Below the pieces are notes generated by a model that did no database searches, had not been told where the DNA came from, and was given only the letters and a program-made list of their open reading frames with translations. A program made the translations under genes and the position numbers. Positions 1 to 64,000 of a stretch of DNA of 64,000 nt are shown in pieces (within the stretch, counting starts at the first letter, position 1; each line of letters opens with the position of its first letter). The stretch is taken from assembly GCF_003240585.1 (NCBI RefSeq), contig NZ_PCDP01000019.1, positions 113,536-177,535 on the forward strand, written 5' to 3'. This DNA comes from Arminella tubonensis. GTDB taxonomy: Bacteria; Pseudomonadota; Alphaproteobacteria; Rhizobiales; Rhizobiaceae.

Positions 1-1183
1 CATTGTCGATCCACTCGTCTGTCGAATGCGTCGGCAGCCCTCGGCGCTCATTCGTCTCCACGACCTTTCGAAGAATATCCTTGATGTTTGATCCGGCTAC
101 CCGGAGCCCTCCTGACAGTGGAAAGAGGTTGGAATACTGGATGTTGCAGAACACCAGCGTCCCCTTTTGGTCAAACATCGCAAAGCCATCCGACATCCCT
201 GCCATGGCGTGAGACAGCATGTTCCGGTTCTCTCGCAGCTCCTGCTCGACCCGCCGTTCCGCTGTGATGTCACGCGTGACGCCGGCCATCCCGATAACCG
301 AACCCTGTCGATCGCGCAAAGGAACTTTTGTTGCCGAATACCATCGCTCGTCTTCGCCTTCCTGCAGAAACTCGACCTTGTCGATCTGAGTTTCGCCGCT
401 GTGCATCAGCTCTTGTTCTTCAAAATAGAGTGTCTCGGCCCGCCGTTTGGAGGTGAGGTTGAAGTCCGTCATACCAACCATCTTTGCTGGAGAGGTGAAA
501 TGGTTGTGTGTCGCCATGTTTTTATTGACGATGACGAATTCGCTTTCACGATTCTTGACGTAGTGAAAATCGGGCATTTGCGTAAGGGCAGCGGTTAAGA
601 GATCGCGTTCGAATGCGATGCGGCGGAACTGCAGAAGAACCAGTGCGGCTATCACGATTGAGAGTGAATTCAAGAGAACGGCGGGGAGCACGACATTTCT
701 AAACGTGGCTGCGTCCCCCCGGCCCGAAACCGCGATGATAGTGACGAGCAGTGCAATGCCAACCGTGATCGAGAGCGCCAGGATGTCAATCAGCTTGATC
801 ACGCGACCCCGAACGACGGCATAGCCCCCCATGCCAATGGTCGCAACAATCACCATGCTTACCACACCGACGAAGACGCCGGTGCCACCCTGGAGCAACC
901 TGTAAGCGATCGCGATGGCGCCCGTCGCAAGAACCGAAGCCGGTCCGCCGAATATTGCGGAGATCGCAATCAGCGAGAAACGAAGATCGAGAAATGCTCC
1001 TGGCCTGACGGGAACTGAAAGTATCATCGACACGATGGCGCCAATCCCCATGACCAAACCGAACATCAGTCTGGTTTGAAGATCGGAATACTCTCGAAGC
1101 CGATGGTACAGGTGGGCCCAGATCGAGATCACCAGCGCAACCGTGCCAAGATTGCCGATCAATATTTGCCAGGTCGCGCTCAT
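1..1183 (-). CDS. Membrane PAS sensor protein, N-terminal part (runs off the window)
   Basis: The minus strand is open from an ATG at 1183 to the window edge, about 394 residues with no stop. The first 190 or so residues are strongly hydrophobic and look like a 5TMR-LYT (LytS/YhcK-type) membrane domain with five or six helices. A PAS domain follows (about residues 200-300), then the start of a second PAS-like domain reading MAGMSDGFAMFDQKG. Proteins of this layout usually end in a GGDEF, GGDEF-EAL or histidine kinase domain, which would lie outside the window, so the output is unknown. A GGAG ribosome site lies about 30 nt upstream of the chosen ATG, and an in-frame GTG sits right next to it, so the start is uncertain. 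It is probably a membrane-bound signalling protein. Confidence 0.75.
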   Translation of the reverse strand, partial: MSATWQILIGNLGTVALVISIWAHLYHRLREYSDLQTRLMFGLVMGIGAIVSMILSVPVRPGAFLDLRFSLIAISAIFGGPASVLATGAIAIAYRLLQGGTGVFVGVVSMVIVATIGMGGYAVVRGRVIKLIDILALSITVGIALLVTIIAVSGRGDAATFRNVVLPAVLLNSLSIVIAALVLLQFRRIAFERDLLTAALTQMPDFHYVKNRESEFVIVNKNMATHNHFTSPAKMVGMTDFNLTSKRRAETLYFEEQELMHSGETQIDKVEFLQEGEDERWYSATKVPLRDRQGSVIGMAGVTRDITAERRVEQELRENRNMLSHAMAGMSDGFAMFDQKGTLVFCNIQYSNLFPLSGGLRVAGSNIKDILRKVVETNERRGLPTHSTDEWIDN

Positions 1184-1925
1184 CGTCACCAGATTAAAGT
1201 TATGGGAATATTCCACTCTCCTTTTATGCTCTTTTCCTTTCGACCTGCTTAACCCAGCTTCAGACGTTGACCGGCAATCCGATCGATTTGCCAACCGACA
1301 ATGAAAGCAGACCTTCATGAAGATGCCGGACCAGAGTAGGAGACACCGGAAACCATCAAATGCCCGGTGCGGTTCGATCCAGCGCCGGCGGACCCGCTTT
1401 TGGGATAGATGACGCCAGGCGTCAAAGCAGGGCTCCACGCCCCGGTTTCCGATGTCACGCAGAAGGTCAAGGGCGCTGCCGTGCTGGTCACCGAGCACCC
1501 GCAGCCATGCCGGGACCGGCGACCCAGCAAGGGGCTTTAAAGTGCACTCAAGTGGCTGGCCGCCGATGTGCCCGGTTAGGCTGTCGATGGTATCCGACTT
1601 GGACAGTAGAAGATTCATGCTGACAAAAGATTCGACGATGGAACGGTAAATGCCGCCCCATGGTGATAGCATTCCTGCTGAGACCTCATGCGACCTTCGA
1701 AGCACAGATCGGAAACATACTTCCGTGATGCGCAAGCGGGGAGATATATTATGGAACTTATCTGCTCGTAGCATCGGTAGAACGCGCCGCAAATGGCAAC
1801 TTGCGCAACTCAAAGACGCCAAGGTCTTTTCAGAAGTTACGGCAAGAGTTTGAATCAGCTCAGCGACCGTTGGCTCGTCTGCGGTGCCTTTCCGGCTCCG
1901 CAGACGAGCTCGATGACAATAGCGA
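1184..1925. other. Intergenic stretch, no gene supported
   Basis: Only short overlapping frames of 65-87 residues occur on both strands, and none resembles a known family. A short open stretch on the plus strand (about 1408-1540) has a protein-like composition and may be a decayed gene end, but it cannot be named. Confidence 0.4.
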
Positions 1926-2894
1926 TCAGAAGCGCTCGCCGATCATCTCTTCGCTTTTGGCCCAGAGCGCTTTGGCGTGTTCGGGCTCGAGCGCGTAGGC
2001 GCGAACGCCCTCGCTGACCGGGCTGATAGTGCCATCCACCAATGTAGCAACGTGGCAGTTCTCACAATATCGGCCGGCGACTTCGTCGGCGGCGGCAACC
2101 ACACCCGCCCAAACCGAAGTGGCGGCACCCTGCGGAATGGTCTTCAATTGATATGGCGGCTTGCCCTCGGCGGCGAGATCGGAATTGATCTTCTCGACCA
2201 TCGCCTCGAGTGTTCCATCATCAAGATGGCGTACAAGTTCGGTGCGGATGCCCCCTGGATGTACCGCCGTGGCTCGCACGCCGTGAGCCCTATGTCGCCG
2301 GTCGAATTCGACGGCGAACAAGATGTTGGCGGTCTTCGACCGGCCATAGGCAATCCATGGGTCGTAGGGGGTTTGCTCAAAGTTCGGGTCATCGAGATCG
2401 ACATCGGCGAAGCGATGACCTGAAGAAGCGACGTTGACCAGCCGCCCGCCTGATGCGATCAATGATGCAATGCGATTGACAAAAGCGAAGTGCCCCAGAT
2501 GGTTGGTTCCAAATTGTGTTTCGAAACCATCGGCCGTGTGACCGAAGGGGGCGGCCATAACGCCTGCATTGGCAATGACAAGATCGAATGGACGCTTGTC
2601 CGCCAGCAGCGCGTCGGCGCAGGCGCGAACGCTTCCAAGTGAAGCCAAGTCGAGCTGAACCAACTCCAGACGGCCGCCGTTCGCAGCCTGCGCACGGACC
2701 GATGCAGTAGCGGCCTCCGCCTTGGCTAAATCGCGGGCCGCACCGACGACCTCCGCCCCATGCGCGGCGAGCGCGCGTGCCGTCTCAACGCCGAGGCCGG
2801 CCGAGACGCCGGTGACGAGCACGCGCTTGCCGCGCAGATTGACCCCAGTCAGGACGTCGTCCGTGGTGGAATTTGCTCCAAAAAGTCCCGTCAT
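1926..2894 (-). CDS. Short-chain dehydrogenase/reductase (retinol dehydrogenase-like)
   Basis: A 322-residue classical SDR. The N-terminal Rossmann fold has the cofactor motif TGVSAGLG, followed by NAG (NAGVMA), a catalytic serine region (VASSGHRF) and the YxxxK signature YGRSK. The motif spacing suits a soluble NADP(H)-dependent oxidoreductase of the retinol-dehydrogenase/WW-oxidoreductase-like group; the substrate is unknown. The ATG at 2894 is preferred over the upstream in-frame ATG at 2945 because AGGAG lies 8 nt ahead of it. It is divergent from a TetR gene, and the intergenic region holds two GGAGG-N3-CCTCC palindromes, so repression by that TetR protein is likely. Such pairs often respond to a small toxic or xenobiotic molecule (inference). 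Confidence 0.88.
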   Translation of the reverse strand: MTGLFGANSTTDDVLTGVNLRGKRVLVTGVSAGLGVETARALAAHGAEVVGAARDLAKAEAATASVRAQAANGGRLELVQLDLASLGSVRACADALLADKRPFDLVIANAGVMAAPFGHTADGFETQFGTNHLGHFAFVNRIASLIASGGRLVNVASSGHRFADVDLDDPNFEQTPYDPWIAYGRSKTANILFAVEFDRRHRAHGVRATAVHPGGIRTELVRHLDDGTLEAMVEKINSDLAAEGKPPYQLKTIPQGAATSVWAGVVAAADEVAGRYCENCHVATLVDGTISPVSEGVRAYALEPEHAKALWAKSEEMIGERF

Positions 2895-2972
2895 GAAAAG
2901 TCTCCTTGTGCTGTCGAAGCAATGACACCAGTGCGATGAACCCATTGTCCACCGGACGCGAATAGAATAAAA

Positions 2973-3009
2973 GGAGGGTGCCTCCGGATTAGATACGGAG
3001 GAAGCCTCC
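2973..3009. promoter_or_regulatory. Twin palindromic operators, probable TetR binding sites
   Basis: Two copies of GGAGG-N3-CCTCC occur at 2973-2985 and 2997-3009, with centres 24 bp apart. They lie between the divergent dehydrogenase and TetR genes. The perfect arms and the position suggest operators for the adjacent repressor controlling both genes. Confidence 0.7.
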
Positions 3010-3033
3010 GTTTATCAATGGGTAATTTGTCGT

Positions 3034-3627
3034 TTGACGAAAAAAGATGTGCCGCCCCCTGCCCGTAAACCGCGCGCCGACGCTGAACGTAACCGGCTCC
3101 GCCTTCTCGATACTGCAAAGGCTGCCTTCGCCGAGAAAGGCACAGATGTAAGCCTGGAAGAAATTGCGCAAACGGCTGCGGTCGGGATCGGGACCCTCTA
3201 CCGTCACTTCCCAAATCGCGACGCGCTGATCGAGGCCGTCTACCGCAACGAAACAGAACAGCTCGCCCGGGCCGCCAAGCAACTGGCCGAAACGCATCCA
3301 CCTGTCGAGGCGCTGCGGGAATGGATGTTCTTGTTCATCGACTATATCGCCACGAAACATGGGATGTACGCCGCGCTCAACTCGCTTGTCGGCGGCACGT
3401 CCGCTCTTTATGCGAAATCGGGTACGCAGATAAGCGAAGCAATCGAGCTGCTGACCTCGCGGGCCGTGGTAAACCACGATATTCAGTTGGATATCGACCC
3501 TCTCAACCTGCTGCGCGCGGTTGCTGGTGTTGCGAACGTCAGCCCGGGTCCACATTGGAAGTTGGCGGCCACACGACTTGTAGACATCATGATTGCGGGG
3601 CTGAGAAAGGACCGTAGATCGGAATGA
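3034..3627 (+). CDS. TetR-family transcriptional repressor
   Basis: A 197-residue protein with an N-terminal TetR helix-turn-helix (about residues 25-65, with SLEEIAQTAAVGIGTLYRHF) and an all-helical ligand-binding C-terminal half. TTG at 3034 is the only start-like codon between the in-frame upstream stop and the domain, apart from ATT. The gene is divergent from the dehydrogenase at 1926-2894. TetR proteins bind palindromes as dimers and release DNA on binding a ligand. The two palindromes just upstream are the natural targets, giving autoregulation and control of the dehydrogenase. The ligand cannot be read from the sequence. Confidence 0.9.
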   Translation: MTKKDVPPPARKPRADAERNRLRLLDTAKAAFAEKGTDVSLEEIAQTAAVGIGTLYRHFPNRDALIEAVYRNETEQLARAAKQLAETHPPVEALREWMFLFIDYIATKHGMYAALNSLVGGTSALYAKSGTQISEAIELLTSRAVVNHDIQLDIDPLNLLRAVAGVANVSPGPHWKLAATRLVDIMIAGLRKDRRSE

Positions 3628-4069
3628 TCGACATTCCAGACAAGCTCCCGTCCAAAAAGGTGATAGCGGAAGTATCGGGAGCGCCGACATGGCCTCGTCA
3701 TTCTCGACAGGAATGCGCCGGCCGTGGGTCAAGCTCGATCGTCACAACGCTCTCCTTATACCACGTCGCGGCGGTGATTTCGTCTCCACAGGATCCGGCG
3801 CTAGCAACGCGCCGCCAGGTTCGAAACCGCCGGATTTATCCGAGTGCGCAGCATGCTCCTATCCGATGGCTTAGGAGCATAAGGGCGCTAGGTATTTCCC
3901 GCGCGCGAACAAGATCAGGAGTTTGAAAACCTTCGGAGAACCTGTTGTAAATTGCGGTATCTCGCTTCAACTACCGCGCGATGGAGCCGTAGCTGACTGG
4001 CACTCCCAATCATCGCAGCAAACGTGCAATGGGGCGGCGAGCAACCAATCAGGCATATAAACATTATCC
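3628..4069. other. Intergenic stretch, nothing recognised
   Basis: Open frames here are short and resemble no known family. No clear terminator or repeat was seen. Confidence 0.4.
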
Positions 4070-4264
4070 ATGACGACAACTGAAACCAATCAGGACTGCG
4101 ACATGGGAAAAATTTTGAGCGAGTTCTTGACCAAGCGGGCCGAAATCATCGCGAAAATGCAAACTGGCGGATGGGACGAGACGTCACTGTCGGCGCTTGC
4201 CACTGTTCAGAACGCAATTGCGGCTGTCCAGGCTGAGATCGCTCGAAGCAACAGTGGCGAGTAA
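4070..4264 (+). CDS. Small hypothetical protein
   Basis: A 64-residue soluble protein, rich in alanine and with no membrane segment, predicted mostly helical (SEFLTKRAEIIAKMQTGG). Codon use fits the surrounding genome. Either the ATG at 4070 or the in-frame ATG 33 nt downstream could be the start; neither has a strong ribosome site. No family is recognised, and it stands alone upstream of the chemoreceptor. Confidence 0.5.
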   Translation: MTTTETNQDCDMGKILSEFLTKRAEIIAKMQTGGWDETSLSALATVQNAIAAVQAEIARSNSGE

Positions 4265-4857
4265 TTTCCAACGTGTGGCGGCGTTATAATATCTCGTGCG
4301 CGAACGACATTCAGTCGGGTCAGGTGTGCCCTTTGACGACAGAGTATGGGAGACACTGAGATCCCGCTGGCCGGTCGCCACAAATAGCGGAGGTACCCGC
4401 AAGATATGCAAGTATCGCCGCCGGCCAAACGATCCCGCCCCAGGGAAGCCGTATCGAAAGCGGCCGGTCGGTTAGCCGTTTGGATCCGGCTTTCGCCGGC
4501 GACATGCAGTTGCGGCGACTGCCACCCCAAATGGCTGATAAGGTCTCGTCGGATGGGTCGTACGAGCTGTAGCGCGTCGAGCACCAGGCGTCTCGGTCCA
4601 GCGATGAGTTGTCTGCGAATTCGTCGCGAAAATTGACCGCGTTCGCGCTCACATTCCTAATTTCGTTAATGCTGTTTCAATAAAACCATCGCTATCCTCC
4701 GACACAATTGGACTGGCCATGATGAGCCTGTGAACGAGCAAAAACTCGGCGGCCAGCGGATTGCTTCTGTAGCACTGACGCGAGCGGTTCCAGCACATTC
4801 GGCAGTCGGGATGCGAACCAGCAGCCAGACGCCGGCAGCAACACAAGTGGGGCGACT
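4265..4857. other. Intergenic stretch upstream of the chemoreceptor
   Basis: No supported gene. Open frames are short, on both strands, and lack ribosome sites. The chemoreceptor promoter should lie here but no convincing -35/-10 pair was found. Confidence 0.4.
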
Positions 4858-7206
4858 ATGACTTTATCTATCCGCAATATTCTGGTTGGAATATGCCTTC
4901 TTCTGAGTGCGGCAATCTGCGTGCTCACTGCATCATCCGCTATGGAGGCTTACAATAAAGAGCGGGTCTTCAGCGACGTATCGAAGCTTACCGCTCTCGA
5001 TCGAGCGCTCTTCCAGACGCTTGCGACCTTTCGCAACGAGCGTGGCGACGGTTCGTCCGCTGCCAAAATGGAAACAGACGCCCTCACCGGGACTCTGGCT
5101 TCGCTGACAAAGGATCGCGGATTGGTGGACAACGCCATGGCCGAAGCCAAGGCGATTTACGCTGGCATCAATGACGACGCGATCAAGGCGCCGATCGCCG
5201 ACGTCATGAACACGTTCGACCAAGTGCTGTCATTCCGCTCAAAGCTTGATGGTGAGCTCACCAAAAAGCTGGCAGACCGTGATCCCGGCCTGCAGGACAA
5301 CACCCTAAACCTCGGACAGCAGCTGCTGACGGCGCTGGAAAACGGCTCGACAGCCACCGAAGCCCGGATTCGCGAGAGCGATCCGTCGATGACGGCAATG
5401 ATCCAGATCCGCTCGCTGGCATGGTCCACGCGGGCACTTGCAGGAGCAGCCAACCTCCAGCTCAACATCACGCTCGGCGCAGGCGCGACGATGACGGCCG
5501 AAGAGTTCCGCAGGATTCAGCTCAACGATTACACCGTGACCTTCGCCTGGAAACAGGTCGGCATCCTCGTCAACCATCCGGACACGCTTCAAATTGTGAA
5601 GGACGCCTACCGGGCGGCAGAGGCCGGCTATTTCGGCGGCGATTTTGCTCCGAAGCGCGCTGCACTTCTCGAAACATTCGCTGCCGGCAAGAAAGCGCCG
5701 ATGTCTCTCGACGCCTGGCGGCCAATGGGCAATGACGCCCTCCTCTTCATCACCAATACGGCTGCAGCTGCCGCAGATGGCATGGTCGCCGCTGCCGCTG
5801 CCAGACAGTCCCAGGCCTTCACCGATTTCGTTATCTATGCACTCACCTTCCTTGTCGCTGCTATCGTCAGCGTCGTCGGCATCTGCGTCATTGTCTTCCG
5901 CGTCACCAAGCCGATCGGCGTCATCACTCAATCCATGGCAGCCTTGGCGCACGGCGATCTAAAGATCGCGGTCGCCGGTGTGGATCGTCGCGACGAAATC
6001 GGCGAGATGGCGCGCTCGGTCGAGGTCTTCCAGCAGGCCGCGATCAGCAACAAGGCGCTCGAAGAGCAAGCGGCCGAGGCAAGGGTCTCCTCGGAGCGCG
6101 AACGCATCGACGTCCAGCGCCGCGCCGAAGCCGAAGCCGAAGAACGCCTGATGCAGGCCACCGGCGCGCTGGCCGCAGGACTGCGCCGTCTCGCAGCCGG
6201 TGACCTTGTCTGTGAAATTGACGTGGCTCTCGCGCCGCAGTTCGAGTCACTCCGCCACGACTTCAACCTATCGGTCAGCCAGCTTCGCGATGCCATACGT
6301 GGCGTCGGCCAGACTGCGTCGCTGGTCAATAGCGGCAGCTATGAGATCTCGCAGGCCTCCGACAATCTCTCCAAGCGGACTGAACAGCAGGCCGCTTCGC
6401 TCGAGGAAACCGCCGCCGCACTCGAGGAAGTCACCGCCAACGTCCAGTCGACCTCCAAGCGCGCCGGCGATGCACGCGATCTGGTGCGCGGTGCCCGGTC
6501 TCGTGCCGAGAACTCCAGCCAGGTCGTCAACAATGCGGTCAGCGCCATGGGCAAGATCGAGCACGCGTCCCGGCAGATCAGCCAGATCATCGGCGTCATT
6601 GACGAGATCGCCTTCCAGACCAACCTGCTCGCATTGAATGCCGGCGTCGAAGCCGCCCGCGCCGGTGACGCCGGCAAGGGGTTTGCGGTCGTCGCCCAGG
6701 AAGTGCGGGAGTTGGCGCAGCGCTCGGCCAATGCCGCCAAGGAAATCAAGAGCCTGATCGGCAATTCGGAAGTCGCCGTCAGCGAAGGCGTCCGCCTCGT
6801 CAACGACACCGGCGAAGGCCTATCCGCCATCGCCGAACTTGTGCAGCAGATCAACCAGCACATGGACGCTATCGCCACAGCTGCCCAGGAGCAGTCCATG
6901 GGTCTGTCCGAGATCAACAGCGCCGTCAACCATATGGACCAGGCGACACAGCAGAACGCGGCCATGGTCGAACAGATGAATGCAGCCGGCGCAGGGCTTG
7001 CGCAGGAAAGCAGCCGATTGGGTCAACTGCTCAGCTCCTTCCAGACCGGCAACGGCAGCGCACCGGCCGCGAGTAACCGTACCCCGGCTCCGTCCCGAAC
7101 CGTAACCCCCGCCCCGGTCCGGGCGTCAGCGTCGGTCTCGCGTCCCCCGGCCGCACGGGGCAATGCAGCGCTCAACAAGCTGCAGCAGGAATGGACCGAA
7201 TTCTGA
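4858..7206 (+). CDS. Methyl-accepting chemotaxis protein
   Basis: A 782-residue chemoreceptor. A first membrane helix (about residues 7-29) and a second (about 323-348) flank a periplasmic, mostly helical sensing region of about 290 residues. A HAMP domain follows (about 349-400), then a charged coiled coil and a second HAMP-like segment (about 434-480). The conserved hairpin tip that contacts CheA and CheW lies at about 580-630 ([20 protein letters not shown]). Glutamine/glutamate-rich helices on either side are the methylation regions. The C-terminus ends in EWTEF, matching the xWxxF tether that docks CheR and CheB. The ligand is unknown. It has no chemotaxis partners nearby, as is usual for scattered rhizobial receptors. 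Confidence 0.93.
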
Positions 7207-7484
7207 TCGCAGCCAGCGAAGTTATCACTCCAGGCAGCAATGCCCGGGGTGATTCATGTCAGGACCCTGGTATTTCCTCGCCACTCAGGCATGGGCTGAG
7301 TATGATTTTTGACGGCCATTCAACCACGCCGACCTTAGCTTAACTAAGGTAAGTACGCCTAAATTGGCCAGTTGACCGCCCGGAGGAAACGAACCGGAGA
7401 TCCTTCGATAGACGGCAACATCGCGCAAATTTCGTCGTGAACATTGCGGCGTGCGCAAATTCAGGTTGCCGCGGCCGGATTATA

Positions 7485-7697
7485 TTAGTTGAATATGATT
7501 TGTTTTCTGATCGGAGGTAACATCGCGGCGTCTAGTTCATATACAAGTGTACCAAGTGCGATATCCAGCTTGTTCCGCGCATCTTCTGCGCCGAGGTCAC
7601 CAGCAACCTCGCGTGCATAGGTGACGAGGCGGGCCAACGCCGCCAGTTGCTTGTCCCGCTCCTCTGAGGTAGTCGCAATGTCGACATCAGCTTTCAT
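7485..7697 (-). CDS. Small hypothetical protein downstream of tfuA
   Basis: A 70-residue helical, acidic protein. The ATG at 7697 has GGAG at a proper distance and is preferred over an in-frame ATG 18 nt upstream. It lies 114 bp downstream of the tfuA stop on the same strand, so it could be the last gene of that cluster, but no motif ties it to peptide modification. No family is recognised. Confidence 0.55.
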   Translation of the reverse strand: MKADVDIATTSEERDKQLAALARLVTYAREVAGDLGAEDARNKLDIALGTLVYELDAAMLPPIRKQIIFN

Positions 7698-7811
7698 CGT
7701 GCTACTCCATCCCAAATACCATCAAGGTCTTATGATAGTGGGACTTTTGGCAAAGTGCGCGTGACTTGAACGTGACGCATCTTTGAGACGAGCAAACCAT
7801 AAGGACTTCGC

Positions 7812-8528
7812 TCACAGGGAATTGGTGCCTAGAGCGCTCCACATGCTGGTAGCGTGGAATTCCCAAGTCAGCTGTACAGTGGAGCGTTCCGACGGTGCCG
7901 CAGCCAAGCGATCGAGAAGCAGACGAGCGTCGGATGCTTTGGCGTTGACGGTCGATGAGCGCAACATTTGGAGCAGATGGACCCGTTCGGTTGAGGGGGT
8001 CAGGTCTGCTTGTTCAACGATGCCGGCCCATGTGCGATCCTTATAGAAGATTCGCCCCGCAGCTTCAGCCAAAGCGGCGACCTCATGGGCCGAAAGCCTA
8101 TCCCGCGCCGAAAGCCAATCCAGGGTCGCCGTGACATTGACGATGGGAATTGTCAATGGAATCCAGTCAAGCTCGGGCGGTCCGTGCAAGAGAGCGACGT
8201 CCGCGTCGTCGAACAGGCGCCCGCTGACGTAGCCCTCGTAGATCTCTCCAACTCCCACCATTCCAAAGGCGGCACATTCGGCAGCACGAAGAGCGCCCAT
8301 ACTTGCTGCACCTAACACTTGAACGCCCATAGACAGAGCGAAGAGAATTTCCTTATGCCAGACCGGCGCGACCGACTCGAAATTGCCGTCGATCAGACCA
8401 ATAGCGCAAGCACCTGATTTCACAGCGGCCAGAATGTCTCCTTGTATCGCGGGTGGCCGAATCTCTATGTCGGCCCGAGCGACGGCTGCAGCGTCTGGCA
8501 AGCTTGGACCGACGAAGACGCGCTTCAT
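7812..8528 (-). CDS. tfuA: TfuA-domain protein, partner of YcaO
   Basis: A 238-residue TfuA-family protein. The N-terminal two thirds carries the family hallmarks in order: FVGPSL at residues 5-10, a PPA..GDI stretch, a GLIDGNF motif, VWHKEILFAL, and GAASMGALRAAECAAFGM, followed by an acidic DDADVALLHG stretch. TfuA proteins pair with YcaO enzymes. In thioviridamide-type pathways and in methyl-coenzyme M reductase thioglycine formation the pair makes backbone thioamides, and in trifolitoxin the role is less clear. Its ATG overlaps the ycaO stop (ATGA), so the two are translationally coupled. With the precursor candidate just upstream, it most likely helps modify that peptide. Direct sulfur chemistry is inferred from the family, not seen here. 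Confidence 0.92.
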   Translation of the reverse strand: MKRVFVGPSLPDAAAVARADIEIRPPAIQGDILAAVKSGACAIGLIDGNFESVAPVWHKEILFALSMGVQVLGAASMGALRAAECAAFGMVGVGEIYEGYVSGRLFDDADVALLHGPPELDWIPLTIPIVNVTATLDWLSARDRLSAHEVAALAEAAGRIFYKDRTWAGIVEQADLTPSTERVHLLQMLRSSTVNAKASDARLLLDRLAAAPSERSTVQLTWEFHATSMWSALGTNSL

Positions 8529-9709
8529 GCAAGCTCCAGGCTGCGCGTCAAAGCGCGTTGCCCGAACCGATGCTTCCGCAGGCCATCCGGATTTTCGAGA
8601 TCGGGGACCAACATCTTCACGACGGAGAACGGGACATCGTCGCCAGCGAGAGGAACAGAAATTGCCGACCGGATTCCACAGGCAGCAAGTCTATCGCTTA
8701 CAAAAGCCAGCAGTTGCAGCAAGCCTTGGAATCTTGGACCGGTCCGCAACTGAGCATCATGTGCGGAGGCCTTGAACAGGGCGAGCGTCTCAGGTGGAAG
8801 CGGCCGTGTGTACGTCTGATGAAAGACATCATCGCGTGCGCCGCTAATATAGGTTAGCCTGGATTGTGCGGCTTCTGTGATGGCCCTTATCACCGCCCGA
8901 CACGGGTCTGGATGCGTACCGTGTCCGACCGTGGCATCGTGAAACCGCGGTGTCGGGCGCTCGAGGATATCGCGCGCCGCAAGGAATGTCGAATAGCTCG
9001 GAATGCCAATATCGCTGGTAATGTCGAAGAGCTTCAATTGAAGCCCCGCCTCCTCGATCTTCGTTGTCAAATTGTCGATGACGGGATCCGAGAATGACCA
9101 GGCATTGACGCATAGCCGCTCTCTGATGCCCGCCGGCGCAACGCTCCATAAGACATAGGCATCACGCTCGATACGCTCGAGCAATCCGTGGAGAATTGCC
9201 TCAGTTTCGGTATTGCCGGAGGCGAGCCCATCCGATGACTGCCAATAGCGGCTGTTTAAGCGCGTTCGGTCCAAGACGACCGCGTCAAATGGGACCCAGA
9301 CGGGCCTATTGTTGAGAATGTCAAAGCCTCTGACCCAGTCGAGGTTCACGTCGTCAGTGAGATCCTTTTTCCCACTGCCGAGAAGGCAGGCGAGCGTTTG
9401 TGAACGTTCGCCGGCGTCCGCAAGTTCACGTCGCGAAGACGATCGTCGGGCGATCGTCGACGAACACGCAAGCGAACGCTCCAACGCCTCCATGGCGGCG
9501 GAAACCTTGGCGTCAATGTCCGTGATACCCTTGCCTTGGTTGATCACGATCGAGCGGGCGTTCGGTGAAACCGCATTCCAAACAGGAATGCCGATCCGAT
9601 CCAGTCCGGTCAGACGGCCTAGGCGGGTGACGCCCGCCGGAGCAAGATAGGGCTCAATCCGCCGGAATGTCTCCTCGGCAGGACAGGCACGATCGGAATA
9701 GTCGTCCAC
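8525..9709 (-). CDS. ycaO: YcaO-domain peptide backbone-modifying enzyme
   Basis: A 394-residue YcaO protein. The three ATP and magnesium binding stretches can be seen: SAAMEALER (about residues 70-78), the E-rich helix EAILHGLLERIERDA (about 170-184), and EAAQSRL with the following SGARDD (about 279-294). YcaO enzymes phosphorylate a peptide amide so that a nucleophile can attack it. The C-terminus ends RSLELA and lacks the PxPxP tail of azoline-forming cyclodehydratases. Together with the coupled tfuA, this favours thioamide formation or another TfuA-dependent change. GTG at 9709 is the start, 13 bp after the precursor stop. The gene sits in the order regulator, precursor, ycaO, tfuA on one strand. 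Confidence 0.92.
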   Translation of the reverse strand: MDDYSDRACPAEETFRRIEPYLAPAGVTRLGRLTGLDRIGIPVWNAVSPNARSIVINQGKGITDIDAKVSAAMEALERSLACSSTIARRSSSRRELADAGERSQTLACLLGSGKKDLTDDVNLDWVRGFDILNNRPVWVPFDAVVLDRTRLNSRYWQSSDGLASGNTETEAILHGLLERIERDAYVLWSVAPAGIRERLCVNAWSFSDPVIDNLTTKIEEAGLQLKLFDITSDIGIPSYSTFLAARDILERPTPRFHDATVGHGTHPDPCRAVIRAITEAAQSRLTYISGARDDVFHQTYTRPLPPETLALFKASAHDAQLRTGPRFQGLLQLLAFVSDRLAACGIRSAISVPLAGDDVPFSVVKMLVPDLENPDGLRKHRFGQRALTRSLELA

Positions 9710-9722
9710 TGAACTCTACCGA

Positions 9723-9941
9723 TCAGCCGTCCATGAAACCGCCGGAAACGGATGCGGTCGACTGTGCTGTCACGGCGAGGTTCACACCTTTCGTGATGAC
9801 TACGCCGGAAGCCCGAAGTTGGTCGGCGGAAGCAAGCGCCCCCTTCGTTGGAGCAGGGATCTTCGCGATCGTGCCGGCGTCAAGATCGGCGAGATAAAGA
9901 CCATCTTCTCCAGCGACACCAATAACCAGAACCTTAGCCAT
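9723..9941 (-). CDS. Probable RiPP precursor peptide for the YcaO-TfuA pair
   Basis: A 72-residue protein starting MAKVLVIGVAGEDG, with GAGG upstream of the ATG. The first 40 residues look like an ordered, beta-rich leader. The C-terminal part is rich in Ala, Ser, Thr, Val and Gly and ends SVSGGFMDG, with no cysteine. It lies 45 bp downstream of the TPR regulator and 13 bp upstream of ycaO, the classic place for a substrate gene. It is not like trifolitoxin or thioviridamide precursors as far as I can recognise. The likely core is the last 10-25 residues (inference). No obvious GG-type cleavage site before a core is certain, although SGGF could be one. It could instead be a stand-alone modified protein rather than a secreted peptide. 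Confidence 0.7.
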   Translation of the reverse strand: MAKVLVIGVAGEDGLYLADLDAGTIAKIPAPTKGALASADQLRASGVVITKGVNLAVTAQSTASVSGGFMDG

Positions 9942-9986
9942 AATTAATACGTTCCTCTGTTTGCGATTTGCAGGGTGGCTGCCTTG

Positions 9987-11849
9987 CTAGCGAAAGCCCG
10001 CCTTCCGCAGCCCCTCGACATAATGTTTTTTCTGCCAGTCGTCCTTGAACGGCACGATGGCCATCCATTTCTCGAGGTCAAATCCTGGATGAACTTCAAA
10101 GGTCCGGGAGATGAATTGCTTGGCCTTTCGAGCGTTGCCCAGCATGCCCCAACTCGCCGCAGCCAAGCGATCTGCCGGTAGCTTATCTTTCATTTGATTA
10201 ATGTAGCCAAGCGCCTGCTCGTATTCGCCGAGCGAATAACTGGCTCCGGCCGCGGTCCAAAAATATTCGTCAGGCGCCAATGGATTGAGATCGAGTGCCA
10301 GTTTGATTTTCTCGAGACCCTCTCCGGGGCGGGACGCCTGCACGAGCGTATCGGCATGGCTGGCGATGACATTGGCATAGTTCGGGCTGAGACTTTCAGC
10401 CTGTTGCAGGAATTCGATACTTTCGTCGTATCGCCGCTGATAAAGCTTGACGACGCCAAGCTCCCGATAGCCTGCCGCCAAGGACGTATTGGCTGTAATC
10501 GCATCCTTTGCAAACCGCTCTGCCGTCGTCAGCAGTTCTCCGTCTCCGCGCGCGGTCAAAAGCCATTCGAAGAAAAAGCTGCGGGCGACGCCACTGAGGG
10601 CCGGTGCAAATTGTCCATCTGCTCGCAACGCTTCGCGAAAGTGTCTCCGAGCTCGCCGTACCTGTGGAAGATCGAGGCTGTTGAGTGTCTGCTGGCCGAG
10701 CAGGAAATTCCTGTAGGCAGCACCATTTTCTTCGAAAAAGATGCGTTGGAATTCGTTGCCGGTGATCTGGTCTGAAATAGCAGACGCGATCTTGACCGCG
10801 AGTTCTCGGCGTGAACCCGTCAGCGAGGCATCTGCAATATCGAAGCGTTCTGCCCAAATGATCTCGTCGCTTCCAAAGAAGATGAGCTGTGCAAACAATG
10901 AGCATCCGCTGCCTTCCTCCATGAGGCGCGTATCAAGAACATAGCTGATCGAGTAACGCTCGTATGTGAGCGGCTTGTCAGTTCGCTGACTGATCTGCGC
11001 AGCCGTGTAAGGTGCAAGGACGGAAACCGAGCGAAATGCACACAGTCCAATCGTTACGTCCTCGACCAACGCGGTCGCGTAGATAGCCGCAGGGTGCTTA
11101 GAGGCGGCCGGCGGCAACAACACGATTCGCGGCGACCGTTTGGTGACCTGCTCGATCGACGCTCCTGCCGCTTGGGGGGATAGTGTCGAAAGGGCTGCTG
11201 CGGGAACTCTTTTTGGACCGTCTGCTGCCATTCCGCTTTGGGTGACGCCAAGATCGCCATAGACTTTTGTGAGAGCCGTCCGGACGGCTTCATCGGCGGG
11301 ATACCGATCGAGAATCTTCAACGCAGCCGATTTGAAAGTCGTCATGTGGGCTGGCTCATCCAGATCACTCACCTTCAGCAAAGCGTGGCGCAATAACAAC
11401 AGGTGCTCTTCGCGCTGATGCTCGATCCAGTTCGTCAGACCCTCGCTCTCAAACGCAACCTCGACGAGGAAGTCGCTTTCCAACGTGCCTGCGACCTGAA
11501 GAAAATACTCGAGCGGTGCAATCTTGTCGGTTGGCAGCAGATTGTCCACATCGGAAGCATAACTGTTCGCCGAGACACTGATGGTGTCTCTGGAGAACTG
11601 TAAAATTGATATACCGAGTTCCGTCTGTTTCGCCAAAATACGAGCGACGGCTTTTCGCAGACTGGCGTAGGCTCTTGCCTGATCAACATCTCCCCAGAAC
11701 AAACGTGCGATCTCGGCTCGGGATTTCTGTTCCCAACGATTGGTGCGGGCATGGCAGAGAATTAGGAGCGCTTTATCCGGAAAGGCCACAGCCTGCCCCA
11801 GCTCATCGAAAAGCTTTAACTGTCCGAAAGTTACCAATTTATATGTCAT
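9987..11849 (-). CDS. SARP/BTAD-like regulator with TolB-like and TPR domains
   Basis: A 620-residue cytoplasmic regulator. The N-terminus is a winged-helix DNA-binding domain (about residues 1-100) followed by a bacterial transcriptional activator domain with the RLFWGDVDQARAYASLRKAV stretch. A central TolB/FlgO-like domain (about 235-345, RIVLLPPAASKHPA) is followed by several tetratricopeptide repeats up to the C-terminus. It is the first gene of the precursor-ycaO-tfuA group, only 45 bp ahead of the precursor, and probably activates that operon. TPR regulators of other families bind signal peptides, so it might sense the modified product (inference). The same TolB-TPR arrangement occurs in the adenylate cyclase at 14280-16163. 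Confidence 0.8.
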   Translation of the reverse strand: MTYKLVTFGQLKLFDELGQAVAFPDKALLILCHARTNRWEQKSRAEIARLFWGDVDQARAYASLRKAVARILAKQTELGISILQFSRDTISVSANSYASDVDNLLPTDKIAPLEYFLQVAGTLESDFLVEVAFESEGLTNWIEHQREEHLLLLRHALLKVSDLDEPAHMTTFKSAALKILDRYPADEAVRTALTKVYGDLGVTQSGMAADGPKRVPAAALSTLSPQAAGASIEQVTKRSPRIVLLPPAASKHPAAIYATALVEDVTIGLCAFRSVSVLAPYTAAQISQRTDKPLTYERYSISYVLDTRLMEEGSGCSLFAQLIFFGSDEIIWAERFDIADASLTGSRRELAVKIASAISDQITGNEFQRIFFEENGAAYRNFLLGQQTLNSLDLPQVRRARRHFREALRADGQFAPALSGVARSFFFEWLLTARGDGELLTTAERFAKDAITANTSLAAGYRELGVVKLYQRRYDESIEFLQQAESLSPNYANVIASHADTLVQASRPGEGLEKIKLALDLNPLAPDEYFWTAAGASYSLGEYEQALGYINQMKDKLPADRLAAASWGMLGNARKAKQFISRTFEVHPGFDLEKWMAIVPFKDDWQKKHYVEGLRKAGFR

Positions 11850-11995
11850 TAGCCATTCCGCCGGGAGCGCTTCCGAAAGGGAGCCGCCGTAATTGTACGT
11901 GCCGCGTCAATTCAAATACCGAACAAGTGTTTCACTCGTCAGTCACTCACATCATGAGAACAATTTTTTACCTCCGGATCGCTCACTAGCTAGGA

Positions 11996-12322
11996 TCAGC
12001 GCTCGAGAGCTTCTTCGTCCTCCAAAGGGCGGGACGACATCGGCACACGCAAGCAGTCTGGCTTTCCGATGCCATACATTGAGAACGGAGATGTAGAGTC
12101 TTGCGCGAAAAAGAAATCCGGCGAGACCCTCAACACCTTTTCAACTTTTTGAAGTTGAGTGACGCTTATTCGCTCGTTGCCGCTCTCATGATTCTCAACC
12201 TGGAGCGCCGTTATTCCGAGGGAATCGGCAAGCGTCTTTTGATCTATGCCGAGTTCTAAGCGTCGAGCTTTTATCCTTGATCCCACGAAGATGTCGATTG
12301 AATTGCGTTGGTCCGTGCCCAC
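11996..12322 (-). CDS. XRE-family (Cro/CI-type) transcriptional regulator
   Basis: A 108-residue protein with a helix-turn-helix of the Cro/CI type near the N-terminus (VGSRIKARRLELGIDQKTL, then ALQVENHESGNERIS). GTG at 12322 is chosen because GGAGG lies 5 nt ahead of it; a longer in-frame ATG at 12418 would add an unlikely 32-residue head. The C-terminal tail of about 40 residues has no known domain. It is 146 bp upstream of the BTAD regulator on the same strand and may control the YcaO-TfuA cluster. Target and ligand are unknown. Confidence 0.82.
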   Translation of the reverse strand: MGTDQRNSIDIFVGSRIKARRLELGIDQKTLADSLGITALQVENHESGNERISVTQLQKVEKVLRVSPDFFFAQDSTSPFSMYGIGKPDCLRVPMSSRPLEDEEALER

Positions 12323-12499
12323 GTTCGCCTCCGTGTCTCCCAAATCGCCGCGCCGATATCTTGCTTTAGTCACGATATCTATGCAATCGAAGAATGCCAA
12401 CGCTTGTCGATTTGCCATCGTTCTCGGGGAAGGCTAATCGCAATATCAGAGCTAGATTGATGGCTTGCACGTCAGCCTCCGGTGAGGGCCGTAGGTTAT

Positions 12500-12690
12500 G
12501 CCGCTTGAACGTCGATGGCCGGCGGAGTCCAATTCCACGGAAGCCGTCGCTCCACAGCGACATCACTGACGAGCATGACGTAGGTAGCCACCCACTCCTG
12601 CCGGCCAAAACATTTGTTCGATCCGGTGCTTCTAGACGGAACGAGATGCACCATGTCAGGCACACCTCGTTCCGAATTTGTGTTAGAACG
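12500..12690 (-). pseudogene. Possible IS66-type transposase C-terminal remnant
   Basis: The minus strand encodes a short stretch ending ERRLPWNWTPP, which resembles the LPWNW end of IS66-family TnpC transposases, preceded by a weakly matching helix. It ends quickly and has no intact upstream part. The match rests on a short motif, so the call is tentative. Confidence 0.3.
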
Positions 12691-13351
12691 CAATGCCGAG
12701 GGCGTTCATGAACGTGTCCATGCGCTCATCCAAGTCACGCTTGGTTTCTGCCCATGCCGGAACTGTTTCCAGAAGACGCTGCTGCCACGCCCAGAGGTTC
12801 GGGAATTCGGCAAAGGGCACCTTGGTGCGGTGAACCTGTGAAAACGGAGCAGCGATGTCGATGTCGGCCAGCGTTAATTCATCGCCGACGATGAACCGTC
12901 GGCTGGCGAGATGAGCGTCGAGAACCGAGGCAGCTGCCCGGATATTCTTGAGCAGGAGATCGACGATTGAGAGGTTCTCGACTTGCCCCATCGCGCGACC
13001 GGCGACACGCTCGTTGAACATCAGCGTCGAGAAGACGCGCCACTGCTCGCCTGACCAAAACATCCACTGCAAGACCTCGTAACGCTCACTTTCGATCTTG
13101 CCCACGAGCGGCGAGTTGGCTTTCTCTGCGAGGTAGAGATTGATCGCCGATGCCTCCCAAATGATCGTGTTGCCATCCTGCAGGACCGGTGTCAGCCCAT
13201 GGGGGTTGAGCTTTAGAAACTCCGGCGTATGGCTTTCACCCTCGAAAAGGTCAACGTTCACGCGTTCGTAGTCGACGCCCATGATCTTAGCTGCGGTGGT
13301 AACACGGCGCAGGCTGCCCGAGCCTAGGTCGCCATAGATTTTGATAGACAT
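12683..13351 (-). CDS. Glutathione S-transferase
   Basis: A 222-residue cytosolic glutathione transferase. The N-terminal thioredoxin-like domain (residues 1-80) has the cis-proline region HGLTPVLQDG and the glutathione-binding stretch IIWEASAINLYLAEK. The C-terminal helical domain (about 90-215) carries FIVGDELTLADIDIA, the usual N-cap motif. The active-site region near residues 9-15 reads DLGSGSLRR, so Ser may activate glutathione as in theta-type enzymes. The substrate is unknown. It lies downstream of the disrupted LysR gene on the same strand. Confidence 0.92.
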   Translation of the reverse strand: MSIKIYGDLGSGSLRRVTTAAKIMGVDYERVNVDLFEGESHTPEFLKLNPHGLTPVLQDGNTIIWEASAINLYLAEKANSPLVGKIESERYEVLQWMFWSGEQWRVFSTLMFNERVAGRAMGQVENLSIVDLLLKNIRAAASVLDAHLASRRFIVGDELTLADIDIAAPFSQVHRTKVPFAEFPNLWAWQQRLLETVPAWAETKRDLDERMDTFMNALGIAF

Positions 13352-13450
13352 TATCTAATTCCCTAATTCGGCCCGTCGACGGAGCTGCCCATAGGTAATT
13401 TATTCCACGCCGATCGATTAGTCGGAGAAATCGAATAAAATATATTCCCC

Positions 13451-14098
13451 TCAGGAATGGTAGCCGATCCCAAATCTTGTCGCGTTGACCTGTATTTCAA
13501 TGAACTCAACAAGTGCCCGGACCTTCGCGCTCGTGCGTGGCCCAGCAGGCATGACCGCCCACAGATCAAGATCCGGCAAAGTCCACTCTTCGAGGACTTC
13601 CCGCACGGTGCCGCTGTTCAACTGCTTCGAACATCCACTCCGTGGAAACTGAAAGACCTGCCCCCGCAAGGACCGCAGACCGCACGCCTTCTGTCGCGTT
13701 GATCCGCAGCCTGGGCCTGACCGAGATAGACTTCGTCCCGTGCGGACCCTTAAAAGTAAAACGGTCACCGCCCTCGCCTTGCGCAAACACGACGGTCGTA
13801 TGTTCAACCAGCTCTTCCGGCGTGTGCGGCTCCCGATGCACCTCAAGATACGATACCGCGCCCACCACGATGCGCCTGCAACGTCCGATCCGTTTCGCAA
13901 CGAGACCGGAGTCATTGAGCTGCCCCATTCGCAGGGCTACGTCGATACCCTGTTCGATCAGCCCGACATTTCTGTCATCAAGATGGACTGAGATGTCGAT
14001 GCCCGGATGGGCCTCGAGGAACAGTGGCAGCTTGGGAATAATGTACTGGCACATGAAAGTGAGTGTGCCGCTGATCCTGATCTGACCAGAGAAATTTT
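13451..14098 (-). pseudogene. LysR-family regulator, C-terminal fragment (interrupted and frameshifted)
   Basis: This fragment encodes a LysR substrate-binding domain (SGQIRISGTLTFMCQYI, then LIEQGIDVALRMG). The reading frame shifts near 13625: one frame ends after STEWMF, and the other resumes with LNSGTVREVLEEW and runs to the stop at 13451. The N-terminal DNA-binding part lies at 16430-16699. The two pieces are separated by a 2331-bp insertion. Joining 16430 to 14090 restores the frame exactly, reading SQNF then SGQIRIS. The gene is therefore dead twice over, by insertion and by frameshift. Confidence 0.88.
14091..14098. repeat. 8-bp target-site duplication, left copy
   Basis: GAAATTTT lies here and again at 16430-16437, immediately outside the inverted repeats of the inserted element, inside the LysR coding sequence. 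Confidence 0.85.
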
Positions 14099-14279
14099 CG
14101 CAATTATGTGGCAACTGCCACCAATCTGGTCTTCGGGGGACGACCGCTTCAAATGCGATGATGCACGGTCAGACTACGCATATAGTTTGAGCACGATCTT
14201 GCCGCTTTGAGGCACGATGGCAACTAGGAATCGCAAGAAAGCGCGCCAGGCCCGTGTCCGACCCGCGCGCCGCCGTTGC

Positions 14280-16163
14280 TCATTTCTCGGGCAGCCCTGC
14301 CGCGACCAGGTCGGCGACCTGTCTATCGATGACGGCGGGGTTGATGTTGAATGTCATGTCACGCCACCGCGTAGCAGTGTACCACGGCTGCAGAGCACGC
14401 GCCTTGGCGACTTCGCTTCGCGCCTCGTCGGGTTTCCCGATATGCATGAAATTGATAGCGCGAAGTAGCGGGACGCCTATGAATACATCCGCGGTGCCAT
14501 TCACAAGCGCAGCGGACTCGGCATACTGCTCGACATCCGTCAGCGCGAACGCCTTCATGGCAAGATAGTAGTCGGCGTTTTTGGGATCGTTCTTAAGCGC
14601 ATAGTCGCCCCGTTCGAGAGCTTTTTCCGTCTTGTTGCTCCAGCTCGCGGCCCCTGAAAGGTCGCCGATCAGAAAGGCGTCGCCAGGAGCAAGGTCGACG
14701 AGTTCCTCGGACGTGCGCAGGGCGACGTCGAAGTTGCCCTCATGGGCGCTGACATAGGTGAACGACCATAAGCCACTCTTTCGCTCATCCGGTCCAAGAT
14801 TGGGCCTGGCGAGAGTCTTGTGGAGAATCTCGGATGCGCTCCGCCAATGTTCCGCCGGCGTTCCGTCAAAGCCGTAGTTCGCAGCCAGAACGTGGTCCCA
14901 GGCGAGCCCAAACGACAGAAGCGAGGAGTCGGGGTACTTGGCAAGACCCTCCCTGATTATCTTCGTCGCCTCGACCAGACTGTCCGGGGTGAACTGCTCG
15001 AAGAAGAAATTTGAGCGGAGAAAATAGTCGTATTCCTCAAGCTCTGTCGGGGGCTTCTGCCACACCTTCTTGTATTCGCTCTCGTACATCTTGCCGCGCT
15101 GACCACTCAGCGTGGCAATGATCCGATCAACTATTTCATCCTGCAATGCAAGCGGGTCGGTCCCTTTCAGGTCAAGCCTTTCCGCCCACGAATTTTGGCC
15201 GGTGTGCGCGTCGATCAATTGCGCGGTAATGCGCACCCGGTCTGGCTCCTTCCAGATGCCTCCCTCGATCAGGTACGCCACGTTCAACTCGCGCCCGACC
15301 TGACGTACGTCGGTCGGCTTTCCTTTGTAGACGAAGCTCGAGCTGCGCGAAATCACCTTCAGTTCCGTGACCCTTGCCAGCATCGATATCAGGTTATCCG
15401 TCACGCCGTCCGTGAAATACTCCAGCTTCGGATCGCCGCTCATGTTCGCGAAGGGCAGAACGGCGATCGCGGGCACCCCGACCTTGGCCTGCGCCATAAG
15501 TCCGGGTGCAGCCGTGACGCTTCCCGTCGACGACCTCTGCCACCATGCCAGGCCAGCGGCAGCCACGGCGCATAGCAAGACGACCGACATCATCGCCGTC
15601 AAGGTCGGTCTCCACCGCCCTGGGGCCGGTCGTCGCGGTCTCGCCAGCCCGTCCAGCGACACCCGATACGCTTCCACGGGCTCGGTTATGTTCTTGACCT
15701 TCTGCGCGCCCATCGCCTCGAAGCCGAAAGCTAGCTTCTTTTCCGCCTCGCGCGCCACCTTGGCGGAGACCCAGACGCCTCCCGGCTCGGCAAGCTGTTC
15801 CAGCCTAGCCGCAATATTCACGCCCTCGCCGAACCGATCATCTCCCTCGATGATGATCTCGCCGAGATTGATGCCAATGCGGACATTCAGGTGCTGTCCG
15901 TCCGCAACTGCGGCATTCCGCTCCGCCAGCCCACGCTGGAGCGCCACTGCGCACTCAACCGCCTCGACGACCGACGAAAACTCGGCCAGCAACCCGTCGC
16001 CCATTGTCTTGAAAATGATGCCGTGATGCCGCGCGATAGTTGGTTCGAATAGTTCCCTCCACCCCGCGCGCAGCCGCTCGTGAGTGCCAGCCTCGTCCCG
16101 TTCCATCATCGCGGAATATCCCACGACGTCGGCAGCAAGGATGGCGGCAAGCTTGCGGTCCAT
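14280..16163 (-). CDS. Class III adenylate/guanylate cyclase with TolB-like and TPR domains
   Basis: A 627-residue protein. The catalytic domain (about residues 1-165) starts MDRKLAAILAADVVGYSAMM with the metal-binding aspartates, then GDGLLAEF and the FGEGVNIAARLEQLAEPGG stretch of class III cyclases. A single membrane helix follows (about 190-212). A TolB/FlgO-like domain (IAVLPFANMSGDPKLEYFTDG) and tetratricopeptide repeats fill the C-terminal half, presumably outside the membrane. It converts ATP (or GTP) to the cyclic nucleotide. Such cyclases are common in rhizobia in many paralogues. ATG at 16163, with GGAG upstream, is preferred over the longer frame to 16238. It is the only gene in the insertion cassette. 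Confidence 0.9.
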   Translation of the reverse strand: MDRKLAAILAADVVGYSAMMERDEAGTHERLRAGWRELFEPTIARHHGIIFKTMGDGLLAEFSSVVEAVECAVALQRGLAERNAAVADGQHLNVRIGINLGEIIIEGDDRFGEGVNIAARLEQLAEPGGVWVSAKVAREAEKKLAFGFEAMGAQKVKNITEPVEAYRVSLDGLARPRRPAPGRWRPTLTAMMSVVLLCAVAAAGLAWWQRSSTGSVTAAPGLMAQAKVGVPAIAVLPFANMSGDPKLEYFTDGVTDNLISMLARVTELKVISRSSSFVYKGKPTDVRQVGRELNVAYLIEGGIWKEPDRVRITAQLIDAHTGQNSWAERLDLKGTDPLALQDEIVDRIIATLSGQRGKMYESEYKKVWQKPPTELEEYDYFLRSNFFFEQFTPDSLVEATKIIREGLAKYPDSSLLSFGLAWDHVLAANYGFDGTPAEHWRSASEILHKTLARPNLGPDERKSGLWSFTYVSAHEGNFDVALRTSEELVDLAPGDAFLIGDLSGAASWSNKTEKALERGDYALKNDPKNADYYLAMKAFALTDVEQYAESAALVNGTADVFIGVPLLRAINFMHIGKPDEARSEVAKARALQPWYTATRWRDMTFNINPAVIDRQVADLVAAGLPEK

Positions 16164-16267
16164 CTGCGGAATTCTCCGGGGTGGCCTAAAATCGAACATT
16201 GCAAAGGGCGATGCACGACATGTCGCTCGAACGCGCAAACCTTACGATGCAGCAATCGGGCAAGGAT

Positions 16268-16323
16268 CCTCGACAACTATAGGCGCATGCGCCTTCCTCG
16301 ACAACTATAGCGGCATACGCATT
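16268..16323. repeat. Tandem 28-bp repeat in the cyclase promoter region
   Basis: Two imperfect 28-bp units, each starting CCTCGACAACTATAG, lie at 16268-16295 and 16296-16323. The first contains the perfect palindrome GGCGCATGCGCC; the second has a degenerate version. Confidence 0.8.
16276..16304 (-). promoter_or_regulatory. Predicted promoter of the cyclase gene with a palindrome in the spacer
   Basis: On the minus strand, TTGTCG (16299-16304) and TATAGT (16276-16281) are separated by exactly 17 bp, a good sigma-70 type promoter. The spacer holds the 12-bp perfect palindrome GGCGCATGCGCC (16282-16293), an operator-like placement. Transcription would start near 16269, about 105 nt before the ATG. 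Confidence 0.65.
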
Positions 16324-16429
16324 TCCCGATAAGCGAAAGGGACGGATCCGATTACCGCACGTCGAACCATCGCGACATTGGTATGAACTCACATTCTGAG
16401 AGTCTGGTGGCGGTTGCTACCGAATTGCG

Positions 16430-16437
16430 GAAATTTT
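16430..16437. repeat. 8-bp target-site duplication, right copy
   Basis: GAAATTTT repeats the sequence at 14091-14098 and abuts the right inverted repeat. Confidence 0.85.
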
Positions 16438-16699
16438 GCGACTTGCTCCCGACGGCGGAAAGCGCAGCTTCAGCATCCTCGACGACCTTGACTGCGTGTT
16501 CGTAGAAGACCCTGCCAGATTCGGTTGGTGTGAGCTGTCGCGTCGAGCGGAGAAACAGTGGCGCGCTGAGTTCACGCTCGAGTTGCGCAATGGTTTTGGA
16601 AATGGCCGATTGCCCGACCTTGAGAGACTTTGCCGCGGCGCTGAACGAGTTCGTGTCGTAGACGCGGATAAAATAACGCATTGAAGTGAAAAGATCCAA
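16430..16699 (-). pseudogene. LysR-family regulator, N-terminal fragment (disrupted by the insertion cassette)
   Basis: Ninety codons from TTG at 16699 encode the LysR winged helix-turn-helix (MRYFIRVYDTNSFSAAAKSL, then GQSAISKTIAQLERELSAPLF) and the start of the linker helix. A GGGAGG ribosome site precedes the TTG. At 16430 the frame runs into the inserted element and ends soon after. The rest of the gene lies at 13451-14098. A truncated protein able to bind DNA but not ligand could still be made. Confidence 0.87.
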
Positions 16700-16799
16700 G
16701 TTCTGCCTCCCGCCACTGATCGGGCCCCTATCGCCGCTGCAGACGTGCGTTCCGCAAGGAGATGTGACCCAGATAGTGATCAGAGACAATGTCCGCCAG

Positions 16800-17113
16800 C
16801 CAACGGAGAGATATCAGCCGGATCGGGATCGGGACGCAGAACGAAGGCCATCTATCAGATGATCAATCAAAACGCGTACTTTCCTGGAGGGCTGAGGCCA
16901 GCCGGATAAACGGCGAAAACGTCGACGGGATCGATGGTATAGTTTTCCAGGACGCGCACCAATCTGCTGTCGGCGCGCTCCTCAGATGACATCACATCGG
17001 AGACGATTGGTAAACCTAGCCCCTGGACACTTCCTGCTATAATGCCCGGCGCGGAGTTGATGAAAAGTTTACCGCGGATATCGATCGAAAGGACGGTTCA
17101 CCGCGCTTGAACT
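16800..17113 (-). pseudogene. Second LysR-family remnant (C-terminal part)
   Basis: The minus strand encodes LysR C-terminal sequence in pieces: SWQFKRGEPSF near 17100, GLGLPIVSDV near 17010, then RVLENYTIDPVDVFAVYPAG and KVRVLIDHLIDGL near 16850-16970. At least two frame changes separate these parts. No DNA-binding half is present. It differs from the LysR gene just downstream, so it is a separate decayed gene. Confidence 0.65.
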
Positions 17114-17220
17114 GCCAGCTTCCGCCGGTCGCCGCGGTGGTCATGATGATAAAAAACGCAACGACGTTCGACGCCCCCATGCCGAGGTATGTGTCGATAC
17201 GGACGCGCATAAACTCGGGT
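17110..17220 (-). pseudogene. Nramp-type metal transporter fragment
   Basis: The stretch RIDTYLGMGASNVVAFFIIM followed by TTAAT matches one membrane segment of Nramp-family manganese/iron transporters. It is fused in frame to the LysR remnant, with nothing else of the transporter nearby, so it is a deletion scar. Confidence 0.55.
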
Positions 17221-17314
17221 TCAGCCTGTGCCGGCGCACGTTCAAGGGGCATGGCCTGCGGCGCTCTTCGATATCGAGACTGCGGCCACAGCTTTGATAG
17301 GTGAGAAAGGCGAC

Positions 17315-17614
17315 CTAATATTTGACTGGATCAGTGCGGTTCATCGTCGCCGGAGGAAGGCTGCCGGATTTCTCATCGCTGTGGTTGGGGCCGACGCCGG
17401 TAGCAACACTCGCACCACTTAGGGCCTCCCTCCTGCCCTTTTCGCTGTTGCGGATCAAGAACAAGACCCCGGCAAAATAACCAGTCTGCAGTAGAATGGC
17501 ACAAAGCGCCGTTTCGAGAAATGTCGTTGAGAGCGACTGCGTAATAAAATAGGTCACAATGGCAAAAAATACCAAAGTAGCGATCATGCTAACCAATACT
17601 CGCGGTGCATACAC
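17315..17614 (-). CDS. exoX: ExoX/Psi-like exopolysaccharide production repressor
   Basis: A 99-residue small inner membrane protein starting YAPRVLVSMIATLVFFAI, with two predicted membrane helices (about residues 7-28 and 33-55) and a polar C-terminal tail. Length, the YAPRV start and the helix pattern match the ExoX/Psi family, which lowers exopolysaccharide output post-transcriptionally, probably through the ExoY-type initiating transferase. The second GTG (17614), with GGAG 8 nt ahead, is preferred over one at 17623. It lies at the left edge of the polysaccharide locus, about 22 kb from the ExoY-like gene. In S. meliloti exoX and exoY are neighbours. Confidence 0.82.
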   Translation of the reverse strand: MYAPRVLVSMIATLVFFAIVTYFITQSLSTTFLETALCAILLQTGYFAGVLFLIRNSEKGRREALSGASVATGVGPNHSDEKSGSLPPATMNRTDPVKY

Positions 17615-17623
17615 AACCTTCAC

Positions 17624-18350
17624 TCCCGCTGCCGCCCGCTATAACCAGCCTCATCGGAAGTGCGCTTTTCTACCAACGGCTTTAAATTAAACCTAATTTA
17701 ATAGCCGTTGGAATTCAACTGATTAACGAGACTATTTTCGCATCGACTGCATCTGAAGAATTCGCCATTGGGGCCGGGTGTCCTTCTAAGCGCGCTGTCC
17801 GGCTCGTTGCGAGGAGATTGCGATCTTGCCTAATAACTCGTGTTACTTAAAATTGTCGCGCTTGCGCAGTTCCAATGCGACCCATCTGCTACACAAATGC
17901 CGTCAACGGGCACAATCACCCTACCGGTTGTCAGACAACAGCAAGCGCCAGTGGAATTGCCGCGCTTGTTGACTGCCCCCAAACATTCGCTTGTTCGACA
18001 CGTCGGGTGATACAGGCGCAAAAGTGCAGGTCGTGCGAGACCTCCACCCAGAAGTCCGCGAGCGAGGATTCGGCATTCAATCCATATTGACACACAATAT
18101 CGGGAGAAACGCCGATCGTTGGAAGAAGTAGGCGATCGGAGAGTTCCGGGTTTTCCACAGCGGCTTGGATCGCATTCGGACAGATTGGACTGACCCGGAA
18201 CAGGATAAAGCGATTTTCCGGGCTCCTTTGCCTGCCCGATGCCGAAGGGGCAGTTCCATTTAGCTTGCGATAACCATTAACCGGAGATGACCCCAGAGGA
18301 CGACGTCCGATTGATAGAAGAGAGCATATCCAAACGATTCGGAGATGCGA
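17624..18350. other. Intergenic stretch, nothing firmly recognised
   Basis: A minus-strand frame at 17931-18452 is open for 173 codons but lacks a ribosome site and resembles no family. The area just after 17690 is AT-rich and may hold the exoX promoter. No RNA gene or repeat was seen. Confidence 0.35.
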
Positions 18351-18476
18351 ATGACGGCGCGACTGAAATACCTCCTGATCGCGATGACCTTTTCGGTCGG
18401 CCTGTGGATGCTGACGATCGCCGGGACCTTTCTTGTTTGGCGAGCTATCCAATTGGTATTTGCAGCTGTGCCATGA
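18351..18476 (+). CDS. Tiny membrane protein, family member A
   Basis: A 41-residue protein starting MTARLKYLLIAMTFSVGLWM, with one hydrophobic helix covering most of the chain. GGAG lies 6 nt before this ATG; another ATG 6 nt upstream is too close to that site. It shares R4-L5-K6, L8-L9, A11, S15 and W19 with two other tiny proteins at 19073-19213 and 41565-41705. All three flank the polysaccharide locus. Function is unknown; single-helix proteins of this size often tune membrane enzymes. Confidence 0.6.
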   Translation: MTARLKYLLIAMTFSVGLWMLTIAGTFLVWRAIQLVFAAVP

Positions 18477-19072
18477 TTGAAACCCGGAGGATCTTCAACA
18501 ATTTTTCGGACTGGGGCGAGTGTCTGGCGTACTTTGTGGCCGGCGCAATTCCCAACGGCTCGAACTGAGAATACCTTTGGGGCAGCCATTGTCGCGAGCG
18601 CGTGTTGTTGGGCGCATTCTGAGTGTGCGCTGTTGGGTTATCCTAAAATCAAAATCATTTCTCTGCATGTAGCTGGTTGGTCTGGGGTACAAAAATTAGC
18701 GCTGTCTCTGACCTCTTATCCAAAGGCAACCTCCGGCGCGGGAGAACCTACGTTGTGTCTCGTTCGCTCGACATAGTCTGCAAAATTGAGCGTCTTCGGT
18801 GATTTCACTGTATCGAGACGACCTCGTGATCGTCGATAGGTTGGCCTCGGCTGAGGTTAGTTAAACCTATAGTTATTGTCGTTGCCGGCATTGACCCCAC
18901 CTCTTTTGTTCCAAGTTATATGAGCAAGCTGTCAAGGTGGTAGCCAATAGCCAGGAGGCGATCCGGCACCGGGCGGTATGAACCCTCGCCCTAATGTGGC
19001 TCGACTCCCCGGGTGAGAATTCCAGTATGAGTCTCACCCAAATGCGTTGGCTTTAGAACGGGAGGACCTGTT
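18477..19072. other. Intergenic stretch between two tiny membrane protein genes
   Basis: No gene is supported. Short frames exist on both strands without ribosome sites. Confidence 0.4.
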
Positions 19073-19213
19073 GTGACCAATCGACTAAAATGGTTGCTTC
19101 TCGCATTTCTGCTCTCAATAACCTTGTGGGGTGGATTGATGGCGGGCGGTGCGATGGTCATGAGTAGCTTCAATGAGCAACTCGATCTTCACCCAACAGC
19201 TGGCGTCAAATGA
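19073..19213 (+). CDS. Tiny membrane protein, family member B
   Basis: A 46-residue protein from GTG at 19073, with GGGAGGA well placed upstream. It starts TNRLKWLLLAFLLSITLWGG after the initiator and has one membrane helix (about residues 7-30) and a short polar tail. It aligns without gaps to members A and C at R4, L5, K6, L8, L9, A11, S15 and W19. It is 94 bp from the convergent VanZ-like gene at the edge of the polysaccharide locus. Confidence 0.68.
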   Translation: MTNRLKWLLLAFLLSITLWGGLMAGGAMVMSSFNEQLDLHPTAGVK

Positions 19214-19307
19214 AGCGGGTCGCCGCCTTCGTGATCAAGACATGGCTACCCTCTGTACGAGCAATGATAAACGTATTCGCCAATGCTGCATCGAGATTGA
19301 GCCGCTT

Positions 19308-19667
19308 TCAGACGTGATGCCGCTTAACTCGGCCGCGCACGACATTTCCCAAATGAGCGGCCGCGACACCCAGTAACGCACCAGTTGCCTTTACAACTGC
19401 GTCAGCCATATCAGGGTCACGACTGGGAGACAGATATTGGAGATCTTCGATCACGAAAGCGCTGGCAATGCACAAGACGCCTACGATCAGCCAGCGACGG
19501 GGGGACGCGATGACAAAGAAAGCGCTCAAGAGAAAAAACGCCAATGCACGATCAACTTGGACAGGCAGGTAATCGTGTGGTCTGTCCCCTATCGGCGAGA
19601 CCGTCGCAAAAATTATGAAGGCGAGCAACAGCCAAGCCAGGACGCGTGAAATACGAGTTGTCGTCAT
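19308..19667 (-). CDS. VanZ-like family membrane protein
   Basis: A 119-residue protein with three to four membrane helices and the VanZ-like pattern: VSPIGDRP near residue 25, DRALAFFLLSAFF, then a helix ending in IEDLQYLSPSRDPDMADAVV and a final helix with the GALLG turn. VanZ-like proteins of this short type occur beside rhizobial polysaccharide genes; their biochemical role is unknown. It follows the UDP-glucose dehydrogenase gene on the same strand after about 156 bp. Confidence 0.75.
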   Translation of the reverse strand: MTTTRISRVLAWLLLAFIIFATVSPIGDRPHDYLPVQVDRALAFFLLSAFFVIASPRRWLIVGVLCIASAFVIEDLQYLSPSRDPDMADAVVKATGALLGVAAAHLGNVVRGRVKRHHV

Positions 19668-19823
19668 TCAGTCATATTCGGCATCGCATGGTGCAATGCA
19701 ACAGGATAGTTGGGATTTGGCGGATGCCGGAACCTGCTTTGTAAAGTGATTCCGGCATCATTGCTATCGAGACCAAGTCGCTTTGCCCGCGCCGTTTCCT
19801 TCTTCACGGGGATCGGAAATCCG

Positions 19824-21131
19824 CTAGCCTTTCTTGCCAACCGAAAAATAGCTGAACCCGTGCTTGCTGACCTCCGAAGCCGGATAAATGTTGCGCAGGT
19901 CAACAACGACAGGTTCGTTCATGCTGAGCTTCAGGCGTTTGAAGTCCAGCGCTCGGAACTCATCCCACTCGGTGACAATGACAACCGCGTCTGCATTCTC
20001 CGCGATCTCGTAGGGATCGCCACCATAAACCACAGCGCCTAGCATCTCCCTTGCTGCTTCCATGCCTTCCGGGTCATAGGCATGAACGATCGCACCACCG
20101 TCGAGCAAGGCTTGGATGACAGTGATAGACGGGGCATCCCGCATGTCATCCGTATTGGGTTTGAAGGTAAGGCCGAGGATCGCGACCTTCTTGCCCCGGA
20201 CGTTCCCGCCGCAAGCGGCGATAACCTTGCGCCCCATGGCGCGCTTGCGATTGTCGTTGATCGCGACTGTTGTCTCGATCAGTCGTAGGGGGCTGCCAAA
20301 ATCCTGCGCAGTCTTAACGAGCGCCAAAGTATCCTTGGGAAAGCACGATCCACCATAGCCAGGACCCGCGTGCAGAAACTTGTCGCCAATCCGCTTGTCC
20401 ATCCCGATGCCCTTGGCCACCTTTTGAACGTCTGCCCCAAGCTGCTCGCAAAGATCGGCGATTTCATTGATGAAGCTGATCTTCATCGCCAGAAACGCGT
20501 TGGCCGCGTATTTGATCAGCTCGGACGTGCGACGTTCGCAGAAGTAGAGCGGCGCTTCGTTGAGATAGAGGGGACGATAGACCTCGCGCATGACCTCGAT
20601 GGCGCGAGGTTCCTCGGTACCGATAACGATGCGGTCCGGGCGCTTGAAATCTGTGATCGCTGCACCCTCGCGCAGAAACTCCGGGTTGGAGACGACGGCG
20701 ATGTCCTTGCCGGGAAACTCCTCGCGGAAAATGCGCTCTATCTCATCACCCGTGCCAACGGGCACCGTCGACTTCGTGACCACCACGGTAAAGCCACTGA
20801 CGGCCTCAGCAATCTCGCGGGCAGCCGCGTAGACATAGCTCAGATCCGCGTGACCATCGCCGCGGCGGGATGGTGTGCCGACAGCAATGAATACAACATC
20901 CGCCGCGGCGACCGGGGCAGCGAGTTCCTTTGAAAAGCCGAGCCTGCCAGCGCCGCGATTCTGTCGGATGATCGCCTCCAGCCCGGGCTCGAAAATCGGC
21001 ACCTTGCCAGCTTCAAGTGCATTGATTTTTTCTTCGGACTTGTCGACACATGTTACGTCATGGCCGAAATCCGCCATGCACGCACCCGAGACGAGACCGA
21101 CATATCCCGAACCTACCATCACAATACGCAT
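19824..21131 (-). CDS. rkpK: UDP-glucose 6-dehydrogenase
   Basis: A 435-residue UDP-glucose/GDP-mannose dehydrogenase. The N-terminal NAD-binding fold starts MRIVMVGSGYVGLV, the central domain carries KYAANAFLAMKISFINEI, and the catalytic cysteine is C263 in GPGYGGSCFPKDT. The C-terminal UDP-binding domain includes GLTFKPNTDDMRDAPS. It oxidises UDP-glucose to UDP-glucuronate, giving a charged sugar donor for the polysaccharide. The family includes RkpK of Sinorhizobium. A long leader of about 330 bp upstream suggests its own promoter. Confidence 0.93.
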   Translation of the reverse strand: MRIVMVGSGYVGLVSGACMADFGHDVTCVDKSEEKINALEAGKVPIFEPGLEAIIRQNRGAGRLGFSKELAAPVAAADVVFIAVGTPSRRGDGHADLSYVYAAAREIAEAVSGFTVVVTKSTVPVGTGDEIERIFREEFPGKDIAVVSNPEFLREGAAITDFKRPDRIVIGTEEPRAIEVMREVYRPLYLNEAPLYFCERRTSELIKYAANAFLAMKISFINEIADLCEQLGADVQKVAKGIGMDKRIGDKFLHAGPGYGGSCFPKDTLALVKTAQDFGSPLRLIETTVAINDNRKRAMGRKVIAACGGNVRGKKVAILGLTFKPNTDDMRDAPSITVIQALLDGGAIVHAYDPEGMEAAREMLGAVVYGGDPYEIAENADAVVIVTEWDEFRALDFKRLKLSMNEPVVVDLRNIYPASEVSKHGFSYFSVGKKG

Positions 21132-21458
21132 GACGTTCTCTCTCCGAATTCAAATCGTTAAGTATATCTGACAATTGGGATAGATGCTGCATCGCAGCAA
21201 ATCAAGTCAAAACTGGATGATTTGAATAGCAATTCCGCTCATTTTGCATTGAATTTCGACCGATGCGCCGGCTATTCCACAAAACGCATTTCGCAATGCC
21301 AAATCCACCTCAAACGACAGCTCGCCAGTCTCAAATGGGGGCGTTTCGTTACAGTACAGCACGGGGATAAACGCGCATGAAATAGGTCACTTCCGACCAC
21401 GGTGCTGGCACGAATGTGGCAACGGCAGGCGCCCTAAGAACGTGCAAGCCTGATGGAA
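21132..21458. promoter_or_regulatory. Intergenic leader upstream of the UDP-glucose dehydrogenase gene
   Basis: No gene is supported. A short hairpin TGCTGC-ATC-GCAGCA lies at about 21186-21200, and the stretch near 21160-21260 is AT-rich, which suits a promoter. Confidence 0.4.
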
Positions 21459-22394
21459 TCAACGCCCGTGCACGACGGCGTATTCTGCATGCCGATGCCC
21501 GAGCAAAGCGCCAACCTTGCCTAGAACCCTTGCCCCGAGCCGTGCGCACTCGAAGCGCTTGGCTGGATGCCAAAAGAATAAAATGAATGTCGCGGCCACG
21601 ACGAGCACCGTGCCGCATATCCGAACTGTCTCACTGAAAAACCCGAAGCCGGGGGGATGATGCTTTAGATGGACAAGGGTATAGGTGTTGCCAATCCGGT
21701 AGGCACGCTTGAGCATCCAACTGGCCGAGCAGCGAGAAATGGGCATATCCTCCATTACCATCGCATCGTCGGCCCAGGCGAATTTCGTTCCTGCCAGCTT
21801 AAGACCGAGAAGCATGTCCGTATCTTCACCGCCAAGCAGGCCAAAGCCGGGATCAAACCAAGGTGCGGAGCGTCTTCGCAGAAGTGACGCCGTGAATAGA
21901 ATGTTACTGGTTGCGTCGACCCAATCGATCGGTCCTGTTGCGATCTTGGAGAAGTCCGGCAAGTTGGCCTCCGCCAAATGCCGCGGCACGGGCTTTTGGA
22001 AAATACGCCTTACCGGTCCGCCGATGACGTCTGCACCAGTGATCTGTTGGACATTCAAAAGCGCTTCCAACCAGTCTTCGACCGGCCATTCATCATCATC
22101 GATCATCGCGATGAATTGAGCGTGCGGGTACGTTAAAGCCTCGGCAATTAGTGCGTTTCGTGTTTGGGCAATGCCACGCTCTTCCACCGAAATGGCCACA
22201 ATCGGAACGCTGAAACCGGTGGCCATCAATTCTTCGCAGATGGCGATACCTTCTCTGCCGTCAGAATCATTGTCAGCAACAATGACTTGAAAAGGCCTAT
22301 CTGTTGCCAAGACTGATATTGCCTGAAGGCACCGTGCGAGACCGGCAGGACGCCGGAATGTCGGTATGCAGATCACGACATTGTAGCCTGACAT
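21459..22394 (-). CDS. Glycosyltransferase family 2
   Basis: A 311-residue GT-A fold enzyme. It starts MSGYNVVICIPTFRRPAGLA, and has the nucleotide-binding VIVADNDSDGREG and the metal-binding IAMIDDDEWP. One or two hydrophobic segments near the C-terminus (GTVLVVAATFILFFW) suggest membrane association. It resembles ExoM-type transferases that add a sugar to a lipid-linked unit. Donor and linkage are unknown. The ATG at 22394 is preferred; the frame upstream reaches into the co-polymerase gene and is cysteine-rich and unlikely. Confidence 0.85.
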   Translation of the reverse strand: MSGYNVVICIPTFRRPAGLARCLQAISVLATDRPFQVIVADNDSDGREGIAICEELMATGFSVPIVAISVEERGIAQTRNALIAEALTYPHAQFIAMIDDDEWPVEDWLEALLNVQQITGADVIGGPVRRIFQKPVPRHLAEANLPDFSKIATGPIDWVDATSNILFTASLLRRRSAPWFDPGFGLLGGEDTDMLLGLKLAGTKFAWADDAMVMEDMPISRCSASWMLKRAYRIGNTYTLVHLKHHPPGFGFFSETVRICGTVLVVAATFILFFWHPAKRFECARLGARVLGKVGALLGHRHAEYAVVHGR

Positions 22395-22564
22395 TTTGAC
22401 CCTATTCGATATCCGCGCCGGAAATGCGAAGATTTTTTGCGCAGCGCTCAAAACGCAACGATCATCTGAACGGATAATTCGTCCGGCACGCACCTGTCGC
22501 GCAGATCTCATGCACATTGAACTCTGACAGGACCCCATCGAGCAGACAGCAACGCTCCCACCCA

Positions 22565-24823
22565 TCACCCTTCATGATAGTAGGCAGAATAGCGCGAGTG
22601 GTAATACTCATCCGAGCCGAAATCGCGATAGAGCTTCATCTTCTTGGCATCGACCTTGTTGAGAATAACGCCGGCGCATTTGTCATAGAGGCGCGCTTCG
22701 TTGAGAAGCGTGCTGCGAACGACCTTGCGCGACGTGCGCCCCCATTCCACGACCATAAGCACCGTATCGAGCAGGGGGCTGATCGCCCGCGCGTCCACAA
22801 CTGGACCAAGCGGCGGCAGATCAAGCACGATGTAGTCGAAATTCGATTTCGCCTCATCGAGCAGCCTGATCATGGCCGGTGAGACCAAGAGCTCTGGCGA
22901 GTGCGGGACGCGCCGCTTCACCACCGCAGGAAGAAAAGTAAGGTTAGTCTTAGGATCAACGAAGAACGTCTCCTTCATTGGCCTTTGTCCTATCAGGACC
23001 TCCAGGAGACCATCCTCGGCGCTCAGTCCAATTCCGCGGGTTGCGCCAGGATTGCGAAGGTCAGCGTCGATCAGCAATGTTTTGGCGCCCTGCATCGCAA
23101 GCAGTTCAGCAAAATTGACTGCGATCGTCGACTTCCCCTCGCCTGGCAAGGTCGACACCACGCCAATTATCTTGCTGCCCTTCTCGCTGCCCTGAAGATC
23201 GACGGCGATCTTGGCACTGCGCATGGTTTCGGCGAAGGCGGAATGTGGATGCTCCACCACGTATCGAAGGAGATCGTTGTTTGGCCTAACGACCCGGAGA
23301 TCACCGGCTAGCGCCGGCTCATTGATCGGCTTTATCTTTTCGACAAGAAGAGCCGCGCCGAGATATTCCAGATTAAGATTTTGCCTTACCTGCTCGCCAG
23401 TACGGAAGAACCGATCGCGGAATTCTCGAAACGCGCCGAGACCGCCACCCAAGGCAATTCCGAGAAAGGTAGCAATCGCCACGACAAGTGGCTTCTTCGG
23501 CTTGCTCGGCTTGATCGGCGGGGTAGCCTTTGTGATTATCCTTGCTTCCGTGATTGGAAACGACTGTTGCTGTGAAGCCTCTTGAAAGCGGGCAAGGAAC
23601 GTCTGCAACAGGTTCTTATAGCTATCCGCGGCACGCTCAAGCTCCCGGAGCTGAACCTGTGTTTCCCCCGCAACGGCAGATACGCCTGTTGCCTGGGACA
23701 CGTTTAATCGCAATGCGTCTTCTTTTGCTTTTGAGACTTGCAATTCGCTATTGTAGCTTTCAGCAATGCGACCAAGTTCTTCGAACATCTGTCGTTCATA
23801 TTCGGCCATCTCTGCGCGCAAACGGACCGCCTGGATGTGATCAGGACCCAGGCGATTGGAGATCTCCGCCTCGGTCTTTGAGGCCGCCAGGTACTTCTGC
23901 CGCAAATCGTTCGAAACGGAACTTCCAAGGACGTCGGTGACGATGGCATCGGTTCGTTTTGCGTCAATAATGGCCTTGATGCGGTCGTATTTTGCGCGGG
24001 CCTGTGCGGTCTCAGACTGCGCCACGATCAACGCACTATTGAGCTCAGACAGTTGCTGATCACTGATGAGGCTGCCGTCCTTTGCCGACATCAGACCATG
24101 GGTCGTCCGGAATTTTTGAACCTCGAGATCTGATTCCGCGGCCTTCTGCTTGAGTTCGTCGATGCGTTCCTGAAGCCAATCACTCGCCCGCCGTGTCGCC
24201 TCATACCTCGAGTTGAGTTTGTCGACGATATAGGCGTCGGCATAAGCGTCAGCAATCTGGGCGGAAAGCTCGGCATTGGGCGACGTGAAGTCGATATTCA
24301 TGACATAGGATCGGCCGACACGCTGGACGTCCATGTTGTTCAGGAGCACTTCCTTGGCGATCGTCTGAGCGTCCTGCTGCTCACCACCTACCCCAAACCA
24401 AGCCTTGACGTTCACTAGCGACCGAATGTAGCCAAGCAGGGAATTTTCCGATGCCATGAAAATGGCATTGTTGGTCAAATCCAGTTTCTTGATGACGTCA
24501 AGCGCGATGGTATCCGACTTCACAATCTCAAGCTGGCTAAGGACAGTCGACTCGTCATCAACCGTCACGCCGGCGTCCGAAAGCTGGGTAACAATGCCGC
24601 TATTGCCACGCTCGATCAGCACGCTGGTCTCGGCTGTGAATTTCGGCGACGCCGTGAGCGCAAAGGCTACACCCATGACCATAAAAATGACGGCAAAACA
24701 GGCGACGAGACGCCACTGACGGCGTGCGATCGCAAGCAACCGATCAAAATCTAGCGCTTCTATCGGGCTGTTGCTCTCCCACATGTTGTCGCTGCGAGAG
24801 GAGATCTTATCTGGAGACAGCAT
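22565..24823 (-). CDS. exoP: ExoP/Wzc-type polysaccharide co-polymerase with tyrosine kinase domain
   Basis: A 752-residue inner membrane protein. The Wzz domain spans two membrane helices (about residues 38-60 and 445-465) enclosing a long periplasmic coiled-coil part. A PxxP-type TPPIKPSKPKKP precedes the second helix. The cytoplasmic BY-kinase has Walker A TLPGEGKST (about 558-566), Walker A' LLIDADLR (about 583-590) and Walker B YIVLDLPPL (about 664-672). The tail ends in a tyrosine cluster (DEYYHSRYSAYYHEG) for autophosphorylation. It sets chain length and links polymerisation to export. ATG at 24823 is used; a TTG at 24850 or a later ATG are alternatives. Confidence 0.92.
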   Translation of the reverse strand: MLSPDKISSRSDNMWESNSPIEALDFDRLLAIARRQWRLVACFAVIFMVMGVAFALTASPKFTAETSVLIERGNSGIVTQLSDAGVTVDDESTVLSQLEIVKSDTIALDVIKKLDLTNNAIFMASENSLLGYIRSLVNVKAWFGVGGEQQDAQTIAKEVLLNNMDVQRVGRSYVMNIDFTSPNAELSAQIADAYADAYIVDKLNSRYEATRRASDWLQERIDELKQKAAESDLEVQKFRTTHGLMSAKDGSLISDQQLSELNSALIVAQSETAQARAKYDRIKAIIDAKRTDAIVTDVLGSSVSNDLRQKYLAASKTEAEISNRLGPDHIQAVRLRAEMAEYERQMFEELGRIAESYNSELQVSKAKEDALRLNVSQATGVSAVAGETQVQLRELERAADSYKNLLQTFLARFQEASQQQSFPITEARIITKATPPIKPSKPKKPLVVAIATFLGIALGGGLGAFREFRDRFFRTGEQVRQNLNLEYLGAALLVEKIKPINEPALAGDLRVVRPNNDLLRYVVEHPHSAFAETMRSAKIAVDLQGSEKGSKIIGVVSTLPGEGKSTIAVNFAELLAMQGAKTLLIDADLRNPGATRGIGLSAEDGLLEVLIGQRPMKETFFVDPKTNLTFLPAVVKRRVPHSPELLVSPAMIRLLDEAKSNFDYIVLDLPPLGPVVDARAISPLLDTVLMVVEWGRTSRKVVRSTLLNEARLYDKCAGVILNKVDAKKMKLYRDFGSDEYYHSRYSAYYHEG

Positions 24824-24850
24824 TCGGTACTCACGTTTTGAAGGGTTCAA

Positions 24851-25231
24851 TTTGACTTCAATTTCGAACAGCCTGACCTTTGACCAGGTCTAACTGCCAA
24901 GTTCATTACGTTCGCCGTTGGCTGCGAACGCCTGTTTGACTTCCGCAAGCACACACCCTCCAATGTCTGCCGCATGTCCCCTGACCCCTCTCATCGCCGC
25001 TGCCGCGGTTTACTCGTGCCCGGGTACTGATCTTCACCTCAACCGGCAAGGAAACGACCATGTCTCGCCTCCTGGCCACGCTCACAGCAACGCCGCTCCA
25101 TCTGAACCAGCTCAACACCTATCCAGGTGCTTTTCCAAAACAGATCGACTGACCCGAGGAGCCCAACTGACAAGATGGTCATCCTCCGCCGTCTCGTTCC
25201 GCAACGCCTCACGCCCGCACGCCATCCGAGT
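24851..25231. other. Intergenic stretch between the co-polymerase and exporter genes
   Basis: No gene is supported; plus-strand frames here overlap the antisense of the exporter gene. A promoter for the co-polymerase gene may lie at the low-coordinate end. Confidence 0.4.
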
Positions 25232-26407
25232 TTATTTCACTGCATTGTTCGCCTGGGATGCCGACGAAGTCACCGTGCTTGCAATATCGAGAAACTTCAC
25301 AAGTTCAACAGAAGACGCGTTCGAGACATAAAGGACGTCTTTATCCTGCATTGCAAACTTCTGCGCGGTGAACAGGCCTGCCGGATCTCGCAGATTGGCG
25401 CGGAACACGACAGGAATGACCTGCCCCTTAAAGCTGGAAACGTTGACACCCATTCTTTGCAATGACTGTCGCCCGACCGTTCGATAGACGAAAACCTGCG
25501 CCGGGTTCGCCTTGCTGTCCAGCAAGCCACCGGCCTTTGCCAACGCATCGCTGAGCGTCAAATTGGTGTCGGCGAAGTCAAACTGGCCATTGAGCCCAGA
25601 CGCGCCGAAGACTGTGTAAGTGCGGCGTACGTGATCCGCGATGACGGTATCGCCCGGCGACAGGAAGATGTTCTCGGCCGGGTTATCTAGAATAGCGCGA
25701 TAGCCGACGGTTGCAGTCTTATTTTGACGCTGCAGCGTGATATTCGTCTCCAGGCCAGCTGCAGACAGACCGCCAGCCTGGGAGATCGCATCAAGGACAC
25801 GCTCGCCTGCAGCCGTGAGTTCAAATTTCGCAGGATTTTTCACGTCGCCGAGCACGGCAATCTGGCTCGATCTGCTCGTCACCGTCGTTACCACGACTTG
25901 CGGTTCGATCGCGCGATTCTTAAGCTTTTCGACGATGTCGCTCTCGACCTGTTCCTTGGTGCGGCCGACAGCCCTTATCTGCCCTGCATAGGGGATACTT
26001 ATGGTGCCGCCACGATCGATTGTCTGATTGGGAAGGGTAACATAATTGCCCGGGCGGCTGCCCGCATCCGTTGGGATAAACAGGCCGCCTGATTGCGCTT
26101 CGAAAATCGCGACCTGAACGACGTCACCATATCCGAGTGGAACATCATGCGGGCTACCGCGGCGGCCACCAAAACTGCTCCTCAAGGAGACTGACCCCGG
26201 CGCTTCGAAATACCCCAAAGTATTCTCATTGAGATCGAGCAGCGCGTAGTCGATGCCGACTTTGCGATCTTCCTTTGCTACTGTAATAGCAGCTTTGCTT
26301 TCGACCACCTGACCATCCGGGCCGGAGCGTGGAAGTGATGTGCAACCGGAAAGCAACAGCAAGAACGCAACAAGAAATGTATTTTTGCCAGCTATGCTCG
26401 TAATCAT
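25232..26407 (-). CDS. Outer membrane polysaccharide export lipoprotein (Wza/ExoF type)
   Basis: A 391-residue exported lipoprotein. The signal peptide ends at the lipobox LLLSGC (Cys near residue 22). A polysaccharide export domain follows (about 85-185, YGDVVQVAIFEAQ and GTISIPYAGQIRAVGRT), then two SLBB-type domains (about 190-290 and 300-370). It should form the outer membrane channel that works with the ExoP-type protein. The VLGDVKNPAKFELTAAGERV stretch is typical. It reads toward the co-polymerase gene, about 410 bp upstream of it. Confidence 0.9.
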   Translation of the reverse strand: MITSIAGKNTFLVAFLLLLSGCTSLPRSGPDGQVVESKAAITVAKEDRKVGIDYALLDLNENTLGYFEAPGSVSLRSSFGGRRGSPHDVPLGYGDVVQVAIFEAQSGGLFIPTDAGSRPGNYVTLPNQTIDRGGTISIPYAGQIRAVGRTKEQVESDIVEKLKNRAIEPQVVVTTVTSRSSQIAVLGDVKNPAKFELTAAGERVLDAISQAGGLSAAGLETNITLQRQNKTATVGYRAILDNPAENIFLSPGDTVIADHVRRTYTVFGASGLNGQFDFADTNLTLSDALAKAGGLLDSKANPAQVFVYRTVGRQSLQRMGVNVSSFKGQVIPVVFRANLRDPAGLFTAQKFAMQDKDVLYVSNASSVELVKFLDIASTVTSSASQANNAVK

Positions 26408-27104
26408 ATGGAGTCCACTTAATTCATTTACAACGCCTTTACCCGATCAATTTCGCAAATACCAGAGGGCCAAGAGGTCTTTGCGGCATGTAGTAAATTA
26501 CCGGGCATACATGTGGCAATGAAACAACATAAGCGCATGAAAGCGCTGAATTTGTTCACACGATTCTTGAAGAGGGACGTTTTCGATTGATAAGAGACTG
26601 TTACAATGTATTTCGATTGCCACCCCCACAGACCTTCCGGTCAGTATTCTGTGATTAGAAGGGTCATGATGGTTTTTTACTCATTCTTAGCCATCATTGC
26701 CTATTTAATAGACAATAAATTCTCCAAGGACGGGAAGAATGGAACCGCGCTACTATTGCGATCACAGGGCGAAATTCTGGATGTGCAAGGATTGGAAGTT
26801 GGCGGAGGTATCGCTCCTCTGTCGCCTTATCGTCTGATGCCCAGGGTGGAGCGATTGGCGCCAGCGTCGTCATCGCCGGGCGGGAAGATACTGCGTCTGA
26901 GCGGCTCGACCGCGGGAGCGACATCGGCGAGCGGGCGCATGTTCAGGGTATTGGCAAATCGTATGAACTCCCTCTGAATCGACATCGGGAAATTAAATGG
27001 GGGCACGAGCCGATAGCGCGGCTCCCCAAGTGACCGCCGGTTGTCACTTGGCCAATCAGGCGATCTACACATCATGATACGCAAGGGCAGCAAGGTGCAA
27101 TTAA
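26408..27104. promoter_or_regulatory. Intergenic region between divergent exporter and acyltransferase genes
   Basis: Nearly 700 bp between divergent genes. It is AT-rich at 26580-26720. A plus-strand frame at 26606-26977 is open for 123 codons, with a hydrophobic start (MVFYSFLAIIAYLI), but it is not recognised and may be chance. Promoters of both flanking genes should be here. Confidence 0.4.
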
Positions 27105-29174
27105 ATGTCGGATGAACTGGCTGCGGCCGGCGCGGAATTAACCGAAAATCGTGCCGTCGAGCGCACGCCACCCCTTCACAAGAAAAATGAAGTGTCGAGG
27201 CACGCGCCTCCTTTGGCGGAAAGCGCTTATCGACCTGACATCGATGGCCTACGTGCCATCGCGGTCTCGATCGTGTTGATTTATCATGCAGGCATCAGCA
27301 CCTTCAGAGGCGGCTTCATCGGTGTCGACGTTTTCTTCGTAATCTCAGGTTTCCTGATCACAAGACTGCTTCGCGCGGACCTGGAGCGAGGCACTTTTTC
27401 CATCTCCCGCTTTTACGAACGGCGTATCCGCCGGATTTTTCCGGCGCTTATCGCCGTGGTCGCGGTGACGCTCACCGTTGCGCCATTCACGCTATTTCCA
27501 GTCGAGCTGAGAACGACGGCACTCACCGCAATTGCCGCTCTCAGTTCATTTTCAAATCTCTATCTTTTGAATTCCGCCGGCTATTTTGCAGCCGACGTCA
27601 CCTCCCAGCCCTTGATCCACACCTGGTCTCTGGGTGTGGAGGAGCAGTTTTACCTCGCCTTCCCTCTGCTGCTCGCAGTCATTGGCGCATCGCGCGTGCG
27701 CGCGGCACGGTGGACGATCGTCGTCCTGGCGCTCGCTAGCCTCCTTGGTGGCATTCTGTTGACGGCAGCGGATCGAGATATCGCCTTTTACTTTCCGCTC
27801 ACCCGCGCATGGGAATTGTTGCTTGGCTCCCTCTTGGCCTATAGCGTCGTTCCACAGATGCCACGCCTCCTCCGGGAGTTTGGCATGTTTGCCGCGCTCC
27901 TGCTGCTCCTGGTAAGCAGCGTCAAATTTCACGCCGGCCTTGCCTTTCCTGGCTATTTTGCCGTCATTCCATGCGTTTCAACCCTGGCGCTGATCGGTAT
28001 CGGCGGACAAGGTCCAACGACCGTAAAAGGCCTGCTTTCGTCGTCGCCCTTCGTTTGGGTTGGCAAGATTTCATATTCTCTCTATCTCTGGCACTGGCCG
28101 ATCTTTGTGTATTATCAGTTGATCCGCGGAACGGCGCTTTCGGCGCCGGAAGCATTGGCGCTCATCCTCCTTAGCGTCCTTGCGGCATATCTGTCTTGGC
28201 GCTACGTCGAACAGCCTTTCCGCGAGCGCAAGATTTTGGCAACGCGGGCCGAGCTATTGCGATGCGCGGGCGTCGCCTATCTGATCTTGTGCGTGGCGGG
28301 CATTGGCCTGTCATATGGTGCTGCTCGCCTGCAAATTCCCAATGGTGATGGCAATCACTTCGCAAGCTATCTCGACTATGATGATACGAGTGTCTACCGC
28401 CGCGGCGTGTGCTTTCTTATTGGTCACATCAACCATTTATCGGATTATGATCGCGACACGTGCCTGAAGCCTTCCCTGGATAAGCCGAATATATTGCTCA
28501 TTGGCGACAGTCATGCTGCAGATTTGTGGAGCGGGCTGACCGCAGTGATGCCGCAAAGCAATGTGATGCAAGCCACATCCAGCGGATGCAAGCCGGTGAT
28601 TTCATCCAAGGGCGAGCGTGGCTGCACGGATCTGATGCAGATGGTCTTTAGCGACTTTCTCAAGAAGCATCGTCCGGGCATCCTCATCCTGTCAGCTCGC
28701 TGGATAGAAACCGACATTCCGGATGTCGTGCGTTCGCTCGAGGCGCTTCGTGGCCACGTTGATCGGATCGTGGTCTTCGGACCCATCGTCGAATACCACA
28801 AATCCCTGGCGCGATTGCTTGGCCAGGTCGCCAGCGGCAGGAACGCCAGCTTGCTTGTGACAGCCAGAAATACCGAACAAATGAAGACCGATAGCGAAAT
28901 GGCCGCAGCGGTAGAAGCCGCGGGCGGCGTCTATGTCTCCACATACTCCCTGCTTTGCCCTCCAGACGGCACGGCTTGCGCGACGCAGGAGAACGGCATT
29001 CCTTTGCAATGGGACTACGGCCATCTGACTGCAGCTGGATCGGCCTTTGTCGCAATGAAGGCCCAAATGACCGGGGCGTTTGATGTTCCTGGAAAATTCC
29101 AACTCCTGCTGGCCCAAATTCGGGGGCACTTCAACTCCAACCCATCCCGTGCCTCGCGTCGGAGACCTTTGTGA
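27105..29174 (+). CDS. OafA-like acyltransferase 3 with C-terminal SGNH domain
   Basis: A 689-residue membrane enzyme. After a polar N-terminus, the acyltransferase-3 domain begins RPDIDGLRAIAVSIVLIYHA and spans about ten helices (residues 45-400), with the signatures VDVFFVISGF and HTWSLGVEEQFYL. The soluble C-terminal part is an SGNH/GDSL hydrolase-like domain with GDSHAAD (near residue 467) and a late WDYGHLTAAGS (near 635) that supplies Asp and His. Such fusions O-acetylate surface polysaccharides. It is the only plus-strand gene in the core of the locus and is convergent with another acyltransferase. Confidence 0.92.
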   Translation: MSDELAAAGAELTENRAVERTPPLHKKNEVSRHAPPLAESAYRPDIDGLRAIAVSIVLIYHAGISTFRGGFIGVDVFFVISGFLITRLLRADLERGTFSISRFYERRIRRIFPALIAVVAVTLTVAPFTLFPVELRTTALTAIAALSSFSNLYLLNSAGYFAADVTSQPLIHTWSLGVEEQFYLAFPLLLAVIGASRVRAARWTIVVLALASLLGGILLTAADRDIAFYFPLTRAWELLLGSLLAYSVVPQMPRLLREFGMFAALLLLLVSSVKFHAGLAFPGYFAVIPCVSTLALIGIGGQGPTTVKGLLSSSPFVWVGKISYSLYLWHWPIFVYYQLIRGTALSAPEALALILLSVLAAYLSWRYVEQPFRERKILATRAELLRCAGVAYLILCVAGIGLSYGAARLQIPNGDGNHFASYLDYDDTSVYRRGVCFLIGHINHLSDYDRDTCLKPSLDKPNILLIGDSHAADLWSGLTAVMPQSNVMQATSSGCKPVISSKGERGCTDLMQMVFSDFLKKHRPGILILSARWIETDIPDVVRSLEALRGHVDRIVVFGPIVEYHKSLARLLGQVASGRNASLLVTARNTEQMKTDSEMAAAVEAAGGVYVSTYSLLCPPDGTACATQENGIPLQWDYGHLTAAGSAFVAMKAQMTGAFDVPGKFQLLLAQIRGHFNSNPSRASRRRPL

Positions 29175-29182
29175 GGAAAATA

Positions 29183-30298
29183 CTATCGGTTCATTTGTGA
29201 TTTTATTTTGAGATTGATCGTCCGCTCAACAAAATAATAAAAGAGCAAACCAAATATTACTGCACCCGAAAACACAAATACGATCGCGACGGATATAAAT
29301 GAAGGGCTATATTTATGAATTCCCAGCAATTCAATTAACTTTGTACATCCAAAATATATGAAAGGGACGTGCACTAGGTATATCGAATAGGATGCATCGC
29401 CGAGAAATACTATTGGGGCGCTCCACCTAATAACTTTATTAAATTCAAAGCTAATCATCCCGCCTACAAATAAAGCGGATGGTGCTCCCCAAACAATGAA
29501 TCTATTGTCGTCGCTGGCGCTTTCAAAAATGAACAAGCTGAAACCAAGGAGGCATATCAGTATCAACAATGATTTATGGAATATGATGCTTCCAGAAACG
29601 AAGTATCGCGCAATTATACACCCAAAAATAAATTCAATTGCAATTGAGTTCTGCAAGAACTGCGAAACTGCCCCAGGCAGATCCAACAAGCGCGAGAGCG
29701 CAATGATAGACACTATCACCAACGCCATTGGAACCAAAAAACGACCTCGGAAAAGTGCGATCGAGGCTGCAAACACGATGTAAAAATATACTTCGAAACT
29801 AAGCGTCCAACCAACGCCCAGGATCGGTTGAACCTGTCCAAGTTTATTGAAGTCTGGAATGAGCGTAGCGGAGGTGAAAAGGCGCTCCCAGCTCAGATCA
29901 AAGGATAGGTGTCCTGTGATCACGTAAACAGCGACCAAAGGAATTACGAGAGCTACGGTAACCAGCAAATAGGACGGATAGATCCGCAAGGCTCTCTTTA
30001 GAAGAAAATCACTTAGCGGCTTCCTGCCATCTATGTATGGCGCTGCCACATACGTCATGATGAAGCCGCTTATGACAAAAAATATGTCAACTCCGACGGC
30101 CAATCGTTCGTAGAGCGCCGGGAAATCGAACAGTAGCGGCCGCGTCCAATCGGCTGGCGCGTTCGCGGTGAACAGGCGGATCGTATGATGAAAAACCACC
30201 AGTAGGCATGCAAAGCATCGCGCAGCTTGCAGGGATGATAGATTATGCGCGGATTGAGATCGGATATTGGGCTTTATGGCAGCAGCGGCAATCGACAA
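29183..30298 (-). CDS. Acyltransferase 3 family protein (ExoZ-like)
   Basis: A 371-residue membrane protein with about ten helices, starting at TTG 30298 behind a clear AGGAG and 11 bp after the GH10 stop. The acyltransferase-3 signatures are LQAARCFACLLVVFHH, VDIFFVISGFIMTY and GWTLSFEVYFY. It likely O-acetylates the repeat unit, as ExoZ does in succinoglycan. The gene is visibly richer in A and T than its neighbours, with many AAA, ATA and AAT codons, which points to recent acquisition. It is the last gene of the minus-strand polysaccharide operon. Confidence 0.88.
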   Translation of the reverse strand: MSIAAAAIKPNIRSQSAHNLSSLQAARCFACLLVVFHHTIRLFTANAPADWTRPLLFDFPALYERLAVGVDIFFVISGFIMTYVAAPYIDGRKPLSDFLLKRALRIYPSYLLVTVALVIPLVAVYVITGHLSFDLSWERLFTSATLIPDFNKLGQVQPILGVGWTLSFEVYFYIVFAASIALFRGRFLVPMALVIVSIIALSRLLDLPGAVSQFLQNSIAIEFIFGCIIARYFVSGSIIFHKSLLILICLLGFSLFIFESASDDNRFIVWGAPSALFVGGMISFEFNKVIRWSAPIVFLGDASYSIYLVHVPFIYFGCTKLIELLGIHKYSPSFISVAIVFVFSGAVIFGLLFYYFVERTINLKIKSQMNR

Positions 30299-30309
30299 TG
30301 AACACGCTC

Positions 30310-31422
30310 CTATTGCATTCGGTTCGCGGCTAAATCGAAGGCGTTCGATATCGCGTCCCACATAGGCTTTCGTGCAAGAATGCCATCGAGCGGAAGAGCA
30401 CGCGGCAACTGGCCATCTGGCCATTTATATTTGTCGCTCGTTGAGAGCCATGTGTAGCGATCAGTTAGACCCCACGTTAAGACGCCAAGCGTTTGATGAC
30501 TTTCGAGCGCGACATTCAGAAAATCTTTGGTTACCGCGGCCACGTCCGCGTCCCTCTTCTGCGGGTCGTCAGGTCCGCCTCGATCGCTGACATCAAGTTC
30601 AGTAATCATCAGCTTGATGCCATAGCCTTCGAGATCATGGATAAACCGCGCAAACACCTTGGCGTCAAAACCATCTCGATATGGATGCAGGTGGCCCTGA
30701 ATGCCGAAAGCTTCTACGGGCACATCCTTACTTTTCAGGCGGTCGAGCAAGTTCAAAAGGGCTTTTCTGCGACGATCGTTCCAGCGAATCGGCGCTTCAA
30801 CACCAAAGTCATTCAAGAACAGCAGCGCATGCGGATCCGCTTGTTTTGCGGCATGGAACGCCAATGGTATGTAATCCTCGCCTAGAGCTTCGTACCAAAT
30901 ACTCTGACTACGCATTCCATCCGAGCGCCCGTTATCTGGTTCCACCGCTTCATTCACGACATCCCAGGAATGCATTCGACCAGCATACCGTTTGGTCACG
31001 AACGCAATATATTCCGTTAGCAGTTTCGCTTTCGCCGCTGCGGTCGTTGAATCATTCAAGGCGTTCGGAAGCCATGCCGGGTTCGCATCATACCATGCCA
31101 ATGTATGGCCCCGCGCCTTCTGATCATCACGCGCGGCAGACTGGAGAATGAAATCGACAGCAGCGAAATCATATCGATTGGGCTCCGGCTGAATGAACTG
31201 CCTCTTCAACTCATATTCGGGAACAAGGATGCCCGCTTCATTGGCGACTGCTGCGCGAAATTGAGCATCGTCACGTAAATTGCGAGACTTGACCGCGCAT
31301 CCATAGACAAGGCCCCTGGCCTCAGCTTTGTGCCTGAGAGAATCCGCTCCGGCCTCGGCCAATTTCGGAACGAGTGAACACGCAGCACCGGCTGCCGCGC
31401 ACAGAAAGTCACGCCGCTTCAA
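30310..31422 (-). CDS. Secreted GH10 glycosidase (xylanase-like)
   Basis: A 370-residue glycoside hydrolase family 10 enzyme. The N-terminus MKRRDFLCAAAGAACS has a twin-arginine motif, suggesting Tat export. The (beta/alpha)8 barrel shows the acid/base glutamate E158 in SWDVVNEAV and the nucleophile E275 in MITELDVSD, plus the usual GHTLAWYDANPAWL. GH10 enzymes cut beta-1,4-xylan, but here it lies inside a polysaccharide operon and overlaps the upstream transferase gene by 14 bp, so it may trim or release the polymer made by the locus. That would be a substrate beyond plain xylan (inference). Confidence 0.92.
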   Translation of the reverse strand: MKRRDFLCAAAGAACSLVPKLAEAGADSLRHKAEARGLVYGCAVKSRNLRDDAQFRAAVANEAGILVPEYELKRQFIQPEPNRYDFAAVDFILQSAARDDQKARGHTLAWYDANPAWLPNALNDSTTAAAKAKLLTEYIAFVTKRYAGRMHSWDVVNEAVEPDNGRSDGMRSQSIWYEALGEDYIPLAFHAAKQADPHALLFLNDFGVEAPIRWNDRRRKALLNLLDRLKSKDVPVEAFGIQGHLHPYRDGFDAKVFARFIHDLEGYGIKLMITELDVSDRGGPDDPQKRDADVAAVTKDFLNVALESHQTLGVLTWGLTDRYTWLSTSDKYKWPDGQLPRALPLDGILARKPMWDAISNAFDLAANRMQ

Positions 31423-32356
31423 ATTTGCGCCCCCAGGTCTTTAGGAATAGTAGCCACTTATCGGTAATGTTTCGATACTGCCGATCCGGCAGAACAATCT
31501 GTAGAAATACGATCCCAGCCAATCGGGGGGAATAGGCACCGTGAAGAACAGCGGCCAGGTAGAGCATCATTGCCTGCCACGCGTTCTTTTGAGCCATGCT
31601 CTTTGCAAAATGCCAGCCTCTGTAACCATAGTATGCACGCACTGGTATTTGAGGGCGAAGGTCTTCAAGCCAGCGTAAATCACCGATCGGCGTACGGCCG
31701 GTAGAGAGCCGGTCATGTTCGACGTCGTCTGCCCAAACGACTGTCGGGCTTTCTGCCATTTCAAAGCGGCAACCCGCCAATTGCAAACGAATGGCAAAGT
31801 CCGTGTCATCACCGAATATTGCATCCTCCCGGTATTTGACGCGTTTCGCGGTTTCGCTTCGCAAAGCAAGCCCGCTCGTTTGCACAAACCCCCGATCACA
31901 AATCAGGTAGATTGCCATATCTTCATCCGAGCGGATCGCACGCGGCGGTTTGACGAATGCGCGGCCACTGCCACGGCGAACGATAACCGGGGCATAAGCT
32001 GCTACATCATCTGATTTTTCCAAAAGAACCTTCACCGTTTCGAGATGGTGCGGAAGGAACAGGTCATCAGAATCGAGAAATGCGATGTAGCGACTGCTGG
32101 CTAGGTCAATTCCGGCATTACGCGCCGAGCTTGCGCCCGCGTTGGATTGTCGGAAGAGCCGAATTCGCTGATCTTGAACACTCAGTATCGAGCTGGCGAC
32201 ATCGTCAGTAGAACCATCATCGATGATCAGTATCTCGAAGTCTTGCAATGACTGATCAAGGACCGATTTAATCGCATTAAGGACGAGATCCGCCCTATTG
32301 TATACCGGTATGACAACAGAAAAGATTGGACTGTTAGAAAGCATTTTATTCAGCAT
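31409..32356 (-). CDS. Glycosyltransferase family 2 (second of a pair)
   Basis: A 315-residue GT-A enzyme. Motifs include FSVVIPVYNRADLVLNAI at residues 12-29, EILIIDDGSTDD, the donor-site ARNAGIDLASSRYIAFLDSDD with DSDD as metal-binding motif, and a WADDVEHDRL stretch late in the domain. It is homologous to the next gene upstream (32400-33308), and the two look like a tandem duplication that has diverged. It should extend the lipid-linked repeat unit. Confidence 0.9.
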   Translation of the reverse strand: MLNKMLSNSPIFSVVIPVYNRADLVLNAIKSVLDQSLQDFEILIIDDGSTDDVASSILSVQDQRIRLFRQSNAGASSARNAGIDLASSRYIAFLDSDDLFLPHHLETVKVLLEKSDDVAAYAPVIVRRGSGRAFVKPPRAIRSDEDMAIYLICDRGFVQTSGLALRSETAKRVKYREDAIFGDDTDFAIRLQLAGCRFEMAESPTVVWADDVEHDRLSTGRTPIGDLRWLEDLRPQIPVRAYYGYRGWHFAKSMAQKNAWQAMMLYLAAVLHGAYSPRLAGIVFLQIVLPDRQYRNITDKWLLFLKTWGRKFEAA

Positions 32357-32399
32357 GCTCCGAGTAGCTCCGGGGCTTCCATTCCCACTCAGAACGCGC

Positions 32400-33308
32400 C
32401 TAAACTCTTCCGAAACGAGCGACGAAACTGTTCACGATGGCCCTGTACATTGCTCTGGGCATATACGCGCGAAGTAGCTGTCTCGCAATGGTCCTTGAGG
32501 AGACGCCGGCAAATGCCCATCCCTTAAAAAAATCTGCAGCAGCTGCAAAAGGTTTCACCGGTGCCAAATGGTACCCTAAGACCGTCGCCCTATATCCCAG
32601 CAACGCCTTCCTCGTGAGCAGATGTTGGCACTTTTCAAGCCATTTTGACGACGACTCGTATCCCGAAACATATGACGTTCTGCCCGCCTCCGTGTTGTCG
32701 AGCCAAATTGTCAGAGGCTCCTCGATCATTCTGAACTTTGCACCCGCCGCTTGTAAGCGGATACAGAAATCAAGGTCCTGCCCTCTGCGCAAAGTCGGAT
32801 CAAACATGACCCTCTTGGCGAGTTTTGTTGATAGAACTATAGTCGACGTCTGAATCAATTGGTTCGCACAAAAAAGATACTCGCCAACGTCCTCATTTTC
32901 CCGGATCGCACGATCCGGCCTTATCCAGAACTTCTCCACGCCGCGATCCACGTTCATCGCCGAATAGAGGACCAGATCATCCGAAATCGGGAATTCTCTG
33001 GCGCATCGAGACAATTTGTTAGGCAGGAATGAATCATCTGAATCAAGAAAGGCAATGTACTGCCCGCGAGCGTTTTGAATTCCGTTGTTTCTCGCAGCTC
33101 CACCGCCTGCGTTTGGTTGCCGTATCAGGCGCATCCGATCGTCATTGAACCGCGCTACAACCCTGCCTGGATTATCATTGGAACCGTCGTCAACGATAAC
33201 GATCTCAAAGTCCTGAAGATCCTGCTTCAACACAGAGTTGATCGTTCCTTCAATAAGGTGCTCTCGATTAAAGGTTGGAATAACAACGGTAAATAACGGC
33301 TCGGTCAT
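32400..33308 (-). CDS. Glycosyltransferase family 2 (first of a pair)
   Basis: A 302-residue GT-A enzyme, closely parallel to 31409-32356: FTVVIPTFNREHLIEGTI, EIVIVDDGSNDN, and GQYIAFLDSDDSF with the DSDD metal site. The stretches around NNGIQNARG and WLDNTEAG also align with its neighbour. The gene follows the Wzy gene by about 30 bp and precedes its paralogue by about 43 bp. It adds one sugar of the repeat unit; donor unknown. Confidence 0.9.
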   Translation of the reverse strand: MTEPLFTVVIPTFNREHLIEGTINSVLKQDLQDFEIVIVDDGSNDNPGRVVARFNDDRMRLIRQPNAGGGAARNNGIQNARGQYIAFLDSDDSFLPNKLSRCAREFPISDDLVLYSAMNVDRGVEKFWIRPDRAIRENEDVGEYLFCANQLIQTSTIVLSTKLAKRVMFDPTLRRGQDLDFCIRLQAAGAKFRMIEEPLTIWLDNTEAGRTSYVSGYESSSKWLEKCQHLLTRKALLGYRATVLGYHLAPVKPFAAAADFFKGWAFAGVSSRTIARQLLRAYMPRAMYRAIVNSFVARFGRV

Positions 33309-33339
33309 TTTATGTTCCTCAAGGTCAGGAATTATCTAG

Positions 33340-34710
33340 CTATACGTTGTTCTGAGGTGAAATCTCAGCATTTCTTCTTGTCACAATGTATCTCCTATCA
33401 AGGAAGTATTTACTTTTTATTTGAACAATCAATATTGTTGTAACGAACACAATCCAGACCTCTCTGTCGCGTGTATAGAGCTGTGTCTCCATCAGATTCT
33501 CAAGGAGACCGAAAAACCAGAGGGAAAATAACAATGAAAAGAACTTTATGTCGTTGGCACGCGGCGCAAATAGAAACTGGAAGAGTGGTACAACTAGTGC
33601 AGCGACCAACGCTAGGGTCAGCCCGGGAATTCCAGTGGTCGCCAACATCTCCAAATACCCATTGTGTGAGTGGACGATCGCTTCCAGGAAGGCATCCGTC
33701 ATATATGGCAGAATGGGAGGCGCGCTACTTACCGCCCATAGAGAGCTATAACCGGATCCCAGCCAAGGGTGGTCAGCCGAGAATGCTAGCGCGGTATCCC
33801 AAATCGCAACTCGACCGGTGAATGATTGAGGATTTGAAAAAAGTTCCGCCAACTTGTCAGAGTAACCCGATACGCCGACTGCAACCAAGGCTGCAGAGCT
33901 TGATATGAACAATAAGACTAGCAGGCGGCCTAAGGCACTATGCCACGCAGCCCTGTAGAGAAAGCCAGCGGGTACGACTAGCAACAACAGGCCTAGTGGA
34001 GTCTTAGCCTTGCAGCCCACGAGGAAAACTACACAAATGGCTAAGAAGAACCAATCATACCAGCGTCTCCGTGCCATGCCGTAATGCAGGAAAATTATAG
34101 TTGCCATAGCGCAAACGGCGCCAGCAGTATTCTTATGAATAAAAACTCCCTTCCATCCGCCAACTATGCTTTGATCTACCTCCGTTGGTGGATGAATAGC
34201 AAAAGAAGGAAATAGAAATACCGATATCAGAGACGCCGTCATGCAGGCAGCTAGCGCTTTGTACATGACGTCTAAGCTTCGAGTTGGCCCCAAAAAATCG
34301 ACTGATATAGCTATGCTTGCAAATACGAAGACAAGCAATACAGCGCGCCGGAACGACACGTTGGGGTCATAGGCCCAAGTTGTGCTTAGAATGATCCAGC
34401 CAATCAGCAAAACCTGCATCAATGAAATGCAACTCGGCAAGCGGAGGCCCCGGAGGCGGATCCACAGGCCGAGGAATGTTATGAACGCCAGCGTATAGGC
34501 GGCTTGCTTTACGCGATCACCCGCTTCCGTGGCGTCCAATCGCGCAAACCGAGCGTCGACCGAATCAGACTCGCCCATGGAAACTCGGACAAGAACAACT
34601 AGCAAAAATATAAAGAAGAGGACTTCGATCAGTCTTACCAGCCTTTCGGATTGCCCGATTGCGGTCGCTGACAGCGATTCAAAATTCGTTTTCTTTGTAG
34701 ACAGTTTCAT
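33340..34710 (-). CDS. Wzy/ExoQ-like polysaccharide polymerase
   Basis: A 456-residue integral membrane protein with about eleven helices and an O-antigen ligase/polymerase domain (about residues 215-410). The large periplasmic loop contains FTGRVAIWDTALAF and the HSHNGYLEML stretch that marks this family (ExoQ, Wzy, WaaL). It polymerises flipped repeat units. It sits between the flippase gene (27 bp upstream) and the two GT2 genes. Codon use is slightly richer in A and T than the operon average. Confidence 0.9.
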   Translation of the reverse strand: MKLSTKKTNFESLSATAIGQSERLVRLIEVLFFIFLLVVLVRVSMGESDSVDARFARLDATEAGDRVKQAAYTLAFITFLGLWIRLRGLRLPSCISLMQVLLIGWIILSTTWAYDPNVSFRRAVLLVFVFASIAISVDFLGPTRSLDVMYKALAACMTASLISVFLFPSFAIHPPTEVDQSIVGGWKGVFIHKNTAGAVCAMATIIFLHYGMARRRWYDWFFLAICVVFLVGCKAKTPLGLLLLVVPAGFLYRAAWHSALGRLLVLLFISSSAALVAVGVSGYSDKLAELFSNPQSFTGRVAIWDTALAFSADHPWLGSGYSSLWAVSSAPPILPYMTDAFLEAIVHSHNGYLEMLATTGIPGLTLALVAALVVPLFQFLFAPRANDIKFFSLLFSLWFFGLLENLMETQLYTRDREVWIVFVTTILIVQIKSKYFLDRRYIVTRRNAEISPQNNV

Positions 34711-34737
34711 GAGTTGCCCTGGGTAACGCGGATAAAT

Positions 34738-36189
34738 TTATGCAAATTTTCGTTCCGAAAAGCCCGCCATACCCAACATTGCGTCGCACCATGTCCTATT
34801 GAGGAACCAACTGAACGCGACATAGGCGAGTCCCCCAACCGGTAGACCGAGAGCCAGCCTGAGGAGGTCCGTTGTTAGGCGGCAAGAGGCCGCCAATGCA
34901 ACTGCTACGGCCATAATCGTCACTAGCAGTGGGACGGCCCATTGAAGGGTATATTCGACTATTCCAGCTCCGGTAATCTTGCGAACAATAAACAGCCAGA
35001 CCACGAAGACGAACAGCACATAGAAGATTGTCAGGGCCGTCGCCACTCCCATCGAGCCCCACAGGCCGCCAATGTAGATCGTGGGTACAATAGCCGCGGT
35101 CACGCCGAGGCTTTGGACAAGGGCGAGCCGCGAATGGCCGGTTCCGTAAAGCAGGCTGCCCACAGGATTGCCGAGTGCCCTGAACATCCCCCAGACCGCC
35201 ATGACGCCGAGCAGGTCGGCGGACTGGGACCAGTTCGGCCCGAGCACGACTTGCACCGTCTCATGGCGAAACGCCGCAATGGCGGCATAGATCGGAAAAT
35301 TTATCGCTGACGTCATCCTGATGGTCGCAAGATAGATCTTGCGCAAAAGCACTTGGTCGCCCTGAGCCTTGGCGATCAACGGTGTTCCGACCCTTGTGAC
35401 AATTGGGTTTGTCGCGAACATAACTTTTAAGGAGAGCTCGCGCGGAACCGTATAAAATCCAAGCGCCGCGCTACCGAGCATTCTCCCGACGACCATTACA
35501 TCGGCCTGAATTGTCGCGGTGTTGGCTAAACTTGCCCCAAGCAGGTAGAGACCGGATTTTAGATTGGACGACGCTTCTCCGACCCGGAAGTGAAGGCCAG
35601 GTAACCAGCCGTCACGAACGAACAGCCAGTAAAGCAGACTATTTCCCGTCGCCAGCGCCGTGACCGCAACCACGAGAGAATAAACCCCGCCCCCCAGATA
35701 AGCGACTACGATGGCAAGGACCGTGCTTATGATCGCCGAGATCAGCTCGACGATCGCAATCGGGCGGAATGCGAGCCGCTTCTCGGCCAACACCTTCACT
35801 TGTTGGCCGATCGCAAGAATAAAGAAGGAGCTTCCGGCAAGGGCGAGAGGCGTCTGCAAGCCCGGCGTGCTGTAAAAACTCGCGACCCAGGGGCTCGCCG
35901 CCCACACCAGGCCGGAGAGTAGGGCGCCCATGAAGACATTTAGCCAATAAAGCGTTGATAGAACTTCCTTCGAAATTTCGCGCGAATATATGATCGTCGT
36001 GCTTACACCCAGATCACCAAAGAGCTGAATAAACGCGGTGACACTGAGGATCATCGCCATCATACCGAAATCTTGTGGCGAAATCAGCCGTGCAAGCACG
36101 ATGAGTTGCAGCGTCTGCAAGACAACGCGGCCCACCGTAACAAAGGTAGTCCAGCGCACGGCGGAGAATGCTTCGGTTTTGACGCTCAT
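34738..36189 (-). CDS. Wzx-type flippase
   Basis: A 483-residue membrane protein with about twelve to fourteen helices, of the polysaccharide synthesis MATE-like group (MVF/PST, WzxC or ExoT type). It starts MSVKTEAFSAVRWTTFVTVG and has the typical ARLISPQDFGMMAM and ERRLAFRPIAIVEL-like stretches (here EKRLAFRPIAIVE). It flips undecaprenyl-linked repeat units to the periplasm. Its ATG overlaps the stop of the upstream transferase gene (ATGA). Confidence 0.91.
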   Translation of the reverse strand: MSVKTEAFSAVRWTTFVTVGRVVLQTLQLIVLARLISPQDFGMMAMILSVTAFIQLFGDLGVSTTIIYSREISKEVLSTLYWLNVFMGALLSGLVWAASPWVASFYSTPGLQTPLALAGSSFFILAIGQQVKVLAEKRLAFRPIAIVELISAIISTVLAIVVAYLGGGVYSLVVAVTALATGNSLLYWLFVRDGWLPGLHFRVGEASSNLKSGLYLLGASLANTATIQADVMVVGRMLGSAALGFYTVPRELSLKVMFATNPIVTRVGTPLIAKAQGDQVLLRKIYLATIRMTSAINFPIYAAIAAFRHETVQVVLGPNWSQSADLLGVMAVWGMFRALGNPVGSLLYGTGHSRLALVQSLGVTAAIVPTIYIGGLWGSMGVATALTIFYVLFVFVVWLFIVRKITGAGIVEYTLQWAVPLLVTIMAVAVALAASCRLTTDLLRLALGLPVGGLAYVAFSWFLNRTWCDAMLGMAGFSERKFA

Positions 36190-37028
36190 TGTGCTGTCTC
36201 CGGAATGCCGTAAGCTCGGACAAGATTGGCGATCTGCGCGTCGTTTCCGCCGTTCTGGCCCCGGTTGCTATTTTGCAACGCGACACCCTGGGAGCCCGGC
36301 CACTCATAGAACCGAATCCACCTGCTAACCTTGCGAACCGTCGCCCCGTTTAGCCGGACCATCCAGTTGAGCCATACGTCGTCCGTCGTCGGGCAGAGTT
36401 CGAGAATTTTTGCGATGTTGTTGACGTCAGTGTGCAGGACGCCAGGTGGATAGAGAACGCCGCCGACGCCGGTAAAGAAAACGTCGGACGCGCTACGGGC
36501 CTTCCTGATGTTGAAGTGCCAGCTGTCATAGGGTTGAAAACCACCATCGCTTCTGCGCGTCAGGTGAGCTCGGTGGCAGAGCACTTCCGGCACCCCTGCC
36601 CTGTACTCTTCCACGAGCCTTCGCAGCCAGGATGGCGGATAGTAGACATCGTCATCAGCTGTGACGATGATCGCATCACCATAGTGTTCGAGTGCCGGGA
36701 TGATTTTCTTGTAGGAGCGCAGGTCTTCCGTCGCGCGGATTGTCAGTCCCCCGCGTTCCAATTCCCTGATCGAGGGCGGCAGCGCCGTGATATCCTCATG
36801 TGCAATCCACAGAAGAACCTCGTCGGGAGCAAGATCTTGCGTCAATATCGTCTTGAGCGTCAGCTCGAGAACGTCGTATCTCTTGGGATAGGACGTCAGC
36901 GAGACCACGAGGCGATGCGGCAACCCATGGCGCGCAGCAACCTTTCTGCGCCGCCAGCGCCGTTCCGTCCAAGCTTCCAGCCCCTTCATGAAAGCCGGCT
37001 TTGCTAAGGATTTGATCCGCGTCAGCAA
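36186..37028 (-). CDS. GT-A-type glycosyltransferase
   Basis: A 280-residue soluble enzyme. VVSLTSYPKRYDVLELTLKT and the nucleotide-sugar motif IIVTADDDVYYPPSW (ADDD as metal-binding) suit a GT-A fold of the type found in rhizobial and streptococcal polysaccharide loci. The C-terminal NSNRGQNGGNDAQIANLV stretch recurs in this group. It is coupled to the flippase gene by a 4-bp overlap. Donor and acceptor are unknown. Confidence 0.82.
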   Translation of the reverse strand: MLTRIKSLAKPAFMKGLEAWTERRWRRRKVAARHGLPHRLVVSLTSYPKRYDVLELTLKTILTQDLAPDEVLLWIAHEDITALPPSIRELERGGLTIRATEDLRSYKKIIPALEHYGDAIIVTADDDVYYPPSWLRRLVEEYRAGVPEVLCHRAHLTRRSDGGFQPYDSWHFNIRKARSASDVFFTGVGGVLYPPGVLHTDVNNIAKILELCPTTDDVWLNWMVRLNGATVRKVSRWIRFYEWPGSQGVALQNSNRGQNGGNDAQIANLVRAYGIPETAQ

Positions 37029-37085
37029 GGGGAAAAGGTCCTTTCCAAGTCGTAGACGTCAGCTTGAGATATATGACCGCCAGCC

Positions 37086-38354
37086 CTAGCCACTAACATT
37101 GGCGACCTCCCTCAGGCCCTGCGGCACCTTGTCGGCGCGAACACTCGAAACAATTCCAAAGGTCATGATGAGTTGGCCTGCCAGCACCCCAATCGTTGCA
37201 TAGACGGGTCCGACCGTGAGCAGCAAGGCGACAACGCCTGCCACCGTCACAAGGCATGCCTTCATGCTCGCATCAGCAAGCTCGCGAAAGCGCCCCTCCG
37301 CCTGAAGAAAGACGTTGAGTGGCGTTTGTACGCACTGTACCAGGCAAATGATCGCCCAGAGCCCGAACGCCACCAGAACGAGCTTTATTTCGAGCCCGGG
37401 CTTGAACGCTATTCCGGGGTAAAAATGCAAGGTGGTCGCGGTTGCGACAATGGTCATCGCCCAGATCAGTACCAGCACGGCCGTAAAACGCACGGCGTAT
37501 CCGGTCGCGCGCGCGCGATCGTTCGCGGCAAATGCACGAGCCATGGCGGGCCGCTCGATCTGGGTCAGGGAGACCATGCAGACGCCGATCGGCCGAAGGA
37601 ACAGCATCGCCGCGGCGATGGGAGCGAAGGCCGCCGGACCGGCGATTAAGGTCACCAGATAGGAATGAGCATTGGCCGTGGCCTCCGTGGTCACCAGGCC
37701 GACCACCGCCCAACGCGACTGGTCCCTCCAGATTGGCCTGTACGCCGAAACCGTCGAGCGCCAGTCGCCTTCAAGGTGCCTACGCAGGAAAGACATGCCA
37801 AACGGGATCATCCCGGCAGTCCCGGCCGCCACGAAGATCATGGATGCGGACGCCAGCGACAAGCCTTGAAACCAGGAAAGGCCGAGGCCGATAAGAAGCG
37901 CCACTGAATAGGCGATATCCGATGCAGCTGCCTTGACTGGCTTGTGGGTTGCGTACGCTTCCGTGCGACCGAACCACCGTATCGTGAAAAGCGCACTTGC
38001 CAACGCGAAGCACACTGCTATCAGCCAACTGGTGCTCCCGATCCAAAATGCCGCCGCTGCAGCGAGCGCACCGTTCAAGAGAGCAAGTCCGGCATTCACA
38101 GCGAAGAAGCAGGCAGTTGAATTCTCATCCTGGGAACCAGCACTGATCGCTACGGTGTAGGGCGCCGCCACCACCGAATTGCACAGACCGGAGCCAAATT
38201 GCATCAGCGTCAACAGGAATGCTATCAACCCAAACTCGGCAGATCCCAAGCTGTGGAGAACGGCAAGCTGAATGAGAAGATGGCTGGCCGATACAACAGC
38301 CGTTGCAAACGTCGCTAGCCCATAATTGCCGATCAGCAGAAAAGTGTTTTTCAT
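37086..38354 (-). CDS. Second Wzx-like membrane protein
   Basis: A 422-residue protein with about twelve helices, resembling polysaccharide flippases (MATE/PST group): MKNTFLLIGNYGLATFATAV and SLGSAEFGLIAFLLTLMQFG. It differs strongly from the flippase at 34738-36189. Two flippase-like genes in one operon is unusual. One may serve a second substrate, or it may act as an accessory membrane protein. It lies 57 bp upstream of the GT-A gene. Confidence 0.8.
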   Translation of the reverse strand: MKNTFLLIGNYGLATFATAVVSASHLLIQLAVLHSLGSAEFGLIAFLLTLMQFGSGLCNSVVAAPYTVAISAGSQDENSTACFFAVNAGLALLNGALAAAAAFWIGSTSWLIAVCFALASALFTIRWFGRTEAYATHKPVKAAASDIAYSVALLIGLGLSWFQGLSLASASMIFVAAGTAGMIPFGMSFLRRHLEGDWRSTVSAYRPIWRDQSRWAVVGLVTTEATANAHSYLVTLIAGPAAFAPIAAAMLFLRPIGVCMVSLTQIERPAMARAFAANDRARATGYAVRFTAVLVLIWAMTIVATATTLHFYPGIAFKPGLEIKLVLVAFGLWAIICLVQCVQTPLNVFLQAEGRFRELADASMKACLVTVAGVVALLLTVGPVYATIGVLAGQLIMTFGIVSSVRADKVPQGLREVANVSG

Positions 38355-38739
38355 TCATATGGCCGGGTTGATGCTTATTCTTCATATTGCACATCCATGC
38401 TGCAATGCAACAAAGCGAGACTGCTTTTACAGAGATAATTTCGAGTTTTCGTTATCTCGAAGAGACTAACGTGATCAGCCTTCATTGGGCTGACTATATT
38501 CTCGCGAATAACGGATACCGCGAGACTAATACGAACTGATTGACGCCAACCAATACGGCAACAGACTAGAGCTTCGGTTGCCTCATCTCGCCTTTTGCAC
38601 AGGAAACTTGGCGAAGGCGACCTCTTTCCACTCGAAGTGACTTCGTCGTTCCAAGCATTGACGAGGAAACTTGACCTTCCCTTCGAGTTCAATCGACTTT
38701 TGTGCTCGCCCCATCGGATCGATCGGCGAGCAAAATAGT
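38355..38739. other. Intergenic stretch in the polysaccharide operon
   Basis: No gene is supported. A minus-strand frame of 122 codons is open but has an unlikely composition. A promoter for the flippase gene could lie here. Confidence 0.35.
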
Positions 38740-39045
38740 TCACACCTCTCCCAATCTCATGCGCCTTAGGCGAAGTCGAAATGCGATGCCCGTCGCGCTG
38801 AAACGGGAGATCGGTGTCCCGAGTACAATTCTCAGATGTTCATCGTACAAGACGCCAGGGGCTGCATGGGAGATGATTTCCTCTGGTATCGATGGTGGCA
38901 CATCGCCATAGATGCGAAGACCACCGGTACGCATTTCAAGGGCGAGGTGTCGGCGTGAACGGTCGTAGTATAGCCTGCGAAGAACTCTAGATCGCAGCTC
39001 TACCTTCAGGATTCCTGCAATGGTTGTTTGCTGAACAATTTCCAT
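38740..39045 (-). CDS. KTSC-like small protein
   Basis: A 101-residue soluble protein. The centre reads VLRRLYYDRSRRHLALEM, RIYGDVPPSIPEEI and PGVLYDEHLR, a pattern resembling the KTSC domain (a hydrophobic YD strand, a GG turn, then YxxVP). The domain is found alone or fused to lysyl-tRNA synthetase, but its function is unclear. It sits between the ExoY-like and second Wzx-like genes, so it may be part of the operon. ATG at 39045 or 39051 could be the start. Confidence 0.6.
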   Translation of the reverse strand: MEIVQQTTIAGILKVELRSRVLRRLYYDRSRRHLALEMRTGGLRIYGDVPPSIPEEIISHAAPGVLYDEHLRIVLGTPISRFSATGIAFRLRLRRMRLGEV

Positions 39046-39195
39046 TGTCACGAAATTCCAAATTCAGTCTTGGTCGTCAAGCGAATGCCCTTGGTTTGGT
39101 TACCCGGTAAGGTTAGCAGCCATTCCCGGTTCAATAATTCAAACCGCCAAAGTCGACCGCAGCGGCATGTCCGTGTTCGGTTATGATCTTCAATG

Positions 39196-39924
39196 CTAGA
39201 AGCCCTGGCCGCCACGCAGTTCGTTCGCTATCGTCCCAATCAGGATCTTCACATCCAGTAGCAGAGAGAAATTCCGGACGTAACGAAGGTCCGAAGCGAT
39301 GCGCGCGCGCGCTTTTGCCGCCTTGTCCGTCGGTCCACGCAAACCGCGCATTTGGGCAAGACCGGTCAATCCTGGACGCATCGAATGCCGGTTGTGATAT
39401 TCGGGCACGAGCTCCTCATAAAGCATCCCTCCAGCCAGCATCCCGATCGCATGGCAACGCGGACCAACGAGGGACATATCGCCGCGCAGGACATTGTATA
39501 TCTGCGGAAGTTCGTCGAGGTTCGTTCGCCGAAGAAGAGCGCCTACTCTCGTTATTCTTGGATCGCCTTTGATCGTTTGGGCAACGCCGGTAGGATCACC
39601 TAGGTCCGAGCGCATCGAGCGGAACTTAAAAACAAGAATTTTTCTGCCGTCCTTCCCCCAACGGATCTGTGAAAATAGCGGCGACCCTTTGCTTTCCACG
39701 CGTATAGCAACTGCGATAACGACCAGCAGGGGCGCCAATATCAAAAGAGCGGCTGCGGAAAGGACGATATCCATCGCCCGCTTTCCCAGCAGGTGAATGT
39801 AGCGCTTTTCGCCGGATTCCCTAAACCTCCCGGTAGGAGCCGACAGGATCGGCTTTACATCGCGCCCGACAAATGCCGACGGGAATGTTTCTGCGCTATT
39901 ACTTTCTCGTACAGCAATATACAC
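39196..39924 (-). CDS. exoY: ExoY-type undecaprenyl-phosphate sugar-1-phosphate transferase
   Basis: A 242-residue inner membrane enzyme of the bacterial sugar transferase family. One membrane helix (about residues 50-75) precedes the catalytic domain, which contains KRAMDIVLSAAALLILAP, PLFSQIRWGKDGR, FKFRSMRSD, TNLDELPQIYNVLRGDMSLV and the end HSMRPGLTGLAQMRGLRG. It transfers a sugar 1-phosphate, galactose or glucose in relatives, to undecaprenyl phosphate, the first step of repeat-unit assembly. It is the expected target of the ExoX-like protein at 17315-17614. Confidence 0.92.
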   Translation of the reverse strand: MYIAVRESNSAETFPSAFVGRDVKPILSAPTGRFRESGEKRYIHLLGKRAMDIVLSAAALLILAPLLVVIAVAIRVESKGSPLFSQIRWGKDGRKILVFKFRSMRSDLGDPTGVAQTIKGDPRITRVGALLRRTNLDELPQIYNVLRGDMSLVGPRCHAIGMLAGGMLYEELVPEYHNRHSMRPGLTGLAQMRGLRGPTDKAAKARARIASDLRYVRNFSLLLDVKILIGTIANELRGGQGF

Positions 39925-40156
39925 TTTGAGCTCCGTTATGACGGGATCGCTAAATCAGATGCTTTCAGTACAAAGAACGTAACGTGACGCCGCTCCTTGT
40001 AAGACTCGCTAACTTAAGGGGAACCTTTTCGCACCTACTCGACGCCTACCACTGTCCCGCAACGGGCTTCTCGCATGAACCGATCCGGCGAAGCGATGGC
40101 ATGCAGCACGTAGGAAATTCGAACACGAAACCGCCCAGAGAACTGCGACATACCAG

Positions 40157-40942
40157 TCAGGCTCCCGCGGTTCTTCCAGGCTTGATCTGGTCACCCGTTC
40201 TTGCCAGTAAGAGGAACAGGGCAATCGGCGTTGTTGAAAGATAACGCCACAAGAGCTTCCTTGGCTGAGTTATCATTCGGTGCATCCATTCTGTACCAGT
40301 TCGCTGCATCCAAACTGGTGCGCGCGCGTATGAACCCGTCACATAATTGAAACATCCGCCACAGGTTACGAGCCATTCGGCAGAAATCCTTTCGCGGTTG
40401 CGAACACAGAAAGCTTGCTCTTTAGGCTTTCCAAGGCCAACCCAAACGATGTCGGCACCCGAAGCATTGATCTCGTTGCATACGTCAGCCTCTTCAGTGG
40501 CTGAAAAATAGCCATTTCTCATACCGACAATGACCAACGAAGGATAAAGGCGCTGCATCTTTTGCGCGCATGCCGTGACGATTTCTTGGCTCCCGCCGAA
40601 CAAAAAGAATGTCTTCCCACTGCGTTGCGCCGCTTCGGCGACGTCATGAAACAGATCCGTCGTGGCACTTCGCTCGGGCACGGGTGACTTGGTCAATATT
40701 TTGGAGGCAGTAACCAGAGGCTGGCCGTCGGCATGGATAATATCGGCTGCGTTCAAATCTTCGCGGTATTTCTTGTCGAACAGCGACATTGCAAGACCGT
40801 GGCCATTGATATCAAACAGTAATCTCGGGCGGGCCACATTGTGAGACTTGCTATCGACAAGCATGAGGTCGACTAGGTCGTTGCGCGAAACGCAGGCTGT
40901 CGAAACCCCGCCAATAGTTACTCGATGAATCTCTGCCGCCAT
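40157..40942 (-). CDS. WecG/TagA/CpsF-family glycosyltransferase (GT26)
   Basis: A 261-residue enzyme of the WecG/TagA family. The catalytic and acceptor-site motifs are FDINGHGLAMSLFDKKYREDL, NAADIIHADGQPLV, FLFGGSQEIV and VWVGLGKPKEQAF, followed by GGCFNYVTGSYARAPVWMQ and the basic C-terminal helix that binds the membrane (TEWMHRMITQPRKLLWRYL). It probably adds the second sugar onto the undecaprenyl-linked first sugar. It is the first recognised large gene of the minus-strand operon. Confidence 0.92.
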   Translation of the reverse strand: MAAEIHRVTIGGVSTACVSRNDLVDLMLVDSKSHNVARPRLLFDINGHGLAMSLFDKKYREDLNAADIIHADGQPLVTASKILTKSPVPERSATTDLFHDVAEAAQRSGKTFFLFGGSQEIVTACAQKMQRLYPSLVIVGMRNGYFSATEEADVCNEINASGADIVWVGLGKPKEQAFCVRNRERISAEWLVTCGGCFNYVTGSYARAPVWMQRTGTEWMHRMITQPRKLLWRYLSTTPIALFLLLARTGDQIKPGRTAGA

Positions 40943-41564
40943 TTTTTCCCCGGTGCGTTCTTGTAAACATTTGTCGCGGCCAGCCGTCTCGTGGTTAACC
41001 GCGACGCATGGTTACGAAAAAGTTAACTGGACTTTGCCAAATCGTTTCTCGCAGCGCAACCCGGTTGCCAAGCTTTTTTTGCATTGCAACAAGAATATCG
41101 CTATGCGCGCTGAGATTTGGGCCAAAAGATCGACTCAAGCGATCTAAAGTGGTGATGAAAGCGCTAAAGGTTTTCCTGACTTACTATTATTTTTGTCCCA
41201 GATTGCTACTCTAGTTGAGAATCGGAATATTGCTCTACTTAAGGGGGTCAAGAACAAAATCGACCTCTGAAACTCTTACAAAGAAGTGCGGGCGCACAGG
41301 CGCCGGGGCACACGACAAGAACCAGCGCATCAACAGCAGGGGTAGTTGTTTAAGCGCTCCGCTTTCGAGCGTATCCGGCGAGAGCTCAGATATAGCCGGC
41401 GATTTTGAAGGGAGTTTTGGAGTTGAACTCCAGGGGGAAGCGGTTGAGACAGGCGACTGACTGACACGCCCATTCAAGCCGCTTCGCAAGTCCGTGCGAA
41501 TTGCCTAGCCAGACGATGTGAGGAAATTTCGCCGTCCCGCGCATTGGGCTGCGGTACCGTGAAT
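40943..41564. promoter_or_regulatory. Leader region upstream of the polysaccharide operon
   Basis: No gene of known family is supported. The stretch 41000-41220 is AT-rich with T-runs and could hold the operon promoter. On the minus strand it follows the tiny membrane protein C, so that gene and the operon may share control. Confidence 0.4.
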
Positions 41565-41705
41565 TTAATGCGTGCTTGCGGTTTCTTGCCGATCGATTCC
41601 CGCATCGAATTGGCCAGCAACCCATCTGCCGCTTCCGACGATGCCGCCCCACATAGCGACGGAAACTCCAACCGCGGCAAGTAGTGACTTTAATCTTAAA
41701 CTCAA
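41565..41705 (-). CDS. Tiny membrane protein, family member C
   Basis: A 46-residue protein from TTG at 41705 with GGAG 8 nt ahead. It starts SLRLKSLLAAVGVSVAMWGG after the initiator and has one helix (about residues 7-30). It aligns to members A and B at R4, L5, K6, L8, L9, A11, S15 and W19 without gaps. It is on the same strand as, and about 620 bp upstream of, the WecG-type gene. Confidence 0.65.
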   Translation of the reverse strand: MSLRLKSLLAAVGVSVAMWGGIVGSGRWVAGQFDAGIDRQETASTH

Positions 41706-42019
41706 TTGTCCATCTCCTTCCACGGCTCACCTTCGATCGTGATGCCGTCGCCCCCAAACGCTATTCTCCTCCTGCTACCAATTCCTTTATCACTTTAGTC
41801 CGCGTCGATAGAAGGTTAATTTAGAGTTAGCTCGTACTAATCTGTCCTGAAATGCTCTGGATTAATCCGATACTGCCCCTTATAGGGAATATCTGCCTCA
41901 AGCGCGGTCCTAAGACTTTTAACACAACAATCCACGTTGTCGGCTGATCGTTCGCTGAACCATCCGCTGTTGCCGCTGGAATCAATCTTCGCTCAACGAA
42001 TTCCTGAGGAGCTGAATCT
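41706..42019. other. Divergent promoter region between tiny protein C and the GH16 gene
   Basis: No gene is supported in these 314 bp, which should hold the promoters of both flanking genes. Confidence 0.4.
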
Positions 42020-42799
42020 TTGCGCGATTTAACCCAAGTGCTTCTGCTCGTTGTGCTGTGCATTCTTGCAGACAATGACGTTTTTGCTGCGAGTTTTGTG
42101 CCTATATGGCGTGACGATTTCGACGGTCCTTCGATGAGCAAATTGGACAGGACGAAGTGGGTCTATGAGGTTGGCTACGGTAACAGCCTCTGGGGAAACA
42201 ACGAATATCAAACCTATACGGATCAAATTGGTAACATCAGACAGGATGGCCAAGGGCACCTTGTGGTCACGGCACGCAAGGAGTCCGATGGGCGTTACAC
42301 GTCCGGCCGCATCAAGACCAAAGGCCGCTTTGCTCTCAAATTCGGGAAATTCGAGGCCCGCATAAAGATCCCCCGCGGCCCTGGCCTCCTCCCCGCCTTT
42401 TGGCTTATGGGAAGTGTGGGTCAATGGCCGGACAATGGCGAGATCGATATTATGGAAAATGTCGGCCAGTCCCCGAGCACCGTGTTCAGCAACCTACACG
42501 CCCCCGGTTACACCGCCGTCGGCGATCAGACAGTTCCGCGCGATCTTTCGGACGATTTCCACGTTTACGCGATCGAATGGACACCGGGGCGGGTTTCTTG
42601 GCTGCTGGACAACGTCGTCTACAAAACCGTCACCAAAGATGACATTCCCGCAGGGAAAAGGTGGGTGTTCGACGACCAGCCATTTTACATGCTGTTGAAT
42701 GTGGCGGTGGGCGGAGATTGGCCGGGTCCACCAGTCGACAACGCCTTGCCTCAGGACATGGTTGTAGATTGGGTGAAGGTCTCGGCTTATACGCCTTGA
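42020..42799 (+). CDS. Secreted GH16 beta-glucanase (ExoK-like)
   Basis: A 259-residue glycoside hydrolase family 16 enzyme. A signal peptide (about residues 1-24) is followed by the beta-jelly-roll catalytic domain with the ExDxxE motif GEIDIMENVG (E141, D143, E146). TTG at 42020 follows a clear AGGAG. Relatives such as ExoK and ExsH cut nascent succinoglycan or other beta-glucans at internal sites. With the GH10 enzyme it gives the locus two secreted polymer-cutting enzymes. Tryptophans around WLLDNVVYKT and the C-terminal WVKVSAYTP are typical. Confidence 0.92.
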   Translation: MRDLTQVLLLVVLCILADNDVFAASFVPIWRDDFDGPSMSKLDRTKWVYEVGYGNSLWGNNEYQTYTDQIGNIRQDGQGHLVVTARKESDGRYTSGRIKTKGRFALKFGKFEARIKIPRGPGLLPAFWLMGSVGQWPDNGEIDIMENVGQSPSTVFSNLHAPGYTAVGDQTVPRDLSDDFHVYAIEWTPGRVSWLLDNVVYKTVTKDDIPAGKRWVFDDQPFYMLLNVAVGGDWPGPPVDNALPQDMVVDWVKVSAYTP

Positions 42800-43104
42800 G
42801 TGGAGAGAAGCGAAAGTTCGGCTCAGCGCGGCAACCGACCGTTCCGTGGGCGAACTATTCTTAAAACTCCGTACTGAGACACGTTTCACCGCTGTGTTGA
42901 GAACACATCGATTCTACGACCTTCGACAGCAATGGCAGAAGAAACCTAAACATCCCGTCTGGTTCATGGCAGGCATATGACTTCGAGCAGGTCTCGTCCT
43001 GGCCTGATTGCTGGATCCTCGCGTTCATCGCTGCAAAAGCGTTGAGGTCGGGAGATGGTAAACAAAATCTTGACCCATTTCGGGACGCCTGTAATGTTGC
43101 CGAT
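42800..43104. other. Intergenic stretch
   Basis: Nothing recognised; no ribosome site or repeat of note. Confidence 0.4.
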
Positions 43105-43296
43105 ATGACAACTCAGATACCGCCGCCCGTTCTCGCAAACAAGCTTGCCTCCTTCATTATGGTGGAGATAGGTGTCCTATGCGTTTATTTGATCGGCCTA
43201 TTGGGTTTGATCATTTGTCTTCCGGCGCTGACGTGGCGTGGCTTGCGCCGGATGTTGCCGCGGCCGCGCGGCTGGTCGTCCGGGACCAAAGCCTAG
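43105..43296 (+). CDS. Small membrane protein
   Basis: A 63-residue protein with a long hydrophobic stretch (about residues 14-44, FIMVEIGVLCVYLIGLLGLI) and a basic tail rich in Arg and Trp. The ATG at 43105 is the likely start, although no strong ribosome site is seen. It may be a two-helix membrane protein. No family is recognised. Confidence 0.5.
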   Translation: MTTQIPPPVLANKLASFIMVEIGVLCVYLIGLLGLIICLPALTWRGLRRMLPRPRGWSSGTKA

Positions 43297-43394
43297 TAAA
43301 ATTTAGCTGATTGCGATAGGTTATACCCGTCTATACCGAGATGAGACGATCGCGATCCTTCAGGAGTTTAGCGTCGCGGATCTAGCCGAAATCG

Positions 43395-43864
43395 CCCGGA
43401 AACCTCCAGGACCAAGTTTATCAAGTGTGACGCGGTCCCGCGGCCGATCGTAGGCAATATTGGGTGGGACGAGACGCGCAATCGCCGGCAGACCGGCGCG
43501 CCAAAGCACGCAGTCGCGCTGCTCTACCGTCAATCTCGGCGATTTGCGCCCGTGATACCCCTGACCGCTCCCAGAAGAACGGATGGCGCCGTACGCGAGA
43601 GAAATAGTTGTAGAGGATGGCGCAGCGATCGCGGGATATGACAGGCTTGCCGCGATGATATTGGCTGTCGGTGTCGCTGAAGATCACGGTTCCCGCGGGT
43701 CCGGTGCATGTCATGACGTCGCGGTCGCTAATCGGCCCGCCAAGTTTTTGCTCCAGCCTTTCCTGGCTGAGCACTGTTCGGGAAGGCTGGAAGCTGGGTT
43801 GGGAATCGTAGAGCCGCCACTGCCTGAAGATGCCCTGCCTGTCTTCGTCTTTCCGGACTCTCAA
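43395..43864 (-). pseudogene. Phytanoyl-CoA dioxygenase-like remnant
   Basis: The minus strand encodes the C-terminal half of a PhyH-like non-haem iron dioxygenase: CTGPAGTVIFSDTDSQYHRG followed by RDRCAILYNYFSR, with the distal histidine in YHRG. After about residue 120 the frame shifts; the continuation RLVPPNIAYDRPRDRVTLDK appears in another frame near 43400-43470. The N-terminal half is missing. It is a truncated, frameshifted remnant. Confidence 0.6.
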
Positions 43865-44457
43865 CCGGCATCGAACCGCTCAAGCATTCTTCTGATCTGC
43901 ACGTTTTGGGCACGAAGGGCCTCGGAAAGCATCTTCCTGAGTCGCCTATTTTCTAGATCGAGCGCTGCCACCTCTTGAAGAGAAACCGCTTCCGCGGCAG
44001 GCACTGACTGCGCGCTTAAATCCTCGTTGATGCGGTCCTCGCCATTGATCGCTTGGGTGACAGTATGGTGAGCACGCTTTCGAGCTGTGTCCTTCAATGG
44101 TTTGCGAGGCTGCTGCACTCTCTGGCTCACGGGTGCTTGCGCAATGGTGTCCACAGCCGCCAAATTGTCCTCACGCTGCTTCGGCGCCTTTGCCTCTTGC
44201 TCATCGACAGCCAGCAACGTCGTGCGTGCAGCGTCGGCTGCGCTGGCCGAGCCCAAATTCATCGGTTGAGGCGATATATGTCCATCATCAACTGACGAAC
44301 CGCGCGCTTCTTTTGGACCGAACAGATGCGGCGCGTCATCTTCCGCCTTGCGGACAAAAGCCTTGAGGTCGGTGTCGCCCCAGATCGACTTTGTCTCCGC
44401 TCTTTGCCGTCGTCCCGATTTGAATTCAACAACGAATTTCCGTTGTGGCGTTTTCAT
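43861..44457 (-). CDS. SyrB-associated putative regulator
   Basis: A 198-residue charged protein with no membrane segment. It starts MKTPQRKFVVEFKSGRRQ and its end (LENRRLRKMLSEALRAQNV) closely parallels the SyrB-like protein encoded upstream (LEQENLRLRKTLAEKLRAEN), a coiled-coil tail. The middle is low-complexity and probably disordered. The ATG at 44457 is chosen over the longer frame to 44553. It follows the SyrB-like gene on the same strand, so the two may act together. Function is unknown. Confidence 0.6.
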   Translation of the reverse strand: MKTPQRKFVVEFKSGRRQRAETKSIWGDTDLKAFVRKAEDDAPHLFGPKEARGSSVDDGHISPQPMNLGSASAADAARTTLLAVDEQEAKAPKQREDNLAAVDTIAQAPVSQRVQQPRKPLKDTARKRAHHTVTQAINGEDRINEDLSAQSVPAAEAVSLQEVAALDLENRRLRKMLSEALRAQNVQIRRMLERFDAG

Positions 44458-44615
44458 ATGCTGTTCAACCCGATCAATCCACACACACCCGCGCCGATTC
44501 GCGCGGCCGCGCTCGTGTGACGAACCTATATATTGTCTTAAGGCTCGGCTCAAATGGTGATTGACGGCAGTAATCTATCCGGAACCGGAACCGCTGAGGT
44601 GGTTCCTTCCTTGGA

Positions 44616-45083
44616 TTAGCTTAGTCCCAGCCTCTTGCGCAGGTCGGCATTTTCCGCACGCAACTTTTCCGCCAGGGTCTTACGGAGCCTCAGGTTCTCC
44701 TGTTCGAGCTGAACAAGATCTACCAGCTCATCGCCGGCAGGGGCGGGCCTGGGATCACTCTGCTCACCGGGGTTCGCGGTCCGTTTCCAGTTATAGTAGG
44801 TTTGCTCCGATATGCCGGCGGCCTTGACGGCGGCCTTGAGCGTGCTGACGCCTTTGTTGACCTGATCATTGATCGACGCGAGTTTCGCCACGCGTTCTTC
44901 GGCGCTATAGTTTTTGGCACGCGAGGTCTGGGGGGGTGCCGCCGCATTTGGAGCAGCTCGAACTGGTTGAACAGGCATCTTTTGACGCCGAGGCGATCTC
45001 TGCTTTTTGTCAGTCGTTGCCTTTGCCTCGGGATCCTTACCCGCGATCACGGCCATAGGTTCGACGTTATTCTCGTCTGCCAT
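44616..45083 (-). CDS. syrB: SyrB-family transcriptional regulator
   Basis: A 155-residue protein. A basic, Pro/Ala-rich N-terminus is followed by a helix-turn-helix of the transposase-like (HTH_Tnp_1) kind, YSAEERVAKLASINDQV and ISEQTYYNWKR, and a coiled-coil tail ending LRAENADLRKRLGLS. This layout and ending match SyrB proteins of Sinorhizobium, where syrB represses syrA and so limits exopolysaccharide I. Its presence next to a large exopolysaccharide locus is consistent with that role, but the local target is unknown. Confidence 0.78.
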   Translation of the reverse strand: MADENNVEPMAVIAGKDPEAKATTDKKQRSPRRQKMPVQPVRAAPNAAAPPQTSRAKNYSAEERVAKLASINDQVNKGVSTLKAAVKAAGISEQTYYNWKRTANPGEQSDPRPAPAGDELVDLVQLEQENLRLRKTLAEKLRAENADLRKRLGLS

Positions 45084-45805
45084 CAGTTAGCCCTCTTTAG
45101 CGATCGCCTGTTGTCGGCTGGGTGAACTTAAGAGTCAACATGAACCCGCCTGCTTCAGGCTTGCGCGCTGGGAAGGTCCGCCGTTTTGCTGTCATATTGA
45201 TGCCAAGAGTTCCTACAGTGGCCTTTCGAAAAGGCTCTGAAGGGCTGCGCCTGGAATCCGAGCTCGGAGCTAATTGCGAGCGGCATGCCCATGGCGACCT
45301 TTTCGGCGGGGTGCCGCAGAAAGATCATCCGCCCGTTCAGTGTGGTTGCATGGAATGTCACCCTTCAACCACTCCATGCCAATCGCGAACGCGGAGGGAG
45401 CTGTCATCTGTCATCAGCTTGGTGGTGTCGCCGGACGGAATTTAAATGATGCCGATGACCAGCAGTTTCCTGTGCGCGGTCACCGTTTTTGGCGTCGGCG
45501 CGGACTTCTGTTTGAAACTTGACGACGTTATCGTCCATGTAAAATGCCCACCAGATCAGGTTCCGATGTTATCGAGGCATGCTACCGGATGGATCTGACA
45601 TTCGCCGTCAATCTACGGTGACGCGACAATGCGAGACCTCGCGACACCAACGGCCATGTAAGGCCCGTATATGAAAAATAGAATGAGGCTGTGATGGCCG
45701 TAATTGGGTCAGATCGGTAAAAGCTTATTGAGTTGCTTAAGACGGTGCGAACGTTGCCACGAAGTCTTTGAATTTGATCGAGACTTGGCCATCTGCCAGT
45801 GAAAA
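45084..45805. other. Intergenic stretch upstream of the phosphatase gene
   Basis: No convincing gene. A 68-codon minus-strand frame near 45155-45361 is plausible in composition but has no family match. Confidence 0.35.
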
Positions 45806-45829
45806 AACGTTCTCCATCAGGAGAACGTT
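45806..45829 (+). promoter_or_regulatory. Perfect hairpin that covers the phosphatase ribosome site
   Basis: AACGTTCTCC at 45806-45815 and GGAGAACGTT at 45820-45829 form a 10-bp perfect stem with loop ATCA. The right arm contains the GGAG ribosome site of the gene starting at 45831, so in RNA the site would be hidden. It could instead be a DNA operator. Confidence 0.7.
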
Positions 45830-45830
45830 C

Positions 45831-46628
45831 ATGACCAATGGCAGCCATGTTTTTGCGATCGGCGACGTCCACGGAAGAGAAGACTTGCTTGTTGCCTTGG
45901 TTGCTGATTGCAGGCTTCGGAGCGAGGACCAAGCTTTCAAAGCAAAGTTTGTCTTCTTGGGTGACATCTTCGACAAGGGGCCCAAGAGCCGAGGCGCGCT
46001 GGACTTCATTCTCAGCATGATGGACGATTTTCCAAATACGGAGCTCATCCTTGGCAACCATGACGAGTTCATCCTGCGAATTCTGGATGAACCCGATGAA
46101 ATAAAGCAGATGCTGCGGCTAAATTCCTGGATGGTGAGCGCGGGTGGCCTGGCTACGATCCGGTCTTACAAAATTCCGCTCGATGAAAACATCCTGACGT
46201 CGCTGCGCGACAATATTGACAAGGCTCACCTCGCCGCGTTGCGGAGCGCGAAGAGATACGTGGAAGTCGGGCAATACATTCTCGTTCATGCCGGGCTTCG
46301 TCCCGGCGTTGCGCTCGAGGATCAAAAGCCCCGCGACCTGACGTGGATCAGAGAAGAGTTTCTTTATTCTGACTATGACTTTGGAAAGATCGTCGTCCAC
46401 GGGCATTCCGTGACGGACTCATACAAGCCAGAGGTATATCCAAACCGGATTGCCATCGACACCGGCGCATATGAATCCGATCGCTTGACCGCAGCTCATA
46501 TCCGCCCAAACGGCGACATTTCCTTCATCGCGACCGTGCCGGGCAAAAGAAGGATCGACGTAGAGGATATCCTACCGTTGCGGTTCGGTACCTGGGCACA
46601 GGCAGAAAAACTCAGCATTTTTAGATAA
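45831..46628 (+). CDS. PP2A-like serine/threonine protein phosphatase (calcineurin-like)
   Basis: A 265-residue metallophosphoesterase. The metal-binding motifs occur in order: GDVHGRED, GDIFDKGPKSRG, GNHDEF, then HAGLRPG and the final VHGHS. This is the PP2A/Ser-Thr phosphatase branch (bacterial phage-type PrpA-like). ATG at 45831 follows GGAG; an in-frame ATG at 45768 is unlikely. The hairpin covering that GGAG suggests control of translation. It could remove phosphate from proteins or from a small diadenosine-type substrate; the target is unknown. Confidence 0.9.
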   Translation: MTNGSHVFAIGDVHGREDLLVALVADCRLRSEDQAFKAKFVFLGDIFDKGPKSRGALDFILSMMDDFPNTELILGNHDEFILRILDEPDEIKQMLRLNSWMVSAGGLATIRSYKIPLDENILTSLRDNIDKAHLAALRSAKRYVEVGQYILVHAGLRPGVALEDQKPRDLTWIREEFLYSDYDFGKIVVHGHSVTDSYKPEVYPNRIAIDTGAYESDRLTAAHIRPNGDISFIATVPGKRRIDVEDILPLRFGTWAQAEKLSIFR

Positions 46629-46739
46629 AGCCGACCCCGCACGCCGGCCCCATGTTTCGAAGCCCAGGCCCTAGTGCCGCTCTAGTCTCATCGGCCCACG
46701 GGTCGTAGATAGCTCTGGAGCAATTTCGCGGCAGCAGTG

Positions 46740-47000
46740 AACAGCGATGGGCGAACGATCAATGTCGCGTCACGTCTGGAAGATTTGAATAAGCAATTCG
46801 ACACGTCGATCCTGGCGAGCCCCCGCCATACACGACGCCGTTGCCGGTCGCTTCGACCTTCGCCCGCTGGGCCTCACGCAGATAAAGGCGCGCGCCGAGA
46901 AGATCGATGTTTGGGAACTTATCGGGGAAAGCCGCAACGAGCGCAACCCAGCAAAAGTGTTCAGCCGAAGAGCACGGCGCCGAATGCAACGCCAGACACG
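46740..47000 (+). pseudogene. Adenylate cyclase catalytic-domain remnant
   Basis: GRTINVASRLEDLNKQFDTS near 46749-46810 matches the conserved end of a class III cyclase catalytic domain. The following family sequence continues in a second frame (HDAVAGRFDLRPLGL, then IKARAEKIDVWELIGES) after a shift near 46820. Everything upstream of this domain end is missing. It is a second cyclase trace in the window, separate from 14280-16163. Confidence 0.7.
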
Positions 47001-47110
47001 ATGCCGACGATGACGAGAGGTCATCTGCAATGTGACTCCCTGAAATCATCTTTGAAGCGACAAGCGAGCGAGTTCGTTTAGGCTGATCTCAAAATGGTGG
47101 GGAGCAACCG

Positions 47111-47236
47111 ATGAAATCGACCGACGATCAAGAACATATGCCACTCCTGGAAGTCGAATGGATCAGCGCCGTGATGGTGCTGACATTGCCATTGGCCATT
47201 TTCGCTGTGGCACTCGGATGCTCGTTTTTCGTCTAG
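47111..47236 (+). CDS. Small membrane protein of 41 residues
   Basis: From ATG at 47111, with GGGAG 6 nt ahead, the frame encodes a charged N-terminus and one hydrophobic helix (about residues 17-41, ISAVMVLTLPLAIFAVAL), ending FFV. The ribosome site and hydrophobic pattern make it credible. It does not share the R4-L5-K6...W19 pattern of the tiny proteins A-C. Function is unknown. Confidence 0.6.
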   Translation: MKSTDDQEHMPLLEVEWISAVMVLTLPLAIFAVALGCSFFV

Positions 47237-47382
47237 CGCCCCGACCAGGGGAGCAACACCATCTAAGGATGAAGCCCACATGAACGCCTGCGTCACGCTT
47301 CGTTCACTTCCCCAGGATTATCTTCGAACCAACGTCCCTCGATGACGTTGCAGAGAAGCAAAATTCCAATCGGAGGAAGCCA

Positions 47383-47616
47383 ATGAAAAAGATCCTTGTC
47401 GCTTCAGCAATAGCCTTGGCATCGCTGGCAGCAAGTGCCCTTCCATCGAATGCCACTACGATAGTCATTGGCGACAACGACTCAAACTACCGTCGTCACT
47501 ACGACGACCGCCGCGATTGGGACCATCACCGCCACCATCACGACTGCTACACCAAGAGGTACACCGGGTGGCATCACGGGCATAAGGTTTATCGCGAAGA
47601 GCGTGTTTGCCGATAG
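47383..47616 (+). CDS. Small exported histidine-rich protein
   Basis: A 77-residue protein with a clear signal peptide (MKKILVASAIALASLAASA, cleaved near residue 24) and a mature part rich in His, Asp, Arg and Tyr (WDHHRHHHDC). GGAGGAAG precedes the ATG. The histidine clusters could bind metal ions in the periplasm. Two cysteines may form a disulfide. Such small proteins are common in rhizobia; no function is assigned. Confidence 0.72.
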   Translation: MKKILVASAIALASLAASALPSNATTIVIGDNDSNYRRHYDDRRDWDHHRHHHDCYTKRYTGWHHGHKVYREERVCR

Positions 47617-48207
47617 TTGTTGCAATAAAGGCCCTGTCATTTGCTGGTCATTTCGCAAGGAGCGGCTGTCGGATAAAGACTTCAGTCCAAAAAGCCGCCT
47701 ACGGAAAATTTGAATGCGTAGCCAGTGTTTCTTGGCATTTGATTGTGAGAATTTTTCCGAATATTTTAGGATGCGGCCTTTCAGATTTTCATCTTTAATG
47801 CCAAATCCGATAGCGCAGCAGCATTCTCATATTCAAATGGCAAGCGACACCTGATTGCGGACTGTCACCAACTGCGCGAACAGCTCGCCATCGCTTCCGG
47901 CAATCAAAATCACGTTGCCACCATACACGGCGGCGTAAGGACAAACCCCATCGCGATCGCGCGGCCGACAATTCCCATTCCGGCAAGTGCGGTCGTTCCG
48001 AGATGAGCAGCAGCGCGGTGGGATTCAACGGGGTGCCTAGATCACCGGATCTTGATTATCGATCCCGGTCTGCCGGACAACTTCGTTGAGCAACAATCGC
48101 AGGCGGCGGGGTGTCGATCAGACAATCACCGCCAGCAGCAATTTTGATTTCAAAAATGCGGGAGAGACAAATGATGCCATCAAGGGCTATTCGTCGCGGA
48201 GGTTATT
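47617..48207. other. Intergenic stretch with a possible frameshifted remnant
   Basis: On the minus strand near 47830-48045, plausible protein sequence runs through two frames (HLGTTALAGMGIVGRAIAM, then YGGNVILIAGSDGELFAQLV), suggesting a decayed small gene of unknown family. Nothing else is seen. Confidence 0.3.
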
Positions 48208-48399
48208 ATGAATGACCTTGCTGAGAATTGGATGCACGCCAGCGCCGACGTCATTTGCGAAGCGCTGACCAAATGGTGCGTCCAAAGCCAAAGCGAGCCG
48301 GACCACTTCCTAATGTCCCGCGCGATCAAGCTATACAATCGCGGCAATGATACCCCCGACCTTCTCATCGGAGCGCTGAAGTCGGAGCTTATAAACTAG
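48208..48399 (+). CDS. Small hypothetical protein
   Basis: A 63-residue soluble protein with a strong GGAGG 5 nt ahead of the ATG. The sequence (NWMHASADVICEALTKW, then IKLYNRGNDTPDLLIGAL) is mixed helical, with two Cys and two Trp. No family is recognised. Composition is normal for the genome. Confidence 0.6.
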   Translation: MNDLAENWMHASADVICEALTKWCVQSQSEPDHFLMSRAIKLYNRGNDTPDLLIGALKSELIN

Positions 48400-48505
48400 A
48401 CCTGACCGATAGCTCGTGGCTCCATCTAAAACCTCGGTTCACCGCCCGATGCAACCATCAGTCGAGGGTTGTCGGTTGCGCCTTGGGCGCCTGGTCACCT
48501 AAGTT

Positions 48506-48743
48506 CTAGTCGAGATGAGCCGCTGTAGCAGCATCTAGGAGAGCCTGGCGAACTTCTTCAGGCGACTTCTCTTCATTGAAGACATCTAGAACGGCCATCT
48601 CAGCCTTGTGTCGCGCCGCGCCCGCTTCGTTTGGCCAATGCTCCAACGCAGCTTGCTGCCCCCACGACCGTCCTGACTGTCTTATAGCGGCCGGCAACGA
48701 GAATGCGGACCGATCGAAATGTTCTCCGATCCCTCTCCATCAT
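48506..48743 (-). pseudogene. DUF982-like gene, frameshifted
   Basis: The ATG at 48743 overlaps the stop of the DUF982 gene (ATGA). The start MMERDRRTFRSVRILVAG is in one frame, while the rest (ALEHWPNEAGAARHKAEMAV to the stop at 48506) is in another. The change lies near 48660. Intact, it would be a second DUF982 protein of about 75 residues in tandem with its neighbour. Confidence 0.55.
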
Positions 48744-49102
48744 GGCCTTCTGTAGATCCGTTGGCTGCGCTTCTTCGGGCGGGGTTTCATGTCGGTCTTC
48801 TTTCCACCGGGATCGGGCAGTATCAGCGTCATATGCCGGGGAAACCTGTCGGCTACGAATATTCCCGCCTCCTCTGCTGCCAAGACGAGGGCGTGCCGGG
48901 CCTCGTCGGGCGGCAGCTGGTCGTTCAAAACACTCGCGCACGTCTCGAGTGCGTATCTGAAAGCATCGCCGCCTTGGGCGGGCCAGCGGTATAGGAGGAT
49001 ATCCTGTGCCTCTCGGGTCGACCCGACCACTCGATATTCACCGTGCTTGCCGAGCTCCATATAGACGCCATCGGACCAAATTTTATCGGTTACCAAAGCC
49101 AT
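48740..49102 (-). CDS. DUF982 family protein
   Basis: A 120-residue soluble protein. The pattern WSDGVYMELGKHGEYRVVG, STREAQDILLYRWPAQGGDA, then CASVLNDQLPPDEARHAL and AAEEAGIFV matches DUF982, a family nearly confined to rhizobia and relatives. A charged basic tail follows. Function is unknown. ATG at 49102 is used; the frame stays open to 49138. The following gene is a broken paralogue. Confidence 0.75.
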   Translation of the reverse strand: MALVTDKIWSDGVYMELGKHGEYRVVGSTREAQDILLYRWPAQGGDAFRYALETCASVLNDQLPPDEARHALVLAAEEAGIFVADRFPRHMTLILPDPGGKKTDMKPRPKKRSQRIYRRP

Positions 49103-49624
49103 GTGATGCACCCATAGAAACGCGGACCTGCGATTCAATGGAGACAGCGTCGATTCGTTCCCTGGTTAAGCCATTTGGATGGTGGGCGATCACAGGGAAG
49201 CGGCGATCGGGCCGATGACTGGACGTCCAGCCATCCGAGTTTCCGACAGAGCTCTTCGCCCGCCGCGACACCCACCTTGCGGTCGAGGTATGGACCTGGA
49301 AGATATACGACCTTCCCCCGGAAGCTCCAGAAGCGCTGGTTGTGGCCGTCAAGGCTGGCATTGCCCTTCGGTAGGCGATCCGCGGCGGCCTGGAAACAAA
49401 AAGAGACCCGCCACCGGTTAGGATGACGGGTCAACATTCAATCGGCGGGCGTGGGGACGTCCTTTGAAGATTTGCACAACTGTAGATGACAACAATTACA
49501 CGCCATTTGCCCTGTCACCAAGCTGCGCTGCTGGCTTCCTCGCTCCAAGGTTAGCGATCGATGAGTGAGCCCTTCGGCTAGTCCGATATCGCACAGGAAA
49601 TCTGTGCCTACTCGGCGTAGCGGA
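49103..49624. other. Intergenic stretch, unrecognised frames only
   Basis: A minus-strand frame at 49135-49437 (100 codons, with GKVVYLPGPYLDRKVGVAAG) looks protein-like but has no family match or clear ribosome site. It may be a decayed gene. Confidence 0.35.
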
Positions 49625-49885
49625 TCAATTCCGTAGGCTCAATGAGATCGAACACGCCAATTTCATGCTCGTTGAGAATAGCCACAACGACCTCCACGGA
49701 ACTGGTCGGAGCGCGACGCGATTGATCGACGTGCGCGTCGGCAAAGCTCTTGGTGTTGGATCGGCGAAGACAGTCGCTCGATGTTGTCTCGCCGCCTTAT
49801 TGGCTGCTTCCTCAATGCCCTCGTAGCCCATGGCAGATCCCGTGCCCAGCGGGAAAGAGTATACTGTGAAACCGCGCGTCATGGC
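49625..49885 (-). pseudogene. Possible frameshifted small gene
   Basis: The minus strand starts MTRGFTVYSFPLGTGSAMGY and continues in another frame with SSVEVVVAILNEHEIGVFDL to a stop near 49617. The two halves read as one plausible protein with a shift near 49745-49790. No family is recognised. Confidence 0.35.
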
Positions 49886-49942
49886 CGCTAGGATAGCAGT
49901 GTCTTCGCTATGGATAAATGGCGGGACGGTCCTCGTGTTCAT

Positions 49943-50379
49943 CGCGCTGGCACTAGGTCTTGCGCTTCCGAATGGGCTTTTTCGGAAAACCGCGAAATAC
50001 AGATGGACCGCCTTTTACAAGCAGAAAAATAGTGCCGGCGCCCTCAGATCCCGCGCAGCGACGCGACGGCTTGATCATTGCAACGAGGGAGGGTTTCAGT
50101 CGATCGCGCGTAGAGCGAGACAAGATCGATGCTCCGGTTAGATTGAAGTACCGAAAACATCCAACTGCAGCCCGCCCTTTCATGTGACTAGTAGGGCGGA
50201 TGATCGAACGATGCGGCGTTCAAGTCGTGAATGGTTAATGGTTTCGGCAGAACCATGCTTGCCTTGAAACGCCCTTGCAACTTCCCAATTCGTCCGATTG
50301 AGCAGCCGAACGAGGTATGTGCTGTAAAGTCGGCGCAAATGGTGGGTGATTGTTCCACGTGGGTGCCAACGGCGCGTAT
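49943..50379. other. Intergenic stretch before the IS remnant
   Basis: Short frames only. It may contain the left flank of the degraded insertion sequence. Confidence 0.35.
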
Positions 50380-50965
50380 CAATCCCACTTGTAGCGTCGC
50401 CTTAGCATTTTACGGCGGTACCCACTGGCATCAGCTTGAAGCTGCCGGCCGATGTTGCGAGCGTCGCGTTCCAGACAGTCGTGGAATGGGCTGCCAAGTT
50501 CGGCCGAGAATATGCCTGTTCCATCCGGCGGCGGACCAGGAGAAGTTTTGCCGACAAGTCGCATCTCGAAGAAATGCTCGTTTCTATCAAGGGCAGAAAA
50601 TACCGGTTGTGGCGGGCTGTTGATGCCGATGAGTATGTTCTTGACGCTTTGATCCAGAGCCGCCAGGACAAGCAGGCGGCCTTGAAGCTGATGCGAAAGC
50701 TCCTTAAGGGCCAATACATCACACCGCCTGTCATGATCACCGATAAGCTCAGATCCTACGACGCAGCCACAAGGGAAATCGTGCCCGGTATCGGGCTCGT
50801 TCGCATAAGGGTCCGAATCATCAGGCGGAAAATTCGCATCTCGCTGTTCGACGACGAGAGAGAGGCAGGATCCGGTTCAAATCGGCACGACAATGCCAGC
50901 GCTTCGTCTCCATCATGGCTCGATCGCCAACCTCTTCCATCTTCACCGCAGCCGGACGACCACTG
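50380..50965 (+). pseudogene. IS6-family transposase remnant
   Basis: The plus strand reads VASVAFQTVVEWAAKFGREY, then SHLEEMLVSIKGRKYRLWRA with VDADEYVLDALIQSRQDK and AALKLMRKLL, the DDE core of IS6-type transposases (IS26-like). After about 50800 the frame shifts, and the other frame continues with NHQAENSHLAVRRRERG and FKSARQCQRFVSIMA, also typical of the family end. At least one frameshift and a damaged N-terminus make it inactive. No clear terminal inverted repeats were identified. Confidence 0.82.
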
Positions 50966-51073
50966 TTAAACATCGCAAACTTTGAAACGCCGCAATGCGC
51001 ACGTGGCGCGAAATCACCTTGTCGACCCCGGCATAAACTGGCTCCATCCTGGCCATCCTGTGCCCGACCCACG

Positions 51074-52087
51074 TTAAGGCGATGCTACCGATTGATCCTC
51101 GTTGAGATGGCTCGCACTCATGGCGCCTGCTAGCAGATGCTCTAGCGTCCGCGCGATCCCCTCTTCCAGACTGACCAGCGGCGTCAGTCCGTAAGAGCGT
51201 TGCAGGGCCGTATCACCGCAGCGGTAGAAAACCCCTTCGGGATGGCTCGACCGGCCGGTGACAGCCGGATGCCAGCCGATCTGCCGACTAATGACCTCGG
51301 CCAATTCGATGAAGGAGGTAGCAATGCCGGTCGAGAGATTGAGGCTGGCGCCGTCGGGAAGCAACTCCTTCGTCTGCCAGATAGATTCGATACAGTCGGA
51401 AATATGGATGAAATCACGGCATTGACGGCCTGAGCCCCAAACGAACACTTCTGGTGCGCCTTTTTCCGCAAACAACCGGCGACAGATCGCCGGGAATGGA
51501 TAGGCGAGGTCCTGATCCTCGCCGTAGCCGCTGAACGGTCTATAGGCGATGGCCCGTCGGCCGCAGCGCTCAACGTAGAGCTTCATCAGATATTCGCCGG
51601 TCAGTTTCGCCCAGCCATAGCTGAGGTCAGGTACGCCGACAGCGGTGTCGAAATTGATCATGTCCTCCGACAGCAGCCGATGATTTTCGACCGTCTGTAG
51701 CGATACTGGATAGGCGGCGCTCGAGCTAAAGAATACCACCGAACCCGGCTTGGCGCGTGACGCCCACTGCCATAGCTCCGCATCGACCGCCAGATCCTCC
51801 GCGACATCGAGCGCCCGCGTCTCCAGCGTCACGCGACCGCCGACCAGCGCGGCGAGATGGAAGACATAGTCAAAATGCTCCGGCGGGCGTGCGAAGAAAG
51901 TGCGACAAGCCTCATGGAGGAAAGTAAAGCGGGAGCGCCCAAAACGCTGCCACAGATCAGGATGAAGCGCGCCCGTCCCCACGACCAACGAATCAACGCA
52001 GACGACATCCAGCCCTTCAATAAGAAGCCGCCGGATAAGATGTCGGCCGACGAAACCGCAGCCGCCCGTCACCAGAGCACGTGCCAT
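51074..52087 (-). CDS. NAD-dependent sugar epimerase/dehydratase (extended SDR)
   Basis: A 337-residue extended short-chain dehydrogenase. The Rossmann motif is LVTGGCGFVGRHLIRRL, the catalytic YxxxK is YGWAK (in DLSYGWAKLTGEYL), and a serine-rich stretch (VFFSSSAAYPV) supplies the catalytic Ser. RDFIHISDCIESIW is typical of NDP-sugar epimerases. It probably converts a nucleotide sugar for use by the adjacent glycosyltransferase, 13 bp upstream. The ATG at 52087 is chosen; the longer frame to 52189 overlaps that gene and is unlikely. Confidence 0.9.
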   Translation of the reverse strand: MARALVTGGCGFVGRHLIRRLLIEGLDVVCVDSLVVGTGALHPDLWQRFGRSRFTFLHEACRTFFARPPEHFDYVFHLAALVGGRVTLETRALDVAEDLAVDAELWQWASRAKPGSVVFFSSSAAYPVSLQTVENHRLLSEDMINFDTAVGVPDLSYGWAKLTGEYLMKLYVERCGRRAIAYRPFSGYGEDQDLAYPFPAICRRLFAEKGAPEVFVWGSGRQCRDFIHISDCIESIWQTKELLPDGASLNLSTGIATSFIELAEVISRQIGWHPAVTGRSSHPEGVFYRCGDTALQRSYGLTPLVSLEEGIARTLEHLLAGAMSASHLNEDQSVASP

Positions 52088-52100
52088 TGTCCACCCCCCA

Positions 52101-53312
52101 CTAAAGCGCAGAAAAACTGCTGCGCCCCATATAGATGTCCACCATTCGGCGCGCCCATTCCGCCCTGCTCGGCGCGATGCGTTGGCCAAGGGAAAATGCG
52201 GCCTCGCTCAACCTTCGCATCAGGTCGTCGTCATCTGTCGCCGCCAATTGATCTGCCAGCGAAGCTGCATCGCCGCTATCAAAAACCAGACCGGCGCCGT
52301 TGTTTGCGACTTCCGTCGCAATCAGCGCACTGCTGCTGACAATCACCGGAATGCCGGACATCAATGCTTCGGCCGCCACCAGACCGTAAGGCTCCGGCAT
52401 GCGCGACGGCATGATGAAAACGCGCGCTTCGCCCGCGAGTCTCGCTACCTCTTCATCGCTCAGCCAGCCGGGCACGAAACAATGCGGCAGCGCACGCTGC
52501 ATCTCCACAAGCAATGGTCCGCGCCCGATGAGCGTAGCCGTCCTCCCCGTTTTGTTGAGCGCATCCGCCAGCGTCCGTACCCCTTTCTCCCAGCACATAC
52601 GGCCGAGAAAAACGATGCGGCGGTTGCGCCATACTTCCACCGGTCCCGGCGTCAATGGCGCCGTCGGGGTGCGCAGCGTCGTGAAATGGCGCAAAGGACC
52701 GTAGCGGAGATACGCCTCCATTTCTTCATGGACCAGCACGATGCCGACGCGGCTCCAAAATTCCTCGCCGACGCCCCACTGGGTCAAGGTACGGCGGAAG
52801 CGCCAGAGCTTATGGAAATAATTGCGCTTGTCGCAATTGGTCGCCAGACATGCGGCAGACAGCGGCTTGATATGGCAGACATCGCCGCTGTGGAAATTGA
52901 TGAGCCCGCCGTTCGGACAATTCAGGAAGAAATCATGCGCCGTGACGATGACTTTGACCTCATGCTTGGCAAGCGCATAAAAGATCGACGGCGACAGGAT
53001 TTGCGACCAGCCGTGCACATGCACGACGGTCTCTTCCTCCGATTCCTGAAGCAACCCCTCCATCGCCTCGAAGGCGCGCCTGTTGTAGTTCTTCGCGAAG
53101 ACATCGGTGAAAGTCGGACCATCCCGAAGTGGCCGCTCGCCTAGCGCAACTGTCCGGATGCCAGCAAACTGCGGCTTGAGACCTTCACCATCATCGCCGA
53201 CCAGTATGGCGCAAGTCAGACCAGCGTCCTTGCTTGCCTCAAGACATTGCAACGCCACCTTGGTCGCGCCACCACGAACGGTTGAAACGTCATTGACAAG
53301 TATGAGACGCAT
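52101..53312 (-). CDS. Glycosyltransferase family 4 (GT-B)
   Basis: A 403-residue GT-B enzyme with two Rossmann domains. The N-terminal half carries VVHVHGWSQILSPSIFYAL and cysteine-containing stretches (CHIKPLSAACLATNC) seen in some rhizobial GT4 proteins. The C-terminal half has VFLGRMCWEKGVRTL, IGRGPLL and the E-x7-E motif region MPEPYGLVAAEALMSG. It most likely adds a sugar to a surface polysaccharide or lipid. It forms a two-gene operon with the epimerase. Confidence 0.9.
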   Translation of the reverse strand: MRLILVNDVSTVRGGATKVALQCLEASKDAGLTCAILVGDDGEGLKPQFAGIRTVALGERPLRDGPTFTDVFAKNYNRRAFEAMEGLLQESEEETVVHVHGWSQILSPSIFYALAKHEVKVIVTAHDFFLNCPNGGLINFHSGDVCHIKPLSAACLATNCDKRNYFHKLWRFRRTLTQWGVGEEFWSRVGIVLVHEEMEAYLRYGPLRHFTTLRTPTAPLTPGPVEVWRNRRIVFLGRMCWEKGVRTLADALNKTGRTATLIGRGPLLVEMQRALPHCFVPGWLSDEEVARLAGEARVFIMPSRMPEPYGLVAAEALMSGIPVIVSSSALIATEVANNGAGLVFDSGDAASLADQLAATDDDDLMRRLSEAAFSLGQRIAPSRAEWARRMVDIYMGRSSFSAL

Positions 53313-53714
53313 GACACCAGACGCCCGCTTGCATTATCTGGGCGGACGAGAGAAATGGGTCTCTCACGTCGCGCACCTAGCATATATAAAGCGGCCAAAC
53401 GCAGCGGTATTTCAATTCATCCATTCGCACGAGGGCATCCCGCTTTCAGATTGGTTCAACAAGATCTCATAGATTCAAAAGACTAGAGCGCGTTGCGGTG
53501 CCCCTATTCGGTCACTACTCCAGGACAGCTTGACGGAGCGAAGACGGAAATTGGCAGGATCGATTGACAGCCGTCGCGTGTGCACCAAAGAGGCGCTCAA
53601 CTTCGACGCGGAAGCGATCGATCCCCGCCAATCGGACCCTTGCTGGGATGAATTCGAAAGGACTGGTGACAAATTGGAACTCATGAAACCAATCAGTCTC
53701 CGGTCTTTGGAGGG
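53313..53714. other. Intergenic stretch
   Basis: Short frames only, none recognised. Fragments with transposase-like composition occur on the minus strand (53475-53700) but cannot be assigned. Confidence 0.3.
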
Positions 53715-54863
53715 TTAAATCACCCTCCCCAAATAGTTGCCTTGATGCCGCCGAGCGATAGACGATGCGATCTTTTGCGCCTCGATGCCTATCTGACGAA
53801 GGAGACCCGTCGTCGCAGCATTGTAGCCGCAGAAATACAGGCCATCTCCCGCGGGGTGCAGGTCGCCGCTCGCGGGTCTGCCCGCAGCGGGGAACCTCTC
53901 CCAAAGGTCGGGCAGGACTTCCTCGAGATTGGGGCGATAGCCGGTTGCCAAGATGATGGCGTCGCATGCGATCGATTGCCTGTCCTCGAAGTGAACGACC
54001 GAACCCTCCAGTCTCTCGACACCGGGAAACACCTTGATGCGGCCCTCCCTGATCTTCGCAATCGTTCCAACGTCTATCAAAGGGGTGCGCCCCAGTTCGA
54101 TCATCGTTGTTAGCGGTCCCCTACCCGCTCGTCTCAACCCGAATCTCTCCAGATCGCCATAGCGCAATCGGAGAAACGGCGCGTTGAACCCATCTGCCAT
54201 CTCATGCGGGAAATGCGACAGGGCGATGGCGATCGTTGCGCTGGGTATCCCGAACATCTCGCGCCCGACGACGTTCACGGGCCCGCGGACCGACATTGCA
54301 ACGTCAAGGCCCGCTTCGGCGCATTCGAGAGCGATTTCGCCTGCCGAATTGCCGAAGCCCACCACAAGGACCCGGCGCGCCTTTAGCGCAGATGCATTGC
54401 GATACTCAGACGAATGCAGGATCGGCCCCATGAAACTATTCTGTCCGTGCCATTCTGGCCGGATGGGCGTGTTGGAGAGACCGGTTGCGATGATGACCGA
54501 ACGGGATTCGAACAAGTCACCGTTCGCGGTTTCAACCATCCAGTCGACCGCTCTTCGAACGGACACGGCTTGTCTTCCAAAGAAAATGCGAAGGTCTTTC
54601 GTTCGGGCATAGTCTTCAAGATAGGCAATGATCTGCAAACGAGAGGGATAGCGGGGGAAATCGGCCGGCATTGGTTTACCCGGCAGTGCCGAATGGGCTT
54701 TCGACGTGTGCAAGTGAAGTCGATCGTAGTGTCTGTGCCAAGAGGCGGCCGGGCGGTCCGCCGCCTCAAGAACGACGGGCCTGCGACCGTTTGACGAAAG
54801 CGCCGCCGCGCATGCCAGACCCGCCGGTCCCGCCCCGATGATGATCGTCTCCTCAGTGGTCAC
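53715..54863 (-). CDS. Flavin-containing monooxygenase-like oxidoreductase
   Basis: A 382-residue protein. The FAD-binding IIIGAGPAGLACAAAL lies near the N-terminus, the NADPH-binding VVGFGNSAGEIALECAEAG in the middle, and the ATGYRPNLEEVL motif near residue 325. This arrangement fits class B flavin monooxygenases or CzcO-like NAD(P)-binding oxidoreductases. The GTG at 54863 is chosen, with GAGGAGG ahead of it. It is 144 bp from the TetR gene on the same strand. The substrate is unknown. Confidence 0.86.
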   Translation of the reverse strand: MTTEETIIIGAGPAGLACAAALSSNGRRPVVLEAADRPAASWHRHYDRLHLHTSKAHSALPGKPMPADFPRYPSRLQIIAYLEDYARTKDLRIFFGRQAVSVRRAVDWMVETANGDLFESRSVIIATGLSNTPIRPEWHGQNSFMGPILHSSEYRNASALKARRVLVVGFGNSAGEIALECAEAGLDVAMSVRGPVNVVGREMFGIPSATIAIALSHFPHEMADGFNAPFLRLRYGDLERFGLRRAGRGPLTTMIELGRTPLIDVGTIAKIREGRIKVFPGVERLEGSVVHFEDRQSIACDAIILATGYRPNLEEVLPDLWERFPAAGRPASGDLHPAGDGLYFCGYNAATTGLLRQIGIEAQKIASSIARRHQGNYLGRVI

Positions 54864-55007
54864 GCCGCCCTCCTCAATCACCGGACTTGCAATGGGTGGA
54901 TCAGTTAGTGTGTCGCGAATTATCCATGAGCAACACGACACGCTCATACAAGCAGGCTGTCCCTGATCAGCTGGCGTCGTTTGCCAGGCAATTTGACGAC
55001 CCGATCT

Positions 55008-55580
55008 TCAGGCCCGCAGCCTTGCCACTTGCGGGCCCAAGATGGCGAGAAAGAGCTTGGCGTCGCCGAGCGCGCGAGCAGACAGCAACGCACCATGGAC
55101 GGAGGCCACAAGGATCTGCGCCTCCTCCCCTGGAGAGACATCAAGCTGGAACGCGCCTTGTTCCTCGCCGGATTTCAAAACCGACGCCAGCCATTCCGCC
55201 AGGCTCTGGAAGTGGAGGCGAACCTGCCGCGCCACCTCGTCGGGAAGCATTTGCATTTCACTCGCAAGCATCGCGCAGACGCAGAACGGCTCCGACGAGT
55301 CGATGACACACTTCTGCCAGTAGGCCAGATAGGCATCGAGCTGATCGACAGGATCCGGGACGTGATCGCGCAGAGACTTCAAACCTTCCTGGGCCTGCCG
55401 TACATATCTTCCGACGAGGACTGAGACCAACGCGGCCTTCGTGGGGAAATGGTGATGAATGCTCGCCTTCCGGATGCCGATGGCCTCGGAGATGTCGGCA
55501 TAGCTGAAGCCGTTGTAGCCGCCGGCCACGACGAGAGACTGAGCAACGTCCAGAATTTTTTCTGAGGTCGATAGTTCCAT
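55008..55580 (-). CDS. TetR-family transcriptional repressor
   Basis: A 190-residue protein with a typical TetR helix-turn-helix (SYADISEAIGIRKASIHHHF, residues 26-45) and a C-terminal ligand domain of the TetR_C type (CVCAMLASEMQMLPDEVARQ). It is divergent from a membrane protein gene at 55708. Two CCTAC-N6-GTAGG palindromes in between are its likely operators. The ligand is unknown. The flavin monooxygenase gene lies just downstream. Confidence 0.92.
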   Translation of the reverse strand: MELSTSEKILDVAQSLVVAGGYNGFSYADISEAIGIRKASIHHHFPTKAALVSVLVGRYVRQAQEGLKSLRDHVPDPVDQLDAYLAYWQKCVIDSSEPFCVCAMLASEMQMLPDEVARQVRLHFQSLAEWLASVLKSGEEQGAFQLDVSPGEEAQILVASVHGALLSARALGDAKLFLAILGPQVARLRA

Positions 55581-55586
55581 TCTTTC

Positions 55587-55610
55587 TGCCTACCTCTTAG
55601 TAGGGAGACA
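55587..55610. promoter_or_regulatory. Operator copy 1 (CCTAC-N6-GTAGG)
   Basis: The palindrome CCTAC (55589-55593) and GTAGG (55600-55604) sits 9 bp upstream of the TetR start codon, the usual position for autorepression. Confidence 0.75.
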
Positions 55611-55650
55611 TGTCAAGTTGCCCAGCAAATCGTGTGTTCACCTTCCCCGG

Positions 55651-55683
55651 TTGACACGCGTCCGATGCCTACCTATTAGTAGG
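55651..55683 (+). promoter_or_regulatory. Promoter with overlapping operator copy 2
   Basis: TTGACA (55651-55656) and TATTAG (55674-55679), 17 bp apart, form a good sigma-70-type promoter for the gene starting at 55708. The second palindrome, CCTAC (55668-55672) and GTAGG (55679-55683), covers the -10 box, so TetR binding would block it. Confidence 0.75.
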
Positions 55684-55707
55684 AAGACAACATAAGAGGA
55701 GCCTTCC

Positions 55708-56268
55708 GTGCAAGTCCAACCTTCAGCGCAATCCGACTGGCTGCGGTCCTACTACTATACGCGCGCCCTCTTCTCGGTCTTGTGGGTCGCCGCCGCTATC
55801 GCGGCCGCCGGCCATTTCGCAGTCGCCTCGCTACTGCTGGTCCTCTACCCGGCGTGCGACGCCCTTGCGAACCTCGTCGACGCCCGCTCGAACGGAGGTA
55901 TGGCGGCCAACAGGTCCCAGACCCTGAACGTAGTCGCCAGTTCCATCGTGACGGTGATCGTTGTCGTCGCGGTGATGAAGGACACCTATGCAGTCCTGGC
56001 TGTCTTCGGCGTCTGGGCGATCCTGTCCGGACTGCTGCAACTCTATACGGCGGTCCGACGCTGGCGGTCTTACGGCGCGCAGTGGGCCATGATCCTGAGC
56101 GGGGCCCAGTCGATGCTGGCCGGCGGTTTCATGATCAAGCAGTCGGTCGGCATCGTACCACCGTCCATCCTCGATATCGCTCCATACGCATCATTCGGCG
56201 CATTCTATTTTCTGGTATCGGCAGTCTGGCTTACGGTCGCGTCCTATCGAAGAAAAGAGAGCGCCTGA
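55708..56268 (+). CDS. HdeD/DUF308-like membrane protein
   Basis: A 186-residue protein with about six membrane helices, three pairs joined by short loops, as in DUF308/HdeD-type proteins. It starts with GTG at 55708 behind GAGGAG. Tyr and Trp cluster at the start (WLRSYYYTRALFSVLW). Under control of the divergent TetR protein, it may take part in a stress or efflux-like response (inference). Function is unknown. Confidence 0.75.
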   Translation: MQVQPSAQSDWLRSYYYTRALFSVLWVAAAIAAAGHFAVASLLLVLYPACDALANLVDARSNGGMAANRSQTLNVVASSIVTVIVVVAVMKDTYAVLAVFGVWAILSGLLQLYTAVRRWRSYGAQWAMILSGAQSMLAGGFMIKQSVGIVPPSILDIAPYASFGAFYFLVSAVWLTVASYRRKESA

Positions 56269-56425
56269 ACGCGAGCGAGGAGTTCTGCGTTTGGAGCGAA
56301 TGGACGTTTACGGAGGCTTATCCGAACAGATGGGCGGCATCTACCCAACCACGGCTTCGGCCTGACAGTTGCCGCCGGTCAGCTTCCGGTTCGCGCCAAC
56401 AGCGGTCGCTCCAAGCGAAGACCGC

Positions 56426-57706
56426 CTAGTTGGTCGCGAACTGCTTGAGCACAGCGTTCCAGAGGCTGAATACTTCGGTTTTCGGTAAGTACGTTGTGTC
56501 CGGTTGGACGGCTGTCTGCACAAGCACCAAGTGGGTTGTCGGATCAACAATGATATGTTGCCCTCTCAATCCATCCATCCAAAACATGCGATTGGGTCCG
56601 GGGAACAGCCACGTCAAATACCCGTATCCAAACGGAGGGGTTGCACCGTCGAAGGCTCGGAAAGAACCCTGCTCAACAGGTTGCGTCGCATCGATCAACC
56701 ATTGGCGCGGGATGATCTGGCGACCATTCCAAAAACCGTCATGGGCAAGGAGCAGACCGAAACGGGCGTAGTCTCTTAGAGTTGCACTGAACGAGGCGAA
56801 TGCTTGTTCCTGATCAGAATTATCAATCACCCAGGTTGCGGAAGACTCTGCTCCCATTGGCTGCCATATCCGCGTCTGCAAGTATTCGGACATTGTCATA
56901 TGGGTCGCGCGGGTAAGAACCAAGCCCAAAACCTCGACGTCAAGGGCCTTGTAATGCCAAAGGGTATCTGGAGGAGCAATTCGTTTATTGAATTGCGACA
57001 CAGCTTCAATCGTGCTGATTTTTACTTTGCCAAATAGGAGGTGAAGGAGCGTGGCGTTGTCATCTGTTCCGCTATAATCCTCGGTAAAAGCGATACCTGA
57101 CGCCATATGGAGCAGAGCGCGTATCGGGGTGCTGCCAATCTCAGTGCCCTTTAACTCAGGCACGTAGGTCTGAGCGGTGTCATCCACGGAGTGGATTGCA
57201 CCTTCCGAAATCGCAATTCCAATGAGCATGGCAGTGATGGTTTTAACCATCGACTGCGAAAGAAATCGGTCTTGGTCGGTGCGACCGTACTGGTAATGCT
57301 CGTATAGAATAGTCTGATCATGCGCGATCAGCAGTCCCGTCGCGGGGTTACGGGCGAGGTAGTCGGGCAAGGTAGCCGTAGAGGTCGCGAAGGTATAGGT
57401 GTCACCGAAGGGGTAAGAAGCCGTGATCTCGTTTTGAGCCCGCAACAGCGGCGACGGTTTTTCGGCAGCAGCTATCGTACGGACTGGTGCCAATTGGTCG
57501 AAGTGACTGTAGTCGCCGACCATGTTTTGCGGTTTATCAAGAGGCCAACCCACCGGATAGCCAAGCTGCTGGCCGTAGGTTTCGGCGTTGGGTCCGGTGT
57601 TCGAGAAGACAGGATCAGCTTTCGGTGCCTCTTGCGCATGGGAGACGGGTAGCCCAAAAAAGAGCACCAATACGACTGCCCGTGCCATGCTTTGCCAACC
57701 GAACAT
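56426..57706 (-). CDS. Exported serine hydrolase of the beta-lactamase (class C-like) family
   Basis: A 426-residue exported protein. A signal peptide (about residues 7-24) precedes a domain with the SxxK motif SQSMVK (catalytic S152, K155) and the later region LWHYKALDVEVLGLVL that supplies the tyrosine (Y252). The pattern suits penicillin-binding-protein-like esterases or 6-aminohexanoate-type hydrolases rather than true beta-lactamases. The substrate is unknown. Start codons at 57706 and 57688 are both possible. Confidence 0.85.
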   Translation of the reverse strand: MFGWQSMARAVVLVLFFGLPVSHAQEAPKADPVFSNTGPNAETYGQQLGYPVGWPLDKPQNMVGDYSHFDQLAPVRTIAAAEKPSPLLRAQNEITASYPFGDTYTFATSTATLPDYLARNPATGLLIAHDQTILYEHYQYGRTDQDRFLSQSMVKTITAMLIGIAISEGAIHSVDDTAQTYVPELKGTEIGSTPIRALLHMASGIAFTEDYSGTDDNATLLHLLFGKVKISTIEAVSQFNKRIAPPDTLWHYKALDVEVLGLVLTRATHMTMSEYLQTRIWQPMGAESSATWVIDNSDQEQAFASFSATLRDYARFGLLLAHDGFWNGRQIIPRQWLIDATQPVEQGSFRAFDGATPPFGYGYLTWLFPGPNRMFWMDGLRGQHIIVDPTTHLVLVQTAVQPDTTYLPKTEVFSLWNAVLKQFATN

Positions 57707-57966
57707 AGCCTTCCCCCTCGCTTAAGATGGGGGGACATTTACAGCAATCAGGCTTCCACTTTTGTGACGACTGCTGTTGGAAGGATTTCTAAAATGGACT
57801 TCGTCCGCTTCGGGCAAACTCCTGACGCAGGTAGGCTTCCGGATCGCGCTACATCGCGAACATGTGCGTTCCGACACACGCAGATTGTCGTAAGTTTGAA
57901 CCGGCGTCACGTGACCGTTGCAATTTGAGGGCTAGGCCTCCCTTTTAGAAAACCAAGGACATACCT

Positions 57967-58473
57967 GTGTTCCCGTACAAACTCCGCCGTCTCGACCGGA
58001 ACGATACGTCGTCCTTTAGAGACATTCGCCTAGAGGGCCTTGCGAACCACCCAGAGGCATTTGGAGCATCATGGGAAGACGAGCAGAACGAGCCCGAGGC
58101 ACGCTTTGCCGACCGGCTTGAGAATGGTCATGTGATTGGAGGCTTTTCCAAAGACGGCACGCTTGCCGGGATTATCGGCATATCTCGATCCCAAGGGATG
58201 AAGACGCAACATATCGGATCAATCTGGGGGATGTATGTCCGCCAGACGGCACGGGGTACGGGTCTTTCGCGCCTGCTGCTTGCTGCTGCCATTGACGAGG
58301 TTGGTACGACGCTGCGTTCGCTCCGGCTGTGCGTCGTGTCATCCAACGCTCAGGCCATCCGGCTTTACAGATCGATGGGCTTTGAGCAATGGGCGGTCGA
58401 AGCCGAAGCTCTGAAGGTCGGCGATACTTACTATGACGAAGTTCACATGCGGCTGGAAATAGGTCCACGATAG
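57967..58473 (+). CDS. GNAT-family N-acetyltransferase
   Basis: A 168-residue GNAT enzyme starting with GTG at 57967. The acetyl-CoA pyrophosphate loop lies in VRQTARGTGLSRLLLAAAID, and the later SSNAQAIRLYRSMGFEQW is the usual beta5-alpha4 stretch. It transfers an acetyl group to an amine of a small molecule or protein; the target is unknown. Confidence 0.9.
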   Translation: MFPYKLRRLDRNDTSSFRDIRLEGLANHPEAFGASWEDEQNEPEARFADRLENGHVIGGFSKDGTLAGIIGISRSQGMKTQHIGSIWGMYVRQTARGTGLSRLLLAAAIDEVGTTLRSLRLCVVSSNAQAIRLYRSMGFEQWAVEAEALKVGDTYYDEVHMRLEIGPR

Positions 58474-58503
58474 TCGCGTCATCAGCAACGACGAATAGGA
58501 CAA

Positions 58504-58632
58504 CTACGGCCAGCCGATTTGATCAGGAAGATCAGAGTCCTTGTACTGGAACTTCGGCAGATTTCCTCGCGACTGCGCATCCAACGACAGCAGCGCCAAC
58601 ACTACGCTCGTGTCGGTGGGCGTCTCAGTCAT
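58504..58632 (-). CDS. Small protein B, paralogue of 59329-59499
   Basis: A 42-residue soluble protein from ATG at 58632. It starts MTETPTDTSVVLALLSLDAQ and continues SRGNLPKFQYKDSDLPDQ. It aligns with small protein A (59329-59499) through SRGNLP, YK, SDLPD and neighbouring positions. It lies 112 bp downstream of the truncated lipoprotein B. Function is unknown. Confidence 0.6.
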   Translation of the reverse strand: MTETPTDTSVVLALLSLDAQSRGNLPKFQYKDSDLPDQIGWP

Positions 58633-58744
58633 CGGCTCCCATCTCCAAAAAAATGTGCTCTTGTGACCAAGAATCCAATGGGGCTGTCACGTTCACGCCT
58701 TTGGTGGCCCGGTGGATCACGGTCAAACATCTGCTTTGGTGTGT

Positions 58745-59332
58745 TTAACCAAGCCAGCGCTGCCTGAGCTTCTTGGTAACCGGTTCGTCCGTGATCTCTA
58801 TATCGAGCCCAGTGAATCGGACACCGGGGAAGTAGGCTCCGATATCCTGGGGGTCGATCTCATAGATCGTCTTCGGGTTGTTCTCGTCGGTGAAGGCGAC
58901 GAAGGTTGGCAGTCTAGAGTTGTCATAGAGGCGAAACCGCCGACGTCCGCTGGCATTGCGAAGCGTGTCAAAGTCCGCGTTGCTCAGCCCCCCGACACTG
59001 TCTTTAATACCGAATGTCGTCAGGATTCCGTATTCGTAGGCTTGGCTGAGACTTGAATGCGAAGGATGCTCAAGCGGCAGATGAATGTAGATAGTCCCCT
59101 TTCCGCCAAGCTCGAAAATGAGCGCTTCGCCGTAAAGCCGCGTCGCACCGCCATTTCCGATCAGGCTGTGCGTGACCTTTGAATAGGTGACTTCCATCAC
59201 CGAAGAACTCTCGACCGGGCGGCCATCGACGGTCGCCGAGGCAATTACCTTGAACCGAACAGTCGCACTCTCACCCTGGCAAGACACCAGCGGCAGCGCA
59301 CAAAGAGCTGCTAAAAACGACCTGCGTCTCAT
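58745..59332 (-). CDS. Lipoprotein B, tandem paralogue of 59496-60205 (tail lost by frameshift)
   Basis: A 195-residue exported lipoprotein. MRRRSFLAALCALPLVSC has a signal peptide ending in a lipobox with the cysteine near residue 18. The body is about 60 percent identical by eye to the paralogue: SLIGNGGATRLYGEALIFEL, AYEYGILTTFGIKDSVGGLS and PTFVAFTDENNPKTIYEID. The stop at 58745 comes early, but the paralogue's tail (HFFGDGSR at the end) continues in another frame down to about 58630, so the C-terminal 40 residues are lost. Its ATG overlaps the stop of small protein A (ATGA). Family unknown. Confidence 0.8.
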   Translation of the reverse strand: MRRRSFLAALCALPLVSCQGESATVRFKVIASATVDGRPVESSSVMEVTYSKVTHSLIGNGGATRLYGEALIFELGGKGTIYIHLPLEHPSHSSLSQAYEYGILTTFGIKDSVGGLSNADFDTLRNASGRRRFRLYDNSRLPTFVAFTDENNPKTIYEIDPQDIGAYFPGVRFTGLDIEITDEPVTKKLRQRWLG

Positions 59333-59499
59333 CGCGGCCCTGTCCCCGAGACCCATCGTCCGAAGATATTGCCAACCGCGCCGTGCCGATCAGGAAGGTC
59401 AGAGCCCTTGTAGCGGAGCTGCGGCAGATTCCCTCGCGACTGGGCATTCAATGACCGCAGCGCCAACATTGCGTTCTTATCGGCGAGCGTCTCTGTCAT
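59329..59499 (-). CDS. Small protein A between the tandem lipoproteins
   Basis: A 56-residue soluble protein from ATG at 59499, whose start overlaps the stop of lipoprotein A (ATGA) and whose stop overlaps the start of lipoprotein B. It begins MTETLADKNAMLALRSLNAQ and has SRGNLPQLRYKGSDLPDR in the middle. The paralogue at 58504-58632 confirms it is a real gene. Three coupled genes in a row suggest a common complex or process. Family unknown. Confidence 0.7.
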   Translation of the reverse strand: MTETLADKNAMLALRSLNAQSRGNLPQLRYKGSDLPDRHGAVGNIFGRWVSGTGPR

Positions 59500-60205
59500 C
59501 GGCTTCCGTCTCCAAAAAAATCAGCCGGTGTCATCATATGGCTGAGGGGCAATTCGCTATAGGGCCGTCGGTTCGTCGCTGGATCGCGCGGGAAAATTTT
59601 GGGATCGCGTGCGGTTCTGAGCCATGGAAGCCGATCTCGAAGTTTTTTTGTTATCGGGTCGTTCGTTATTTCTATATCGAGGCCGGTGAACTTCACGCCG
59701 GGGAAATATCGGCCCAGTTCCGATGGGTCTATTTCATAAATTGTTTTTGGATTGCTCTCGTCCGCGAACGATACGAACGCAGGCAGTCGAGAGGTCTTGT
59801 AGAGGTGGAATGGCTGCCGACCCTTTGCATTGTTGAGCTTTGCAAGGTCAACGTCGGTCAGCGAACCAATACTGTTGGCTATTCCGAATGTCGTCAGTAT
59901 CCCATACTCGTAAACTTGGCTCGAACTTGCATGGGGGGCGTGCTGAATAGGCAAAACAAAGATGGCTCCCTTGCCGCCTAGATCGAAGATCAACGCCTCG
60001 CCATAGAGCCGTGTCGCGCCACCCGTACCAATGAGACTGTGGGTAACCCTCCTGTAGCGAACCTCCATGACCGTGGATGCCTCGACCGGCTTTCCATCGA
60101 CCAGCGCACTGAGAATGACCCGATAGCGCACCCTTGCCGTTTCGCCGGTCTGGCAGCCCATAAGTGGCAGCGAACAAAGCGACGCAAGAAGAGCCCTGCG
60201 GCTCA
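59496..60205 (-). CDS. Lipoprotein A of a duplicated lipoprotein/small-protein unit
   Basis: A 236-residue exported lipoprotein. The start MSRRALLASLCSLPLMGC has a signal peptide with a lipobox cysteine near residue 18. The body (RVIL..VDGKPVEASTVME, SLIGTGGATRLYGEALIFDL, VYEYGILTTFGIANSIG) and a 45-residue tail ending FFGDGSR follow. ATG at 60205 is preferred over 60221. The unit of lipoprotein plus small protein is repeated at 58504-59332. No known family is recognised. Confidence 0.82.
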
Positions 60206-60597
60206 TAATATCCTCTGGCAATATGCGTCCCTCGAAAACCGACGGACGAAGTTGTATCGGAGGAGATTGAACGAACCGTAAGTTTAGAAGCTAGCTTTCT
60301 CTCGATTTTCTCTGAAACTGCTTAGGAGGGTCGGCTTTGGGCCAACTCTCGAAGCTGGTTGGCTTCTGGATTGCGCCAAATCCGGACCTTGGTGGCCGCC
60401 GAAGGCGGAAGACAGATATCTTCCGCATCGCGCCAGCGAGCGGTCATCCTAGATGCTCAGATATTGTCCCTCAATCTACGCTTCAAAGGCACCTAATCGC
60501 GCGGGAGTCTATCCGAGTGCTTATGTCTGAGCCGATCAACTTCGGGCGGGGAAAGTGGGAAAAATGTCGGACCAACTGCTGCGAACATCAACTTCGC
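60206..60597. other. Intergenic stretch with a dispersed repeat
   Basis: No gene is supported. It holds one copy of a roughly 70-bp repeat (60432-60512) found again at 63213-63276. Confidence 0.45.
60432..60512. repeat. Dispersed repeat, copy 1
   Basis: Shares CGGTCATCC, AGATGCTC and ACGCTTCAAAGGCACC in the same order with 63213-63276. Copy 2 lacks about 8 bp in the middle. Confidence 0.75.
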
Positions 60598-61380
60598 CTA
60601 TTCTGGCAACCGAACCCTGCATGCCATGATTTCCGAGGGGTCGCCGTCAGCAATTAGCTTTCCTTGCTCAATCAACACGACGACCCGATGATGCAATGCA
60701 ATGTCGCCGATCTGTATATAGGGTTTGTAGCTTGACCCGAGGGCGTTCCCGACTAAGTAGGCGATCTTTCTCCATTCAGAACTCGCCTGCGCCAAAAGCA
60801 AGGGATCGAAGTAATCTGATGGTGCAGAGACAAGGCCAGTTGGTGTCAGGACGCGGAAAGGAGCGTTTTCGGCCATAAGCTTCACCCATACTTTCCGATG
60901 CGCCACGTCCTCATCAATCGACGCCACTGTTTCGCTGCCGAACAGGGTCGCTAATCCACTTGATGGTACTATGGAAACGGCTTGCACTGACTCAATTACT
61001 CCCTCAGTACCGTTTCCCCACCGAACTGGGACACGAAGCCCGGTAACATCGACGACATAATAGGGGCGTTCAACCATATGCCACGCCCAGGCAAGGCGAA
61101 ATGCCAGCTCCCTTGCCGAATGTCGGCCGAACCAGACGACTAGCCTTCCCTCTGCCGCGTCCACTTTGGCCCAGAATGATCGGATATTCTCGCCGATCTC
61201 TGGCCAATCGATCTGTTCATGCCACCAATCGGTTCGCACGGAGGGGTCACTGGACCCGATGGGTCCGCAACTGAGATCGTCGCCGAAGCAGAGCAATGCG
61301 TCATCACGCCCTGCAATACGAAGGGCTTGACGAATTGATCCTGCCGCAGAGTCCCCCGGCACGACGTGTGTTGTCTTCAT
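60598..61380 (-). CDS. DUF1835/DUF3658-like protein
   Basis: A 260-residue cytoplasmic protein. The N-terminal part VVPGDSAAGSIRQAL and LCFGDDLSCGPIG matches DUF1835. The C-terminal part (GDIALHHRVVVLIEQGKLIADGD) resembles DUF3658. The two domains often occur together in a protein of unknown function. The ATG at 61380 is chosen; the frame upstream to 61437 is less likely. Confidence 0.75.
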   Translation of the reverse strand: MKTTHVVPGDSAAGSIRQALRIAGRDDALLCFGDDLSCGPIGSSDPSVRTDWWHEQIDWPEIGENIRSFWAKVDAAEGRLVVWFGRHSARELAFRLAWAWHMVERPYYVVDVTGLRVPVRWGNGTEGVIESVQAVSIVPSSGLATLFGSETVASIDEDVAHRKVWVKLMAENAPFRVLTPTGLVSAPSDYFDPLLLAQASSEWRKIAYLVGNALGSSYKPYIQIGDIALHHRVVVLIEQGKLIADGDPSEIMACRVRLPE

Positions 61381-61550
61381 CAAAAAATGACCAATTGGAC
61401 TATGCCTCAACTTATGAAACGGCAAATGCATAGTCAAATCTGGTTCGTTGAGTGCAGCCTATGGCCGAAATGCGCTAGGCGTGAACATTGCGATCACCTG
61501 CGGAACGGCTAAAGATGGCCGATGTCATGGCCAGCGGGAGGGTTTCGTCA

Positions 61551-61775
61551 ATGTCGAAAGTGTTCGAAATTCTGAAACGTCTGGATAATGCCAAGGTCCA
61601 TTATTTCATCGGCAGATATCGTCCTGACACGATAGACATTACGGCCACGGTGGTTGGAGAGCGTGTCGAGATTTCTGTCTTCGACGACGACCATGTTGAG
61701 ATATCGCGTTTCCTGGGCAGTGAAGACGTTTTGGATGAAGGTGTTTTGGACGAAATTTTGAGAGGGGACGAGTGA
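61551..61775 (+). CDS. Small acidic hypothetical protein
   Basis: A 74-residue soluble protein from ATG at 61551 with GGGAGGG ahead. It has an alpha/beta pattern (KVFEILKRLDNAKVHYFIG, then ATVVGERVEISVFDDDHVE) and an acidic tail. It resembles small immunity-like or antitoxin-like proteins in shape only. No family is recognised. Confidence 0.62.
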   Translation: MSKVFEILKRLDNAKVHYFIGRYRPDTIDITATVVGERVEISVFDDDHVEISRFLGSEDVLDEGVLDEILRGDE

Positions 61776-61952
61776 CGGCTTCGGGCCACAGTTCGTCGCT
61801 TGCGTAGGTCCCGAACGCGCCACAAGCCGAATTCCAAACAATGGCGCATGGCGATCCAGCGGTGCGCTATCAATGTGACATGGAATGAACCGAGTGCGAT
61901 CACCGCCGCTCATCAGAAAAACGTAATTGGGAGGGACGTTCCGCCTTACGCA

Positions 61953-62342
61953 ATGCGGGGCCGAATACCGTTGATTTCTAGCATCCATGCAAAAATCGTC
62001 AGTGCCAGCCTTGCTCTCTTATCGGCGTGGGGAACCACCGCCCCTGCTGCCGAGCATCGACTTGCTGGGCGATGGAGGGACAGCTCCGCGAATGTTGGTG
62101 TCATTCAGTTTGGCCAGACAGTATTCGTCTTCGGCAAAGGCGGGTGGTCCGTGGGGAGGCTAGAACCTGGCGCGGCAGGTATGTTGGCCGTTGGCGAGGG
62201 AAACTGGACCTTTGATGCGAGGCCGGAACCAGCGAGCATCACCGTTGGCGAGAAGGACGATCATCTTTACATCATTGTCGTGCCAATCGGCGCAAGTGAC
62301 AGTTCTGAAATCAAGATGATCCTGGAACACAACGTTCCATAG
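61953..62342 (+). CDS. Exported hypothetical protein
   Basis: A 129-residue protein from ATG at 61953 with a signal-peptide-like start (SIHAKIVSASLALLSAWG, cleaved after about APAAE). The mature part is short and beta-rich (GVIQFGQTVFVFGKGGWSVG). No family is recognised. The longer frame from 61800 is unlikely because its start would hide the signal peptide. Confidence 0.6.
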   Translation: MRGRIPLISSIHAKIVSASLALLSAWGTTAPAAEHRLAGRWRDSSANVGVIQFGQTVFVFGKGGWSVGRLEPGAAGMLAVGEGNWTFDARPEPASITVGEKDDHLYIIVVPIGASDSSEIKMILEHNVP

Positions 62343-62549
62343 AGGCTGCCAAAGAAGGCATGACTTTTTAGGGCTGACAGCCTTCATGTCCGTCTCGCGC
62401 CAACAGCGGTCATCTCCCACCTTGCAGCAAAAAGGTGTCATCGCCAAGTGTTGAAAGAAAATCAACCATTGGATGAGCTGTTAAGTGCTGTCGTTCACAC
62501 TTCGTGATATCCCATCGAAGCTTTCAATTCACCGCGTGAGACAACCCAT

Positions 62550-63155
62550 TTGTCGAGGATAGTTCGCAGAAAAATTCAGCAACTTGTCGATTTCACACTT
62601 CTACGTCTTTCGAAGTCGACGGAAGTTGACGGCGTTTGGATTGGGGTTTTCAGCGATGGGGACCAGCATGAGGTTTTATCTCGCGTGCAGGGCGCTTTGG
62701 CGCTCATCAAAAGGCACGATGCCAATAGATACGAAAGGGTGATCGCCTCATTTGACAGAATTTGGATTAGTTATCTGTTTGGGGCGGTTGGTCGATATTT
62801 GCCCGAGCAGAAAAGATGCCAACTAGACCCGCTGTTCGTACTTTCTTCCCCAATTGAATTCATCGCCTCTACGATTGTTCATGAGGCGACACACGCTCGG
62901 CTTTTCAATGTGGGCATTCCCTACTCGTTCGAAAATCGCCATCGTGTCGAAAAAGTCTGCATCCGGCAGGAGATGCTGTTCGCGCGACGAATTCCCGAAG
63001 CAGAAGAGCTGCGAAAACGGATTAGCGAGAAGCTGCTGCTCGACCCTGAGGTTTGGTCAAAGGAAACTTCTGCTGAGCGGCTTCGCAACGCATTTGTGAA
63101 GTCAGACGGTGGCCTCCCGAAAGGGCTTCGCCGGAGACTATACAAGTCTGTCTGA
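62550..63155 (+). CDS. Small zincin-like metalloprotease candidate
   Basis: A 201-residue protein. The HExxH motif HEATHARL lies at about residues 111-118, preceded by a hydrophobic helix (FIASTIVHEATHA), as in single-domain zincins. No signal peptide or membrane segment is seen, so it would act in the cytoplasm. The third zinc ligand cannot be assigned. TTG at 62550 is the apparent start. The substrate is unknown. Confidence 0.68.
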   Translation: MSRIVRRKIQQLVDFTLLRLSKSTEVDGVWIGVFSDGDQHEVLSRVQGALALIKRHDANRYERVIASFDRIWISYLFGAVGRYLPEQKRCQLDPLFVLSSPIEFIASTIVHEATHARLFNVGIPYSFENRHRVEKVCIRQEMLFARRIPEAEELRKRISEKLLLDPEVWSKETSAERLRNAFVKSDGGLPKGLRRRLYKSV

Positions 63156-63179
63156 TGCGATGTGACTGATGCGATGTGA
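63152..63179. repeat. Perfect 14-bp tandem repeat
   Basis: CTGATGCGATGTGA occurs twice without spacing at 63152-63165 and 63166-63179, starting at the stop codon of the zincin-like gene. Confidence 0.85.
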
Positions 63180-63212
63180 CCGCTACGGCCAAATGCAGTC
63201 ATGGCTGAAACG

Positions 63213-63276
63213 CGCCACCGGTCATCCAAGATGCTCGGGTATCGTCTTTACGCTTCAAAGGCACCCAAGCGCGAGA
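63213..63276. repeat. Dispersed repeat, copy 2
   Basis: Matches 60432-60512 over most of its length, with about 8 bp missing. No coding role is seen. Confidence 0.75.
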
Positions 63277-63318
63277 GCGTAGCTGATCGTCACTACGGCT
63301 TCCCACGTTTCAGTACGC

Positions 63319-63765
63319 TCACTTTCTATTCCCGCGTAATAGAAAGTTTTCTTGAGATTTTCTAAGATCGGGCTCGGCGATGCATTTGGCCTCCCATGAA
63401 TAATCCACGACGCTCGCTGAAAAAATCAGCTTGCCGGAAACATCCACGGTACGCCCGACGTACCATTGGAGGAGGGAGTTCGGCATCAATCCATTCTTTT
63501 TGCAGCCGAAATGAACGCACTCACCAGGGATAGATGAAGCAATCGGGTTGCAGCTAAAGCCTGCTTTTTCCAACGCGGTTACTAGTTTTTGGCGATCTCC
63601 ACCAGCCGCTTCGCCAAGCGTGCGGACGTATCGCTCGAAGTCTTGCCGATAATAGGGTGGGTCAGAATTTGGTCCGTGATCCGGCGGAGATGCAACCACC
63701 GTGCCGACACTGAATTGTGCGATAACTAACAATAAACACGTAGCAGTTATTTGAAATCGTCGCAT
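63319..63765 (-). CDS. Exported hypothetical protein with paired cysteines
   Basis: A 148-residue protein with a signal peptide (about residues 1-25, ITATCLLLVIAQFSVGTVV). The mature part has four cysteines (around SCNPIASSIPGECVHFGCK and KCIAEPD) that could form disulfides in the periplasm. No family is recognised. It is transcribed away from the window end. Confidence 0.65.
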   Translation of the reverse strand: MRRFQITATCLLLVIAQFSVGTVVASPPDHGPNSDPPYYRQDFERYVRTLGEAAGGDRQKLVTALEKAGFSCNPIASSIPGECVHFGCKKNGLMPNSLLQWYVGRTVDVSGKLIFSASVVDYSWEAKCIAEPDLRKSQENFLLRGNRK

Positions 63766-63872
63766 TTAGTGCTCCCCAGTCCTCAGATGCCTGTCGTGCG
63801 TTGGGTTTTTCTCGAAGTTTTAAAACCGTATCAATTTCTTGAAAGGGCAGAGAGTTTCGTTTGCTATGGGAA

Positions 63873-64000
63873 ATGAACCAGCGTTTTGCTGTGCTGGCAA
63901 CGACTGAGTTTTTCAACGAAATCGCCCAACTCCGGAAGATGCCTTTTTCGCAGTGCGCAAACCCCGGACGTGGAAAGAATGTGATGATCAAAACCGGTTT
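63873..64000 (+). CDS. Possible partial gene at the window end
   Basis: The plus strand is open from ATG at 63873 to the window end (about 42 codons), reading MNQRFAVLATTEFFNEIAQL. Only a weak ribosome site precedes it. It might be the start of a gene, but the evidence is thin. Confidence 0.3.
   Translation, partial: MNQRFAVLATTEFFNEIAQLRKMPFSQCANPGRGKNVMIKTG

Follow-up and report, generated by a model that had tools for sequence, protein, structure and literature searches.

The 72-residue protein encoded in the window, a stretch of 64,000 nucleotides of Arminella tubonensis DNA, is very probably a RiPP precursor. Its gene is likely to encode a thioamidated RiPP precursor, with YcaO and TfuA predicted to sulfurate a glycine of the C-terminal SGGFMDG core. 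The cassette consists of six minus-strand genes, five of which were named in an earlier note on this DNA and the sixth of which is small (ORF listing). Its features are as follows.

11996..12418, minus strand: XRE-type regulator, 140 residues (HTH_3, 5e-9, Pfam)
9987..11849, minus strand: wHTH/BTAD-like and TPR regulator, 620 residues (TPR_2, 2.3e-6, Pfam)
9723..9941, minus strand: probable precursor gene, 72 residues (homologue in 45/297 Rhizobiaceae genomes; dN 0.042 and dS 0.326 against a 92% relative)
9762..9941, minus strand: leader (head), residues 1–60, predicted beta-beta-beta-alpha fold (AlphaFold2; kept in the alignment)
9726..9746, minus strand: predicted core, residues 66–72, SGGFMDG (lower tail pLDDT, G68 conservation, Shinella repeats)
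8525..9709, minus strand: ycaO, 394 residues, predicted ATP-dependent backbone thioamidation enzyme (PF02624, 3.4e-62)
7812..8528, minus strand: tfuA, 238 residues, YcaO partner (PF07812, 2.1e-40; PDB 6xp8, 5.6e-31)
7485..7697, minus strand: conserved small protein, 70 residues (recurs in the loci of relatives; alignment made)

The gene order, the strand, the spacings of 146, 45, and 13 bp, and the 4-bp ycaO/tfuA overlap given in the earlier note are all confirmed by the ORF listing, and the 72-residue protein indeed has no cysteine. Position 12322, formerly taken as the end of the XRE gene, is an in-frame GTG of an ORF that extends to 12418. The 70-residue gene at 7485–7697 sits inside the previously described span, where it was left unnamed; its protein has no Pfam family in the window, and it is present in 18/50, 11/23, and 52/80 loci of the Rhizobiaceae, order, and named samples, respectively. 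The XRE regulator is present in 43/50, 13/23, and 59/80 loci of the same samples.

The 72-residue protein belongs to no Pfam or NCBIfam family. Its residues 1–60 are conserved across relatives in the alignment, and the AlphaFold2 model (mean pLDDT 82.3) places strands at residues 4–8, 15–19, and 24–28 and a helix at 34–44. The tail is less confidently modeled (pLDDT of 68 and 55 in the last blocks), and a fold search with the head model gave no match. Relatives keep the 60-residue head, and many carry a repeated tail, including GGYM three times, FSGK four times, GLHE three times, GGFF four times, and GLFE six times. A second core type consists of RSDAASHHYFPNRG-like units in five to eight copies. 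Three rows (L086:10034, L088:9210, and L137:7039) were false or partial and were removed before the count. Among 75 distinct precursors, 11 contain a 4-mer at least three times (expected 0.025; at most 1 in any of 200 shuffles) and 21 contain one at least twice (expected 8.1). Seven of the 75 match neither core motif, the motifs having been defined post hoc on sequences already seen. The window precursor itself has a single core copy. Since Shinella precursors contain its unit SGGFMD two or three times, the core of the window precursor was placed at SGGFMDG. Within it, the thioamide is predicted to sit at Gly68, a residue shared by at least 90% of 36 aligned sequences.

The gene is under purifying selection, with a dN/dS of 0.13 against the 92% relative and values of 0.05–0.26 in eight other pairs. 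A chance ORF was considered and rejected on the basis of dN/dS and synteny. A widespread protein unrelated to ycaO was likewise rejected, as a related YcaO is found in all 45 + 18 precursor genomes tested. The earlier proposal that the 72-residue protein is the YcaO-TfuA substrate is thus supported by genome co-occurrence, by the conserved head with tandem tails, and by purifying selection.

A single-sequence search found the precursor in 45 of 297 Rhizobiaceae genomes. YcaO is present at E ≤ 1e-70, a cut-off picked after other YcaOs had been seen, in 47 of the 297, including all 45 precursor genomes. A head-profile search found a divergent precursor adjoining ycaO in the remaining two (G063 and G266; loci L181 and L180). 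In G174 and G102, two additional genomes, the YcaO beside a divergent precursor (L186 and L187) falls short of this cut-off. The precursor was found in 31/397 genomes of the order sample, 22 of them not in the family of the window, and in 1/385 genomes of the class sample, that one being the window's own. Among plasmid records, 57 have a precursor match and span eight genera, all of which we take to be Rhizobiaceae; the best matches, 92% identical, are on Rhizobium rhizogenes pC5.7c and pColt5.8a. The genome of the window carries a second copy with a regulator, a precursor (54% identical), ycaO (57%), and tfuA relocated upstream; this precursor ends in SGQFVG and the acidic residue is absent. 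A TfuA survey gave 111 TfuA loci in 86/297 Rhizobiaceae genomes, of which 43 adjoin a precursor found by the single-sequence search. Four of the other 68, all inspected, have a divergent precursor, so many Rhizobiaceae TfuA loci are of other types. Genome counts are not independent events because the genomes are related. The precursor family for YcaO-TfuA is real, conserved, and multi-genus.

The cassette arrangement is beyond chance, as the identical gene order recurs across dozens of genomes. Of 50 Rhizobiaceae loci, a count that includes the window, all 50 have the regulator upstream, 46 have ycaO, and 43 have tfuA, which lies on the opposite side of the regulator in L040 and L076. For the order sample, 24 loci were fetched and one (L139), a weak match with no other cassette gene there, was dropped; the remaining 23, of which 22 come from other families and one from the window's genus, have the regulator in 23, ycaO in 21, and tfuA in 21. 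One of the two order-sample loci with missing genes is a contig end (L127). The 80 named loci (80 of 85 found) have the regulator in 80, ycaO in 61, and tfuA in 62. These samples overlap, and 11 of the 80 named loci match one of 72 unnamed loci identically over the middle 300 bases. For the earlier note, homologues occurring widely without adjacent ycaO/tfuA would count against the proposal, and the outcome is mixed. In 19 of the 80 named loci (of 85 found), the precursor has no ycaO within 5 kb; these loci belong to 18 genomes, and 18/18 hold a related YcaO elsewhere, 16 at 48–57% and two at 43% identity. Three genomes (G138, G045, and G257) combine a precursor locus without tfuA with a lone tfuA and xre elsewhere (L155, L156, and L161), and in G029 the pair lacks ycaO, and xre, ycaO, tfuA, and the 70-residue gene form a separate locus (L183). 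The orphan regulator-precursor pairs of G270, G009, and G003 coexist with a complete cassette in the genome, and R. johnstonii 3841 likewise carries an orphan pair in addition to a single complete cassette. Such orphan pairs point to possible action in trans, with several peptides sharing a single enzyme pair.

In all loci (50/50, 23/23, and 80/80; overlapping samples; 80 of 85 named), the regulator gene lies ahead of the first precursor gene. It had been described as a winged-helix/BTAD-TolB-TPR protein. The TPR part of this description holds (TPR_2, 2.3e-6), BTAD is undetected in the window regulator but present in 6 of the 26 regulators aligned (26 including the window protein), and no model matched TolB. 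The regulator model has a pLDDT of 87.2; its top fold matches are TPR superhelices, and the CadC periplasmic domain is also among the matches (E 3.4e-6). BTAD in these six members and the CadC-domain match are shared with a class that we take to be the CadC/SARP-like regulators, whereas the window regulator differs in being tied to a peptide gene. RRNPP-type regulators are HTH and TPR proteins with the cognate peptide gene directly downstream. In the present loci, adjacency is constant and co-diversification is seen, but the N-terminus is of the winged-helix type, so that membership in this class is at most possible.

This co-diversification was measured in 47 thinned loci with 110 random columns per protein. 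Leader distances have partial correlations of 0.51 with the middle of the regulator, 0.44 with its TPR part, and 0.18 with its N-terminal DNA-binding part. The corresponding values are 0.17 for YcaO in the middle and TPR runs and 0.30 in the N-terminal run, and 0.03, 0.09, and 0.12 for TfuA in the middle, TPR, and N-terminal runs, respectively. A first run with 59 loci and unequal lengths gave 0.49 for the regulator and about 0 for YcaO and TfuA; it was unfair, since the regulator is longer than the other proteins. By these sequence distances, co-diversification with the precursor head is stronger for the sensory half of the regulator than for its DNA-binding half, a hint that the precursor is read by the sensory half.

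Such a pairing raises the alternative that the precursor is the partner of the TPR regulator, as a co-regulator or anti-regulator, and that modification by YcaO-TfuA merely tunes it. The regulator is a steadier neighbor of the precursor than ycaO is, and the leader tracks its sensory parts more closely than it tracks YcaO or TfuA. However, a related YcaO is present in every one of the 45 + 18 precursor genomes tested, and the core repeats suggest a product. The second precursor on pC5.7c (L089 15272–15619) lacks a regulator gene of its own immediately upstream, and the regulator genes of L078, L080, and L122 seem short or broken. Moreover, the correlation is indirect, comes from 47 loci, and is weak for the N-terminal part of the regulator (0.18, against 0.30 for YcaO). 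We consider this alternative unlikely.

The Pfam assignment of the two enzymes in the window is unambiguous (PF02624 and PF07812). Two hallmarks of YcaO-TfuA thioamidated RiPPs are found in the window, namely co-encoded YcaO and TfuA and a small precursor gene with a conserved leader and a C-terminal core. The top curated matches of both enzymes are the McrA-glycine thioamidation models, under the equivalog cut-offs in each case: the best NCBIfam model for YcaO is TIGR03266, with 219 bits against a cut-off of 365, and TfuA scores 169 bits against a cut-off of 235 (NF033432). The closest solved relatives are MJ1094 (PDB 6pe3) for YcaO and PDB 6xp8 (5.6e-31) for TfuA. According to the part of PMC5589413 available to us, the source methanogen of MJ1094 has thioglycine without TfuA, and both ycaO and tfuA are required for McrA thioglycine in Methanosarcina acetivorans. 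The window system shares with the McrA system its nearest named enzyme models and a glycine target, here predicted. In contrast, the McrA substrate is a large enzyme, a dedicated small gene is present here, and the scores are below both cut-offs.

The flanks were screened by clustering ORFs of at least 110 residues around 73 loci. The top 14 clusters were inspected, and one example each of 10 clusters was run against Pfam. The named clusters comprise importer-type ABC parts, an AraC regulator, a sugar kinase, solute-binding proteins, and a transglycosylase, followed by a Cys/Met PLP enzyme, an SH3 protein, an XRE regulator, and one without a family. The two commonest are ABC importer parts (24/73 and 12/73 loci, median about 3.7 kb away). 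No dedicated protease is among the 10 named clusters of the 73 loci. The earlier statement that no protease or exporter is present fits these flanks within the 10 named clusters, the commonest being importer-type ABC parts.

The protein might also remain uncut, as a stable folded protein whose own function involves a thioglycine in the tail, similar to the situation in methyl-coenzyme M reductase. The predicted head fold, the purifying selection on the gene, the lack of a protease among the named flank clusters, and the McrA-glycine models as best scores for YcaO and TfuA are all in line with this. Both of these scores are under their cut-offs, however, and the tandem tails, with up to eight copies in variable number, fit the usual pattern of released cores and are difficult to account for if there is a single structural site, which makes an uncut protein improbable. 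YcaO enzymes are known for azole and macroamidine chemistry as well. Formation of azoles or macroamidines in the core in place of the thioamide, with an amidine-containing RiPP being the subject of PMC8442711 as far as its available part goes, is very improbable here given the TfuA partner, the absence of any matched E1-like or dehydrogenase family in the cassette (Pfam, NCBIfam), and the lack of cysteine in the core of the window precursor.

The thioamidated precursor remains the preferred reading, and the closest working model in the literature, judged from the part of PMC6511847 available to us, is the thiovarsolin pathway. There, varA, varY, and varT are enough to make thiovarsolin B, the family's precursors vary from non-repeating forms to forms with five repeats, and the gene cluster contains no specific protease (PMC6511847). 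The window system shares with it the set of precursor, YcaO, and TfuA, the repeated cores (here in relatives), and the lack of a specific protease, and one thiovarsolin relative has a single copy, as the window precursor does. In contrast, the cores are APR/GPR in thiovarsolins and of the SGGFMD or RSDAASH types here, and the VarO heme oxygenase has no counterpart seen in the cassette of the window. The thiovarsolins come from Actinobacteria, and a TPR regulator pairing is absent from their description in that part of PMC6511847. In the thioamitides (thioviridamide group), a C-terminal cysteine forms a thioether ring, whereas the window precursor has no cysteine. A literature search found no paper on the 72-residue precursor family. 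The claim of a new class in the earlier note is nevertheless overstated because YcaO-TfuA RiPPs are a known kind, with over 500 Rhizobium clusters counted in 2021 by antiSMASH (PMC8120280, as available in part). The window cassette is probably among these bulk-counted clusters; the precursor, repeated cores, split loci, and TPR pairing of the window type are undescribed in the available part of that source.

For the thioamide, its site, its release, and the role of the peptide, we infer the following course. The predicted folded head would serve as the leader recognized by YcaO/TfuA. Proposals for the thiovarsolin and McrA pathways have YcaO spending ATP and TfuA assisting in sulfide delivery; the same would happen here, and the backbone oxygen at Gly68 of the core would be exchanged for sulfur to give thioglycine. 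The short peptide would then be excised by general cell proteases, a route proposed because none of the named flank clusters is a dedicated protease. The operon would be controlled by the XRE and TPR regulators, the latter probably acting by binding the precursor head or the product.

A tentative extension, possible though doubtful, is a Gram-negative peptide-sensing circuit. The TPR regulator, matched to its own precursor, would read the folded head or the thioamidated product intracellularly, and YcaO-TfuA, sometimes encoded elsewhere and common to several pairs, would set the signal. Orphan pairs, such as that of R. johnstonii 3841, would be extra channels of one central enzyme pair. With both a complete cassette and an orphan pair, this strain allows a direct test of in-trans service.

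If the thioamidated precursor reading is right, the precursors combine a head predicted to fold with one to eight cores and are paired with a head-matched regulator, a layout that, to our knowledge, is familiar from neither thioamitides nor thiovarsolins. Potent activities are known for thioamidated RiPPs (PMC8120280, available part). Under the same reading, small thioamidated peptides would form a widespread and unexplored family in rhizobia.

Features around the cassette and its relatives include the following.

Window 4858-7206: methyl-accepting chemotaxis receptor gene, adjoining the cassette.
Window 19824-38354: apparent exopolysaccharide cluster.
L002 (second copy in the same genome) 2944-3957: gene for a periplasmic sulfonate-type binding-protein-like product, behind ycaO.
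L089 (Rhizobium rhizogenes plasmid pC5.7c) 15272-17603: second YcaO-TfuA cluster, immediately behind the window-type cluster.
L183 5121-5303: short ORF upstream of ycaO.

ORFs related to the chemotaxis receptor of the window form a sequence cluster with members in the flanks of 6 of the 73 loci, the window included, and this recurrence is perhaps due to chance. The gene behind ycaO in the second copy encodes, as judged from its sequence, a protein resembling periplasmic sulfonate-type binding proteins. The apparent exopolysaccharide cluster encodes a UDP-glucose dehydrogenase family protein, glycosyltransferase, acyltransferase, and GH10 hydrolase, together with a Wzz/AAA chain-length protein, an export protein, and O-antigen ligase.

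The precursor of the second pC5.7c cluster has 115 aa and comprises about three units. Precursor-like proteins of a second type, ~45 aa long and unrelated to the window type, are encoded between regulator and ycaO at L185, L188, L191, L196, L200, and L201; their neighbours are TPR regulators and YcaO-TfuA, and their C-termini are NIVHAVRFR- or NLTHALKFR-like. A third type consists of ~140-aa proteins with a common IGKKGSGVLFVRT-like N-terminal start, whose genes lie between the TPR gene and ycaO-tfuA (L174, L176, L179, L184, and L159).

The short ORF at L183 looks like a precursor head in decay, and the intact pair of that genome is located elsewhere, at L052. The named complete genome of Rhizobium johnstonii 3841 carries both an orphan regulator-precursor pair and a complete cassette (L233 and L263), with the precursor tails SGHYDG and SGHVDG, respectively.
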